A DNA stretch of 64,000 nt from Symbiodinium natans (Eukaryota > Sar > Dinophyceae > Suessiales > Symbiodiniaceae). The notes under the pieces were generated by a model. It saw nothing but the letters and a program-made list of their open reading frames with translations. It did not search any database and had not been told where the DNA came from. Below, piece after piece: positions 1-64,000 of the stretch. Where the stretch lies: NCBI GenBank assembly GCA_905221605.1, contig CAJNDS010000038.1, positions 154,526 to 218,525 on the forward strand, in the 5' to 3' direction. Each line of letters opens with the position of its first letter. Positions within the stretch are counted from its first letter, which is position 1. Made by a program: the position numbers and the translations under genes.

Positions 1-305
1 TTGGTTTTAGGGTTAGGGGGTTTAGGGTTTAGGGTTTAGGGTTTAGGGTTTAGGGTTTAGGGTTTAGGGTTTAGGTTTTGGGTTTAGGTTTTGGGTTTTG
101 GGTTTGGGTTTTGGGTTTGGTTTTGGGTTTAGGGTTTAGGGTGGTTTAGGTTTAGGGTTTAGGGTTTAGGGTTTGAAAGGTTTTAGGGTTAACCCCCCCC
201 CCCCTGTGGTGTGGTTGGGGGTTGGTAGGGTTTAGGGTTTAGGGTTTAGGGTTGGTTTAGGGTTTAGGGCTTGGGGTTTGACAGGGTTTAGGGTTTAGGG
301 TTAGA
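1..305 (+). repeat. Telomere-like TTTAGGG array, degenerate
   Basis: The stretch is built from TTTAGGG units with frequent variants (TTTGGG, TTTTGGG) and one interruption by a C run at about 191-204. TTTAGGG is the plant-type telomere repeat, also reported in dinoflagellates. The G-rich strand is the + strand, which is the opposite of what a true left chromosome end should show (CCCTAAA on +). I therefore read it as an interstitial or inverted telomere-like array rather than a functional telomere. Confidence 0.85.
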
Positions 306-1462
306 GACCGTAGACCTGGAGGGGGAGGTGGGGGGGGGGGGTAAACGCCTCACACACATAGGTTTTCCCGAACGCGTGCTCCCTCAACCCAAGGCACAAC
401 ACTCACAAAACACGGGTTTTGCCGAGGGTCGGCCCCCCCCCCCCCCCCCCCCAATGGTATGGTCAGGTAGGGGGGGGGGGGGGGGGGGGGGGGCCGGACA
501 CGCCAGACGCCGGACCATATATAGGTCACCTCCTCTTGGAGGGGCATCTTTGAGATTCACATTGTCCATATCACCAAGCAATTAATTAAGACCATTACCA
601 TGAAATCCTCCTGTGTTCGACACACAACGTTGGGGGCAGCTTGTTGATGCAGCGTTGAATGCCGTACTGCTGCCGGGTTCAAGCCCCAAAACCGAACGCA
701 GCCGATCCTGAAACTTGCCAATGCAAATTTGCAACAAACGTTGCTGCTACGCCAGTGCCCAAAATTTGTGCCCGAACCGTACAAACTTGAGCACCGCTGT
801 CCGGTGTGGCCCCTGTGCAGTGGACACCGTTTCGCCAACACCTGTTTGCCATGACAGCTCCGATTGATATGGAAGGTGTAACTGTGTTGGCAAGTGGCAT
901 TTTAAACATGCACACGCAAGCCATGCACATGCCTAATGGGACAATCCGAGGCAAAATTCTCCATGATCAACAGCTTGCAGCTGCCCTGGCTGTGAGCATG
1001 CGAGAGTGCGTGAGTCTCAGAAACAACCAAACATGGCTGCAAGGAGAAGTGGCAATGCGCTTTACGACACGATGCCGCTCAACTTGTCCAGCCATGCCGC
1101 GGTTATGTTGCTGTGTGTATGTGCGTGCTGTGAGCAGAAGGATCGCCATGCTGATCCCTGTGCTGTTCAAGTTGCTCCTGCCCCAGCTTGCAAAGTCTTT
1201 TCGGCACGGGTAAGGACATGCAACAACGCTTCTTCCCCGATTCAATTCTTAACGGTTGGCGCTGCTCGCTGTGCACCAAGGCTGTTCGATGGAGCGTCCA
1301 GCCTACTTCCTTTTCTGGACGGTATATTGGCCAGATTGAAGAAGTTCTTCAGGAGCCGTGTGTATGGTCTCTATCGGTCTTAATCAGGGGCCGTTTGCAC
1401 ATGCTTGCACAATCTGGCAACCCTCACGATGATGAGCAAAAGTAAAAGTGCGAAATCGTCAG
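306..1462. other. Upstream region with G/C homopolymers, no gene recognised
   Basis: From about 322 to 495 there are three long homopolymer runs: G at about 330-342, C at about 430-452 and G at about 470-493. The rest is unique sequence with short open frames on both strands. None gives a recognisable family. It may contain the 5' end and first exon(s) of the AAA ATPase gene that follows, but I cannot place a start. Confidence 0.5.
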
Positions 1463-4400
1463 GAGACCGCCGCCTGAGTATTTCCAGCGGACGATTGAGG
1501 TTGCACCTGTGGTCGGTGAAGCTTCAACTGCTGTCGTCTGCTCGCGTCGCGTCTGTGAGGTGCAGCAAATGCGGCGAAGTGATGGATACTTGTACACCCC
1601 TGGGCCTGGGTATGACAGATCCACAGTCCTCCTGCGAGCACTTTGGTCCAAACTAGTGATGCTTCGATCTCCTAGGGGACAGCAATGGCCCAGCGTCCTG
1701 TCATCTCTCTGTTGTTAGCGTGCCAGGCCTTGACGCAATACATCGCTGACAAAGTTTCGTCTTACAAAGAGGCCAAAGTGTCGCTGGAGGATCATTACAT
1801 GGAAGTGGAAATCGACAATGACGACGGGGACGAAGATGACCCTGAGAAAAACACGGAGATTGGGTTTCTGAAGACATACTACAAGATCACGCAGAAGGTG
1901 CCCGAAGAGAAATGGATCGAGGTTGAACCCGGGCTGGAGATATTCTTGAAAATCATCGAAGCTGATCGGCCTCCAGACAAAGAAAGCGTTACTTGATGCA
2001 CCGAAGCTTGATGTGGGTGGTGCATGACCTTATCATGTTCAGGGGGGGGCAAGTTCTGGCTGCCCCGAGGCAAACATCCCCATCAAAGTCACCACGGAGA
2101 TGCAGATCAAGTCATTGAAAGAGCAGCAGGCACGTGACAGATAGGAAGACCGCTGCCCTGTGAACAGAGTTTGTTTGCTGCAGGTTGTGGATTTCATCGA
2201 TAAAGCTTACAACTGGTATTTGGAACTGCAAAGCAAGATGCAGTCCAAGAACAAGTCGCGCTACATGTATGCGATTCGTCCGGCATTATGTCCCGCATGT
2301 AGGTAAGCTCCCCTGTTGTGATAAGTTCTCTTATTTCTATTCTTGAGGAAATGATCCCTTCGAAAGCAGAAGATGCGGAGAAGAGATCGTACCGAAGATA
2401 CAAGTTGCACCACGCTCAGATAGCCTTGGTTTGCGACCATGTGGCGAGCGTCAGCAAGTCAGGTCAGGGGACAAGTCGTTTCAGAGCCTGTTCTTTCCAG
2501 AGAAGGTGGGCATCATGGCAAGGTCACGGGAACTCAGCTCACGTAGTTCCCCAGCCTCACATGTCACGCTACCCAGGATGCATTAGTGCAGATCTTGGAC
2601 CACTTCAACCACCGAACTGGCAAGTTCCTTGTCAAGCTTACGTTTCATGCGTGTGCTTTTGTCTAGAGTCTCTTCAGCTTTTGAATGGGTTTCCATCCGG
2701 TCCGCAAGCCCACTGTAACACAAAGGCTTCCCTTGGTTGTGTGAAAGCCAAGCGCATTATAATGGGTTCATCGGAAAGTCCCTAGAAGCTTGAATTTAGG
2801 CGCTTCTATGCATTCTGCGCATCGAGACCATCTTCCATTTTGTTGGGGGTGGGTGCGCGGGTCTCCCATAAAAATCTGAGGTATGGCATCCCGGGCTACC
2901 CTCACAAGCTAGGGCTGCTGCTCTACGGACCTCCGGGCACAGGAGAGCACAGGGCAGTCCCAATTTGAGTAGCAGCGAAAGCACTTAATGCATTCTGGAT
3001 GCTGGAAGGCAAAACCAGTTTGATCAAAGTCCTTGCTGGCTCCCTGGTTCCCTTCGGTTTCGATTTTCCTGTGCATTGCGCTCAAAAAGCATCTCGGTGC
3101 TTCTTGTGCCGTGTAAAGGCACAGCACACCGAGCGTTCCATCGTCAATGTGCCTCTGGCACGCATCAAGACCAACACGGAGTTGATGCAGCTGCAGCTCT
3201 GCTGCTTTATTTTTGGCCGCCGAATTGTTGGACATCTGCCATCCATCTGCCGCCCTCGGTTTGCTGCGCATATGGTGGCTCCAAGGATTTTTGATCAGAA
3301 GTACACGGTGGAAGGAATCGAAACTCCGGTGCGGCTACGAATCAAAGATGTCATTTTCGTGATGGAGGTGCTTGCGATTCATTGTGCATGGCCCATGGTT
3401 GTGAGGGTTAGTAGGGGCTGAAGGATGTCGACGCCGCATCCCACGTTGTACACCGTCCCGGCCTTAAATGGCGAGTTCAGAAAATGCCAAAGGCATGACC
3501 CCCCCCCTCCTCCCCCTTCCACTGTACTTCTCTGCACTGTCGGACTGCGCAACTTTTGACGCAGGAAAGACGCAAACATTGCGGCATATTTTGAATCATA
3601 TCATAGTCTGCTTGACATTATTTTTGTTCTGTAGCCGGTCTGGGGATTCCGCGCTGTGCCCGTGCCCACCTATACCCTGCGAGCGCACAAGGCACCCCGC
3701 CGGCCCCAGCCCCCTTTGAGGCCGTGACCAGTCGAAGGAGGCACTCCGTGAGGAGATCTTGAGCATGCAGAACTTTGATCGCATCGAACGTTTGGAAAAG
3801 CTGGAGAGGACAGAAAGCTCATGCGCAAAGCGTCATGCCTGCACGCGCACGCATGCAAAGACCATCGAAACGTGTGACACGCGTAGCGCGCAGGCTAGCA
3901 GGCAAGCTCGAGGATGCCGAGAGCCTCGGCGAAGCCTATACACGAGAGATCTAAAGGGCGATGCTGAGATCTAAAGAATGAGAGGGGGTTTTCGTCCATG
4001 AAATCTATGAAGTTCCGGCCTGCGGGCCTTTTGCAGGAAGGTGAAGCCGAAAGCGACCGAGGAGCGCCACACTTGTACTAAATTAGGTTTTTGTTTGCAC
4101 GACGAGCTACGTCCATGTCACTTGTCATATGTAATTAATATTAATAGCTAAGTTGCGAAACTTGTGTCCGCCCGGCTCTCTTGGCAGGAGGCCAAGACGG
4201 AGCAGAAAGCCGTCGCCGAGCAACTTGGCAGTTTCCTTTCCGGCAATCATGAAGCGACGTGCAGCCCGTGCTGCCCGTGCTTCCCGTGCTGCCCGTGCTG
4301 CCCGTGCAGCCTGCGATTGAAGGACCGGGGAGCAGAAGGCACCGACAAGAGAGGTGGATGGCAAACTCCTGCAGCAGATGCTGGATGTGATCCATGATAA

Positions 4401-6941
4401 GAAAGGCTCGGAGTGAACCTCTGCTGAGCTTACGAGCACTCAATTCGCAAAGCCAGCGTACTTCAGGGAAGCTCTTAAGCAATGGCAGGAGGTGAGACGC
4501 TCTACGGCGTTGCTGGGCCCTCCGGTGAAACAGTTGGTGGCGACCAGCTCAACCTGGCAGGGATCCTCAACACCCTCGATGGAGTTGTGGACACGCCTCT
4601 TGATCTGTCTGATGGTTTTGATTCAGGGCTAGTTGTTTTGGCTTTGAGTAGCACGTAGCATAGGCGATGATGAACCGATTGCACATTGGTCTCGACAAGG
4701 AATGCTGAAGTCGCTGAAGTCTTCCATGTGGTCTGGTTTTCCATCAATGCAGCCAGCACGTTGCAGTGCAACGAACCGACAAAAGCAAGGACAGTCGAGA
4801 TACGTCGAGTTTGAGCCAGCGAAATCGGTAGAACAGCGCGATTGAACCAGTCAACAAGAGCCACTGATGCTTGAGCAGCACAACACGCAAGACAGTGGAC
4901 TTTGACCAAAAAGCCAGGATATTGGCTGTCGATTGGCTTCGGCTCGTTGGTCAAGTCCAATGCTGGCTGGTCGAGTTTTTCGCTTTCGTTGTTTTTTCGC
5001 TTTCATTGTCTGGTCAGTTTCAACTCTTCCCTGTCCATATCTGTCCATACTTTCTTGGCAAACTTCATGGCCCTGACATGCTCTGACTGTTCTCTAACAG
5101 TCAGACCCACTTCCACTGTTACGGCTTTGATTGGGCAGCTTGTGGAATCTTTCTGTTCTGGGTTTGCTGTTTGGTGAAACCTGTGTCGTGATATTTGGTG
5201 GCTGGTCATTGTTGCATGCATGAAGACCAGGATTGCCACCTTCTGCACGTACAAGAGGTGTCCTGCTAGAGCTTCAGCCAGAAGTCCTGTGCTCACCAAA
5301 CGGATTACGTCAGCATGTCGACTGTTGTCGCGTCCTGCTGAGGAAGCAGTAGAGTCGAACACATTGCTTCAAACATGAGTTTTTCGCCAATCGGCGGGGC
5401 AGGGGTAGGCAGGGTTCATAAGTGTCAACGGAAGGAACCGAAACACAACATGCACCGCCGAGGCCTGGGCGGCTACTCGTGCGGGCCTTTGCTGCCATCA
5501 TGGTTTCCTCAAGGTCTACTGAGCCTACTTCACCTTTAAGCTTGGGGTTTCTTACTTTCAAGAATTTAGCACAAAGGGAATGCAGAGGTCGGCCGGGGGG
5601 CAAGGTCATGACTTCGAACCACCCTGAGAAGCTGGATCCTGCATTGATCCGGCCTGGCCGCATCGACAAGACCTTCCACTTGACTTACATGGTCGGCCAT
5701 CAGGCACAGAAGCAGTCGCGGCATGAGAGCCAGTAACTTAAGTCAGAAATGTACGCGACTAGAGACTTGGCCATGCAGGCGTGCCGAATGGTGGCCCATT
5801 ACTTCCAGCAGGTCCGGAGTCTTGTGGAGATTGTGCTTTCGTGATTGTGGGCCTACAGTCGGTCGCGCAGCCATTCTCAGGAGGTCAGCAGCGAAATCCA
5901 AGAGCGCTACTTGAACGAAGGTCAGTCTTTGCGCACTTTTCTGGCCTTTTCACGCTCAGAAGTGACCTCATCAGTAGGAGTGTTGTGGGTTTTGCAGTTT
6001 TGGCACGGCGGCCAGTGTGGACGATCGTTGTCGTTGCCACAATGGTTGATCGTATCTTCCCATTCTATGGCTGAAGTACAGCTTAGGACTGAGCTTGCTC
6101 CTGGATGGGGCGGCGGATTCGAAGGCCAGGCCTGCTGGCACGATGCTGATACTTGACCCACCTTATCTTCTGCGGCTCAGGCTTTGGAAATCACCCCTGC
6201 GCGACTGGAGCAGCTTTGTGCGGAGCATGATACCGCGGAGGATCTTGAAATCAAAGTAAGACAAGTAATCCATTTTCTCGCCCTGGGGAGGGAGTTGTGA
6301 GTGGTGGTCTTGCCTGCCAATGGGTTTTTTGTATGTTCAAGTGTATATGGGGGTCAGACTGCGTCGTCTGGTTGGGATTCTGGTGGTCCATAATCTGCCC
6401 CATTGGGGGGGGGGGGGTGGACAAAATGGAAACGGTAACTTAAATGGGAAACCCCCATTTCCGTGGGGCTCATGCTTTTTGTCTCACGCTCGGACCGCTC
6501 TTCAGAGATAGCGCTGCAGATATCTACCCACCCTAAACCCTGAACCCGAAACCCTTACGCCACTTATGCCCATTGCCTTCCACGTTGTTCCGCATTGTTT
6601 AGTGAGTGTCTAGCTCAAGGTCCCCTTGTCTGTGTGCAGAAGGAGATGTAGGCATGCAGTCTTTCCAACAGTCACCGCACCAGAATCCTTGCGAAGTGGT
6701 TCAGCCATGCGGGTGCCAAAAAGAAGCCAAAAAAAATGAATAAAAACACCCTTTAAAGAACCAAAAGACCCTAAGCCCCTAAGCCCCTAAACCCCAAACA
6801 CGCACTGACTTTTGAAGCTTTGTTGCCTCGCAGGACCTCTGCGCAGCACTCCAGCAACTCATGGAGCCAAAGGCGCGCCCACTCTTCAATGGCTCAGGCT
6901 CTAAATATTTACAGAGCACCTCTATCTATGCACGTACTTAG
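1463..6941 (+). CDS. BCS1-type AAA ATPase, multi-exon
   Basis: Split coding pieces match the BCS1 branch of AAA ATPases; the founding member is a mitochondrial inner-membrane chaperone for the Rieske protein. In order: an N-terminal exon with PPPEYFQRTIEV (about 1466), an acidic exon (1721-1996), VVDFIDKAYNWYLELQ (2184), YPHKLGLLLYGPPGTG (Walker A, to 2942), GKTSLIKVLA (3009), RSIVNVPLARIKTNTEL (about 3135), VRLRIKDVIFVMEV (Walker B region, about 3335), DQLNLAGILNTLDGVVDTP (about 4540), MTSNHPEKLDPALIRPGRI (about 5608) and a C-terminal helix ALEITPARLEQLCAEHD (about 6180). The last exon starts at 6834 and stops at 6939-6941. The intron at 2943-3008 splits Walker A and has a GA donor; joining restores GTGKT in frame. 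The acidic insert near the N-terminus is unlike yeast BCS1 and resembles the expanded protist group. Start and organelle targeting are unresolved. The family call is firm; the exact role is not. Confidence 0.88.
4258..4312 (+). repeat. 9-bp minisatellite inside an AAA-ATPase intron
   Basis: Six near-perfect copies of a GCTGCCCGT-type 9-mer lie in a non-coding part of the BCS1-like gene. The unit is a multiple of three, so it opens long frames (Ala-Arg repeats on the minus strand, Cys-Pro on the plus strand) that I regard as artefacts. Confidence 0.8.
6526..6800 (-). repeat. Short interstitial telomere-like tracts (CCCTAAA orientation)
   Basis: Two short tracts, about 6526-6560 and 6765-6800, carry CCCTAAA-like units (CCCTAAACCCTGAACCC; CCCTAAGCCCCTAAGCCCC). 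They lie in the last intron of the AAA ATPase. The orientation is opposite to the array at the window start. Confidence 0.6.
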
Positions 6942-6984
6942 ACTACGACATGATATTCTGTTGTATATGTTGTCTACGAGCGAG

Positions 6985-7060
6985 AAATAGTGTACACATA
7001 TACATATACAGATACAGATACAGATCATACACATATACATATACATACACATAACATACA
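6985..7060. repeat. CATATA/CAGATA microsatellite
   Basis: A run of ACATATACAT and GATACA units just after the AAA ATPase stop. It marks the intergenic gap to the next coding region. Confidence 0.75.
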
Positions 7061-7324
7061 TACGCGCTGCAGTCAAAAGGGGTGTGGGCTGGTGCGGGCC
7101 TGATGAGGCAAAGCTCTTCCGGGCCGAGAGTGCAGCTTGTCGGCACTTCAGGGGGGAAGTGGCGGCTGGAAACCTTTTCCGCTCTTAAAGGTCAAAGCTG
7201 AGACAGCCCTGGCAAGCATCCAGCGCTCAACGACGGCGCCGCCCGACACGGGCGAGAAGCGGCTAGCAAAGTGTTGGTAGCAGTGGTCAACTGGCAGCTG
7301 CTGTTTGCAGCCGAACCACCGTCT

Positions 7325-7777
7325 ACCAGAGTTCTGAATTTTGATTGAGTCGAACGCGATCTGCCCAAGAACTACTGTGTGGCAACGGTGCACCCGCCAC
7401 CGAGCCGTTGGGCTTCGTGTCGTTGGGACAGCAATGTACAGCAAACGCTTGCCGATGGTCTTTCGCCCGATCTGCAGCACTCATATCCCTGCTTCATGGT
7501 TCTCGCATGTGTTCTTGACTCATGCTGATGCCGATTACTGGGGCTTCGTTGACATTTTCATGTTACCGCCTTCAAGGTCCTTGTCTCTTTTACTGCGATC
7601 TTCGACCCATGGCATGCGCATTGCCCTTCACACCCTGGCTGTGATCGCAAGTTCTGCTGTGGATGAGCACTTCTGTAGTAGGACCGTGTGGATCGATGGT
7701 TTGATGCGGGCGGTTAGACACGCGTGCAAGACTCGTGAAAGTAGCATCCCCCTACCAGCTTCCGTGCTTCCATCCCT

Positions 7778-7820
<43 letters not shown>

Positions 7821-8054
7821 GAGAGAGCGAGACAGAGAGCGAGACAGAGAGAGAGAGAGAGAGAGACAGGGGGAGTGGGGGGCTTTAAGATTAGGGTTAA
7901 TGGTTGGGGGCAGAGCACCTCGTCTTCCGCTGCACCTGAGTACCGCCCGGAAACAGGGGCGGGCGATGACGCCTCCACGCCCTCCGAAAGAAAGAAAGAA
8001 AGAGAGAGACAGAGAGCGAGACAGAGAGAGAGAGACAGAGAGAATCAGCGATAC

Positions 8055-8108
<54 letters not shown>

Positions 8109-8960
8109 AGGAAGGGAGGGAGGGAGGGAGTCGCCCCACGGAGAACTTGGTCGCGAGGAGCCTGGCACTTCCACAGGCACTGGACAACTGGGCGGCGGGG
8201 CATCACAACCTGGACCTGGATGGCTTGCTAGCAGACCTCCGCGTCCTTGACGACTATCTCTACGGCATGGCTCCAAGCATAAGTGGAAGCACCGCAGCTA
8301 AAGCGAGAAACAAAGGGGTAGTGCATTGGGAAGCTGAGGTTTCGGCCTGCGCGTGGGAGCTGGTGCTGTTGGCTGGGCCCACCTCTTTGAGCCCTTCCAG
8401 GCCTGCCCGCTGCCCTTCATCGCTGCCGAGCTGGTGCATGGCTTGGCAAAGGGGGCCGCGGCGACTGCGCAAACCAGGTTGGCCTCCAGGGCCCGGAGGG
8501 CCCGGGCTTTGGAACTCGCCCGCGCCTGGCGAGCTTGGCGAGCTTGGCGAGCCTCGCAAGCCCGAGCCTGGCTTCCTGAAGAGCAGCTTGGAGTAGGCAC
8601 ACTGGGCAGTGTGTGCAGTCTGCTGCAAGCCTGGCCCCATTTTGATTCGCTGGCCGTTTTCGCCGCCAACAGCACGAGCCGCTGTCCTGAAAGATTCTCA
8701 TCGATGTTCGGCTGCAGAGCATTGGACCCAATGGAGCACTGCCCCACAAGTCTGCGACCTCGTCTTCGGCCCTTGGGAACTTTTGCTGAGTTCTGGACAA
8801 TGTTGGCAGTTGCCTCAGCGTGGCTGGATAGCGCATTTGATCATTTGGCCGTATTCAGTTCTCGAATTGCTAGTGTGTGGTATGAAGCATGTTGTTCGTG
8901 TTGTGTGCCTCTGTGTGTCGCTGTCTCTCTCTCTCTCTCTTTCGCTTTCTCGGTGTCGGT
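7325..8960 (+). other. Candidate exons of an unrecognised gene, with GA-rich insertions
   Basis: Three pieces look coding on the + strand. One at about 7349-7495 reads ERDLPKNYCVATVHPPPS in one frame. One at about 8150-8275 contains NLDLDGLLADLRVLDDYLYG. One at about 8343-8455 contains GWAHLFEPFQACPLPFIAAE. They are separated by GA microsatellites and frame shifts, as expected for short exons. They may be the 5' part of the methyltransferase gene downstream or a separate gene. I do not recognise a domain. Confidence 0.35.
7781..8131 (+). repeat. (GA)n / GACAGA purine tract, two blocks
   Basis: Blocks at 7781-7870 and 7988-8131 consist almost only of GA, GACAGA and GAGC units, the second grading into GGGAGGGA. 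They are purine-only on the + strand over long stretches. They create spurious Arg/Glu-rich (+) and Ser/Leu-rich (-) open frames. Confidence 0.9.
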
Positions 8961-9207
8961 CTGTGCCTGTGAGCCGTAGAGCTTGCAGTCTGCTAAGGGT
9001 CTCCTTGTTGGGATTAGGGTTGTGTAGGGTTAGAATTCCCCGACGGAGCTTGACGTCCGCTCTGTCTTGTCTCCGTCTCCGTCTTTGTTTCGTTCTCTGT
9101 CTCTGCTATTCCTTTACCTTTTTTATTGGTGTTTTTTCCATCTTCATTGTGTTCAGTACACAAATCGCTGAAACATTTGCCCATGCCAAGCGGGTAAGGC
9201 AGATGCC

Positions 9208-10764
9208 TTGGAGTTGACACCGACCCTGCAAATGCCCTGGGGCACTGGAGGGGCTCCCTATGTGTTGGACGTGGTTGCTAGGCTTATAGAGGATGACATA
9301 ACTCTCCGCTCTTCACCACGCTCAGCTCTTGCTTGTTCGAGGCTCTCACACACATGTCTGCGGGCAACCGTGGCCGTGGCCAGCCGATGTACCTGGAGTT
9401 CGGGGTTTTCCAGGTGCCGGCTAAGAAACTTCGACGGATTTCTTAGACAGGGTCTCGGCCCAGGGCGACAGCATCAACTTCCTGGCTCGCAGGCTGCAGA
9501 TCCTGGATCCAGGTCCTTGTTCTGGTTCAGCGACATAGCAGCATCCCCGCCAACTCAAGTTGCCACGCTACAAACCACTCAAGGCGCGCTGGTCTTCGGC
9601 TTTGATTCTTTCAGGGGCCTGCCCGAGGCCTGGCCAGCCCTCCTTGCTGACTGGGCAGCCATCGGGCCTTGCCCTTGAGACACCTAAGAACCTTTGGACC
9701 TTCGGTTGCTGGGAGGCTTGGCGAAACAGCTCCGACATTCCAGGTGGCTTGAGTTTTGGGCAGAGCAGCTTTGCTTTGGAGAAGGCATCGGCTGCGTCAC
9801 ACACGGCGTGGACTGGTTGGCGACTGCCTTTAAACAACGCATGGAAGGAGCCGCAGGTCGAAGGCAACGTGCGCTTGGTGCGTGCAACCAGCATGATTTG
9901 AGATTTGTTTGGCATGTTGCGGCATGTGTGGTTGCAGTGGTGCACAGCTGATGATGCCTTCGATGCCAGGTGGCTGGTTCAATGAGACGCTGCCCGCATT
10001 CACTGCTGGCCTGGAAGCAGGGCACGGCAGCAGTTGGGTGCGGCTTCTTCATGTGGACTGCGACTCTCGGCACGAAAGGTCAGAGAAGGTGGGGAGGCTT
10101 GGATACAGTCGACGTTCCTCGCTACTACCAGTGGTTCACACACCAAGCTCAGAAAGTCCATGTGTAAGCCAAGGACCTTTATAGCTCTGCTATGGCATCT
10201 CGGTCCATCTTGGGTGCAGCATCTCAGAAGTTCTGAATACACGCTCTTGTCAAGGAAGTGCTCCACGGGCTTGCACCCTATCTCCGTGCTGGAAGCATCC
10301 TCGTTTTCGCTGGGGGCTAAGTGCTAAGGGCTGTGCATATGCAGAGCGTCGCGGATGGTACGGTCACAGAATTGTACACGGCTTCAGCGGGCTGTGCGAT
10401 TGTGTGCTGAGGATGAGCTGGTAAACTTCCCGCACTTTGAGGGCCAGGAGTGGCGGTGACTGACATCACCAAACAACAGCAACATCGGCAACCTGCCAGG
10501 GCATGGAGTTGCCAAATAGTCACCATCTTCATAGCCACGGTCGGCATTTTGCAACAGGAGCTGCGCGGATTCTACGACTTCTTGCAGAGCCACCCGTGGA
10601 ACTTCCGGGTGATTGCCGCGCCTTGGTTTTTCGTGAGGCCAGCGCTGCCCTAGGCCAGAACATTGGGATTTTAGGCAATGTAGGGGAAGATGCCCTGCTG
10701 CAGGTCGACGCTGGAGTTTGCTGACCTGTACCACAAGGAGAAATTCCGACGGAAAGCATCGTAA
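9208..10764 (+). CDS. SAM-dependent methyltransferase, TylF/Methyltransf_24-like
   Basis: Class I SAM methyltransferase of the type with a conserved acidic metal/substrate motif late in the fold. Pieces in order: PMYLEFGVFQ (ends 9413), GDSINFLARRLQ (starts 9464), LVFGFDSFRGLPEAWP (about 9592), GGWFNETLPAF (about 9970), RLLHVDCDS (10041-10067), LVKEVLHGLAPYLRAGSILVF (about 10240), EDELVNFPHFEGQEW (about 10405), QQELRGFYDFLQSHPWNF (about 10552), and a last piece LEFADLYHKEKF ending at TAA 10762-10764. FGFDSFxGLPExW, WFNETLPAF and LLHVDCD are hallmark motifs of this family. The substrate is unknown; relatives act on sugars and other small molecules, many in secondary metabolism. The 9413/9464 junction restores GVFQGDSINF in frame. 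The 5' end is uncertain; exon-like sequence at 8.1-8.5 kb may belong here. Confidence 0.8.
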
Positions 10765-11211
10765 AGTATCGCAACAAGGCCTTGAGCTTGATGTAGGGGT
10801 TGTTCATTCCTGTTCCTGATGGCAGGAGGGTGTGTCTGAGGCCGGCTGGGGGGAACATGAAGGGAGAACATCGACATCCAATGTGTTGCTTAAGATGCTG
10901 CTCATATGCTGCTACTGCAAACTCCAGGTGGATCTCCTCCAGGCCGTGGCCATTGAGCTGACTGACTGAACTGTCGCCTCGAACGAAGGGATGCAACAAA
11001 AAGTCTCTGCTGCTGGGCAGCGCGGACATTCGGTGCTTACATTAGGCACGTCGGCTTGCGTTTTGCTATATCCGCGAATCTATATATACATATGTATATA
11101 TACATATGTTATACACGTAATTTTAACGCTACACGACCCGCCTCGGCCCGGCCCAGCGCATCCGCGTGAGCATGGTGATTCCGCAGCGCCCAAGTCGCTG
11201 GACCACAAGCA
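10765..11211. other. Intergenic, with a TATACATATG microsatellite
   Basis: No coding exon recognised. A short alternating TATATACATATG tract lies at about 11082-11110. Confidence 0.5.
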
Positions 11212-11345
11212 ATAAGGGTTGGGTTGAGGGTTGAGGGTTGAGGGTTCCGGGTTTATGGTTTATGGTTTGGGGTTTGGGGTTGAGGGTTAGCTTAGGGCTC
11301 AAGGTTCACGCTTTGGGGTTGAGGGTTTTATTGGGTTTAGGGTTC
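11212..11345 (+). repeat. Degenerate interstitial telomere-like repeat
   Basis: Units such as GGGTTGAGGGTTGAGGG, GGTTTATGGTTTGGGG and GGGTTTAGGG are strung together. They look like a decayed TTTAGGG-type array on the + strand, directly followed by a G-rich tract. Confidence 0.7.
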
Positions 11346-11476
11346 GACTCTTCGGTAGAGTGGGGGGGAGGGGGGGGGTGGGGGGGGGGAGGGGGAAGGG
11401 GGGGGGTCGGAGTGGAGGGGTAGGGGGGGGGGGGTGGGGGGGGGTGGGGGGGGGGGGGAGGGGGGGGGGGGGGGGA
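11346..11476 (+). repeat. G-rich low-complexity tract
   Basis: Nearly pure G with scattered A and T over about 110 nt (GGGGAGGGGGGGG type). It has strong potential for G-quadruplex formation and is a likely weak point for sequencing and assembly. Confidence 0.9.
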
Positions 11477-12285
11477 ACAGGCAACCTATACACCTCCGGC
11501 CCGAGGCCTCGGCGGATTATATGTGAGCATTTAGTATGCTATATGGTAATTTCTTCCTTTCTTATAAATTGTGGAGATTCCACATGGGCGTGTATCACTT
11601 TACATTTCGACTTGGAGTATGGCATAGACACCAAACCGTGCAAGACTACTGGACTCACTAGACTAGGGCTTGTCAGGCCACGCAACGCAGCATGAACAAT
11701 CACAGCCGGTGGTCGCGCCCTGCTGGTCGCGATAAGGAACGAGTCCTTCCCATGTCCAACCACCCGACATATTTATTTCACGAGGATTGCTACACCAGGT
11801 GAGCTTTTCGCGTACGCAAAGTACTGCACGAGTACCATAGAGGCGCGGGTTTCGAGGCTCAGAGTTTGTGTCGTGATGGAGTCCTCGGATTCCAGCACCA
11901 CAACCCGAGAAGCCGGAGCCTATAGGGGCTGTGGAAAATAAAAGAAAGTCATTTCGACAGGGGCTAAGTGCCGCAAGAGCCGCAGAACGTGCACATCAGG
12001 GGTGTTACTAAAAATATTCCTGTGTTCAATTCTGACATTTCAATTTCTGAACATGACTCAGCATACTGTCTGGAACGTCGGCATGACCGCAGCAAAGGGA
12101 TCAAGCTTGCACATCGCGGTGTAGCCTACTTCAGGCTGGTGGATATGATGTGTCGATCAAGCGTTCGTTCGGCCCGCTAATGCTGCTGCAAGTTCTAGAT
12201 TCCGGATTCTACTGTGTAGGTTTTATTGCGACGAAGCAGTTGAATCTGCAGCACTTGACTGATGCATCAGCCATGCAGCTGACGC
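11477..12285. other. Intergenic, nothing recognised
   Basis: Unique sequence of ordinary composition. Short frames on both strands show no family signal. It may hold the first exon of the pentatricopeptide-repeat gene. Confidence 0.4.
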
Positions 12286-12429
12286 TTGGCGGGTCAGGTG
12301 TTGCAATGGGACCCGATCGCTTTGCCTTGCCTGGCCTTCAAACCATATCGCAAAGCGAATGTTTTGATGGCACCGGCGGGCACGAAGCCTGCCCGCTGTC
12401 CAGGTGGAACAGTTTCAGAGCTCAACCGT

Positions 12430-14587
12430 ATCCTTATCAGCCATGGCCGCAAGACTTCATGGATGCAATCGATATTGGTTTTGGACCAGATGCAGGAAGT
12501 GCGTGTTCAGCCGGACGTCTACACTTGCAGCTCTGCGATTAACTCTTGCCAACTTGGAGCGTGGCAGATGGCACTTCAATGCTTCGACCGTCTCAGCCAG
12601 ACTGTGCTTCCCAATCCTGTCGTGCAGCTTTGTTCAAGGGTGTTCGAGGCACAGGTAGCTCATGGTAACACATGGTAGTCAGGAGTCAGGCCGAGTCAGG
12701 GCACCGTTCAAGAGTTGGTGGAGCTGAGGTATACCACCCTGATGATGGCATTCAGCAAGCATGGGGAGTGGCAACAAGCCCTCTTTCTGTTCCACAGCCT
12801 TGTGGTGCAGCAGATACAGACAGACACCATTCTCCACAGCGCTGCGGTGAAGGCCTGCGAGGATGGAAGTCAATGGCAAGTTGCTCTTCGCATCCTCCAT
12901 GACCTCTCAAAGCAAACCCTGCTGCCAGACACGGCTTTCCTGAACTCGGCCATCAGTGCCTGTGAGAAAAGCGATCAAGGAGAAGCGTGGGCTTGGGGCC
13001 TGGAGCTGCTCAGGTGCCTTTGGCACTGGGCTGCTTGGCCCAAAAGCAGTGCAAAACACGTCCTAAGCAGCAACCCTCCTTCAACCAGTGACTTATACTC
13101 AGCACTTATAAGTCAATTCGTTTGAGCGCATCGTTTTGAGATCCCATGATCCGCTTGGCAGTGCACCTGCTGCTTTGGCCTACATGTCAACGGGTGGTGC
13201 AGGTCCTCCTGCCCGATGCCATTTCTTTCAGTGCAGCCATTAGCGCTTGCGAGAAGGCCTTTCAGTGGCCGGCGGCTTTGTTGCTTCTGGCCGACGTCCA
13301 AAGCTGCTCCTTGGAGCTGGACATTATCCTGTGCAACGCCGCGCTCAGCAGCTGTTCCAAAGGTCCGGCCCAGTAAGCTGTTCGACGCCCTACTCTTTGT
13401 TGATGATGACTAGCTACGTAGTTGATATTTCTTCAATCCCTAATTGTAAACGCTGCCCGTCGCGTCGGGGTCGCGATCATAGGCAACCGAAATTGAGGGG
13501 TCAGTGCTGCTCTGCAACCTGAATGGCAAGAGGAGCATGGACGCGTGCATTGCATCTCTTCGCCAGCCTAGCGAGGGCCTCAGAAGATGGCATGCTGGTG
13601 GGCGGGGCGGCTGTGTGTCATAGGTAGCCTGCGTGAGCCTGACAACCTGCTGAAGGAGCAACGTGCTTTGGCGCCAAGCCAGATAACCCTCAATGCAGCG
13701 ACGGCAGCCGCTACTGCAAGCCCATGGCAGCCACCGAGCCAAAAAGCAGAGACATGCGGGGCTCATGGAATCTCACGATATCTGGGGCCGATTTCCGCCG
13801 AGTCTTATCGGGGCTTTTGTATGCTCCTACGACCAGGGTCTCACGTGTGGGGCCCCGAGGCTTGCCTGTGGCCTCTTGTCGACCTTCTCGTCTCACCAAC
13901 TGCGGGCCGCTGGATCCTGAGATGATCCGGGCCCCGACCGCGTCCTTGTATGTACTACCATACACACAGACAGACAGACATACATGCATGCATGCATGCC
14001 ACACACAAATGTACACATATATATATATATGTGTAAAGTTATGTGTGTGCACATGTATGTCTCTGTAGCAGGCTTCTGTTGCGTTCTCTTGAAATTGCTC
14101 ATGCTCCCGACTGAGGATGTGATGGGGCTCAATGCTGTGATGTCTGGCGTTGGAGGCGAGTGGCCAGTCGCCTGCCGTTTGCTGTGCCACATTGCAACTC
14201 GGCCCAGTTAACAAAGTTTCATGTGTTTTCAAGTCATGCTGGCACCGCCCGTTCATGCATCAAAAGGAGTTGTGCAGGAATGGGTGGCGCTGGCCTGATT
14301 TTGTAGCATGCCGGGGTTTAATGATGTTACTGTCATGCCTACAGTACAGTCTCCATCGGCTTGTGGCAAGATTATGGCCACGCGAAAAATCAGGAAGAAA
14401 TCTGGCTGCGACCAACTGTGGTGAGTTGCACTGCAGCGCTGGAGGCTTTTGGAACACATGGCGAAGTGCTGTCCCCACTCGCATGGCGATGGGCACTGCA
14501 AGTTCTGTCGAGCGCCCCCTACTCCAACGAACTCACGCTCGATGCCGCCATCCGGAGTTGCGCTGGGCTCAGGTGCTGCCGCGCTTT
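12430..14587 (+). CDS. Pentatricopeptide-repeat (PPR) protein
   Basis: PPR proteins bind single-stranded RNA and usually act in mitochondria or plastids in RNA processing or translation. Repeats of about 35 residues are visible on the + strand, broken by introns. These include QMQEVRVQPDVYTCSSAINS (about 12486), then GAWQMALQCFDRLSQTVLPN (about 12555), a continuous exon 12715-13000 with YTTLMMAFSKHGEWQQALFL and LPDTAFLNSAISACEKS, LLPDAISFSAAISACEKAFQ (about 13208), DIILCNAALSSCSKG (about 13322), LAPSQITLNAATAAA (about 13670), MGLNAVMSGVGGEWPVACRL (about 14122) and TVVSCTAALEAFGTHGEV (about 14416). At least eight to nine repeats are present. The motif ISACEKxxxWxxALxLL is typical of the large dinoflagellate PPR set. 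A simple repeat at about 13961-14035 sits in an intron. Start, stop and targeting peptide are not resolved. Confidence 0.85.
13961..14035. repeat. Compound microsatellite (CAGA, CATG, TA)
   Basis: Adjacent CAGA, CATG and TATATA runs within a PPR intron. Confidence 0.85.
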
Positions 14588-15280
14588 GGTGCCATGTCGG
14601 CTGTGCCTAAAAGCACCTAAGGTGTGGTGGCAGAGAAGCAGAGAGTATCAGTGGACAAAAGTGACAAAAGACTTGCCATTGCTCACACCAATGGAGCGAA
14701 GCACCTGTTTCCCGTGTGTTCTGTCATGGGTCGTTAGGGTCGTTAGTTAGCCTTGCCGTCGGATGGGGCTCCAGACCTGCGCGGCACATGCGTTGCACTT
14801 TACTACAGTGACGAGCTTGGTATTGTCGTGGAGCTAGCTATCCAGCATCGTCCATCCCTGCCCTGTCACCATTAGGCGTTTAGCTGCCCAAGAATCCCAA
14901 AACACATTGCAGAGTTGTTTCACCGGGGGCAGGGAACCATCTACAACGCAATGATCAAGCAAGCAACATATCCGACATATCCCGCCGGATGACGCCCCAG
15001 AATGGCCCCCCAGCTGATCCTGCCTCGCGACGCTGCAGAACTGCGTCGAGCTTGCGCAGCGGACCTGTGGGGGGGGGGGGGGGGAAGTGGGGGAGCGCAG
15101 TGTGTGTGGCTCGAGGCAACAGTAGTAGGCAGTGGGGGGATTCCGGGGATTCCTCAAAACATATTTGCATGAGCCATCTAAGGCCCCGAACCATCCCCAA
15201 TGCATCAAACTGGAAGAAACAGCGAAAGAAAGCGAAAGACCGTCTGACGAACCGGAACCACTGAGCGATGCTGTAGCTAT
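14588..15280. other. Gap between PPR and Deltex genes
   Basis: A G run lies at about 15070-15084. Short frames only. A possible terminal PPR exon or UTR may occupy the first 150 nt; I see no other domain. Confidence 0.4.
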
Positions 15281-16005
15281 ATGGACCATGATTGGGAGGA
15301 TTTCGAGCTGTCTCCTGCACCAGACCCTGCGTCTCGTTTACAATCAGCCGGCTTTTCAGTTTGGCCGAAGAGTCTCCGTCTGTGTGGCCGTGTGTGCGTG
15401 AGTGTCTCGATAGCTTTGATGGTTTCGCTCAGGTTGAGTGCAGCATTTGCTTGGAGGGCGATGCCTGCGTGCTGCTTCCCTGCGGTCACCGCTACCATGC
15501 TGACTGTTTGAACAGATGGTTTGAGACACGTCAAGTTTGCCCCTCCTGTGGTAGAGCCTACGGTGATACTGTGGGTTCCATGCCTGATGGGGTGATGACC
15601 TGGCAGTGGCGGAAGCAACGCTTGGCTGGGTACAGCTGCCCCACGGTGGTGCTGCACTTTTTTTTCCCGCGAGGAGCTGTGGATGGAGAGGATTTCGAGG
15701 GACGGTCGCAGCATGCGTATTTGCCTGACAACGAGGAAGGAAGAGAACTCCTTGCGCTTTTCCAGCTGGCTTTCCGCCGGCGTGTGCTTTTCGGTTTGCG
15801 GCCTTCTTTGACCACAGGTCGCATGCGGCCAACTTTTTCGATTCACATGAAGACGTCCATGAGCGGTGGCCCAGCACGACATGGCTACCCCGACCCGCAA
15901 TATATCGCATCTGCGAAGGAGGAGCTGCGGTTGGCAGGTGAAGGCCTTAGGGTTCTTGCCATAATGGTTTTTCCTAGGAGGGGGGGGGGGGGGGGATCGA
16001 GCTGA
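15281..16005 (+). CDS. Deltex-type E3 ubiquitin ligase (RING-H2 + DTC domain)
   Basis: Transfers ubiquitin from an E2 to a substrate; the Deltex C-terminal (DTC) domain binds ADP-ribose/NAD in animal members. Exon 1 is 15281-15358, starting at ATG (MDHDWEDFELSPAPDP). An intron at 15359-15432 (GT...AG|G) joins in frame to exon 2. RING ligands at residues C29, C32, C43, H45, H48, C51, C62 and C65 give a complete C3H2C3 set (CSIC, CGHRYHADC, CPSC). The DTC domain follows directly: YLPDNEEGRELL, LTTGR, IHMKTSMSGGP, HGYPDPQYI and KEELRLAGE. Translated to the TGA at 16003-16005 the protein is about 216 aa. The last 20 residues after AGE run into a G-rich stretch and may be unspliced intron. There is no WWE domain; the layout resembles animal DTX3. 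The acidic N-terminus is short. The call is firm. Confidence 0.9.
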
Positions 16006-16191
16006 GGCCCTGTTCTGGCTTTATGGCTACACAGGAAGGGTTGGGAACCGAGGAATCGAGATTGACGCGGCGCTGCCAGTAGCCGTCTCTCTCCATGGAG
16101 GAACTTTTGGCTGCGCCAAATGTCGGCGACTTTCAGACCGGGCCTTATACTGCGACGGCAAAACAAATTTCAGTGACCCAAGTGTTGGCCC

Positions 16192-16971
16192 ATGTTGCGT
16201 CGCTGTGCTCTGAGGTGGGCTTCATCAACAAGCTCATCTACCCGGGGATCCCAGTGGCATGTGCGCCTATTTCTGTTTGGCAAGCAGACATACCGCGGGC
16301 CTGTGTGTGAAACACTCTGTCAGGTTTCTTCGCGCTGGTGGCAACAGGACACCCGAAAGTTCGTCATGGAACATCATGGGACATCTTTCGAATCTTCGAA
16401 TCTTTGGTTCTCTGAGGAAAAGGGCGGATCGCCGTCCTTGCTGAAATTTCACTGGAAGCGGCGCTGCTTCTCCCGGCTTCCTTGTCCGCGGCCACAGCAT
16501 GATTACCACAATTCGCATAATTCTTATGGAGGTGACTGGCGTCGTCCAGTCTTCCATCGATTTCTGAAGCTGTGCCCAAGGTTCACCCTGGGATTCATGG
16601 TGTGGATCTTCCTCACGACGCAGCTTTGGCCGCAAGAAGAGTTGAGAACTCTCAGTCGTGTTCCTGTGCAACTTAACGACACCAGGATTGCATACACTCC
16701 TCTGGACCTACTCTGCATGATCCTGGTCTGCAAGTGGTATCGTACTGTACCACCTCGTTCTGGGCGATGGGTGCAGAGCGCGAGGCTTGTTGTCACCCTC
16801 GCCAATCTGTACGTTGCCCTTCGACTGCTTCTGCAGCGCCGGTACCGCTGCTTCGACACAGCCTCTTCGACTGCAGTACTTCGTCACCCCTCCCAGGCTC
16901 TGTCCTTTCATCACTCCTTTCTGATGGCCACCTTCATGCAGGAATGCCCCGACTCAGACATGATAGGCTGA
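16192..16971 (+). CDS. Unrecognised 259-codon open frame
   Basis: A single open frame of 780 nt, about 190 nt after the Deltex stop. It does not match a family I know. It has hydrophobic stretches near FTLGFMVWIFLTTQLW, LLCMILVCKWY and LVVTLANLYVALRLLL, so it could be a small membrane protein or a chance frame. An overlapping frame at 16095-16307 starts with ATG (MEELLAAPNVGDF) and could be a further exon of the Deltex gene or a separate short peptide. Coding status is uncertain. Confidence 0.25.
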   Translation: MLRRCALRWASSTSSSTRGSQWHVRLFLFGKQTYRGPVCETLCQVSSRWWQQDTRKFVMEHHGTSFESSNLWFSEEKGGSPSLLKFHWKRRCFSRLPCPRPQHDYHNSHNSYGGDWRRPVFHRFLKLCPRFTLGFMVWIFLTTQLWPQEELRTLSRVPVQLNDTRIAYTPLDLLCMILVCKWYRTVPPRSGRWVQSARLVVTLANLYVALRLLLQRRYRCFDTASSTAVLRHPSQALSFHHSFLMATFMQECPDSDMIG

Positions 16972-17551
16972 TGAAACCGACGATCCATGCTGTACTGTAC
17001 CATTCCATACCTCTATTCGTTTATTTCTGTGGAAACCTCTGGGCCGTCTTTGAGGTTGCGAGACGAGCACGGCTTTGGTTGGTTAACCGTCTCTTGGCCG
17101 TGCCCAGATTTTCTGTTTCCACCCGCTTCAAATCGTGTCGGAGCTTGCGTCTTCTTAGGGGCCTTAGAGCCTTAGGGCTTTGGGCTTGCAACGTTCTGAG
17201 GGCTTGCCCAGCTGGGCCTTCTGAACTTGGTGATTCTCTATTCTCGCATCTGGCAGTACGGCTACGGCAAGGTGGCTCTTCTGGCAGCTGCCCCTTGTCA
17301 CAAACTTCAAACACGCTCGGGCTCTCTTAACGCCCATATAACAGCTGAGGTTTTTGCCTTCCTGGTTCAGCTCCTAAGACGAACGCTGGGGTACCGGACC
17401 GCGTGGGTCCAGGCTCGCCAACTCGGTACCTTTCCCACAGCGACTGTGTTTTGCTGCCCTTTTGGTGCAACGGTTGTCGTGTTTGTGGTCGTGTTCTTTT
17501 CCCGAAAGCATCGCGAAGGGTTCTTCCGTGCGGAGCCCCCTGACACAACAA
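16972..17551. other. Unassigned sequence
   Basis: Overlapping short frames on both strands; none shows a family motif. It leads into the tandem-repeat cluster. Confidence 0.4.
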
Positions 17552-17687
17552 CATAGACTGAAGTGCATAGACTGAAGTGCATAGACTGAAGTGCATAGAG
17601 TGAAGTGCATAGAGTGAAGTGCATAGAGTGAAGTGCATAGAGTGAAGTGCATAGAGTGAATTGCATAGAGTGAATTGCATAGAGTTT
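17552..17687 (+). repeat. 14-bp tandem repeat, about 9.7 copies
   Basis: The unit is CATAGASTGAAKTG. Copies change stepwise from CATAGACTGAAGTG (first three) to CATAGAGTGAAGTG and then CATAGAGTGAATTG (last ones), which suggests local slippage with drift. Confidence 0.95.
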
Positions 17688-17811
17688 AGGGATCAGTGAA
17701 TACAAATTTCTAGATTTACGTAGAATTTACTAGACCTTCGTACCCAGTCCTAGATTTAAAATTACTCTTTCTAAGGCGGCGGGCTGGGTTGACATCGCCA
17801 ATCGGGATTGC

Positions 17812-18325
17812 AACCCTCTGCGGGTTTCGGCGTGGTCGCGGTGCTAAAACCGTCGTTTTTTTACGTTTCTTGATTTGCGCGGACAACCCTCTGCGGGTTT
17901 CGGCGTGGTCGCGGTGCTAAAACCGTCGTTTTTTTACGTTTCTTGATTTGCGCGGACAACCCTCTGCGGGTTTCGGCGTGGTCGCGGTGCCAAAACCGTC
18001 GTTTTTTTACGTTTCTTTGTGTCCGCGGACAACCCTCTGCGGGTGATCGCCGGGTCGCGGCGCTAAAACCGTCGTTTTTGGAACTTTTTTCCGTGGCCGC
18101 AGACAACCCTCTGCGGGTTTCGGCGTTGGCGCGGTGCCAAAACCATCGTGTTTTGGCCTTTTTTGACAAACAAACGTAACCCCTCTGCGGGTTGCGGCGT
18201 TGGCGCGGTGCCAAAACCCTCGTGTTTTTGCGTTTCTTGTCATGCAAACGTAACCCCTCTGCGGGTTTTCGCGTGGTCGCGGCGCTAAAACCGTAGTGTT
18301 TTTTTGCGTTTTTTGCGTTTGTTTT
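17812..18325 (+). repeat. 73-bp tandem repeat, about 7 copies
   Basis: Copies begin AACCCTCTGCGGGTTTCGG at 17812, 17885, 17958, 18031, 18105, 18178 and 18252, i.e. 73-74 nt apart. Each contains GGTCGCGGTGCTAAAACCGTCG followed by a T run. The first three are almost identical; later copies diverge. Confidence 0.93.
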
Positions 18326-18330
18326 TCGAC

Positions 18331-18929
18331 TTGTGTAGTACAGACGTAGTACGCCGGGGACTTCCGTGGCTGGAAAATCGAGTTTTGTAGTACAAATGTA
18401 GTACGCAGGGGACGCCCGCGGAGCTTCCGTGGCTGGAAAGTCGACTTTTGTAGTACAAACGTAGTACGCCGCGGACACGCGGAGCTTCCGTAGCTGGAAA
18501 GTCGACTTTTGTAGTACAGACGTATAGTACGCCGGGGACGCCCGGAGCTTCCGTGGCTGGGAAAGTCGATTTTTTGTAGTACAAACGTAGTACGCCGCGG
18601 ACACGCGGAGCTTCCGTAGCTGGAAAGTCGACTTTTGTAGTACAGACGTATAGTATGCCGGGGGCGCCCGGAGTTTCCGTGGCTGGAAAATCGACTTTTG
18701 TAGTACAAACGTAGTACGCCGCGCACACGCGGAGCTTCCGTGGCTGGAAAGTCGACTTTTGTAATACAGACGTATAGTACGCCGGGGACGCCCGGAGCTT
18801 CCGTGGCTGGAAAGTCGACTTTTTGTAGTACTCACGTAGTACGCCGCGCACACGCGGAGCTTCCGTGGCTGGAAAGTCGACTTTTTGTAGTACAGACGTA
18901 TAGTACGCCGCGGACGCCCTGGGCGTCTG
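18331..18929 (+). repeat. Alternating 61/63-bp tandem repeat
   Basis: The common core is CTTCCGTGGCTGGAAAGTCG followed by ACTTTTGTAGTAC. Two forms alternate: one with AAACGTAGTACGCCGCGGAC and an ACGCGGAG end, and one with AGACGTATAGTACGCCGGGG and a CGCCCGGAG end. The true period is therefore a two-unit higher-order repeat of about 124 bp. About ten monomers are present. Confidence 0.9.
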
Positions 18930-19465
18930 AAAACACCGCAAATAGCATGGTAACGGACATCTGGCCGCTTGAAAACACCGCAAATAGCATGGTAACGGAC
19001 ATCTGGCCGCTTGAAAACACCGCAAATAGCATGGTAACGGACATCTGGGCGCTTGAAAACACCGCAAATAGCACGGTAACGGACATCTGGGCGCATGAAA
19101 ACGCCGCAAATAGCATGGTAACGGACATCTGGCCGCTTGAAAACACCGCAAATAGCATGGTAACGGACATCTGGGCGCTTGAAAACACCCCAAATAGCAC
19201 GGTAACGGACATCTGGGCGCATGAAAACGCCGCAAATAGCATGGTAACGGACATCTGGCCGCTTGAAAACACCGCAAATAGCACGGTAACGGACATCTGG
19301 GCGCTTGAAAACACCGCAAATAGCATGGTAACGGACATCTGGGCGCATGAAGACGCCGCAAATAGCATGGTAACGGACATCTGGGCGCTTGAAAACACTG
19401 CAAATAGCATGGTAACGGACATCTGGGCGCTTGAAAACACCGCAAGTAGCATGGAAGCGGAATTC
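18930..19465 (+). repeat. 42-bp tandem repeat, about 13 copies
   Basis: The unit reads CTTGAAAACACCGCAAATAG then CATGGTAACGGACATCTGGGCG (42 nt). Variation is limited to a few sites (GGGCGC/GGCCGC, CTTGAAAA/CATGAAAA, AGCATGG/AGCACGG). Because 42 is a multiple of three and stop codons are absent, several frames on both strands stay open across it. Confidence 0.95.
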
Positions 19466-20010
19466 CGGACATACTTGAAAACCTCGCAAATAGCATTCCC
19501 GCCGCGGACACCCGGAGCTTGCGTGTCGAAACCATCGCAAATAAACCATCGCAAATATCGCGGGACTCAAATTCCTCGAAACCCTTGCAAATGTCGCGGG
19601 ACTCGAAATCCGGGGCCTCGAAAACCTCGCAAATATCGTGGGACTCGAATTCCTCGAAAACCTCGCAAATATCATGGGACTCGACTTCCGGGGCCTCGAA
19701 AACCTCCCGAATTCGCTGGTTCCAAAAACCATCGCGAAAACCATGGTCCCCGAATTCTCTGCTTCCAAAACCATCGCAAATCCACGGTCCCCGAATTCGC
19801 TGGTTCCAAAACCATCGCAAATACCATGGTCCCCGAATTCGCTTTTTCCAAAAGCATCGCACATACCATGGTCCCCGAAATCGCTGTTTCCAAAACCATC
19901 GCAAAAACCATGATCGCGAAAACCATGGCCCCCGAATTCGCTGGTTCCAAAAGCATCGCAAGTATACCATGGTCCCCGAATTCGCTGGTTCCAAAACCAT
20001 CGCAAATCAG
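19466..20010 (+). repeat. Diverged 42-bp repeat family (CCCCGAATTCGCTGG type)
   Basis: The unit reads CGCAAATACCATGGTCCCCG then AATTCGCTGGTTCCAAAACCAT, again 42 nt. It aligns with the preceding array at CGCAAATA-CATGGT and at the AAAAC end. Degenerate intermediates at about 19466-19720 link the two. Confidence 0.85.
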
Positions 20011-20689
20011 ACAAGTGCAGTGTACAAGTGACTATGCAACCATGTAAGTGCATACATTTGTCCAAGCGCATACACTTTGGCTGCAAAGAGTCAACTGCAT
20101 GGAGTCAACGCACGGCAAATCGATGCTTTCGGGCCATCCCTCTTCTAGTTTTTCTTCTCAAAGAGGACTCCGCCAGTCCCAACCTGCACGAAGCTCTCGA
20201 GACCGCACCGTGGCCTGGTTGCCAGGCCAGGCTGTGCGTCTCTTGTCGCTGCTCATTGAGAGCACGTCAGAGTGCTCAGAGAAGGGTCGTGGACAGCTCC
20301 TGGACAGAGGATCCGATTGGAGAAGTGGGCCCATTGCGACACTTGGAGGAAATCAGAGTTGCGCGTAGTCGTTCAAGACATGTTGACAAGTCTGTCTTAA
20401 GGAGAGGAAGACTGGGCCAGGTATTCCTGCTGTACGTCGCTACAGGGGCGCATGGACATGAGGCGAGTGCATCAGGCAGAGTCATTCACATGGTGCTCAC
20501 ATGACGCTGTTGCATCCTCATGTGCCCCCACTCTGGTCCTTTCGTGTCACTTGCTCCTCTCCTGTAGGACTTGTTGCGGCCGCTTGATGAAAGCGGCAGG
20601 GCTTGCGCGAGTGCTGTTAGAGTCTCAGTCAACGATCCTGCCACGAGCCGGTGATTTCGGGAGTGCCGTGAGACGCAGGTCATCCACAG

Positions 20690-21858
20690 GCTGCTCGCGA
20701 ACGAGCTGCGCTTTTCGGAGGTGCTCCGATATCGACATAGCTGAGATCTGGTTAGCCCCTGTCATGTGTAAGTGTCTCTGAAACTGTTCAGGGGCCACTC
20801 TGTTGAGTTTCAGGAGTATGCCGTGTTCTACCACAGCTACTCGACATCCTGTCTGCTCTATGAGCTGCTGGGCTGCCTTTTGAAATGAGAGCAGAATCAG
20901 AGGACAGAATGAGTGTAGCTGTGAGGCTGCAGGCCGTCCTTGCTGCAGAGTTTCTCGGCTACCCGCCAGATGGGCCCCCTGTGCTACGCTTGAACAGGCG
21001 CCAGATGTTTGCTAGATGCAGCTGTTGATGTATTGTGACAGTCTTGAGCAGGACTCCTTTCGAGCGCATATCGTCCCTGCAACTCCGCCATCTGATAGCC
21101 AACTTGACGCTTTTGGTGCCAAGAGCGTGCTGACTACAATGCCCTGACCCAGGCAACACTTGTTGGACCTCCGCAAATCCAGTCCAAGCGACCGCATCCC
21201 CGAGTTCCGCGCCGTAGCAAGAATAGGTTTCAGCTGGATCAGATATAGGGACAGGATCGATAGCGCCGCGATCCGGTTTCGCAGTTCTCGTTGGTCAGCA
21301 GCGACTGCTGAAGGCGCCGTGTCCATTTCCGCGCTGGAGCCTGACTTGGGGAGCACCAAGATATTCCCAAGGAGCAGTGCTAGCTGTGCAGAAAGCCTCC
21401 TAAAGCCTTGAAGTTCTCAGGTTCTGTTCCTGCTTTGCCTCTGGAGGCTACGGTAAGAGCAGCTGACTTAGTACATACATCTCTGAAGCTGCCTGATCCA
21501 CCACATCGGGCGCTGTTTCTGCAAATGAGCTTGAGAATCACCAGGCATGTTGGAGAACTACTTCATCGACGGCTACTACACGTCCCATGACGTCAGCGCC
21601 GACATCCGCCCGCCTCTGTTAGCGAGAGCCGGGGGTCTTTTCATTGGCGCAACTGCTTGGAATACAGAGCCGGATGGGCAACTGCTTGCTAAGGCCGGCT
21701 GCTGGCCATTGGGCGGCAAACAGGGCGATGTGTCGAAGCGTCTTGCAGAAATTCTGGTGTGCTTGGCGCATCGAGGAACTGGTCTTGCAGAGTGGGAGGG
21801 GGCTCGACGCTCTGCCGACCCTGCTGCGGGCTGGCGGCACATGAGCAAAAAATGGTAG
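20690..21858 (+). CDS. Exons of an unrecognised protein
   Basis: Several short + strand pieces look coding. They are ETQVIHRLLANELRFSEVLR (about 20670-20730), HSVEFQEYAVFYHSYSTSCL followed by LYELLGCLLK (about 20790-20886), RLQAVLAAEFLGYPPDGPPV (about 20920-20985) and LENYFIDGYYTSHDVSADIR (about 21549-21608). The following 21609-21858 keeps the frame open to a TAG. They are separated by stretches with stops, as expected for introns. I do not recognise the family. A further possible upstream exon lies at about 20150-20350. Confidence that these are exons is moderate; whether they form one gene is a guess. Confidence 0.4.
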
Positions 21859-21924
21859 GCCGGATCTGCCAACATGAGAATATGATGGAAAAACATAAAC
21901 GGACTAAATAAATAAAAATGAATA

Positions 21925-22036
21925 CATATATATATATATATGTATATTGATGTGTTTTTCCACAGATCTCTGGACATGAGACTATACACCATATTGTATT
22001 GTTCTACATATCTATATATATATATATGTATATATC
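21925..22036. repeat. (TA)n microsatellites
   Basis: Two TATATA runs at about 21925-21945 and 22008-22036 flank about 60 nt of unique sequence. Confidence 0.85.
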
Positions 22037-25000
22037 TGTGTATAAACACACAGAACAGACACTTCTGTCTGATTGATGCAAGATATTCGCGGCATGTCGC
22101 GGCTCCCGACTGAGGCCCGAGATCCTGGGCCTTGGCACAGCATTCAACCTGGACTCCCGAGGACAGCCCGGAGCAAAGGGCCCCACTCTTCGGCGCGGGC
22201 ATGCGGCATGGCAGAACATGACATGTAGTTATAGGCTAGAGAGTGGGGCAATCGGGGCCTTCGGTTGAAAGTCCGGTTTAGAGAGTTAGAGGCAGCCATG
22301 TGGGAGCTGCAGGCGTCTTAAGAACTCTTTGGGTTATTTGCCTTGATTGACACGCTGTTGTCGAGTCTTCCCTCGGCTCGGCCCAGGCCAGTCGCGTCAT
22401 GCACACTTCTACTGTTGTAGGCAGCGGGAGCAACTAAAACCTGCATCAGAAAAGTCTTTCTTGCAACCTCAGCCCAGAACTGAACCCCGAATTTGCTTGC
22501 CTGAGGTCCTTCAGATCTTCGTCCACGAATCTGCGGAAGACTCGGTGGCACCTCGACCATTCTGAGTTAACTTGATAGTGCAGCCAATCTCCAGGTTCTT
22601 GACGCTGTGGCCTATGGGGCACAGCCGCTGGGCTCCCTGGCGCCACAAGGAGTTCCCGTTTCTGAGTGGCTCCGGCAGCAGTGCCCGGTGGAAGGCCAAG
22701 CACGCGGTTTGGCAGCAAGAGCGGCCGCAAGAGTTTCTTAGAGCCTCACTGCTAGCTGGCTGACAAGTTGACACAAGAAGAGTATCACCACACGCTGCCA
22801 CTGCGAGAGATAAAGCACTTTGTTAAGCTGCTGAACATGGGAGCATGACAGATCACGTTATTCTCTCGTTCTGTAGGCCCATAGGCTTGAGCTGCCTGCA
22901 TTCATCAACTTTATGGCATCATTCGGAAGAGGGCAGTCTTTATTTTCTCGAGGAATGTCCCGATGAGGTCTTTACGCAAGAGTTCAATTGGACGGGGCTC
23001 AATTTGCACTGAATGACTTGTAAGGCCTTAAGAATGGCTAGTAGGTTTCCAACAAAGATATGGTCTGATATGGTGACGGAATCGTGCTTGCTACTTCCGT
23101 GAGAACAAGAGAAAGAAGTGCGAGAAGTACCCAATGAGCACACGGCACACACACGATTAAAAGCACTGCAGTCGCAGGGTTCTATCCGCGATTGGACGCG
23201 TGTCGCCTTTCCTTCTTCACGGCTTCCGAGAAGTTGCGATGTTGCGATGTTTCAGTTGGGCAAAGCACAGGTAGAGACCCGGATGTGCGCTAGATGATGC
23301 CCTTGAGGTATGTTTGTGCATCCGGACCTGTTCCTCGACACACATCGCGGTGACTTGGAATAACTTTTGGCCGCTCGAGTACAAAAGGCTGGACGGACTC
23401 TTATCCATGTGATGGTGGTGTTGGTACCACTGATGGCCCTCGTATGCCTGCACAGAAAATGCGGTGGAAGAGTCAAGGCATGTACGACCTCCAATATCGT
23501 TCCCAGTCATGGGTTCCCTTATAAACTGAGATGTCCTGAGGCCTCGTGCGCACTGTGCCCGTCAGCCCACGGCCCTTCGACCGCGCTGGTCTGCGCAGAC
23601 GCCTTCAAGAGCTCCTTGCACCTCACTTTGCAAAGGTGGCCAAGGACAGAGTTCGCAGCCAAGCTCTCGCATCTCCATCGCTTTCGTCGGATTTCGTCGT
23701 GCCCCGTGCCAGGATGAGTTCAAAGTTGCTTTCGGCTTTCGAGATGCTTGGCAGCAGCAGCAGCATCCTGAAGGATTCCTAGTTCAAGCTACATCCACAG
23801 CATCCACAGGAGTAGCCATGTCGTCCGGGGCTCATGTGAATCTCGCTCAGGAAAGAACACCGGAGACGGCTGCCACACACGTTTCACCCGAGATTGTGTA
23901 ACATCGGTTGCTTAAAGGCTGGTTGGCAGACATGTAAGTTGGAGAGAGTGGCTGCTGTGGCCGTGCAGGACGGAAGCGATCATGTATCTCTTAGACGCCT
24001 AGCCTTAGCCGAGCACTCCGCGTCCTTGTTGTCCTGATATGTCTTGATACCGTTGCCATGCAGGCTTGCAGCCTTCTGAATTAGGAACCCAGTGATATGA
24101 AGCCTTAACGTGCGCATGTTACCCGGCACTGGGGGGCTGCACATCCACTTCCCATAGCTTCTTATATACTTGTCGATTTTGTTGATTTTGCACAGGAATC
24201 GGCCGGCATTCTCTCAGTTCTCCGACGTGGCCCATGCGGTTCCGATTGTTTAATGGGCCGCTGGTGAATATTCACGATTTCGAAGTATGCCAGTGCACGT
24301 AGCCAAGTTTACAAGTCTATTACAGTTGGCCTTGCACTGTTCACTTGCCGATGGCGGGCTGGCACTGAGCACGCAGGCGTTGTGTTTTGCTTTTGCGAAG
24401 CGGGTCAGATCACTTGCGATGACCTGGGCAGGTCCGGAGCGGATGGCACGTGAGAGCAATTCCCTCAGAGCCTCAGAGCCCTCTCAGTTCGCAGTGCCCT
24501 CTCAGCTCTGAGCTGCTAAGGCCATGACAGCCTTGGGGCTGCCTTTTGCGCTCGGCTCAGACAGCAGACAGGGCTTTGCGTGCTCGACATCATATGTCCT
24601 CCCACAGAGCGCCACAAGAGTCACAAGAGCGACCCTGCAGGATCCTGCCCAGCTCCTCAGCTTCAGCGAGCCATGGGATGCCAGCTCCGTGGCAGATTTC
24701 AGCTAAGCACGATATAGCAGCAATATAGCACGCTCGGTGCTGAATTGGACAGAGGATGTCTCATATCCCGAATCAGCAACCCCCATCTATCTTCCGAGGC
24801 AAGGTGCAGATGCTGGACCATATGGCCCCTTGGCCTTATTGCCTTGAACCACTTCTGCATGGACCTGTTGACGATGATCTCTGCACTAGCCATTTGGGTT
24901 CTGCTTGTGCTGTTGACTCGGACAAGAACACAGCTGTAGCCAGAAAGAAACCGACTAAGCCTGCAGCTAGCAAAAATCATAATCCTCAACTCACAACTAT

Positions 25001-26841
25001 AACCAACAGTTTTGCAAGATGGCTGTTTTGCTGCCGCATTCCAAGCGGCCGGAATACAGGCCAGGCAGACACGATCCTGGTTAATCATCAGAAGGTTGAA
25101 TCTGCGCAGGTCCTTGAAGTATGCGTACCCGTGGGCCTTTGAGAATTTGCTGCACACCCTGGACAACACGCCGGACTTTTCCAACACACAGCTCCCGCAG
25201 CTGCACCTTGGCCCGTGATTCTGCAGCCTACAGCAGGGAGCAACAAAGGGCAGTTCGATTACGCTAGTGCTTGGTCGGACCGATTGTTGTGTAACTAACC
25301 AAGGCGGCCACAGACAGCAACATCCAGCGCACCTACGCCACATACGCCTGCAGCGGCGCGAATCCAGGCGAAGAAAGGGTACGACCTCGCACTTTCGAAA
25401 CTTGGTTCATGCTTGAGTGAATGGCAGGAGTGGGATACCTCAGATGTGACTACCTTGAGCCATGAGGTCGGTTGTGTGGCAATGGAATGTGTGTCAGACG
25501 CGCATATAGCATCACCAGTATTAAGCCAGATGAGGGAGGGAGACTGCAGGCCCTGGTCAGCCACTTGCAAACACAGGTGCTTCGAGGCAGCGTTTGATGT
25601 CTCAGGCGTCCATCTTAAGCATCAACTTTCCAACGTTGCCAGGCATGAAAAAGCGGCGATCTCGATCCCAACCCCACCTGTCCAAGGCCTGTGGCGGAAT
25701 TTGCCTTGGGAACATCGGGGCACTGTATACTTTCTATACGTTCTGCTGGCAAAGGCCATGCCGAAACTGGAGCAGTCGCTGGCAGAGAAGGCCACCGAGA
25801 GAACGTCTCTGCATGCTTAAGTCTTTCAGCTCGCAGTGCACACCACGACATACGAAGCTGACTTCATGCCGCTTTGCCTCGGTCAGGGCATGAGAACTAC
25901 TCGCGCCCGGAACTCCTATGGCAATTTCTTCGAGAAGGAATCGACTTGGGAGAAGGCAGGAAGAGTCAGGATCTTCATCAGACTCACATGGAGAACACAC
26001 AGACAATGGCAGCAGTGCACAATGGTGAGCACAGGTGGGCTTCCTCGGAGAGCGCACGATAAAAACTCTTCGAGCAGAAGCCTCGGACGCCAATGCCGGC
26101 CCACATGCGCGAGGACCGCGGCGTGGTGGGGCATGGGACCCATTGGGACTCATGCTACGTTTGGCTTGTGTACACAGATGCACTGAGGGAAATGCTTCTC
26201 AGGAGATGCAGGCCGAGCGTGAGATCGTGCACCAGATATCTCTGAAACTCCCTCAGCCGCGCAACCGCGACGGGATGATTTTCTCCGGTTAGTGTACAGA
26301 TTCCTGCATAGGGCCAGAACGGCAACTTTTAGACTTTCACCATTTCAAATCAGACAAATCAGAGCCAAGCTAAGCTCCCAGAGCATGTCGTGACATCATG
26401 AGCCCTTCAAAGGGCTCCACAACGCTCCGCACGTCGCAGACGTGCCGGGCTCCGGAAGCCAAGAGCCACGGCCACGCGAGGCATCAGCGGTGGACAGCCT
26501 AGGGCAGCCTCTGTGGCTTGACCCTTGCCATCTCCCTGCCGACCTTGGCCTTTTCCGTGTGCTCCCTGCAGCAAGGCGAAAAGAAGATAAAAGAAGCAGC
26601 TTGTCGAACCAGACTCTCGTTTCTACTTGCCTATGTAGGATGAGATTGTACGGCCAAGCTGAGGTCACACTAATGTACTCTGGCACTGCACCAAGCCATT
26701 TGTTCAAATGTTTCCTGCATTGTTGGTGCTATGTACTTCACCAGTTTAGTTAACTCTTAGGAGACCAGTCGCAGCGCAAGTTGGCGCACGAGGCAGGATA
26801 GTCCGACACTCCTCGCGGAAAGATTGGCGTCAGGATGGCTG
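22037..26841 (+). other. Unresolved region with candidate exons
   Basis: No family recognised. Candidate + strand exons, by codon-like composition only, are: about 22100-22235 (ILGLGTAFNLDSRGQPGAK), 22575-22735 (NLQVLDAVAYGAQPLGSLAP), 23546-23779 (GLRRRLQELLAPHFAKVAKD, ending TAG), 25370-25480 (KKGYDLALSKLGSCLSEWQE), 25620-25818 (GTVYFLYVLLAKAMPKLEQS) and 26195-26290. The minus-strand frame at 24699-25343 overlaps some of these and shows no domain. The region probably contains one or two intron-rich genes upstream of exportin-1. Confidence 0.3.
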
Positions 26842-29800
26842 GGTGATTCGGCGGTTGCTCTGGAAGCGGCGCAGGTCTTGACGCAAGTCCGAACTCATCC
26901 AGATTCTTGGTTTGCCGTGGACACGATCCTCGCCACTTCGCACAGTCCCCCTTCTTTGACCCGATACAGCTTGGTGAGCACACACTCCCAGCGCACTTTT
27001 GCCAGGTCCCGATACCAAGTTTTTCGCCGCTTGGTGAGCAATCACATTACGTCTGGGAAAACACAACACTTTTTGAACGGTTCCGAGGCGTTAAATGTGC
27101 TCGAACACGTCATCTCAACACGCTGGATGGTCTTAACTGACGCACAGCAACTCCTCCGCACTGGGACGTAGAGGTTTCCCAGCCGGTGCCCGAGCTATGC
27201 CCAGCCACAGTGACGTGAGCTGTGCTATCAGGAAGGCAGGCATCAAGAACTATGTGGCGCAAGCCTGAGAGGGACCCCATCCTGCTGCATCCTGCAGCAG
27301 CCTTCGCAGCTTGCAGCGCCAAAGTTCCCGGCTGATCAGGTTCAGCTTGTGATCAAGATCTCAGCCGACGAGCATTTTGCCACGACGCAAAAGCACGTGC
27401 TCACGAAACTGAATGAGATCCTTGCCCCAACCAAGTGAAGTGGTGAAGTGTGACGAGTGTAATAGCCCTTTGGCTGGGCCACGGCCCTGCTTTGCCTCCT
27501 CTGAGTGAGACCTCGTCTCAGGACGCTTGTGAACATCGTCAAGCAGGACCCCAACGTACGAACGACAGACGTACGCGTGTACCATAGACACAAAGGTTCA
27601 TTCAGCGTCCATTCAGATTCAGTGCCTGGTGGACAAAGAGCCCCCAAAATTCTCTCATCGCGATTCTGCCCCGCCTTATGTTGAGACATGCCAGGAGTGG
27701 CCACACGCCTGGGAGAACTTCATTCCAGACATCTGTGGCTCTTGCAAGACCAACCAGATCCTCGACCAAAGAGAAGCTAGAAATGATTTAGTTTTAAACA
27801 GTTGAAGACAACACCGAGAACACATCGGCATGAGCAAGACCTAGGCTTCTGTGCGAAAACAACCTCCGCATTCTGAACATGGTGAGCGAGGAGATCTTCA
27901 CATTTGGAAAGTCGCAGATGGTGTCGAAGAAGGTTTGGAGAAGGTACGCCTGGCAGCTTAGCCATGCCATCTGGGCCTCAGGTGGTCAAGCTGAAGGAAT
28001 CGCTGAATGCACAGTTTGCTGCCATTTACGTGCCTTGGCTTGCTTTAGCTAGGTCACGAGCAGTGCAAGCAAACCTTCAGCCATAGCCGAAGCTGGAACC
28101 GAGGAGATATGCAGTTACATTCTCAAGAGCCCCATGGCAGCACCCTTGCATGCTGAATATTCGTACAGGTAATGCTTCCGATGCCATCGCGAAGGAGTAG
28201 GGCTTGAGTAGGGTGAGGAACCCAATGCTCCCTACTAGTAGTCCCAGTGCTCCCTACCAGTACTTCCCAATACCTCCCCCATTGCCCCTCGTGCACGGGC
28301 ACTCGGCACCCTTAGGGCAGCTGGAGCAACAGCCCGTAGCCCGTGACGGCCGAGACCTGGTTCCACCCCCTTAAGTGCCCGCAAGCTCTCAGAGGCTCCC
28401 CTGCACCCCAAGTCCTGGCAACATTGTAACATCATGTTTTGCAAAGTCGGCTTTGAATTGCCGACGTCCAAGGCCACGTTCAGAGCCCTGGCTCTGTGAA
28501 GCCGTCCCTGATCACCACCACCCTCAGCCCCCTGGAGCGACATTTTGAAAAGCCGAGCCTCTGTGCTTTCAATGGGTCGGCACGGTCAGCCTTAAGGCAC
28601 CCTGGCGAACTTCCTGGAGTGGATTGGGCGCCTTAGCTGCGCAGAAGACCTACAGAGAAGCTCATGCTGAGTGTTGTAGCATCCTGTGTCGCCAGGTTGG
28701 CCTTTATTTTCGAGACCGACCTCATTCAGATGCTCTTGCTGCACTTCTGGGACCCCTTAGAGATGCTTGGGCTCAAAACAGGAACCTCGCAGAAACAGTG
28801 GCTTGTGGTCTTGGATAACTTAGTAACTTAGTAGCTATAAGCCTAAGCCGAGCTGTCAGCACTGGAGGTACCGCCTGGATTGCGGCCACCTTGGGCATAG
28901 CAGCGTCGCACTCCTTGCACTTGCATGTCTTCCTGCGCACGCCTTCCAGGCGCCCGATGCCTCAATGAGATCGCCTGCTTGCACGAGGGCGTGCAGCAAT
29001 ATCAGCCCCAGCTCGCTCCTGAGAGTGCTTCAGCCGCCGCGGGGCCCTTGGGCTGGGTTTCAATTTGGAATGCTCAGGATCATCCAGTGCTTCCAGGGCG
29101 TGGTTGAAAAGCTCCGCGGCAGCGCTTTGGGTCTGAAAGATTAAGCGACATTGGGCGATTCAGCAACTTTCCTTTCAGGGATCTTTCCTGTCAGGGATCT
29201 TTCAGAGCAGGCTATAGGGTTGAGGCTGTGGTCATTTGGCCGTGCAGGATTCAGCAGCTCCCCGAGAACATCAATGAGGCTGCCTTGTCTCCTTTGACCA
29301 ACACTTGACGTATCTTTCAATGCCATTGCGGCTGCCAGCATGAGAGGCATGATTGTTGCCAGATGTGCGACCAATTTTTAGTGGCCAGTTCACCCGTCCC
29401 ACACGCCCGGGATGACTTCTCGCCGATTCTCGCCAGGCTTGCGCCAACCTGCCTGGTCCGCAGCGCATCTTCTGGGAAGTTTTCCACAACCAGGCGGGGT
29501 GGCCCAAGCGCTCGCTGAGCTCACTGCGCATGATGGCATTCTTTGCTGTAGGTGGCCCTTCTGCTGACCGGCTTCTTGAAGCATCATATGGCCGCAATGG
29601 AGGCACGAGCAGGGCGCTCTGTATTCGGCCCTCAGCTCCTTGCCCTTCTGAGGCCCAGAGCCGGTACATGATCCCTGCCTTGAACTACCTGGTGAGGCAC
29701 GACTCCATACGACTCCTTAATTTCAAATGTCGAGGGCCTTGCACTCCATCGTGCATTGCCTGGCACTCAAGGATCTCCATGGGCCCCAACGAGGACGTAC

Positions 29801-32800
29801 CCACACTCAAGTAGTCTTGCTTGTGAGGGTGATTCAGCAATTCTGTACTAATTCAGTGCTGCCTTTAGTACGCAGGAGACCTTCAAAATCTGCGTTGAGT
29901 TCTGGCAGACTTTCAGCAAGGGTCCCAATTGACACGGCAACTCTGACTGGCCGCACTGCGGTACTCAGCAGTTGGCAATAGCTCATACTTCACGCAGCTC
30001 GCAGTTCAGGTGCGCGCGTCTACCTGGAGAATCAGGCACCCCAACTTTCCCACATGCAGGCACCGCGGCTTGGCAGCAGGCGCTTTGATTTGCCAAATGT
30101 CTGCACATCATTGCAGATCACTTCATACTGATGCCATGCCGAAGCGCCTTATCCGAGGCTGCTGATGGACACCTATCGCGACAACAGCCGATGCCTCGGA
30201 GCTCCACATGAGAGCAGGAATCTCCATGCAGCGTACAGTAGGAAAACCGAAGATGACAGAGACCCCTTCTCCAAGGCCAACGCGAGAAGCTGAAGCTTTA
30301 CGCCCCAGTCTTGGCAGAGGCAGCGGCTCTTGGTGGCTGGACTTTAGCCCCACGCTTTTGACTCTTCCAAGATCGGGGGGGGGAGTTCGAAAGCCACGCC
30401 ACCTTCATGCACCCTCTCCGCTTTTGCTTAAGCCCTTCGGTTATGTGATTTGTTTTTTGGTACTGTGGGCGGGGGAATATACTCACGTAAACGCAAGCCC
30501 TGCTGAAGGTTTGGGAGTCTCTCGGGGTGTAGGGCGGACAAAGACGAGCCATTCCCAGCATGAACATCCGAACGGGGAAACTTTGCTTCCTGAACCCCCT
30601 TTCCTAGCACGGGCCCATGGCTTGGCCGTGAACTGTCAGGTGCGGCAGGTGCTGATCTCCAAAATGGCAAAACCTCCGGAGGCAAATGGCTTCAGCAAGG
30701 TTTAGGGGAAGCTTCACTAGCCATGACCCCCTGGCACGTTGATGCTTGCAGTTTTGCAGCCCCTGGTTTTAGCACGTCAGCTCTCAACCTAAATGATTGA
30801 CAGATGAAAGGTGACCATCAAAGAGAACGAGGAGGGGCATATCGTGCAATAGCTCAGAGCACTTGTGAGCAGGCCCAACATAGGGAGACCTTTCAGTGGC
30901 CTCACGGACTCTCGGAATTTGCCGGACCTCGTGCTGGAACGATGTGGCCAAGCTGTCCGGCTCTATGAACATGAAGCATATGAAGCCGTAACGCAGATGT
31001 AAGCCCTTGTGCATGCGCATGCTGGAACTTTAAGCCCACTCACATAATTAACAAGAGCGCCAAGAAGAGAGCCATGTGCTCTTGATGGCCGCGGCCCAAT
31101 TTGTGGCTGTATAGAGCCTTCACCTCAGCCAAGCTGCGTTGGCCGCATCGTCCAAGGGCAGTTTCAATAGATGGAGCCGTTCTCTCTGCGTGGGTATCCA
31201 GGCTGGACCGGTTCCCGATGTCGCAGCGGTTCCGGCTTTCATGGAGGATGACCTGTCAGGCCATGCCATCCGCTGTAGCGTAGCATGGCTGAAAACATCT
31301 GAAAACCATGCGATGCTGCGCGCCACTTGTGAGGCGTAGTAGCTTTGCCCCGGCGGCAAAGCGCAACTTGACGGCATTGAACCGACCTGCTGCTGCTGCT
31401 TGCGTGAAGGAATGTATGCCTGAAAAAGGGTCTTTAGGAGTTTGCAGAGTGAGTTTGCAGTGAGGCGCAGACAGAACCGGAGGAGGCGAAAGAGGGTGTA
31501 CCTGTCAGTGTGTTGACCAGGACTGCATGCGACAAGGGCAGAGATGAGAGGGTGGGAGGCCTGTAGGTCAGACAAGAAGAAGCTTCAACACCAAAAAAGC
31601 GCCAAGGGCTCTGAATCAGTCTTCTTCCTGACGTAAGCTGCGACATGTTCTTTCCAAAGCCTGCACGACAGGATTGCAGAAGACAAGACTTTCGAGACTG
31701 CAACGCTCATTGTGATTGTGATTAATGCCTTGTGGATGTTTGTAGCACCTCGGCGGATGGAGCTTTCAGACTGTCCTTGAGTCGCGTGCTGTGCGGCCGC
31801 GCGTCCTGCATCGTCTTGTTCTCTACACACGCGCTTTCTTTCGCTTGCCACGAGCTCTGATCCGAGGATGTGGAGTGGAATCATGTCAACTTGATGGCGA
31901 ATGGAAAGCTGCCCCTGGAGCCCTGGAGCATCGTGCTGGAGAACTGCTTCTGCGGTTGGCCACCACAGAGCTGTTTGCAGATCCGGTTGCAGGTTTCAAT
32001 CGGGACTGTCCAACAGCCGTTTCACCTCTCAGGTTATTTCACCATGGAAATAATTATCCGATTCGGTGGAGCTAGAACCTGGTGTTCCTGCTGCAACTTG
32101 GCTGCGCGGTAACCGCGGCAAATTCCGAACGCATTTGGAAACTGATATGCTGGTAACTTCAAACCTGAGGTAGAGATGCTTGGTTTATGTTCGACCTGGC
32201 CCTGGCACTTTGGCACAAAGTTGAAGACGGAGGATTTTCGAATAGATCGGAGGCTTTGTTCATCGTCAGGTGCTTTTGATGGTGCTGGAGACCTGGGTGC
32301 TGCCACTGGTGGAACTTCTCGGCCAAGGCTACGGGGCTCAGAACACATGGGCACACTGCGTGTCGTCGCAACCAGTCCTAGCCCATGTCAGGCGGCCCAG
32401 ACGTTTCGGGCCTCTCAAGCCTTCGTCTGCTGCGATTGCTGCGCTTGACACGCCGCTGGGCATGAGAACTCGTGTGGCCGTGTGAGCTGTGTTCCCTGAG
32501 ACGCTGAGGCATGGCCCTGCGCTCAGCCCACGATCTCTTTTCACTTGGTCGCCTGCAGATGATTTTTCGTATGCGCAAGCACTGTCTGCAGGTCCGCTTC
32601 ATGCGATTCTTCCCAGAGCTCCTGACGCTGGTGCGAGGAATGGCGCGTGCCATGCAGCGGGGTTCCCGGTCGTGGGGGTGAACAAGGCGTACAACAAAAC
32701 AATACCAAAATGTCATAACGATACATTAGTACAAGCGTACAACAAATGACCGTATTATATAGTACACATGTCATATACCGTACTTACATGATGTTCTAAG

Positions 32801-35800
32801 AACTGGTGCTACAAGTCCAAGAACATCACACAACATTGCGGAGATATAGTAAACACAATATGCCGTAATACAGTAGTACAATGATTTATTGCTGCGGTCA
32901 TTTGCTCTGCAAGGTCCGTTGCGTGGGTCTTGCTCTTTCTCCTCATCGTCACGTACATCTTCGTTGCTCGGCATGCCGGATGCGCTGATGAGTACTGCAA
33001 AAGTTAAGCTACTTGTTATTGTTGTTTGCACCATAGCCTTAGCTGTCACGGAGTCATCGCTTGTGCTTCGAGGCTATCGTGTTCACCAGTCAGCTCGGCA
33101 CTCCGAACTACCAAAGACCACCAGAGCTCATAGACGCCGAGGATCCACTTGACGCGTGCTTACGCGGCTCTTGACCACAACTGCTTGAGATGAAAAAGGG
33201 GAAATGCATCCGCATCCCAAGGCCCCGGAGCTTTTCAGCGACATGCCTTCAAGCATGATGTCGCTCTTCACGCATGGGATTCTGGGTGCCTTGGTGAAAA
33301 GTGCGCAGCTGCTGTCGCAGAGTCGAGCGTCGAAGTTGCTGAAGAAGGATCTGATGTTTCTAGTGCACAGGTGACAACTTGCACTTTTTCCTGATCACTT
33401 TGCAGGAGGACAGAGCATGTGGCATGGTCCATCTACCGTGTGAGACTCCTTGCATTCTGTGTAGGAGAGCGTGCTGTTGATGTGGCTGGGCATCGTCTTC
33501 CTGGTGCTGCCCCTTGTCTCAGCCAGAGCCCACTATAAGGTCACGGCCCACTACAAGGTCACGAAGCTCCAACTGTTCCAGTGTCGGTCAATGTATGATG
33601 AAATGGTATGTAACATACTGTGATACAACGAGATCATAATATACTAGTATACTGGAACAACATATTATGAATAGCGTCATAAGATCATCTTAGTAAACGA
33701 GAATATTGCAATAATTCTATCAACATAGGAATGCGCTCTGAAGCCTCGAGGTGTGGCATCAGCTTGCTCAACATGCTTATTGGAATTCTTTGCCAGGTCC
33801 GGGCCCCCAAATCTTCCGCAGCTCAATCATCAGACAGACTCGCTTGCTTCTCGCAGGTAATTGCAGATAGAGCCTTGCCTGCAATGGATGAAAAGAATCA
33901 CAACACGTAGTCCAAAAAATCATATACGCATGCATTTATGTTTACAAATCTTGATGTATAAAGCAGTTGTGTGACGCTTCCTGCACTTTTATGGAAGAAC
34001 TTACTAGTATGGCTTTTCCAGTGTCATGCAAAGCCAGGTTCCAAGGAGGAGGAGAAAGCGCAAGAGCAAGCCGATCTGGAGAGACTTCTAAAGGAACTCT
34101 TCGAGGCATCAGAGCGCTTTCATGAGTATCCTTAGTCGAGTGACTATAGTGACTATAGTGATACACCAATATTATACACACTCACTAGTGGTTACGCACT
34201 TATATTTGCACTTGTATGGTCTCTAGGCAAGAGTGGCAGGGCTTCGGGCCTCTTGCAGCAATGCACGGCCGTGCACGCATCGTGCCCTCAGCACCCACTT
34301 GGAAGGGATAATCGCAGGATCCATTGGGTTGAGCCTTGTACCAACGACACGGTGGCAACGCAGACCTAAGTACTGTCGGTTGTTGAAGCGCCTCTCGGCC
34401 CATGGTTCACCGCACTTTTGAGTAGATTACACATAGGTGGTTGTGAAACCGCCTCGGTCTGCAAATGCGGGCCTGTGACGGAGGCCGCCGACCGGAACGG
34501 AGATGGATCGATCTCGGAACAGGACCTGGGAACCGGGCGCCTGGTGCGATGCTAGGATTCCAGGATATTCCAGGCATCTAGGTATCTAGGCATCTGTGAC
34601 AGTTGCATTCGGGTAATCCGAGGTCGAGGTCTCGTTCACTAATCAGATTGCGAAGGTCTCCTTCTTGAGGCTAAGGATTGCAATTGTGCAGTTCATATTA
34701 TTTGAGACTTCTATAGGTGCAACAGACACGGGAGGTAATGCGACCGCCACTGACCTTGTTCTTGAGGGTCTTCCCAATCAAGATGAACTTGTTTAATTGG
34801 AGTCGACAGGTGCTTTCCGTTTTGACTTTGGTTTCACAATAAGGCAAATACATGCTGCAATATGCTAGAGATAGTCTAGATTTACGGAGATTACGAGATT
34901 AGACGAGACCATGACAGCAAAAGCCCCACGGGTACCTGTTCTAAGGGGCCCTATATCAGTCTCGAAGTTCGCGGACGATGTGCAGGAATGGTCACGGGTG
35001 GCATCAAGTAAGCGCTGCCAGCAGCTGATGAAGAGGCACGTCGGCATGAGGGAACCGATCTCCTGAACTCAGGGGGCTGTGACACTCGTTTCCAAGGTAG
35101 AGCTGTATATTTTGTTTTTCTCGTTTGGTCCCAGACAACCACTCGGTGGACGTGTGGTGATGTGCATGGCTGTGAAGGGCTAGCGGCTAGTCCAGCTGCC
35201 TCTGGTCAGGCTCGAGTTGGACGAGCGCAAGCCCGTGGCCGAGCGCCTGTCGGAGCTCCAGTCGACCATCTTTGGAGGTTGGGGGAGCCACGCGGGCATT
35301 TGGGGCGAAGGGGGGTGGGGGGGCGGGGGGCGAATAGGGTTTAATGCTTTTGCCATGCTTTGTTTCTTTTGTGCCGTTGGTTCCTGCCTGGTTGCCGCGC
35401 TTGCCGGATGACGACGTCCACGACAGCAGGCAGGAACAATAACAACAAGATCGTGTTCCTGTACCAGATCACGTGCTTTTCTTGCCTGTAGAAAGCACTG
35501 ACAGGCTTGCTTTTTCGCAGCAGGGTTTCGCATGGGTTTTAGCACCATGGACGTGCAAAGTCAGGGTCTGGAGATCACAAAGCCAAGAGCTTCTGAAATG
35601 GCGATGTTCTGGGGCCATGATTATTTGGAAATGTTATGTGCGTTGGCTTTTGTCAAGGCTGCGTTGTTTGTTGGTTTTGTGTGTGTTTGTGGGGGGGAAG
35701 AAAAAGGAGCCGCTGTACATGCAGTGAATGCCACAAGATGCTTGGCATGGCAAGAAAAGAGATGCCTCGCAGCAGTGAATATTCACAGGCACGGATATTG

Positions 35801-38800
35801 TAAGCAGGGGAGACTCTGGATGCCGCAACCCCAAACATACCACAGCCACAGCTACAACCACAACAACCACATCAGCATCATCATCACCAGCACCACCACA
35901 GCAATCATCATTATGAAGGCCAGGGACCAGCCAACCAAGAGGCACAGGACGGAACCCCTGTCCAAATCGTTAATACACCTACCAGTAACTATGCCTCACG
36001 TAGCGTTTGCAGCTCTCTGCTGATTGGGCTTCGGATTTATGAGGGCTGTTGAGATGACAGGTTTCATGGCGCGGGCTAGCACATGCCACTGAAGTAGCAT
36101 GACGCAGCGCCTCGCGGAGGCGTGGCGGATGATGAGGATGAGGATGCCCAGGCACCTGCACTGCAATCGAAGAAGCGGTCGGGACAGCCGCTGGTGTTTG
36201 ACCAGGTCGAGGAAAGGGAAGCAAAGAAGATCTACCTCGACTTCGACCAGTTTCAAAGCCAGGCGTGGAGAGAGCTGAGATAGTACAGGGGCCTAAGCGG
36301 CCCAGGGGGCCCCCAGTGGCCCAGGCACGCCTAGGAATTCTCTTCTGGAATTCCGCCAGGTGCTGGACTTGCGGAAAGATGCTGAGATCGGCCATTTCGA
36401 CCTTCAAAGGCTTGAAATCAAGGTACAGCAAAAGGAGCCAGCGGGAGATGTATAAGGGTGCTTTTTGTGATTTAGAAGCCGCTTCTTTGTTCCGCTTGTT
36501 TTGTTTTTTTTATGTTTCTCCGTCTTTTGCGCTGGACGTCTCCTTGCCAGGACCGCACGCTGAGCTCGCAGCTGGCAGATCTTCAAGCTGATCTTTGCCA
36601 ACTCTTGGGTGGCGATCTTCGAAGTTCTCCACTCCCTCCAGGACAGCTGGAAAGTTAGCACAAGCAGAGACCTGAAGAGTTCGTCCATGCTTGACATGCT
36701 CCTGTAGAATTGCTGTAGAATCTGAGGCGTCGGTTTAAGTACCTTACCTAGCACCTGTGCAGAGAAGAACATCCAAGTTGATGAGCCCAATTTCCAACGA
36801 ATCGTGTGATGTTGTGGTGCCAGGAAAAGGCCCCATGCCAGGGCAGCTCATGGTTGAGGAGTTCGATCAAGAGCATGAGCTGAAGGTGCACGCTTTGAAA
36901 ATCTTAGAGATGCTGAAAACAGCCAGTGTGGTAAGAGAACTCGTTGGACAAGGCGCCGCCTCTTCCACAGAGACCGAGCACACCAGCCATGCCTGTCGGA
37001 ATGCCATGGTCCTGGGCTCCATGCCACTTGCAGACGACTTGACCTGTGTTGCGCACAATCGATTTCGATGAGAGACTAGGCAGCCGGTGCTTCCGGGTCA
37101 ACTGGAAGATGTGGAGGATTGACACCCAGAGCAGCCAGCCAGAAAGTGCAGTCGCAGGATGTTAAGAGGCATAGGATGATACACGGTGACAGGAGCATCG
37201 GGCACGGCCACAAGATGAATCTCCAACCGGTGCAGCCAGGCGTGACTGGCTGCGCGAGGTGGGACGGGCACTGGGGGGCACACTTCTCTTAGATGCTCTC
37301 TCGGAGATGCTCTTGGACTATCTTTTACTCTTGTGCAGAGGTGCCGACTGAGATTCTCCTCGACGTGTTGCAATCACGAGCCCAGGAGCCCAATGCAAGA
37401 ATAGAGCAAAGTGTGAGAAGAACTGGGGAACTGGGGGTCAAATTCTTGTGCTGGCGTGGGTTCGCTGAGGCCAATACCTGGAAGCTCTAGCGTTACTTGA
37501 GCGAGTCGAATCGCTGCGGCCACTGAATCCTTCGGAGATCTTCGAAGGACATGCTTTCATGATGGCCAGAATAATGCAGGCCTAAAAAAGGTAACTGCAA
37601 TATTCTGCAATTCTTGAACTTTGTTCGGCCCCCCAATGGAGTTTCTGAGCTCCGGACGTGGGGCAGCTCTCGAATGAGGAGCACTTGCAGTATAGAATCA
37701 GAAGAAGGGCACTGCGTAAAACGCACCCTTCCGATGGTAAGCAGGCTCCGATGTGAAAAAAAAACCAGGCATGAAACGAAGCGGTAATTGGCTGGGATGG
37801 GCTTTTGGATTGCTAGAGCTGCTAGAGTCTGCTAGAGCCAGATGGCCACCGCATATCTGAAGGTAAGTATCACAGATGAGGTGCGAGTGGAGGAGGAGGA
37901 CACGGACGAGCTTGCTCTGTACAAGATGATGCGTGAAGCCTGCCCCTGAGACGATCGCCTGATAAACTTGCCATTTTATAGGTGCTACGTGCCCACAGGC
38001 TTTGATCTATCTGACCCACCTGGACTCCAGCCACATGGTGCCTTGCCTTTAGATCTTGCGATGGAAGCTCATGGAATCACGAACTTGGAAAGCTGCAAAT
38101 TGCGAGTGAGGAACGCATTGTGCTGCAGCGGGTGGAGCAGGCTCTGGCAAAAATTTCTGCATGTGTTTAGGCATGCCTCCCAAGAAGCACAAAGAGTGCC
38201 TAGCACTGTTTCCCCCCCCCCCCCCCCCCCTTGATTCAAGTACTGCACATTACACATCCTGGTCCTGAGCCTGAGCAATGCATGCCAGGAATGCTTGGAG
38301 AGGAAGGACCTGGAAAAGTGGTCCCCTTTGATGTTAAACCGCCTGTGCTATGCCATCGGGTCTATCAGCGGTGCCATGCAGGCATGGGGACACTGCTGTG
38401 CTCCAGATCGACTTCTCTTTAAGGGGCATCACCAACCACCTGCCTTCAGGAACCGGACGAGAGGAAGTTCGTGGTCGCGGCCGCTCGACTGAGTTGCAAG
38501 TCTGCGTAGGGGGGGAAGCACCGTTGTCTTCAGGTGATCAAGGACCTCTTGAACCTTTGTGACATGAAGAAGGGGAAGGCGAGCCATCAAAAGGCAGAAT
38601 GTCAGCGCAGAGCAGCTTGCAACGCTTCTCCGCAGGACAACAAAGCAGCAGTGGCCAGCAACATCATGCACCCCTTGCTTGCCCGTGTTCTCTTGCACCG
38701 ATTTTTTTGCCGTAGCTTTGCAGCAATTGGGTGGCTCAGGTACGTGGTGGGTCAGTATCCTCGATTCCTGAGGGCCCACTGGAAGTTTCTGAGGACTGCG

Positions 38801-41800
38801 CCTTGCTCGCAGCTTGCCATTCCCGAACACAGCATCAAAGCCCTCTCAACTCAGTAGCGCCGATCCCGCAACCCTTCTCTTGCCTTCCCGTTAATTAAGA
38901 GGCTTATAAGTTGTCAGTTGTTGCATATGATGTTAATGTTTAGGAAATCATGTTGCATGGAGAATACTGCAAGGTGGTCTTCAAGCTCTTCGAGTTCATG
39001 CACGAAACCTTTCCGGGGGTCCAGACATTTGGTCGCAAAATCTCACGCAAGAAAGTGTTTGCTTCCATTGCCGGCCCCTTTTGCCCACTCACACCGCCCG
39101 CATGAGGCAGATGGCAGTTGACACCTTCCTTCGGATATGCCAGAAGTGCAAGAAGAAGTTCATCGTGCAGCAGGCTGGCTTTGGGAGCCCCTAGGTGCTT
39201 AGGCCAGTACACAGATCAGAATGGGCAGTGTCCTCCGCGTGCTGTGCAACAGAGCAACGAGCCTGCGCCCTTCATCGAGACAATGCCAAGCCACATTGCG
39301 CAGGCGGGTGTGCTTAAGGTGCGTTTTCTTTCAGGAGACCAAAACATGTGCTCTGCAGGACATCTCGGAACTGGAGCCGTTGCAAATCTGCGCTTTGGTC
39401 ACATGGATCGGGAAGGTGAAGAGGGATTGAGGGATTGCCTGGACCATTGACCTGCTGTAAGGCACTTTCTTTGAGGCGGTCGGACACATGATAAGCGCCG
39501 CCTCGTCGGACCAGAAGGCCAGCGGATGCCAGCAGATGCCAGGAGGTGCCTAGCGGAGACTTTCCGACATGGGGCTGCGTAGGTGCGCTTGATCGCCCTC
39601 CTCATGGGCCCGCTCCCGAACATCCCGAAGTCGATGAGCCTTTCGAAGCCTTTGGAGGGGCAGTGCACCAAAGCCGAGGAATCTTCAACGAGAAGTGGGC
39701 CTCCATTTTGAGAGGACCGGGCTCTAACTGGGTTTCGGGCGCGTCTGAGGGGTCCAAGTCCAGGACTCTCAGCTACAGGGTCTTTGGAAGTCTTCGTGCA
39801 GAACCAGCAGGCATGGCTGCGTGCGAATCTGCGAGATCTTTGTTCTTGCCTGTCCTCCTGGTCCATGGTTGCACAAAGAGCTCGAAGGTCTTGAGGGAAA
39901 TCTCGCTGATTCTGCGCGTGAATGAGCGCATGGTCATCGCCATTGGCACGGCCTGCCACGCACAGCTTGCAGGCCCCCTTAGACCTACACCTGCAGAGAC
40001 TTCTGCCAGAGACTTGAACTTGGACAGGTATGTACTGCGATATGTTGAAGATCTACAAGGTCCACTCTTTTGTTTGAGGATGCGCATCATAGCACAACTC
40101 TTGCGTGGAGGTCTGCAGCGACTTCATCTCCCACAGTACGGCGCAGCAGGGTGCACAAGTCATGCACCTGGCAAATGCCCGGAACCTTGGGGGCCGCGAG
40201 ACATCACTTCGCTGCATCATGCTGCATCACCTGCCCGAACAGAGGTGAAGCTGCTGCGGAATGTCAAGCGCTCCGCGGCTGCCAAAGTCATGAGTTTCTA
40301 AGGATGGGAAGCTTCGAGGAAACGCGAAATCTTCCGAAGAGAGGGAAGTGGGGGGTGGCGGGGGGGGGGGGGGGGGGGCGTGAATGAACGTCCCTTTGAA
40401 GCAGAGCCGAGTCCTAAGTGATCAGAGCCTCAAAAACAAGTCCAAAGCTTGTTTTTACAATGCAAGCTTTTCTCTGCCAGAGGGTAGGCAGTAAGGGGAT
40501 CAGCTGGGAGGCGACACCCTGCGGCTGGTCCGATCCTTTGTGGACGCGGCCACACCGCAGGGCGCCGCGGAGGTGCGGCTGACTCCGGCGCAGCGCGCAG
40601 CCCAGAAAGGAAGCAACACGAGATACTGGATTTAAAAAAAATATGTGTGTGTAGATGTATCGATACATACTAGTAGAATTACAAGTCTGCGATGCTGCAT
40701 GTAGTATGCTCTCCGCTGGATGGAGCCATGGATTGCACTTATGTGTTAATGCTTGTTTCGGACTACGTGTGTATGAGTGGAAGATGCTCAGAAAGGTGGA
40801 GGTTTGGTGCTTGGGCTGATGGGGAAGTGGCGGCTCATGTGGACCGGGTGTTGTTGGTGCCCATAACCCACGCCTTCCAGGCGTTCACCGAGCTGAGTTT
40901 GGGGGATTCATTGTTGCGGTTTCTGCTGGGTCGGACTGTTGCGGGTGAGCAGTCGGACCAACTTCTTTCGAGTCGGGTCGTGGTTCCTGAGGCGGTTACA
41001 CGATCATACACCCCGGTGACTCCTTCCTCTTTCGTTTCCTGAGGTTCCGTTGGCTCGATTGATTCCTGAAGGGATGCGTCGCTGCACCCGATCGCAATCT
41101 TGCGGAGAGCATCATAGCATCATAGCTGGCACCTTAGGCTGTGTAGCTCTCCGCCCGTTCGTCCTCTTGTTGTCCTTGTTTTTTTTTTTTTTCTCTCTCT
41201 CGCTCTCTCCTTTTTGGCGGGCCGGGTTGGCTGTTGGCTTCTATTACCCACGGCAGGGGCCGGGGGGGGGGGGGGGTTGAGGTAGTGACGAGTCGGGGAG
41301 CATACATGGGGCTTTTGATGCGCCTCCCTCTTGATCCGTTTCGCCATCGCGGCTTCATATGGCTTCATTCCTGAGCCTCCTTGGTTGTCGGAGAACGGAG
41401 GGTCCAGGGTGGACTCGGTTGTGGACTGCTTAAGGTTCAACTTGCTGATTGGGCCATGTGAGCAGGGTCGCGTGGGCTACGGGCAGCTAAAGCAAACATC
41501 CGTTGACTGCCTGGCTGACTGGCTGACCGACTGCACTGTCGAGTATACACTTTTATAAAATACAGAATCTAAGGCATTATCGACGGTACAGAAGAGGAGA
41601 CAGAGAACTTAAGAAACGACTGGAGAACCCGAGAGACGAGCATCCTTAAAGACCTCATCTCGTTCACCGAGGATCGCGCAGCGCTTCGTCCCGCCATTGC
41701 TGGAGCACTCGCCAGTTGTGCAGACATGCAGACAGCAGTCGCAAAGCAAATTCCCTGCAACATGCCATCACGTCTGCAGGAGCCGGTTTTAGCAGACTAC

Positions 41801-44800
41801 CGCAGTAACATGCCCCAGGCAGCTGGTGAAGCTTGAAGCTGTAGTGCAACAGAGACTATGCAGAACATTTCATGAAAACATCTCAAGAAGCAGGCGCGGG
41901 ATGCAGAAGTCTTAGCGACTTGGCTGACAATTCCTTTGTAGCGAATTCTGAGAGTGCCTGGAAGGCGACCCAAGCGAAGCTTCTGAATTCCAACTCTTCC
42001 CACATGCCCGAATGTCTGCTTAGGACTTGCTTGCTGTCCTGGCGACCAGGATACATGAGTCTTGGCATGGCAATGATCGGGCACGAAAATGGGTCGTACT
42101 GGCTCGTACCTCTCTTCAGCTTCCCTTTTGTTTGCTGAGGAATCCATTTCGCAGGAAGCCATGGGCCCCGAGTGTCATGAGCGCAATGCCATTGCTTCAC
42201 GCTGCCTGGGACATGTGGCTACGCCCCAAGCAATCCTGAGGTGGGGAGGATATTCGAGATGGTGCTGGAGTGCACGTATGCGACCCAGCATGCAAGCCAA
42301 CAAGCCGACAATGGCTGACAAGGCTGTGCCAGAAGGCCAGACGCGTGTATTCCTTTGGTGCGGTACTACGAAGTCCGTGGAGCCAAATGCAACTATTTTG
42401 GCCTTAGGGGAACCAATCAGGAACAGATCGTGCATCGAGGGCCCCGAGAACCCAAAGTCCGAAACTCTTCCCGTAGCCATTTTGGCTCAAGACAGCTATA
42501 CAATCAATAAACGTTGGGTCGGATTGTCTTTGCAGCGCTCTTCTGCTCTAATGGTGGTTCCGTTCTGCACCCCCTCGACGCAATACGGCACAGATGCCGA
42601 GTTGCGTTCGTTGCCGACGCCCATGCCGCCGCAGTCACAGCAACAATGTGTACTTGCCATGCTTGTGCCGGCGGGCCAGTTCCCCTACGCCGCAACGCAG
42701 CCGTCCATGATGTGCCAGACAGAGAAGTTCGGACCGCACGTGGCGCTTCAACCTCCTGTTCCGCCGGAGATCCTGCACCCGAACATGCAGCTGACCCCAG
42801 TCCTGAAGCCTGTGCACGCTCCCGGCGTCGGCAGCAGCACCTGCAGTGAGGATGAACACGGCGCAGCCCAGAGGGAGCTGCCTTCGCCGCCCGACACCGC
42901 CTCCGAGGCTGATCGCGCTGAGGGCCTGGCCAAGCTCAGCACCAGCGCCGCCCGCCGGCTCCGCCGGAAGCGCGCCTCGCAGAGGGCGCTGGCGAGCCCG
43001 GCACCGAAACCCTGGGCCAGCAACGGTCCAGTTGCAGTTGGGCGTGTCTGGAATCCATTGACGGAAATCTTTGACTCTGCTGCATACGAAGATCTGCAGC
43101 AGCAACTGCAAGGAAGCCCCGAGCAGGTCTCCTCGGCCTTAACGTTGTTGAAGGACCATTGTGTAGACCATGTTTGGGACCTCTCTTGCCATCCCCTGGG
43201 CTGCCGCCTGATTCAGCTGGCGCTTGAGCGTGCCACTCCTCGTGAGGCTGCCGAGCTGGCGAGGGAACTGCGAGGCCACATTCGCGAGGCGTTGATGTCG
43301 CCGCATGCCAACTACGTGGTACAAAAAGTCGTAACTCAATTGACATGGAACAGCTGCAGCTTCGTGGCAGATGAACTGGAGGGCTTTGCATCGAAGTTTG
43401 CTCGCCACCGATTTGGATGCCGTATTTTCTGCCGCTTGCTTGAGTTCTACGCATCGCAAGACGGCACCCTGCGGTTGGTGGACGAGGTACTTCAGGAAGC
43501 AGAGGATTTGTGCTGTCATCCGTTCGGTCACCACGTTGCCCAGTCCGTACTGGAGCATGGTACCGACTGCCACCGCGATGCCGTGGCAAAGACGATTTGC
43601 TCGAATCCCATGGGCTTCGCTCAGAATCAGAATGCAAGCTACCTCGTGGAGAAGGTCCTGTCTTTCTGCTCGCCGCACTACCAGCGCTCCCTGCTCGCCG
43701 AGTTGACGGAATCTTTGGAAGAATTGGCTCTGTCAAGGTACGGCTGCTATGTCGTCCGGGTCCTGGTGGAACACCCAGATACAGATCGATCCGCGGCAGT
43801 GTCTCGGCTGTGGAGCTGCATCGGCGAGCTCAGGAGAACGAAGCATGGACAGCACCTGATGACCGATCTGGGCATGAGCATGAATCGCGGCCGACGATGA
43901 GCTCAGATGTCATGTTGCTGTTCCATCCAAGACTGTACATAGACAACGTTGGTGGCGGATCCTTGCAATCCCAAAGCCTGCCCTCCCAATTTCTTGTCGT
44001 GGCGGTTACATTACCCCTAAAGAGCTCCAACCTCCGACTTTGTGGGCACTTGGCCCACCTTTTGCCCGGGATCAGCCTCATCCTTCCAGCTGCCAGTTGG
44101 AACACTTGCTTTGCTCCTATGAAGGCTGTATGTAAATATAGCCCAAAGACCAAAGATCCTAAATCCCAGGTGGCAGCAGTCCAGTGTGGCATTGCCCACG
44201 CCCACATATTCCTCAGCCTGCTGACACGCAGCAGTGCTCCCTGCATGCCGCCATCGCCCCACGCGGAAGGGCTGTTACGGTTGGACCAGCCCTTCGTTGC
44301 AAAGCCGTTGAGCGATTTCAATTGAGTCTTTCGCCCCTGGCACAAAGCCATGGCAGGTTTTCGGGTCTAATGGCAAGGAAGCTGCATGCAGCTTCCTGGC
44401 CCCTGTCGCAGTTGTGAAGGAGACATGGGGCTGGCTTCCCGCCTCTCGAGCACTCGCTACGAGCCCGTGAAGAGCTCGCGGTGCAGGGGGCTTCCCAGTC
44501 AATGCCAACCAGGGAGTTTGTCAAAGGGAACGGGGTCATTTTGTAAGGTGAGGTGTCATCATTGTCGGTACATTTCTTCGGGCCTTTTTCAAAGGGCCTT
44601 TTCAGAGGTACCACCGTTAGCCCCTGACAAATCCCACAGAAACTATTGTCCCCTCGCTTGTACAGCCAACTGTGGCCCGACCTCCACTTCTCACGTCTTC
44701 GACGGAGAGAAAGCCTTCTGTCGCGTGAGGTAGCTTATTGCTTGAACGCAATATATTGTATGTGTTCTTAATGTCGAATAGGTACGCTGACCTCTGAACA

Positions 44801-46598
44801 GGTAAGACCTGAATTAAGGTGTGACATGATCAAGGGCGACTTCCAAAGTTACCCGGACCACAGGACATCTCTGGGTTGCCGCACTGAAGCGCGTTGTGAA
44901 CAGGGTGTCCACTTCTCACCTTCGGCCCTTGTGCTTGTAGCTCTGAGCTAGTTAGCGCCGGGAGGGTGAAGTTCTACGACTTGCTCAAGGCAATCAATGC
45001 AAATTGCTTCCAGGCCCGGCCTCGCCTTGAAAGAGTTTGGTGCCGTGACGGCAGATGAATGGCAGGCCCTGTTCTATTTGCCAGAGGCCCAACTGATTCT
45101 CTTCGTGGCACGCGCCTCAAACCTCCGGGCAGATGGAACAGCTATAATCACATTGGCAAGCTTGGCCCAGGACTCGTTGATTTGGGCCATGAAGCATGAG
45201 CAGCCACAAGTGGCCGACAGCGGCCTGCAGGTTGAACCGCCTTAACAAGAGCCCTAAACGCCCCACATCCAAGAACCCCGATGGTCTGCAACTGTCCAGC
45301 TGCCAGGTGCTCTCACAGTTTCTGGAGCGCCTTCTGAGTGGCCCAAGTAGTATTTATGCCTTGCGGCCCGGTGTTTGAAAGAACTTTCCACAAGGCGTCG
45401 CTAGAAGCGTCGCAAGAAGCGTCGCTTGTCGCCGAGCTTCAGGTTCCTTTCTTCAAACAGTACTACTTCCTCATCCTTCAAGCCGTCCGGGAGCCTCATC
45501 AGTGAGTGTGTCTCGTCCAACTTGGCGATAGCTGAACAGGTCATTGGTGTTCTTACAGACACCTCCCACAAGAGTGGCTTCAAGCTGCAGCAGCACATTC
45601 TGCTGCTCCTGGGCTCTTGAAGAGAGGGAGGATTTTCTTAAAAAACCCAGCTGCTTCCACGTCTCGGCTGAACCATTGCAAGGCAACTCATCGTTGCCGC
45701 TGAGAACCAAATGCTCAGCGACGCAGCGCCAAAGCAGCGCGTGATGGAGCTGCACGGCTGCATCATTTGCATTTCCTGAGCTCGAGCTTGGAAGAAGAGG
45801 CTCCGAAATTCAAATGGCTCAGCAGCCAGGTTCCTTTTCGAGCTAATTGGCAAGCTGGGGCCCAAGCCGGGAGATTTGGGATCCGGAAGTTGAGTGGGCT
45901 CCACCACGCTACTTGAGGTCATTCCCAACTCTGAACAAGAGCCAGGTGCATTGCAAGCTACAGGGCAATACAGATACTACAGGCCTGATCACTGTATAGA
46001 AATCCCAAATTGTGGAGAGGCTGAGATTTTTGTGCTCCACTGCTTCAACAAGTCGCGGCAGCCTGCCGAGCCCGGGCCCTCATATTTTGGATCAAAAACT
46101 GAGAAGTGTCGACTCTTCGAGTCAGCTTGGGCTATGTCTCACAGCGCATGAAACCCGCGGTATTCAATCTCAGTCTTGCGCCTTGGTTCTTGGTTCTTCG
46201 GGGTTTTTGATTCCTTTTGTGTTGGGTGGATCTTGGAGGTTCCAGCAGCACATACGCGACTTCCTCATCCAGCTCAAGGAGAGTTGTTGTTGCTCCCGCA
46301 CCTCCTGTATGACCCCTTTTGCGACACTGCGAGCAGATGCCCGTGAAAAGTGTGCACAGTGTACATCGGCCTTCGGAATTCAGAAAGCGCCCTTTTTCCT
46401 CCTGTTACAATTGTGAGGAGTGGGGGAGCCACGAGTCGGCCTTGTACGAGGAGCTGCTCTGTTCGTGAATTCCTCTGCTCACGCAGAAGCTGGGACCAGG
46501 GCGGTGCATGTGTGGAGGCTGAAAGAAAGTCAGCACAAGACGAGCAGCAGCAGCTGGAGCGACAATGGAGGATGCAGGCCTTGCCAAGCTGGACCTAG
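26842..46598 (+). CDS. XPO1: Exportin-1 (CRM1/XPO1), many small exons over about 20 kb
   Basis: Nuclear export receptor for leucine-rich export signals, working with RanGTP. More than 25 collinear exon fragments match CRM1 from end to end. Examples: [13 protein letters not shown] (27088), [11 protein letters not shown] (27340), [16 protein letters not shown] (27695), [20 protein letters not shown] (about 28700), [13 protein letters not shown] (about 29879), [14 protein letters not shown] (30640-30681), [11 protein letters not shown] (30811-30843), [19 protein letters not shown] (37881-37937), [10 protein letters not shown] (37999), [13 protein letters not shown] (about 38343), [19 protein letters not shown] (38740-38797), [10 protein letters not shown] (about 40041), ARDAEVLA (41894), [13 protein letters not shown] (about 44825), [20 protein letters not shown] (45171-45230), [18 protein letters not shown] (45541), [14 protein letters not shown] (about 46242), stop at 46596-46598. 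Donors are GC, GT and GA with AG|G acceptors. A few short segments were not located. Two other genes sit in its introns. The exact N-terminus is unknown. Confidence 0.93.
31660..36660 (+). CDS. Voltage-gated cation channel with EF-hand, nested in an XPO1 intron
   Basis: One S1-S6 ion-transport unit, in order. S1 [20 protein letters not shown] (about 31682). S2 [10 protein letters not shown] joined to [11 protein letters not shown] (31930 and 32034). S3 [16 protein letters not shown] (about 32263). S4 [12 protein letters not shown] (about 32412) continuing in [19 protein letters not shown] (about 32596). S5 [18 protein letters not shown] (about 32918). Pore loop [20 protein letters not shown] (about 33215). 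S6 [12 protein letters not shown] and [12 protein letters not shown] (33475, 33757). A cytosolic helix [20 protein letters not shown] follows (about 34047), then an EF-hand loop [12 protein letters not shown] (34489-34524) that fits all Ca2+-ligand positions. Later exons give a His/Gln-rich stretch (about 35815-35990), an acidic exon (about 36113-36290) and coiled-coil pieces [19 protein letters not shown] and [15 protein letters not shown]. It is probably a calcium-sensitive Na+/Ca2+-type channel; ion selectivity cannot be read. More C-terminal exons may extend to 37.4 kb. It lies wholly inside the exportin-1 intron 30844-37880, same strand. Confidence 0.82.
35309..35332 (+). repeat. G-rich homopolymer tract
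   Basis: GGGGTGGGGGGGCGGGGGG, in an intron of the nested channel gene. Confidence 0.8.
38213..38231 (-). repeat. C homopolymer (about 19 nt)
   Basis: An unbroken C run in an exportin-1 intron, the only long internal C run on the + strand away from the window start. Confidence 0.9.
40357..40378 (+). repeat. G homopolymer
   Basis: A G run of about 18-20 nt in an exportin-1 intron. A similar run lies at about 41261-41276 just after a CT-rich tract. Confidence 0.9.
42470..42491 (+). other. DinoSL spliced-leader relic in genomic DNA
   Basis: The stretch begins CCGTAGCCAT at 42471 and ends TTTGGCTCAAG at 42491. It is identical to bases 2-22 of the 22-nt dinoflagellate spliced leader; the variable first base is C here. 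It is followed by ACAGC, not by a GT donor, so it is not an SL RNA gene. It sits 59 nt upstream of the ATG of the intronless PUF gene. In a genomic locus this marks a reverse-transcribed, trans-spliced mRNA. Confidence 0.93.
42551..43900 (+). CDS. Pumilio/PUF RNA-binding protein, intronless retrogene
   Basis: Post-transcriptional regulator that binds 3' UTRs of mRNAs through a curved PUF array. The frame from ATG 42551 to TGA 43898-43900 encodes 449 aa without introns. Residues 1-170 are low complexity, Pro/Gln/Ala-rich, with a basic stretch [11 protein letters not shown]. Seven PUF repeats are visible at a regular spacing of about 36 aa: [13 protein letters not shown] (about 211), [10 protein letters not shown] (250), [13 protein letters not shown] (287), [15 protein letters not shown] (323), [10 protein letters not shown] (359), [13 protein letters not shown] (395) and KHGQHLM (430). 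I chose the ATG at 42551 because it is the first in-frame ATG after the spliced-leader relic; the open frame continues upstream by chance. Absence of introns contrasts sharply with the host exportin-1 gene. No poly(A) tract remains visible downstream. The intact reading frame suggests a functional retrocopy. Confidence 0.9.
   Translation: MVVPFCTPSTQYGTDAELRSLPTPMPPQSQQQCVLAMLVPAGQFPYAATQPSMMCQTEKFGPHVALQPPVPPEILHPNMQLTPVLKPVHAPGVGSSTCSEDEHGAAQRELPSPPDTASEADRAEGLAKLSTSAARRLRRKRASQRALASPAPKPWASNGPVAVGRVWNPLTEIFDSAAYEDLQQQLQGSPEQVSSALTLLKDHCVDHVWDLSCHPLGCRLIQLALERATPREAAELARELRGHIREALMSPHANYVVQKVVTQLTWNSCSFVADELEGFASKFARHRFGCRIFCRLLEFYASQDGTLRLVDEVLQEAEDLCCHPFGHHVAQSVLEHGTDCHRDAVAKTICSNPMGFAQNQNASYLVEKVLSFCSPHYQRSLLAELTESLEELALSRYGCYVVRVLVEHPDTDRSAAVSRLWSCIGELRRTKHGQHLMTDLGMSMNRGRR
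43901..44820. other. 3' flank of the PUF retrogene within the XPO1 intron
   Basis: The retrogene's 3' UTR should lie here. The frame overlapping 43510-44325 is a shadow of the PUF gene plus downstream sequence. One exportin-1 exon of about 25 residues, expected between ARDAEVLA and [13 protein letters not shown], was not found. Confidence 0.4.
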
Positions 46599-47002
46599 AC
46601 GAAGATGTAGCAGATTGCTTGAATTTGCTTGAACAATGTCCGTGGCTGGTCCAGCTTCAGAACTTCAGAACTGTGCGAAATCCTGCCCATGTGTGCTGAC
46701 CGGTGTTGCTGTGATCTTTGAACCTCTGGCGCAGCAGCCTCAAAAGCGGAAAGCACGGCTAAAGTCCCATTTCGGACCCATTTCGAATATACCTTTGGAG
46801 CCTAGAGATTTGCAGGCCGGGTCTGCCGTTGAGGCATGTCATAAGTTTAGTGGTTGCGCTTCCCAGAGTTAGCGCGTCTGGCAATTCAATGCCATGTTCG
46901 ATCCAAATTTTCGGAAGGCCCAGTTTTTGCATGTTTTGATTGTTTTTGAGAGCCATTTGGTTCGAACTTTGGGGGGATCGGCATCAACTCACCGTCAGGG
47001 TC

Positions 47003-48199
47003 ATGAAGCTCTTGCTGTGGATTGCAGCAGCGTGGTTATCTCTCTCCGCGGCAACCTCTGATGAATGCGAAGGCTCTGAGGATGACAGCTGGGTGGCCTT
47101 CAGCTTGAAACAGCGGAAACACCTGAAGCATCATAATGCCGGCCCTGTCGGGCAAAGTGCAACGTGGTCTTCCTTTTCAGATGTGGCAACAAAGATGACG
47201 CAGCTGCCATGGAAAGATATCACATGGGGTCCGCTTGACAAGTACGGGAAGCCTGAGAACAACTTTGCTTTGGGTGGTTGCATTGTCAATGGCCTCCTAT
47301 ACACGATGGCCTTTGCTGACAGTGGTGGACAGAATTGGGAGGACTATGTCCAAGGCATCGGAACTGTTGTGGGTGGACTTGTTGGTTTGGTGCCCGGCGC
47401 TGGCCCCATCCTCAGCATGGTAGTCACCTTCGCCATGTCCCTCTTCCACGATGACTCCGAGTCAGCCTTGACCAGCCTGTACAAGCAGATCATGAGCGAG
47501 GTGCGAGCGATTGTGCGGGCTCAAGAGGTTCAGGATGCAGTGGCTGCAGCCAAGGGGCAGTTGGCCGGCTTCATGCAGATGCTGGCTGGTATGCCTCTGG
47601 ACTTCTTGGTGGACGACAAGACCTCGCAAGTTGAGAAATACCAGCATTGGTACAGAGTACTGGAAAGGTACATCAACATCATGGACGCGTCAGAATACAA
47701 CATTTTCGGGAATGAAGCAAATTGTACCCTCGCACTTGCCGTTCCTATGCAACCAAATGACTTGCCAAGCCCAGATTGCTTGGAATTTTGGAAATCTGGC
47801 GCCATCTTCTTTCAGTTTCAATACGTTCTGATGCATCTCAACATCATGGCCCAGATGGCTGTTTTCGCCACGTTTGAAACTCAAAGAACCACCGTGCTCT
47901 CAGCCCTGCGAGGGAAAGCTGCGACGTATCACAAGCTACTGAACGCCTCTTACCAAGGCTTCGTCCAGGGCATAGATCCACCAATGAAGTGCATCTGGGA
48001 GAACGGTATAGATAAGAGTAGTGGTAAGCCCATTTGGGTCTTGAAGTACACCAAGTGGGACAACGAAGACGTGTCCTGTGTGACTGGTTGTGTGGCCTCG
48101 TTTCCCTTCAAGTTCCCACAACCGCAGCGTCTGTGCCTCGCACCCGATCCACATTTCCCCAATGCCTGCAGGCAGGCTGACTTCTACTCGATGTATTAG
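47003..48199 (+). CDS. Secreted protein, intronless, ends at an in-frame TAG
   Basis: ATG at 47003 starts a clear signal peptide (MKLLLWIAAAWLSLSAATS, cleavage probably after SAA or ATS). The frame runs 398 codons to TAG at 48197-48199. Around residues 115-200 there is a Gly/hydrophobic helix (VVGGLVGLVPGAGPILSMVV) followed by amphipathic helices. This helical bundle is reminiscent of the N-terminal domain of delta-endotoxin-like pore formers, but the resemblance is weak and I would not name the family. Cysteines cluster at the C-terminal part (CVTGC, CLAPDP, ACRQ). Reading continues in the same frame after the TAG for 157 further codons with similar composition, so the gene is probably interrupted. 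No intron is needed anywhere in 1.2 kb, unlike its neighbours. Coding status is likely; function is unknown. Confidence 0.65.
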   Translation: MKLLLWIAAAWLSLSAATSDECEGSEDDSWVAFSLKQRKHLKHHNAGPVGQSATWSSFSDVATKMTQLPWKDITWGPLDKYGKPENNFALGGCIVNGLLYTMAFADSGGQNWEDYVQGIGTVVGGLVGLVPGAGPILSMVVTFAMSLFHDDSESALTSLYKQIMSEVRAIVRAQEVQDAVAAAKGQLAGFMQMLAGMPLDFLVDDKTSQVEKYQHWYRVLERYINIMDASEYNIFGNEANCTLALAVPMQPNDLPSPDCLEFWKSGAIFFQFQYVLMHLNIMAQMAVFATFETQRTTVLSALRGKAATYHKLLNASYQGFVQGIDPPMKCIWENGIDKSSGKPIWVLKYTKWDNEDVSCVTGCVASFPFKFPQPQRLCLAPDPHFPNACRQADFYSMY

Positions 48200-48670
48200 A
48201 TCAAGGTTGGCGAGGCCAAGGCAACCTATGAACCCATGCTGGCAAAGCTCCTGAACCTCTCTCTCTCCTCCTATTCTGATGAGGCCAAGGGGATGGTTGA
48301 TTGGATCCTGAATGATCCTCCACCGCCAAACAAGACCATCCCCCGCAGCGTGCTTGAGTTCTGCGAGAAGGTTGTCGATGCTCTCGCTGACAAAGCGGTC
48401 CAAACAGTACCCGACAACGCAAAAAACATCAAGGAGAGTCTCAATGGGGCCTGCCCTGCAGCTTTGAATGTTGCTTCCGCAACACCCACTCGGTGCTCTT
48501 GCAAAACCAACAAGCTTTGTTCTGGGCTGAGCAACACGTTCATTCAAATCCTACCATCTATCCCTGCAGGTCGCTTGTGGGTGTCACTTCTGGGCCCAGG
48601 CAGCTATTTTATGGAGCACTGCAACTCAAGGTGCGATGATCTCCCCATGAGTACTTTGCCAGAACCCTAG
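48200..48670 (+). pseudogene. In-frame continuation after the TAG of the secreted-protein gene
   Basis: The same reading frame stays open from 48200 to the TAG at 48668-48670 and looks coding: amphipathic helices, a PPPPNK linker and paired cysteines (RCSCKTNKLC). This fits the C-terminal part of the gene starting at 47003 after a nonsense mutation. Alternatives are stop-codon readthrough, a sequencing error or a second short gene. I treat the whole 47003-48670 unit as a gene broken once. Confidence 0.55.
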
Positions 48671-51400
48671 CAGAAGCCTAGGAGTTCCATAAATGTTGGC
48701 GAAAACATGACCAACTGCGCGAGTTCGGACCGGGAGAAACATGTCACAAGGTGATTTTAGTAATTGTGAGCATGTTGAGTTTTTTTTCGCTTTGAGGGTC
48801 AAGAATCTCTGTCTGGTTGAAACCCGAGCGCTCTTCAGATTCGGGTGCTGCGCAGCATGCCATGGAGCATCTCCGGGCATGGCTGAAGGTGGTCCTACAG
48901 GCACATCTCAGTTCTGCCGTGCCTTCGTTCACTCAAATTTTGGGGCAGGTGAGGCAAATGCAACCCGAGCATGCTCAGTGCCCGCTGGTGAGGGGAAGTG
49001 CTTCCAGCCTGCTCATGCTTCCGATGGCAACATGATGCTTTTGAGGTACTTCCTCACTTATCTGGCGCAAGGCATCGGTCGAGTCGGCAAGGACTACTTG
49101 AAGAGCTCCTTTTGGCTGAACAACAAACGGGGGGGGGAAAGCTAGAAGATGTGAAAAGGGCGTATACTGGGCCGGCGCACATTCAGCTTTTTCAGGGGGC
49201 TTGGACGTGCGAAGGTTCAGCTGCGCAGCTCCTCAGCATGCGCGAACTCCAGCTCTTCAGCAACCTGCTGCCAGAGTTCGGCCGGATCCTGAGCTCACCC
49301 GAAGCCGCCCGACTCGGGAGGGCCTCTCACACAGCTGATGGATCCTTTAGGAAGCCTCCCCTGGGCGCTGAAGCCCGTGATTGTGAGACCCGGCAGCACT
49401 TATCGAACGATACAGCGCAAGCTTCGTGTTCCCTCGTGCACCACTTCCTGCGGCTTCGTCGCATTTCTCGGAGGTTGCTCATCGAGCGGACCGTGCCAGC
49501 GACGCGGCAGTTGGCGCTGCTTGGGCAGCGCAGAGAGAGCTGTTTGGACATGTCCAGAAACTTCACCGGAGTTTTTTGTGTCCCCTGCCCCAGGCTTGTA
49601 ACAGCCGTGGCCGTCACGGCCATGCCGTGGTTCTTCCTAAGCGTGTACCCACCGATGCCAATGATGCTGCTGCTCGCAACCGGTCTCGCATCTCTGGGCT
49701 CGGCGGCCCCTCGGACGACAGCTTCACGTCAGACCTTCGCGACCTTTTTTTGGCCGTCTCTGATCTCCTAGACCCCTGGCAATCACGTGCAATCATTTAA
49801 GAACATACTGACATTTTGCACTGTTCTGTATGCCTTGTCCTCAGCCTGGCTCTCCTTGAGGTGGTGGATGGTCTCACCGACGGAAGGCTGGCTGCTGAAT
49901 CGACAGAGGCATCTGCTGCTGCTCTGCAGCGCCTCGCTTCGACCCCTCCCCAATTTTATGGGACATCATGTAATGCTTCGCAAAATACCATGAAAACAGC
50001 CTCAATATTCAATCTCAATATTCAGACATTATCTTTATTAAACAATAAAGTGTAGCATAGTAACGCAGCATGGAACATCAAGGTACTTGTTTTATGTCTG
50101 ATGCTTTTCTCAGATTGCAGTTATGTGAATCGCCATGTGCTTACCACGACGTTTGCTTTTGTGTGCTCAGCACCTTCCCTTTGTGTCTGTCCGCGTCGTC
50201 CATAAGGTCTCTGTGCCAGACGGGGTACAGCATCGGTGCCACCCGGCCTTAAGGGAACCCGGAAAATAGACCCTGGAGGCCCTAGAGCCTAGAGCCTAAA
50301 AATTAAGGCGACTTTGCAGTCAGGCCAGGCGGGTAGCATAGAACAAACCTAAGGCTTTTCTCGTCGGCTTCGCAGCTTGGGCCCTGGAGCTGCCGCCACT
50401 CGGCACTGACGTTGCGGGGGAATGCCCATTGGGGACATTGGGGAGATACTTGGGGGCACCCTTTCGCGTGCCAGGACCCAGCTTTCCCTGATGGTCACCG
50501 CCGCGGCCTGGGCATCGATTCTCGTTGCGCTTCGGCCGACTCGCTCCTCGGACACGCAAGGCCCCCGCAAGGCGCCCGCAAGGCGTAAGCAAAGGCTGGC
50601 CGAAAGGCGAAGAAATTTTGCAGTAACTTTGCTGCAGGTTTGTGCTCGCACCGCTCTCAGAAGTAGGGTTGGGTGAGACCTAAGGCTCCTGTGCTGAGTG
50701 AAGGGCTAAATCTCGAAAACTCAAGGCTCGCAGCAGGAGCCGGGCGCGGACGCTGGCTGGCGACCATTTGCTTGGAGAGAGCTGGCCAAGCCCAACATAT
50801 TGTGTGTGGCTGTCTTGGGCTTCGCCGTTTGCTTGGCTCCAGCTGCTGCAGGGGCCTTGGAAAGTTGAAGACCGGCAGAGGTTAGCATCTGCTGTGGGTG
50901 ATGTCTGTGCTTTGTGGATGTCAGTGGGTGCTTGCATCAGGACACCTTCCTTTATCGCCAGTTTGTGCTGGGCTTGAAAAGCTCTCAGCAGCCATTGGTA
51001 TCCATCGCTGGGACAGTCCCGAGTCTGAGATCTTCACCCCATGCCACACTGAAGCTGCAAGAGGCCGCCGAGAGCGGGCCTTGCATGTGCTAGAGTTGTG
51101 CCAGGTTGGGTGGTTCCTGGGCACCTTCACATACCGGGAGAAGATAGCTTTCGGCCGCACTGCAACAGGCAGCACTTTCCGGACGGAAGCGAAGAGGAAG
51201 AGAGAGAGGGAGCGAGAGCGAACCACTGAATGCTCCAAGAGCTCAGTGAGCTCAGAAGGTCCCTTCAATGATTCAACGGCAAAATCCAGAAGCCTGCTTT
51301 TGTCCTCGGTCGAGTCGGCTCAGGAGCCTTGCGCTTCTCCCTTCTGCTCTGGGCGCTGCCGCTCTTTGCGAAGGCACGCGTTCCCCTTTGAGGCAATCCG
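48671..51400. other. Sparse region, only weak exon candidates
   Basis: Weak + strand candidates are 48870-48960 (HLRAWLKVVLQAHLSSAVPS), 49045-49125, 49240-49320 (ELQLFSNLLPEFGRILSS) and 49680-49797. Frames at 50310-50680 are overlapping and ambiguous. A GAGAGA tract lies at about 51199-51215. No family recognised. Confidence 0.3.
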
Positions 51401-51419
51401 CTTTGAACTTGAAATCAGT

Positions 51420-51902
51420 TCGTGTCCTGGAGTTTCGGGGAGTTGGCTGCTAAGACCTCGGCGTTGTCTAATGATACGGAAAGCCACCCACCCTGCCGAG
51501 ATAGTGAGGTGTTGCTACTGGCTGTGGATGAATCTCTGGCGCTTCCTGCGGCCTTGCTGGAGACTCCTGCACTCCCAATTGAGGCCAACTGTGACAAAAG
51601 TCTAGTTAGAGCGATACGAGATCCAATTATGAGCGGAATGTCTCGCCATCAACAAAAAGCTGATGTATCAGCCACTTGCTATGGTCCGATGGAATGGGGC
51701 TTCCAACAGAGCATGGCTTGTCGATGGATCTTACTTCTTGGTTTCGTGGACACACATCGTGGCTGTTTGTCGAAAGCTGATGATTCGGGTGGGGCGTGTT
51801 CGAGCTCGCAGCCTAGGAAATCTAAAACCTGGAGACTTCCAGTCAGATAAGTGCAGCCAAGGAACGCAGCGAGCGAGCAGCTTGCTCATGACTGATGTGT
51901 GA
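51420..51902 (+). CDS. Candidate exons, possible degenerate Hint-like segment
   Basis: One frame (about 51431-51640) reads SALSNDTESHPPCRDSEVLL then a Leu/Ala-rich helix. A second frame (51663-51902) has LVDGSYFLVSWTHIVAV and, 20 residues on, SLGNLKPGDFQ. The order 'DGS.F.VS..H.V..' then 'L.NLKPGD' resembles the middle of Hint (hedgehog/intein) domains. The canonical catalytic residues at the ends are not identifiable, so this is only a suggestion. Confidence 0.25.
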
Positions 51903-53123
51903 TTTGGTTTCTTTTCGTCACAAGGACTGAAGGGACGCAGGGTCAGCAGGCAGTCTGCAGCATGAGGTTTGGTAAGGCCCTGACGTTCATGCCGACCACG
52001 ATCCTGCAGCAGCTCCACGCGACAAAAGGCTGCGAGGGCACAGCATTCACTTTGATGCAGAGCCTCGGAAGATGCAGAGATTTCTCTTTCACGTCAGATA
52101 TTCGAGCAACATATCATTCGGGCAGAACAATGCACGCTGCTCTTTGTTCTGAGGAGTGGCGGCACCCTGGGCCACGCAGCTGCAAAAAATGGAGTCTGCA
52201 AGCAGTCGTTCCCCAGATTTCTGCTTCATCAGAAAAAGAGAGGACAGAGAGAACCCATTGAGTAGGCATGCCAGTTGCAAAATGCAGTAAACCGGAGTAC
52301 CGCAAGGCATGGTGCTGGGACGAAACCTCGAATGGCGGCTGCTACTGTGGTGTGGAATTGATGCCACCGAAGGCGCTGTTGGCTTCTCCCGGTTCCCGGT
52401 TGTTATCGCGCTGGCCGCCCTTTGGCGCATTCTGACTGCGGCTGCCATCATCTGGCTCCTGATGCCCCAGCTAACGCAGCCGACGGAGCAGCCGCGCAGG
52501 AAAGAGAAAAGGGACCCTCCTGCCCAGCAGCTGATGTAGGAGAAGATGTGGGACGATTGATGGCTTGGAGCAGGTACCCGGCCTGGTCCCGCAGTACGAC
52601 CCCGGGCGCGCGGACATGGACGATCTTTAGAGGCCAGTGCAGAGCAGAGTTCTCATCAAACCTGGTCAGCTAGGACCTGGTTAACGAAAAACATCGAAAT
52701 CTCTTAATCCATCAGAGCCTCTCCTCCTAAACAATCCGCTCGAGACGGCTGGGTGGACCAGGTGCCCTGTGGAGCCTCGCTGGCGCCTCGCTCTGAAATC
52801 TCTGAACCGCAAGGAGACGCAAGACACAAGCGAAGACCAGCGGCTGCCGCTGCGAGCGTGGAAAAGAGGTCTCAAGGCCCTGAGTAGATGAGTAGACGAG
52901 ACGGAAATGACAGGCCTGCGAGGTGTGCCCTCCACCAAGCAAACCGCGAAGTGCTGCAAGGACTTTCCTCGCCTAGCACATTTGATGGCCTAAGGAGATC
53001 TCCAAAGAGGGGTTTTCAGGGGTCGTGAGTAGAGAGCCGCATCTCTGCAGTGCAGTAGACAAGGTGGGAAATGGGGAAGCTGCACATGCGGCTTCAGCAG
53101 CCCGCCTGCTCCTATTTTAATCA
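51903..53123. other. Unassigned sequence
   Basis: Overlapping frames on both strands without recognisable motifs. Confidence 0.35.
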
Positions 53124-56100
53124 ATGGCCATGGTTCGGTTGGGAGTTCTCGTCGTTGCTCTTGTGAGCTTCGCCGGTCTTGTTTTTCCTCACAACGTCAC
53201 AGGCGACTTGGCACCGAAAGGCAGAGTCAGATGACATGCGTGAGAAGAGCGGAAGAGCCGGCAGCTTGCAGCAGCCTCTCATTCTCTCTGTTACTGTTGT
53301 AATCCTAGGGCCTTCGGCGTCCCTAACTCTGGCGAGCTCCGCTCTGGGAAGTGTGGCGCCAGCCTTGCTGCTCTTCACCCCTGGCCTCACGCAGGACGAT
53401 GTGTATGGATGTCTGTTCGTCAGGCCATGTCAGGCCCGTCCACTCTTGTGTTTGGCCCGTGTCTTTCTTGCTGTGGTAGAGATGTCCGTCTGTGGTTGCC
53501 GTTGCGTTCTGAAGACATGACTATGCAATGTTTCCCTTCATTTTGCCGCACGCATGCTGCTGCACCGTAGAACTACAAGATGTCTAGCTTCGCCCAAGAG
53601 GCCCAAAACCTAAAACGACCCTGAGGCCCGAACGCCTACGAGCTGTCAGCAGCGAACAAGCTACAGTTACAGATGCACTCAAAGCATGCCATGTACTGTC
53701 ACAAAATGACCGGCATGCGTGTTCCTGACAAGCAGCTATGGCATGTACGTCACGCTCTAGCCTTTGTCTTGGCTGGCTCCCGAGCACGTAGAATATTGGC
53801 CGCTGTTGCTCTCGGCCATATCCTGCAAGGAGGATATCGAGCCGTATGATGGTTGGTGGGAGTTGCAGATCCGACTCTTGGAAGAAATGTTCGACTCACA
53901 GGTATTCCGGTCCGGTACGCTGGGCCTTTGCTGTGGCACTTTGGACACACTGAGGCTTTCTGGCAGTGTGGCCAAGGACGACACATCTGCAAGAACCCCT
54001 GACGCAGATGCCTTGCTGCACAGCCGTTTCTGGTTTCTGTCGCGCAGTATGACTACTATAGCTATGGCAAGTAGTTCTCGCTTTCGTGATGGTTGGACCA
54101 TGTTGGACCTGCCGCACCGGTCTGAGGCAGCCCTGCGGCGGCTGGTTCCTGGATCTGGCAGCCGAATCCCAAGATGGAGCTGGCTTTCCTGGCTTTCCTG
54201 CCACCACTGGGTGCTTCTGGAACGAGAGCGTTCCAGAGGTCTCCCTGCAGCTCCGTTCCGGTACATTGCTGACCGAGTCGTGCGGAGATGGCTCTTGCAG
54301 CTTTCAACTGGCCCTCAACGTGGAGTTGACACAGCCATTTCGGGAGGGTACTGAAGTGGCGCAGATTGCCGCGATATGTAAAGGAACCGAGAACTGCTCC
54401 ATGCACGAAGGCATTGAGGTCCTGACTCTGGCGGTGCATGCTGCAGGGAGCACCCGGCGCTCTCTGAGCTCTCTGAGTCCTGGGCTTAAGTTGGTGTTTG
54501 AAGACCTTCCTCGACACAGCCAGGTACTGGAGCTCATGGAGGACCACGGCGCAGAACTCCCGATGAACGTGAGCTTCAGCCTGCAACTGCCTTCGGGCGG
54601 ATTGGATTTCCGACCCATTGCGAATCTCTCCAGCCTGGTTTTCCGGATCGCTCTCTTTCCTCCGCAGTCCTGGAATGCTGAGTCCTGTGAGGTGACTTTC
54701 GCGAGTCTGACAGGGGACGTTGCTTGTGAGACCCAACTCTTTGGACTGCACCGTAGCTTGGTTTTGGTGGACATGTCCGCGACAGCACCAGACTCGCTCG
54801 ACCCGTCGCGGGACCTTTGGGATCCAGGCATTTGGCACCTGGCGCTTCCGACTCCCCGTAGCGCTTTCTTCCCGAGCCGGGCCGTGGCAGAGCTTCAAGT
54901 GAGCGGCGAGGATGAGAATGCATCCTATGTCGAGTTCAGTGGCTTCTTCCCTTTCGCAGCGCTGTGGAGATTTCGCAGCCAAGAGCCCGGGCCCAGGTGG
55001 CCCAGGCCCGTGCCGGCTCAGCTGCTGGTGTTTGGTCGTTCCGGGTACGGCCCATCACCGTTTCCTTCCAGAAACAACGAGGTCCTCGTGCGCCTTGTGC
55101 TTCCTGCCACGGTGAGTCGCAGCACGCGAGGAGGGGCTGGCCTCTCTCTACTCCTGCCACAGGACTATGAGTGCCTCAGCGCAGTGACCCTGCTCGGGCT
55201 CGACACCTTCCAGGATCAAGTGCTCATGGCACCTGAAGCGCTCGAGCTTTCGAACGATTTGGCAGTCCTCTTCAGCTCCTTGCAAGCAAGGCCAGACTCC
55301 CAAGATCTTTGGAGACAGCGAGGCACTCGTCCCAGCGAGTGCTTCCAGGACCTCGAGCAGTGGGAGGCTTTCTATGCTGGCCAACAGATCTTTCTTCAGG
55401 TGATACTTGGCAGTTCCAAGGTGTTTGTGAGAGGGGAGGGGGGGAGGGGGGTTAAGCTGGTGCATGCTGCTTCGCTTGATTCGCTTTGCAACGAAAACGC
55501 TCCCCACCACCTTTGAACCTTCCTTTGATCGTAGCACTGCATTGCGCCGCCGAGACGGGGTTGGGCCTGTGGGGAGAACATCTCTCCAACATGGTTTTCT
55601 ATTTGACGGAATTGGGCGGAAGCAAAGGACGTTTCGCAACCCAGCAGCTGCGCGTCCAGCAGAGTGCCGGCCTCAGCGACCATGCACTGAAGTTTGCTCC
55701 AGGAGCGTGTTGATTGAAGACGGTGTGATTGGTGCTTTGATGTCAACAACCATATCTCAACACCGCCGACATTCAGAAATGCACTGCCTGCTAGCTCTCT
55801 CCTACACTTGACCCCCGTATGGGCTCTACCACAGATGCGTGAGTTCCAACAAAGAAGAGGAAACAACGACTCTTGCTTCCTGCAGCTTTTGCAGCACAGT
55901 TACCAGGCCTTGGCACCTCGAGCTTCGCAGCCGAGGCCAGGAGACAAAACATGGAGTAAAGTTGAGTAAAGTAAAGTTTGAGTAAAGATGGGGGGAGGTG
56001 TTAAAGCATGGGGTGGGAGTGATTCTTCGAGTTTTGACTAAGTTTTGGCCAGGTGATGCCTGGGAGGTTTCGAGTCCCGAAGCACTGGTGTTCGAAACCT

Positions 56101-58246
56101 CTGCCTTTGCTGGGCCATTCTGGTTGCTTGGCCGAATGTCGAGCTTATCATACAAGGCAAGGTTGTCGTAAGCCCATCTCCGCCAACTTCCCAAGAAACA
56201 ATGAAGGCAGGGTGATCTCGGCGTGCTTGGCGAGATGCGTGATGTGTTCCTGCAGCCTTCAAGCTTGTCCCTGACGGCAGCTTCTTGGCCAGTCTGACTC
56301 TTGTTGTGTCTTTTTTTGTGCGGCTGGAGACAGTCGGAGCAAGCTGGGCTCAAGGCCACCTTTTGGCTGACGGTCAGCTTACGGCCGATGCAGAGTGCAT
56401 CAGCTCTCGTCCTCGATGGCCCCAAAAGCTTCGACTTTCGAGGATGCTCAGTTCAGGTGCTGCATGAGGCTGCCGATGGCCATGCACAGGTCTCGTGTTG
56501 CCAATCCGAGTTCTGCTTAAGTCCTTGCAACGCTTGAGGCCCTTCGTGCAGAAGGCATCAGCCCGTTGCCAGTCGTGTCCTGGCAGCTTAAGATAGCATT
56601 CGCCTTGACGGCAGGGGCAGGAGACAAGCACAGAGCAACGCTTCAGGTGGAAAACTCAGATTGCATCGCGGGCATTTGGCCCTGCATTTGGGGGCTGGAA
56701 CGACCACTTTGCACTGCAGACCCGGGCATGGATCTGCCACGGAATCGAGCCGCTCAGATGGAAGTGATGACGGAAGGGCTCAAATCATCACTGACAACCG
56801 TGCCAAGGCCTACGTTCTTCTCCGAGAGCAGACAGACCCCGGTCGTCTGTATGGTAGCTCAGCTCATGCATTCGAATTGATCCTGTTTTTGCTCAACTGT
56901 GACTCGATTCTGCGGACATGGCGCCAGGCTTCCAGGTGTCTGTGCGCCCTTCGAGCCTGGTGGCGGGGGAGTGGTACGTATGGACGCAGACGGAACGCAG
57001 CCCTAGGCTCCTTGAGGGGTGCCTGGACTTTGAGTTACACAGCGCGACGCGACCTGAAGTGAAGTTGTCAACCCTTGGGCCGTGGAGTTGCATGTTGAGG
57101 TCGCGGGCATCCTTCAACCCCGACCACAACCAAGAGCCCTGGCAGCTTTCAGCCGAGGAGCTGCAGGCGGGGGTTGGATTCGGCTCAGTCTGCGCACAAG
57201 CCAAGTCAGAAGGACAAACCGTTGCGGGAGAGGAATGGGGGGGCGCCCGATCAGGTCAACATCTCCCTCTCGGACCGAAGGCTGTGTCTGTGTTGTGGCT
57301 GTGCGTCAAGGGAGTGAGGTGGTACAATTAACCAACTGACCTTCAGCCTGCGCTTTCTATGAATAATGTTGCACCCTGTTTAGTATATCCTGCAAGACGA
57401 TCCTCTGCGATTACAATGCCGTGTGCGCTATTTGTTTGCACTACGAACTGTATAATGTTTCTGTTTTTGACAGAGAGGCCCTTCCTCCTGACCGCCGCGA
57501 CATCTGCCGTCGAGATTCGCTTCGTCAGCCCGCGCAGCGGCAGGCAGAAGGGTCTGTATGTCACGAGTCTAGAGCATACTGAGTCCCTCCATTCATCACG
57601 AGATTTTTCTTGCGTTTTGGCTTCGCGCACCCGCTTTTAGGACCAGCTTGCGGGTCGTAGCCCCCAGCGGCTATGTTTGGGGCCCGCCCGTCGCGGCTGC
57701 TTTGTCTCGCAGCTGCTGGGCAGCGGCTGTGCCTGGCTGGCCGTGTGAGACAGCGTCACGGAAGAATGATAAGTGTGACTCAGGGGTTGCAGATCCACTG
57801 TAGTTGCCCGTAGCCCGTAGCTTGCAACACGGATGGCAGCGTATGTTCAAGGCTACGAGGTTTGTCACTCACCAGATCAGGTCGCCAATGTTGTGACTTG
57901 GCATGCGGTGGACCTTTCCTACCTGGAGTCGTACCCCTTGCACTTGGAGGTTCTCGCGGGGTGCTTGCTGCTTTCAAGGTACAATGCTACCAATCCTGGC
58001 AAACATCACCTTGCGGGAATCTTGAGAGGTCCAGTTGCCATCCCGAATGCCAAACTTGGGAAGCAACGCCTTCTTTGTGGAGTTGGGTGCCTTGAGCTCA
58101 TCCCCGGAGGCACCGCCGCCAAGTGTGGTACCGTGCATGAAGCCTTCTTGAGCGCAGGATCGCTGGGCCGGGGCGGCTGTGAGCAACGACCAGACGGGCG
58201 AGCCGTTCCTGATTTTGGCAATCTCAGAGGTGAGCGTGGCTTGTGA
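53124..58246 (+). CDS. Large secreted or cell-surface protein, multi-exon
   Basis: A short first exon at 53124 encodes a signal peptide (MAMVRLGVLVVALVSFAG) followed by VFPHNVTGDLAP. The main exon, open from 54086 to about 55398, encodes about 430 residues rich in beta-strand-like segments. Potential N-glycosylation sites are NESV, NVSF, NLSS and NASY, with paired cysteines such as CGDGSC and CKGTENC. Further exons follow: 55540-55710 (ETGLGLWGEHLSNMVFYLTE), about 56340-56460 (FWLTVSLRPMQSASALVLDG), 56600-56660, 56918-57170 (GFQVSVRPSSLVAGEWYVWT) and 57833-58246 (stop TGA). Repeated sandwich-like modules suggest an extracellular or thecal/surface role. I do not recognise the domain family. 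The joining of the exons into one gene is inferred from strand, order and similar composition. The last exon abuts the 112-bp array. Confidence 0.55.
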
Positions 58247-58258
58247 CTCGGTGTTGCA

Positions 58259-61200
58259 GAAATGACACCCAAGTTGAGCAGCAGGGTGCTCCCCTCCAGC
58301 CTGGTAAAATGACCGCACTCACTGGGGCAGATGGTTTTGCAACATCTGGAGTCTAGGGGGGCCATGTGGCCGGAAATGTGCCCAGCTGATGCTCGCGATG
58401 CTCCCCTCCTGCCTCGTCAAATGCGAGCAATCACTGGGCAGATGGTTTTGCAACATCTGGAGTCTAGGGGGGCCATGTGGCCGGAAATGTACCCAGCTGA
58501 TGCTCATGATGCTCCCCTCCCTGCCTCGTCAAACGCGAGCAATCACTGGGGCAGATGGTTTTGCAACATCTGGAGTCTAGGGGGGCCATGTGGCCGGAAA
58601 TGTACCCAGCTGATGCTCATGATGCTCCCCTCCTGCCTCGTCAAATGCGAGCAATCACTGGGGCAGATGGTTTTGCAACATCTGGAGTCTAGGGGGGCCA
58701 TGTGGTCGGAAATGCACCCAGCTGATGCTCATGATGCTCCCCTCCTGCCTCGTCAAATGCGAGCAATCACTGGGGCAGATGGTTTTGCAACATGTGGAGT
58801 CTAGCGGGGCCATGTGGCCGGAAATGTACCCAGCTGATGCTCACGATGCTCCCCTCCTGCCTCGTCAAATGCGAGCAATCACTGGGGCAGATGGTTTTGC
58901 AACATCTGGAGTCTAGGGGGGCCATGTGGCCGGAAATGTACCCAGCTGATGCTCATGATGCTCCCCTCCTGCCTCGTCAAATGCGAGCAATCACTGGGGC
59001 AGATGGTTTTGCAACATCTGGAGTCTAGGGGGGCCATGTGGCCGGAAATGTACCCAGCTGATGCTCATGATGCTCCCCTCCTGCCTCGTCAAATGCGAGC
59101 AATCACTGGGCAGATGGTTTTGCAACATCTGGAGTCTAGGGGGGCCATGTGGCCGGAAATGTACCCAGCTGATGCTCATGATGCTCCCCTCCTGCCTCGT
59201 CAAATGCGAGCAATCACTGGGGCAGCAACATCTGGAGTCTTGTGGCCGGAAATGTACCCAGCTGATGCTCATGATGCTCCCTTCCTGCCTCGTCAAATGC
59301 GAGCAATCACTGGGCAGATGGTTTTGCAACATCTGGAGTCTAGGGGGGCCATGTGGCCGGAAATGTACCCAGCTGATGCTCATGATGCTCCCCTCCTGCC
59401 TCGTCAAATGCAGCAATCACTGGGCAGTTGGTTTTGCAACATCTGGCGTCTAGGACGGCCCTGTGGCCGGAAATGTACCCAGCTGATGCTCATGATGCTC
59501 CCCTCCTGCCTCGTCAAATGCGAGCAATCACTGGGGCAGATGGTTTTGCAACATCTGGAGTTTGGGGGGGCCATGTGGCCGGAAATGTACCCAGCTGATG
59601 CTCATGATGCTCCCTTCCTGCCTCGTCAAATGCGAGCAATCACTGGGGCAGATGGTTTTGCAACATCTGGAGTCTAGGGGGCCCATGTGGCCGGAAATGT
59701 ACCCAGCTGATGCTCATGATGCTCCCTTCCTGCCTGGTAAAATGCGCGCAATCACTGGGGCAGATGGTTTTGCAACATCTGGAGTCTAGGGGGGCCATGT
59801 GGCCGGAAATGTACCCAGCTGATGCTCATGATGCTCCCCTCCTGCCTGGTAACATGCGCGCAATCCCTGGGGCAGATGGTTTTGCAACCTCTGGAGTCTA
59901 GGGGGGCCATGTGAGCGGAAATGTACCCAGCTGATGCTCATGATGCTCCCCTCCTGCCTGGTAACATGCGCGCAATCACTGGGGCAGATGGTTTTGCAAC
60001 ATCTGGAGTCTAGGGGGGCCATGTGGCACCCAGCTGATGCTCATGATGCTCCCCTCCTGCCTGGTAAAATGCGCGCCATCACTGGGGCAGATGGTTTTGC
60101 AACATCTGGAGTCTAGGGGGGCCATGTGGTCGGAAATGTACCCAGCTGATGCTCATGATGCTCCCGTCCTGCCTGGTAAAATGGGCGCAATCACTGGGGC
60201 AGATGGTTTTGCAACATCTGGAGTCTGGGGGGGCCATGTGAGCGGAAATGTACCCAGCTGATGCTCATGATGCTCCCCTCCTGCCTGGTAACATGCGCGC
60301 AATCACTGGGGCAGATGGTTTTGCAACATCTGGAGTCTAGGGGGGCCATGTGGCCGGAAATGTACCCAGCTGATGCTCATGATGTTCCCCTCCTGCCTGG
60401 TCAAATGCGCGCAATCACTGGGGCAGATGGTTTTGCAACATCTGGAGTCTAGGGGGGCCATGTGGCCGGAAATGTACCCAGCTGATGCTCATGATGCTCC
60501 CCTCCTGCCTCGTCAAATGCGAGCAATCACTGGGCAGATGGTTTTGCAACATCTGGAGTCCAGGGGGGCCATGTGGCCGGAAATGTACCCAGCTGATGCT
60601 CATGATGCTCCCTGCCTCGTCAAACGCGAGCAATCACTGGGCAGATGGTTTTGCAACATCTGGAGTCCAGGGGGGCCATGTGGCCGGAAATGTACCCAGC
60701 TGATGCTCATGATGCTCCCCTCCTGCCTGGTAACATGCGCGCAATCACTGGGGCAGATGGTTTTGCAACATCTGGAGTCTAGGGGGGCCATGTGGCCGGA
60801 AATGTACCCAGCTGATGCTCATGATGCTCCCTTCCTGCCTCGTCAAATGCGAGCAATCACTGGGGCAGATGGTTTTGCAACATCTGGAGTTTGGGGGGGC
60901 CATGTGGCCGGAAATGTACCCAGCTGATGCTCATGATGCTCCCTTCCTGCCTCGTCAAATGCGAGCAATCACTGGGGCAGATGGTTTTGCAACATCTGGA
61001 GTCTAGGGGGCCATGTGGCCGGAAATGTACCCAGCTGATGCTCATGACGCTCCCCTCCTGCCTGGTAAAATGGGCGCAATCACTGGGGCAGATGGTTTTG
61101 CAACATCTGGAGTCTAGGGGGGCCATGTGAGCGGAAATGTACCCAGCTGATGCTCATGATGCTCCCCTCCTGCCTGGTAACATGCGCGCAATCACTGGGG

Positions 61201-64000
61201 CAGATGGTTTTGCAACCTCTGGAGTCTAGGGGGGCCATGTGAGCGGAAATGTACCCAGCTGATGCTCATGATGCTCCCCTCCTGCCTGGTAACATGCGCG
61301 CAATCACTGGGGCAGATGGTTTTGCAACATCTGGAGTCTAGGGGGGCCATGTGGCCGGAAATGTACCCAGCTGATGCTCATGATGCTCCCCTCCTGCCTC
61401 GTCAAACGCGCGCCATCATCACTGGGGCAGATGGTTTTGCAACATCTGGAGTCTAGGGGGGCCATGTGGCACCCAGCTGATGCTCAAGATGCTCCCCCCC
61501 TGCTAAAATCACTGGGGCAGATGCTTTTGCAACGTCTAGGGGGGCCATGTGGTAGGAAATGTACCCAGCTGATGCTCATGATGCTCCCCTCCTGCCTGGT
61601 AAAATGGGCGCAATCACTGGCGCAGATGGAACATCTGGAGTCTAGTGGGCCATGTGGCTGGAAATGTACCCAGCTGATGCTCATGATGCTCCCCTCCTGC
61701 CTGGTCAAATGCGCATAATCACTGGGGCAGATGGTTTTGCAACATCTGGAGTCTAGGTGACGTGGCCGGAAATGTACCCAGCTGATGCTCATGATGCTCC
61801 CCTCCTGCCTGGTAAAATGCGCGTATTCACTGGGGCAGATGGTTTTGCAACATCTGGAGTCTAGGGGGGCCATGTGGCCGGAAATGTACCTAGCTGATGC
61901 TCATGATGCTCCCCTCCTGCCTGGTCAAATGTGCGCAATCACTGGGGCAGATGCTTTTGCAACATCTGGAGTCTAGGTGATGTGGCCGGAAATGTACCCA
62001 GCTGATGCTCATGATGCTCCCCTCCTGCCTGGTAAAATGCGCGTATTCACTGGGGCAGATGGTTTTGCAACATCTGGAGTCTAGGGGGGCCATGTAGCCG
62101 GAAATGTACTGATGCTCCCCTCCTGCCTGGTCAAATGTGCACAATCACTGGGGCAGATGGTTTTGCAACATCTGGAGTCTAGGGGGCCATGTGGTCAGAA
62201 ATGGACCCTGCTGATGATGCTCCCCTCCTGCCTGGTAAAATGGGCGCAATCACTGGCGCAGATGGAACATCTGGAGTCTAGTGGGTGTGGCTGGAAATGT
62301 ACCCAGCTGATGCTCATGATGCTCCCCTCCTGCCTGGTAAAATGCGCGAAATCACTGGGGCAGATGGTTTTGCAACATCTGGAGTCTACGGGGGCCATGT
62401 GGCCAGAAAAGTACCCAGCTGATGCTCATGATGCTCCCCTCCTGCCTGGTAAAATGCGCGCAATCACTGGGGCAGATGTTTTTTGCAACATCTGGAGTCT
62501 AGGGGGCCATGTGGCCGGAAATGTATCCAGCTGATGCTCATGATGCTCCCCACCTGCCTGGTAAAATGGGCGCAATCACTGTGGCAGATGGTTTTACAAG
62601 ATCTGGAGTCTAGGGGGGCCTTGTGAGCGGACATGTACCCAGCTGATGCTCATGATGCTCCCCTCCTGCCTGGTAACATGCGCGCAATCACTGGGGCAGA
62701 TGGTTTTGCAACATCTGGAGTCTAGGGGGGCCATGTGAGCGGAAATGTACCCAGCTGATGCTCATGATGCTCCCCTCCTGCCTGGTAACATGCGCGCAAT
62801 CACTGGGGCAGATGGTTTTGCAACATCTGGAGTCTAGGGGGGCCATGTGGCCGGAAATGTACCCAGCTGATGCTCATGATGCTCCCCTCCTGCCTCGTCA
62901 AACGCGCGCCATCATCACTGGGGCAGATGGTTTTGCAACATCTGGAGTCTAGGGGGGCCATGTGGCACCCAGCTGATGCTCAAGATGCTCCCCCCCTGCT
63001 AAAATCACTGGGGCAGATGCTTTTGCAACGTCTAGGGGGGCCATGTGGTAGGAAATGTACCCAGCTGATGCTCATGATGCTCCCCTCCTGCCTGGTAAAA
63101 TGGGCGCAATCACTGGCGCAGATGGAACATCTGGAGTCTAGTGGGCCATGTGGCTGGAAATGTACCCAGCTGATGCTCATGATGCTCCCCTCCTGCCTGG
63201 TCAAATGCGCATAATCACTGGGGCAGATGGTTTTGCAACATCTGGAGTCTAGGTGACGTGGCCGGAAATGTACCCAGCTGATGCTCATGATGCTCCCCTC
63301 CTGCCTGGTAAAATGCGCGTATTCACTGGGGCAGATGGTTTTGCAACATCTGGAGTCTAGGGGGGCCATGTGGCCGGAAATGTACCTAGCTGATGCTCAT
63401 GATGCTCCCCTCCTGCCTGGTCAAATGTGCGCAATCACTGGGGCAGATGCTTTTGCAACATCTGGAGTCTAGGTGATGTGGCCGGAAATGTACCCAGCTG
63501 ATGCTCATGATGCTCCCCTCCTGCCTGGTAAAATGCGCGCAATCACTGGGGCAGATGGTTTTGCAACATCTGGAGTGTTGGGGGCCATGTGGCCGGAAAT
63601 GTATCCAGCTGATGCTCATGATGCTCCCCACCTGCCTGGTAAAATGGGCGCAATCACTGGGGCAGATGGTTTTACAAGATCTGGAGTCTAGGGGGGCCTT
63701 GTGAGCGGAAATGTACCCAGCTGATGCTCATGATGCTCCCCCTCCTGCCTGGTAAAATGCGCGCAATCGATGGTCTTGCAACATCTGGAGTCTAGGGGGG
63801 CCATGTGGCCGGAAATGTACCCAGCTGATGCTCATGATGCTCCCCTCCTGCCGCCTCAAATGCGCGCAATCACTGGGGCAGATGGTTTTGCAACATCTGG
63901 AGTCTAGGGGGGCCATGTGGCCAGAAATGTACCCAGCTGATGCTCATGATGCTCCCCTCCTGCCTGGTAAAATGCACCAATCACTGGGGCAGATGGTTTT
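58259..64000 (+). repeat. 112-bp tandem array, about 50 copies, continues past the window
   Basis: The unit contains GCAGATGGTTTTGCAACATC, TGGAGTCTAGGGGGGCCATG, TGGCCGGAAATGTACCCAGC and TGATGCTCATGATGCTCCCC, then a variable segment. The period is 112 bp, not a multiple of three, so the many frames of about 63 aa are artefacts. The first copy (58259-58330) is degenerate. Two subfamilies differ in the variable segment: CCTCGTCAAATGCGAGCAAT (mainly 58.39-59.69 kb) and CCTGGTAAAATGCGCGCAAT (mainly after 59.73 kb), mixed at 60.4-61.0 kb. Truncated units occur after 61.4 kb. Confidence 0.97.
61080..63536 (+). repeat. 1,496-bp higher-order duplication inside the 112-bp array
   Basis: The segment about 61080-62040 recurs at about 62576-63536, an offset of 1,496 nt. 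The same truncated units and the same small deletions recur (for example a 129-codon frame at 61484-61873 and 62980-63369 is identical). A second, shorter duplication links about 62500-62640 with 63580-63720. Confidence 0.9.

What the first reader, a model, noticed from the sequence alone, without database searches (positions are those of the whole stretch)
42470..43900. Spliced-leader-marked PUF retrogene inside a second exportin-1 intron
A 21-base match to DinoSL sits 59 nt upstream of the ATG of an intronless, full-length PUF gene. The host gene is fragmented into tiny exons, so the contrast is strong. This is the signature of mRNA recycling by reverse transcription. The frame is intact over 449 codons, so the copy may be functional, and it must have recruited expression from within the host intron.
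Basis: partly seen in the sequence, partly recalled or inferred. Interest (0 to 1): 0.78.

Follow-up and report, generated by a model that had tools for sequence, protein, structure and literature searches.

The report
Pumilio retrogene nested in exportin-1 intron
A spliced mRNA for a Pumilio-type RNA-binding protein, carrying the dinoflagellate spliced-leader tag, was copied back into DNA and sits with an intact reading frame inside an intron of the exportin-1 gene; its intron-rich parent gene was found elsewhere in the same genome, which makes this a clean example of an already known process.

Summary
An exact 21-nt DinoSL match (42471-42491) precedes, by 59 nt, an intronless 449-codon Pumilio (PUF) frame (42551-43900) inside a 2543-nt intron (42276-44818) of one exportin-1 gene on the same strand. 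Homology starts inside the leader and stops at 44296, so the insert is about 42471-44296. No poly(A) tract and no target-site duplication of 7 nt or more were seen. The frame carries only in-frame indels, while sampled UTRs carry frame-breaking gaps; coding blocks differ by about 4.7%, sampled UTR pieces by about 9-13%. It is probably a functional retrogene, but expression was not testable. SL-tagged retrogenes and intron-nested genes are both in print: a new member of a known kind. A wider, unexplained pattern surfaced: of 88 examined DinoSL sites that do not look like SL RNA genes, 29 abut telomeric repeats (24 CCCTAAA, 5 TTTAGGG). The PUF junction shows this at most weakly.

The parts
42471..44296 (+). 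whole retrocopy (SL + 5' UTR + PUF frame + 3' UTR), about 1826 nt
   Evidence: DNA homology to parent G000:C2329 begins at window 42479 (inside the SL) and ends at 44296
42471..42491 (+). relict dinoflagellate spliced leader, 21 of 21 nt
   Evidence: 205 exact copies in the genome, 0 of the reversed control
42492..42550 (+). 5' UTR inherited from the parent mRNA
   Evidence: 48 of 55 aligned nt identical to the parent, one 4-nt gap
42551..43900 (+). intronless PUF (Pumilio-type) coding frame, 449 codons + TGA
   Evidence: orthologue-like P0002 450 aa, 85% identical
43160..43171 (+). 12-nt in-frame insertion (protein DHCV) at or within 6 nt of a parental exon junction; the flanking GACCAT repeat makes its exact placement ambiguous
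   Evidence: parent GACCAT|gctgct...aatccag|GTTTGG in L108 against GACCATTGTGTAGACCATGTTTGG in the window; absent from the 10 other proteins of alignment A1
43901..44296 (+). 3' UTR of the retrocopy; the parent's 3' UTR intervening stretch (279607-279800) is absent
42443..42470 (+). degenerate CCCTAAA-like stretch abutting the SL (15 of 21); doubtful
   Evidence: 32 of 4875 control positions reach 15 in this orientation; 431 of 13426 reach 15 in either orientation in tract-rich loci
42276..44818 (+). exportin-1 intron that holds the retrocopy (2543 nt; donor AC|GTATGC, acceptor TTAAG|GTGTG)
   Evidence: reading-frame continuity E-C-T-C-D between flanking exons; splice sites inferred
24641..52627 (+). 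host exportin-1 (CRM1) gene, matched span from aa 14 to aa 1098 of P0103
   Evidence: tblastn of exportin-1 proteins, results printed for P0103 and P0104; Pfam CRM1 domains

Best explanation
A mature, SL-trans-spliced, cis-spliced PUF mRNA from the gene now at C2329:259249-280152 was reverse transcribed, and the full-length cDNA was inserted into a short intron of exportin-1 in the sense orientation (shown by sequence, except the enzymology). The copy kept its frame and most likely still encodes a Pumilio-type RNA-binding protein (inferred from frame and divergence). It most likely needs no promoter of its own: as it lies in the sense direction, exportin-1 pre-mRNA or read-through transcript contains it, and trans-splicing onto the AG at the end of its relict leader (CAAG|ACAGC), the place where the parent mRNA was presumably joined to its leader, would release a capped PUF mRNA (inferred, untested). 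The duplication probably post-dates the split from the lineage of P0002 and is old enough for about 9-13% divergence in the sampled UTR pieces; it was not dated.
For: Exact SL at the 5' edge. Parent with 21 collinear blocks, 85-100% nt identity, homology starting inside the SL and ending at 44296. The window copy lacks all 20 intervening stretches, the one in the 3' UTR included. No stop or frameshift in 449 codons; indels seen are -3 and +12, whereas the sampled UTRs have gaps of 4 and 1 nt. Coding blocks about 4.7% diverged over 18 blocks, 1105 nt; 5' UTR 7 of 55, 3' UTR end 15 of 145 substitutions. In the 56 of 449 codons for which parent letters were read: 8 non-synonymous and 6 synonymous changes, pN/pS 0.38. 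Window copy and parent share the C-terminus LGMSMN-GRR-stop, unlike P0002.
Against: No poly(A) tract at 44296 and no target-site duplication of 7 nt or more. The parent itself bears the last 13 nt of the SL (ATTTTGGCTCAAG) at the same place, so it has an SL-related history of its own. pN/pS rests on 14 changes in an eighth of the gene, and the N-terminal segment has 6 amino-acid changes in 34 codons. A dead copy opposite a constrained parent could give a coding divergence not far above the observed 4.7%, so the frame is the stronger argument. Four query stretches (23-41 nt) had no aligned parent block. No transcript data.
Confidence: 0.92

Rival explanations
1. Segmental DNA duplication of an already intronless PUF gene, with the SL stretch carried along as a dispersed repeat.
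For: Other PUF paralogues with long open frames exist (C835, C1896, C1813, tandem C1989), and some SL copies do sit in small repeat families.
Against: The nearest paralogue is the multi-exon C2329 gene (up to 100% nt identity per block), and homology has mRNA limits, SL to 3' UTR end, with no homology upstream of the SL.
Confidence: 0.03
2. True retrocopy, but a pseudogene: the frame survives by chance because the insertion is recent.
For: 8 non-synonymous versus 6 synonymous changes in 56 codons; a 12-nt insertion just before the first PUF repeat that no other protein in alignment A1 has.
Against: About 9-13% divergence with several frame-breaking gaps in the sampled UTR pieces against none in 449 codons; the model keeps high confidence across the PUF domain.
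Confidence: 0.22
3. The multi-exon C2329 locus is the derived one: an old retrogene that later gained about 20 introns; the window copy is then its recent, intron-free relative.
For: C2329 carries a 13-nt SL remnant at its 5' end.
Against: It needs some 20 gains; the remnant can equally come from partial conversion of the parent's first exon by its own cDNA. The window copy still derives from an mRNA of that locus either way.
Confidence: 0.06
4. The cDNA was inserted into a telomeric-repeat tract inside the intron, as many SL-tagged insertions in this genome seem to be.
For: 15 of 21 match to CCCTAAA directly before the SL (32 of 4875 controls reach this in that orientation); 29 of the 88 SL sites that do not look like SL RNA genes abut clear tracts.
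Against: The SL is 21 of 21 intact while the supposed tract is 6 of 21 changed. In tract-rich control loci 431 of 13426 positions reach 15 in either orientation. The downstream look-alike at 44142-44166 proved to be 3' UTR shared with the parent.
Confidence: 0.15

Closest known systems
DinoSL-relict retrogenes of dinoflagellates (Slamovits and Keeling 2008 and Song et al. 2017, both known to me here only through the review PMC6050394; Haro et al. 2025, PMC12014239)
   Same: Relict SL upstream of a gene copy lacking the parent's introns; intact frame; parent identifiable.
   Different: Here both ends, the host intron and the parent are pinned down in one assembly; the relict is full length (21 nt) although the sampled UTR pieces are about 9-13% diverged.
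Genes nested in introns of dinoflagellate genes (Polarella glacialis, PMC7245778: 4898 and 3359 nested genes in two isolates)
   Same: Gene inside an intron of a multi-exon gene.
   Different: [quoted passage not shown] this intron is 2543 nt and would be about 717 nt without the insert.
PUF / Pumilio RNA-binding proteins (human PUM1)
   Same: PUM-HD fold and repeat sequence.
   Different: Fewer clear repeats than the canonical eight (my count by eye); N-terminal 130 residues predicted with low confidence.
LINE-1 processed retrogenes of mammals (recalled)
   Same: Intronless copy of an mRNA at a new place.
   Different: No poly(A) tail and no target-site duplication of 7 nt or more seen here.

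Membership tests
DinoSL-tagged retrogene | DinoSL relict directly upstream of the coding frame | tested here: met
DinoSL-tagged retrogene | intron-bearing parent with collinear exons in the same genome | tested here: met
   C2329:259249-280152, 21 blocks; nine short protein matches in order
DinoSL-tagged retrogene | copy lacks the parent's introns | tested here: met
   20 intervening parent stretches absent from the window copy; one donor/acceptor pair read in letters
DinoSL-tagged retrogene | transcript with new SL in front of the relict | not testable with these tools
   no transcript data
LINE-type processed retrocopy | 3' poly(A) tract and target-site duplication | tested here: not met
   no A-run at 44296; no direct repeat of 7 nt or more in the scan, shorter ones not tested
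PUF (Pumilio) protein family | PUM-HD sequence and fold | tested here: met
PUF (Pumilio) protein family | eight PUF repeats | tested here: inconclusive
   Pfam scores 3 repeats individually; the model aligns over most of PUM1, I count 6-7 repeats by eye
PUF (Pumilio) protein family | sequence-specific RNA binding | not testable with these tools
   none

The most novel reading that the evidence does not exclude
In this dinoflagellate a sizeable share of SL-tagged cDNAs is joined to the genome at telomeric repeats, with the 5' leader abutting (CCCTAAA)n mostly in a register in which the leader's CC continues the telomeric CCC. That points to telomere-primed, telomere-targeted or telomerase-assisted retroposition as a route for mRNA recycling; the PUF copy would be at most a decayed or separate case.
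Probability: 0.4. Interest if true: 0.8.

Novelty: new member of a known kind. Interest (0 to 1): 0.45.

Why it matters
The locus is an unusually complete retrogene record: leader tag, both ends, host intron, and a 21-block parent in one assembly. It can serve as a test case for how a promoterless cDNA inside a sense-strand intron is expressed in an organism that trans-splices its mRNAs. The telomeric junctions seen at other SL sites bear on a question left open in print, namely which machinery carries out dinoflagellate retroposition (PMC6050394, part 2: the element type is unknown).

Tried and rejected
Downstream telomere-like stretch (44142-44166) as the 3' edge of the insert: rejected, because it lies inside the 3' UTR that aligns to the parent. 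The 607-codon upstream extension of the frame as coding: rejected on codon-position GC. A second exportin-1 copy: rejected. Pfam scans of 35-50 kb in three + strand frames: two gave no exportin hit, the third did. Target-site duplication scan (43901-45150, 7-20 nt): no qualifying repeat; the control comparison was uninformative because the observed score was zero. A gapped telomere score over the whole window was not specific: five control heptamers gave 12-15 hits against 7 for CCCTAAA and 12 for TTTAGGG. The ORFs behind ten of the telomere-SL junctions gave one family above its Pfam cut-off, a reverse transcriptase in L058, plus a sub-threshold match in L050, and the L045 ORF found only itself; so I cannot say that these insertions are copies of known genes. 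The body of the L038 insert has no second copy among the matches, so its 3' limit stays unknown. A whole-genome count of the TTTAGGG orientation, a reach beyond 44300 by genome search, and a search with L045 did not complete.

Full report
What is there. The window lies in a 759-Mb genome (G000:C38:154526-218525) held without a name. At 42471-42491 the + strand reads CCGTAGCCATTTTGGCTCAAG, identical to positions 2-22 of the 22-nt DinoSL as printed in PMC6050394; no other match with up to 3 mismatches exists in the window and none of 100 shuffles has one. 59 nt further on starts a 449-codon frame (42551-43900) without introns. It encodes a PUF protein: Pfam PF00806 E=1.1e-26, human PUM1 E=1.3e-35 by sequence, a high-confidence helical domain at about residues 168-441, and human Pumilio-1 as best Foldseek match. 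Of the 99 proteins found (only 7996 candidates were scored), those with a readable organism name are dinoflagellates, apart from one weak fungal hit (P0099).

The host. Exportin-1 proteins recovered map along the + strand from aa 14 (24641) to aa 1098 (52627). I read this as one gene, not two. The PUF copy lies between the exon ending at 42275 and the exon starting at 44819, inferred from codon continuity (GAGTGCAC|GTATGC ... TTAAG|GTGTGACATG). The intron is 2543 nt, of which 1826 nt are the insert.

The parent. A protein search of the genome found nine short matches in order at C2329:259323-279576 besides the window copy itself. A DNA search with window 42440-44300 returned 21 blocks on C2329 from 259249 to 280152, in order, 85-100% identical. 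Consecutive blocks are separated in the parent by about 110 nt to just over 10 kb, but adjoin, slightly overlap or nearly adjoin in the window copy, apart from four unaligned stretches of 23-41 nt that may be further small exons. One intervening stretch lies in the 3' UTR (279607-279800). Only one intron was read in letters at both ends: GACCAT|GCTGCT...AATCCAG|GTTTGG. Of the parent 1604 bases were read in all (L107-L110). Homology begins inside the leader at 42479 and ends at 44296; the 108 parent letters read beyond 280152 do not continue the match. This is what a spliced mRNA predicts. There is no A-run at 44296, and no duplication of 7 nt or more of the sequence before the leader was found; shorter duplications were not tested.

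Details of the copy. The parent reads GGTGAAATTTTGGCTCAAG|CCAGCTG at the 5' edge of the homology: the last 13 nt of the leader are present in an intron-rich gene. Either it is an older recycled locus or its first exon was converted by its own cDNA; I cannot decide. In the copy a 12-nt in-frame insertion lies at, or within 6 nt of, a parental exon junction (GACCATTGTGTAGACCATGTTTGG against GACCAT|GTTTGG; the repeated GACCAT makes its placement ambiguous). It may be a fossil of an alternative splice or a small duplication; the ten other proteins of alignment A1 lack it.

Constraint. 18 coding blocks (1105 nt) differ by a mean of 4.7% (percentages, averaged). The 5' UTR differs at 7 of 55 positions plus a 4-nt gap, the end of the 3' UTR at 15 of 145 plus 6 gap positions; the alignment of 43933-44037 printed there shows 9 differences in 101 aligned positions and four 1-nt gaps by my count. 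The coding frame shows only a 3-nt loss and the 12-nt gain. In the 56 codons read in the parent there are 8 non-synonymous and 6 synonymous changes (pN/pS 0.38), too few to be decisive. The window copy and the parent share a C-terminus that P0002 lacks, so they probably parted after the P0002 lineage split off. I did not date the event.

How it may work. The insert is in the sense direction of its host. The AG ending its relict leader is an acceptor in the place where the parent mRNA was presumably joined to its leader (the copy holds one leader followed directly by the shared 5' UTR). Host pre-mRNA could thus be trans-spliced there to give a PUF mRNA. This is inference. Another proposal in print is that the leader's TTT(G) acts as a promoter motif (PMC6050394, parts 1 and 2 of 3 read).

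Known context. SL-tagged retrogenes were reported as 22.3% and 23.2% of genes in two genomes (PMC6050394, citing Song et al. 2017, which is not held). PMC12014239 (introduction and first of three parts of the results read) reports 6544 retrogenes from transcriptomes. 244 and 496 DinoSL sequences were reported for two Symbiodinium genomes (PMC8045281, passages). In Polarella 8.4% and 6.5% of genes are nested in introns (PMC7245778, passages). A 2026 review found no dedicated study of PUF domain architecture in dinoflagellates (PMC12787238, passages). The finding is a well-documented new member of a known kind.

A wider pattern, off the question. They were taken in listing order, not at random. 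Twelve look like SL RNA genes (leader followed by GTACAAATCGG or GCACAAATCGG; six of them on C479; not tested against an RNA model). Of the other 88, 29 have a telomeric tract (17 or more of 21 nt) within 7 nt of the leader, 24 as CCCTAAA and 5 as TTTAGGG, in 24 and 5 different clusters of downstream sequence. Control positions in the same loci reach this in 155 (CCCTAAA) and 158 (TTTAGGG) of 13426. A further 6 of 88, PUF among them, score 13-16, against 427 of 13426 controls. In the 61 sites with longer flanks, 19 abut a tract; 15 of these have a further tract downstream within the fetched flank, each time in the same orientation (13 + 2), whereas the ten of 42 other sites that have one show 5 of each orientation. 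The PUF case warns that a downstream tract need not mark the 3' edge. Genome-wide, CCCTAAA occurs within 10 nt before the first 15 nt of the leader at 49 distinct places (62 matches, reversed control 0); the total of such 15-mers was not counted. In 37 of 49 the telomeric phase runs into the leader's CC (TAAAC 19, TAAA 14, TAAACC 4 before CCG). The TTTAGGG count did not complete. Full-text searches with dinoflagellate/telomeric repeat/interstitial, spliced leader/telomer/retroposition/dinoflagellate, DinoSL/telomer and Symbiodinium/telomeric repeat/retrotransposon showed no paper on such junctions in the listings and in the passages I read. I looked at the telomere passages of the three papers that hold both DinoSL and telomer; most other listed papers were seen as listings only.

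Bearing on PUF. Its upstream edge scores 15 of 21, between the clear tracts (18 or more) and the background. The intact leader next to a 6-of-21-changed tract speaks against a decayed perfect tract, and the downstream look-alike is parental 3' UTR. I give this reading 0.15 for PUF itself.

Noticed in passing
own genome, SL sites L009-L106; 49 places: DinoSL relicts abut telomeric repeats far more often than control positions (29 of 88 examined sites that do not look like SL RNA genes), mostly CCCTAAA on the leader side with a preferred register.
   Followed up: partly
L011, L046, L053, L079, L089: Five of 88 SL sites follow GA-rich simple repeats instead.
   Followed up: no
G000:C2329:259249-259261 (L109 60-72): The intron-rich PUF parent carries the last 13 nt of DinoSL at its presumed trans-splice acceptor.
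   Followed up: partly
G000:C2329, L108 about 51-100: The parent's GC-AG intron holds a degenerate TTTAGGG tract soon after the donor.
   Followed up: no
G000:C479:102078-129887: Six SL-RNA-like genes (leader followed by GTACAAATCGGGCCC), four of the five spacings about 3.8 kb and one 12.7 kb; 12 such places among the 100 listed sites.
   Followed up: partly
L021, L040, L048, L050, L055, L088, L095, L099: Leader followed at once by a second, truncated leader (CCATTTTGGCTCAAG, or CCGTTTTGGCTCAAG in L088): repeated recycling.
   Followed up: no
L058 4321-4989 (-), L011 2739-3104 (-): SL-tagged reverse-transcriptase-type frames; L058 is Pfam RVT_1 and abuts a CCCTAAA tract, L011 encodes a 76% identical 122-residue stretch.
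   Followed up: partly
window 46940-48199: A second long intronless frame (419 aa stop to stop, with MKLLLWIAAAWL near its start) inside a later exportin-1 intron, no Pfam match and no SL-like 12-mer with up to 1 mismatch nearby.
   Followed up: partly
G000:C835:814843, C1896:355680, C1813:65663, C1989:548835-562822: Further PUF paralogues in long open frames, five of them on C1989 within 14 kb; possibly older retrocopies.
   Followed up: no
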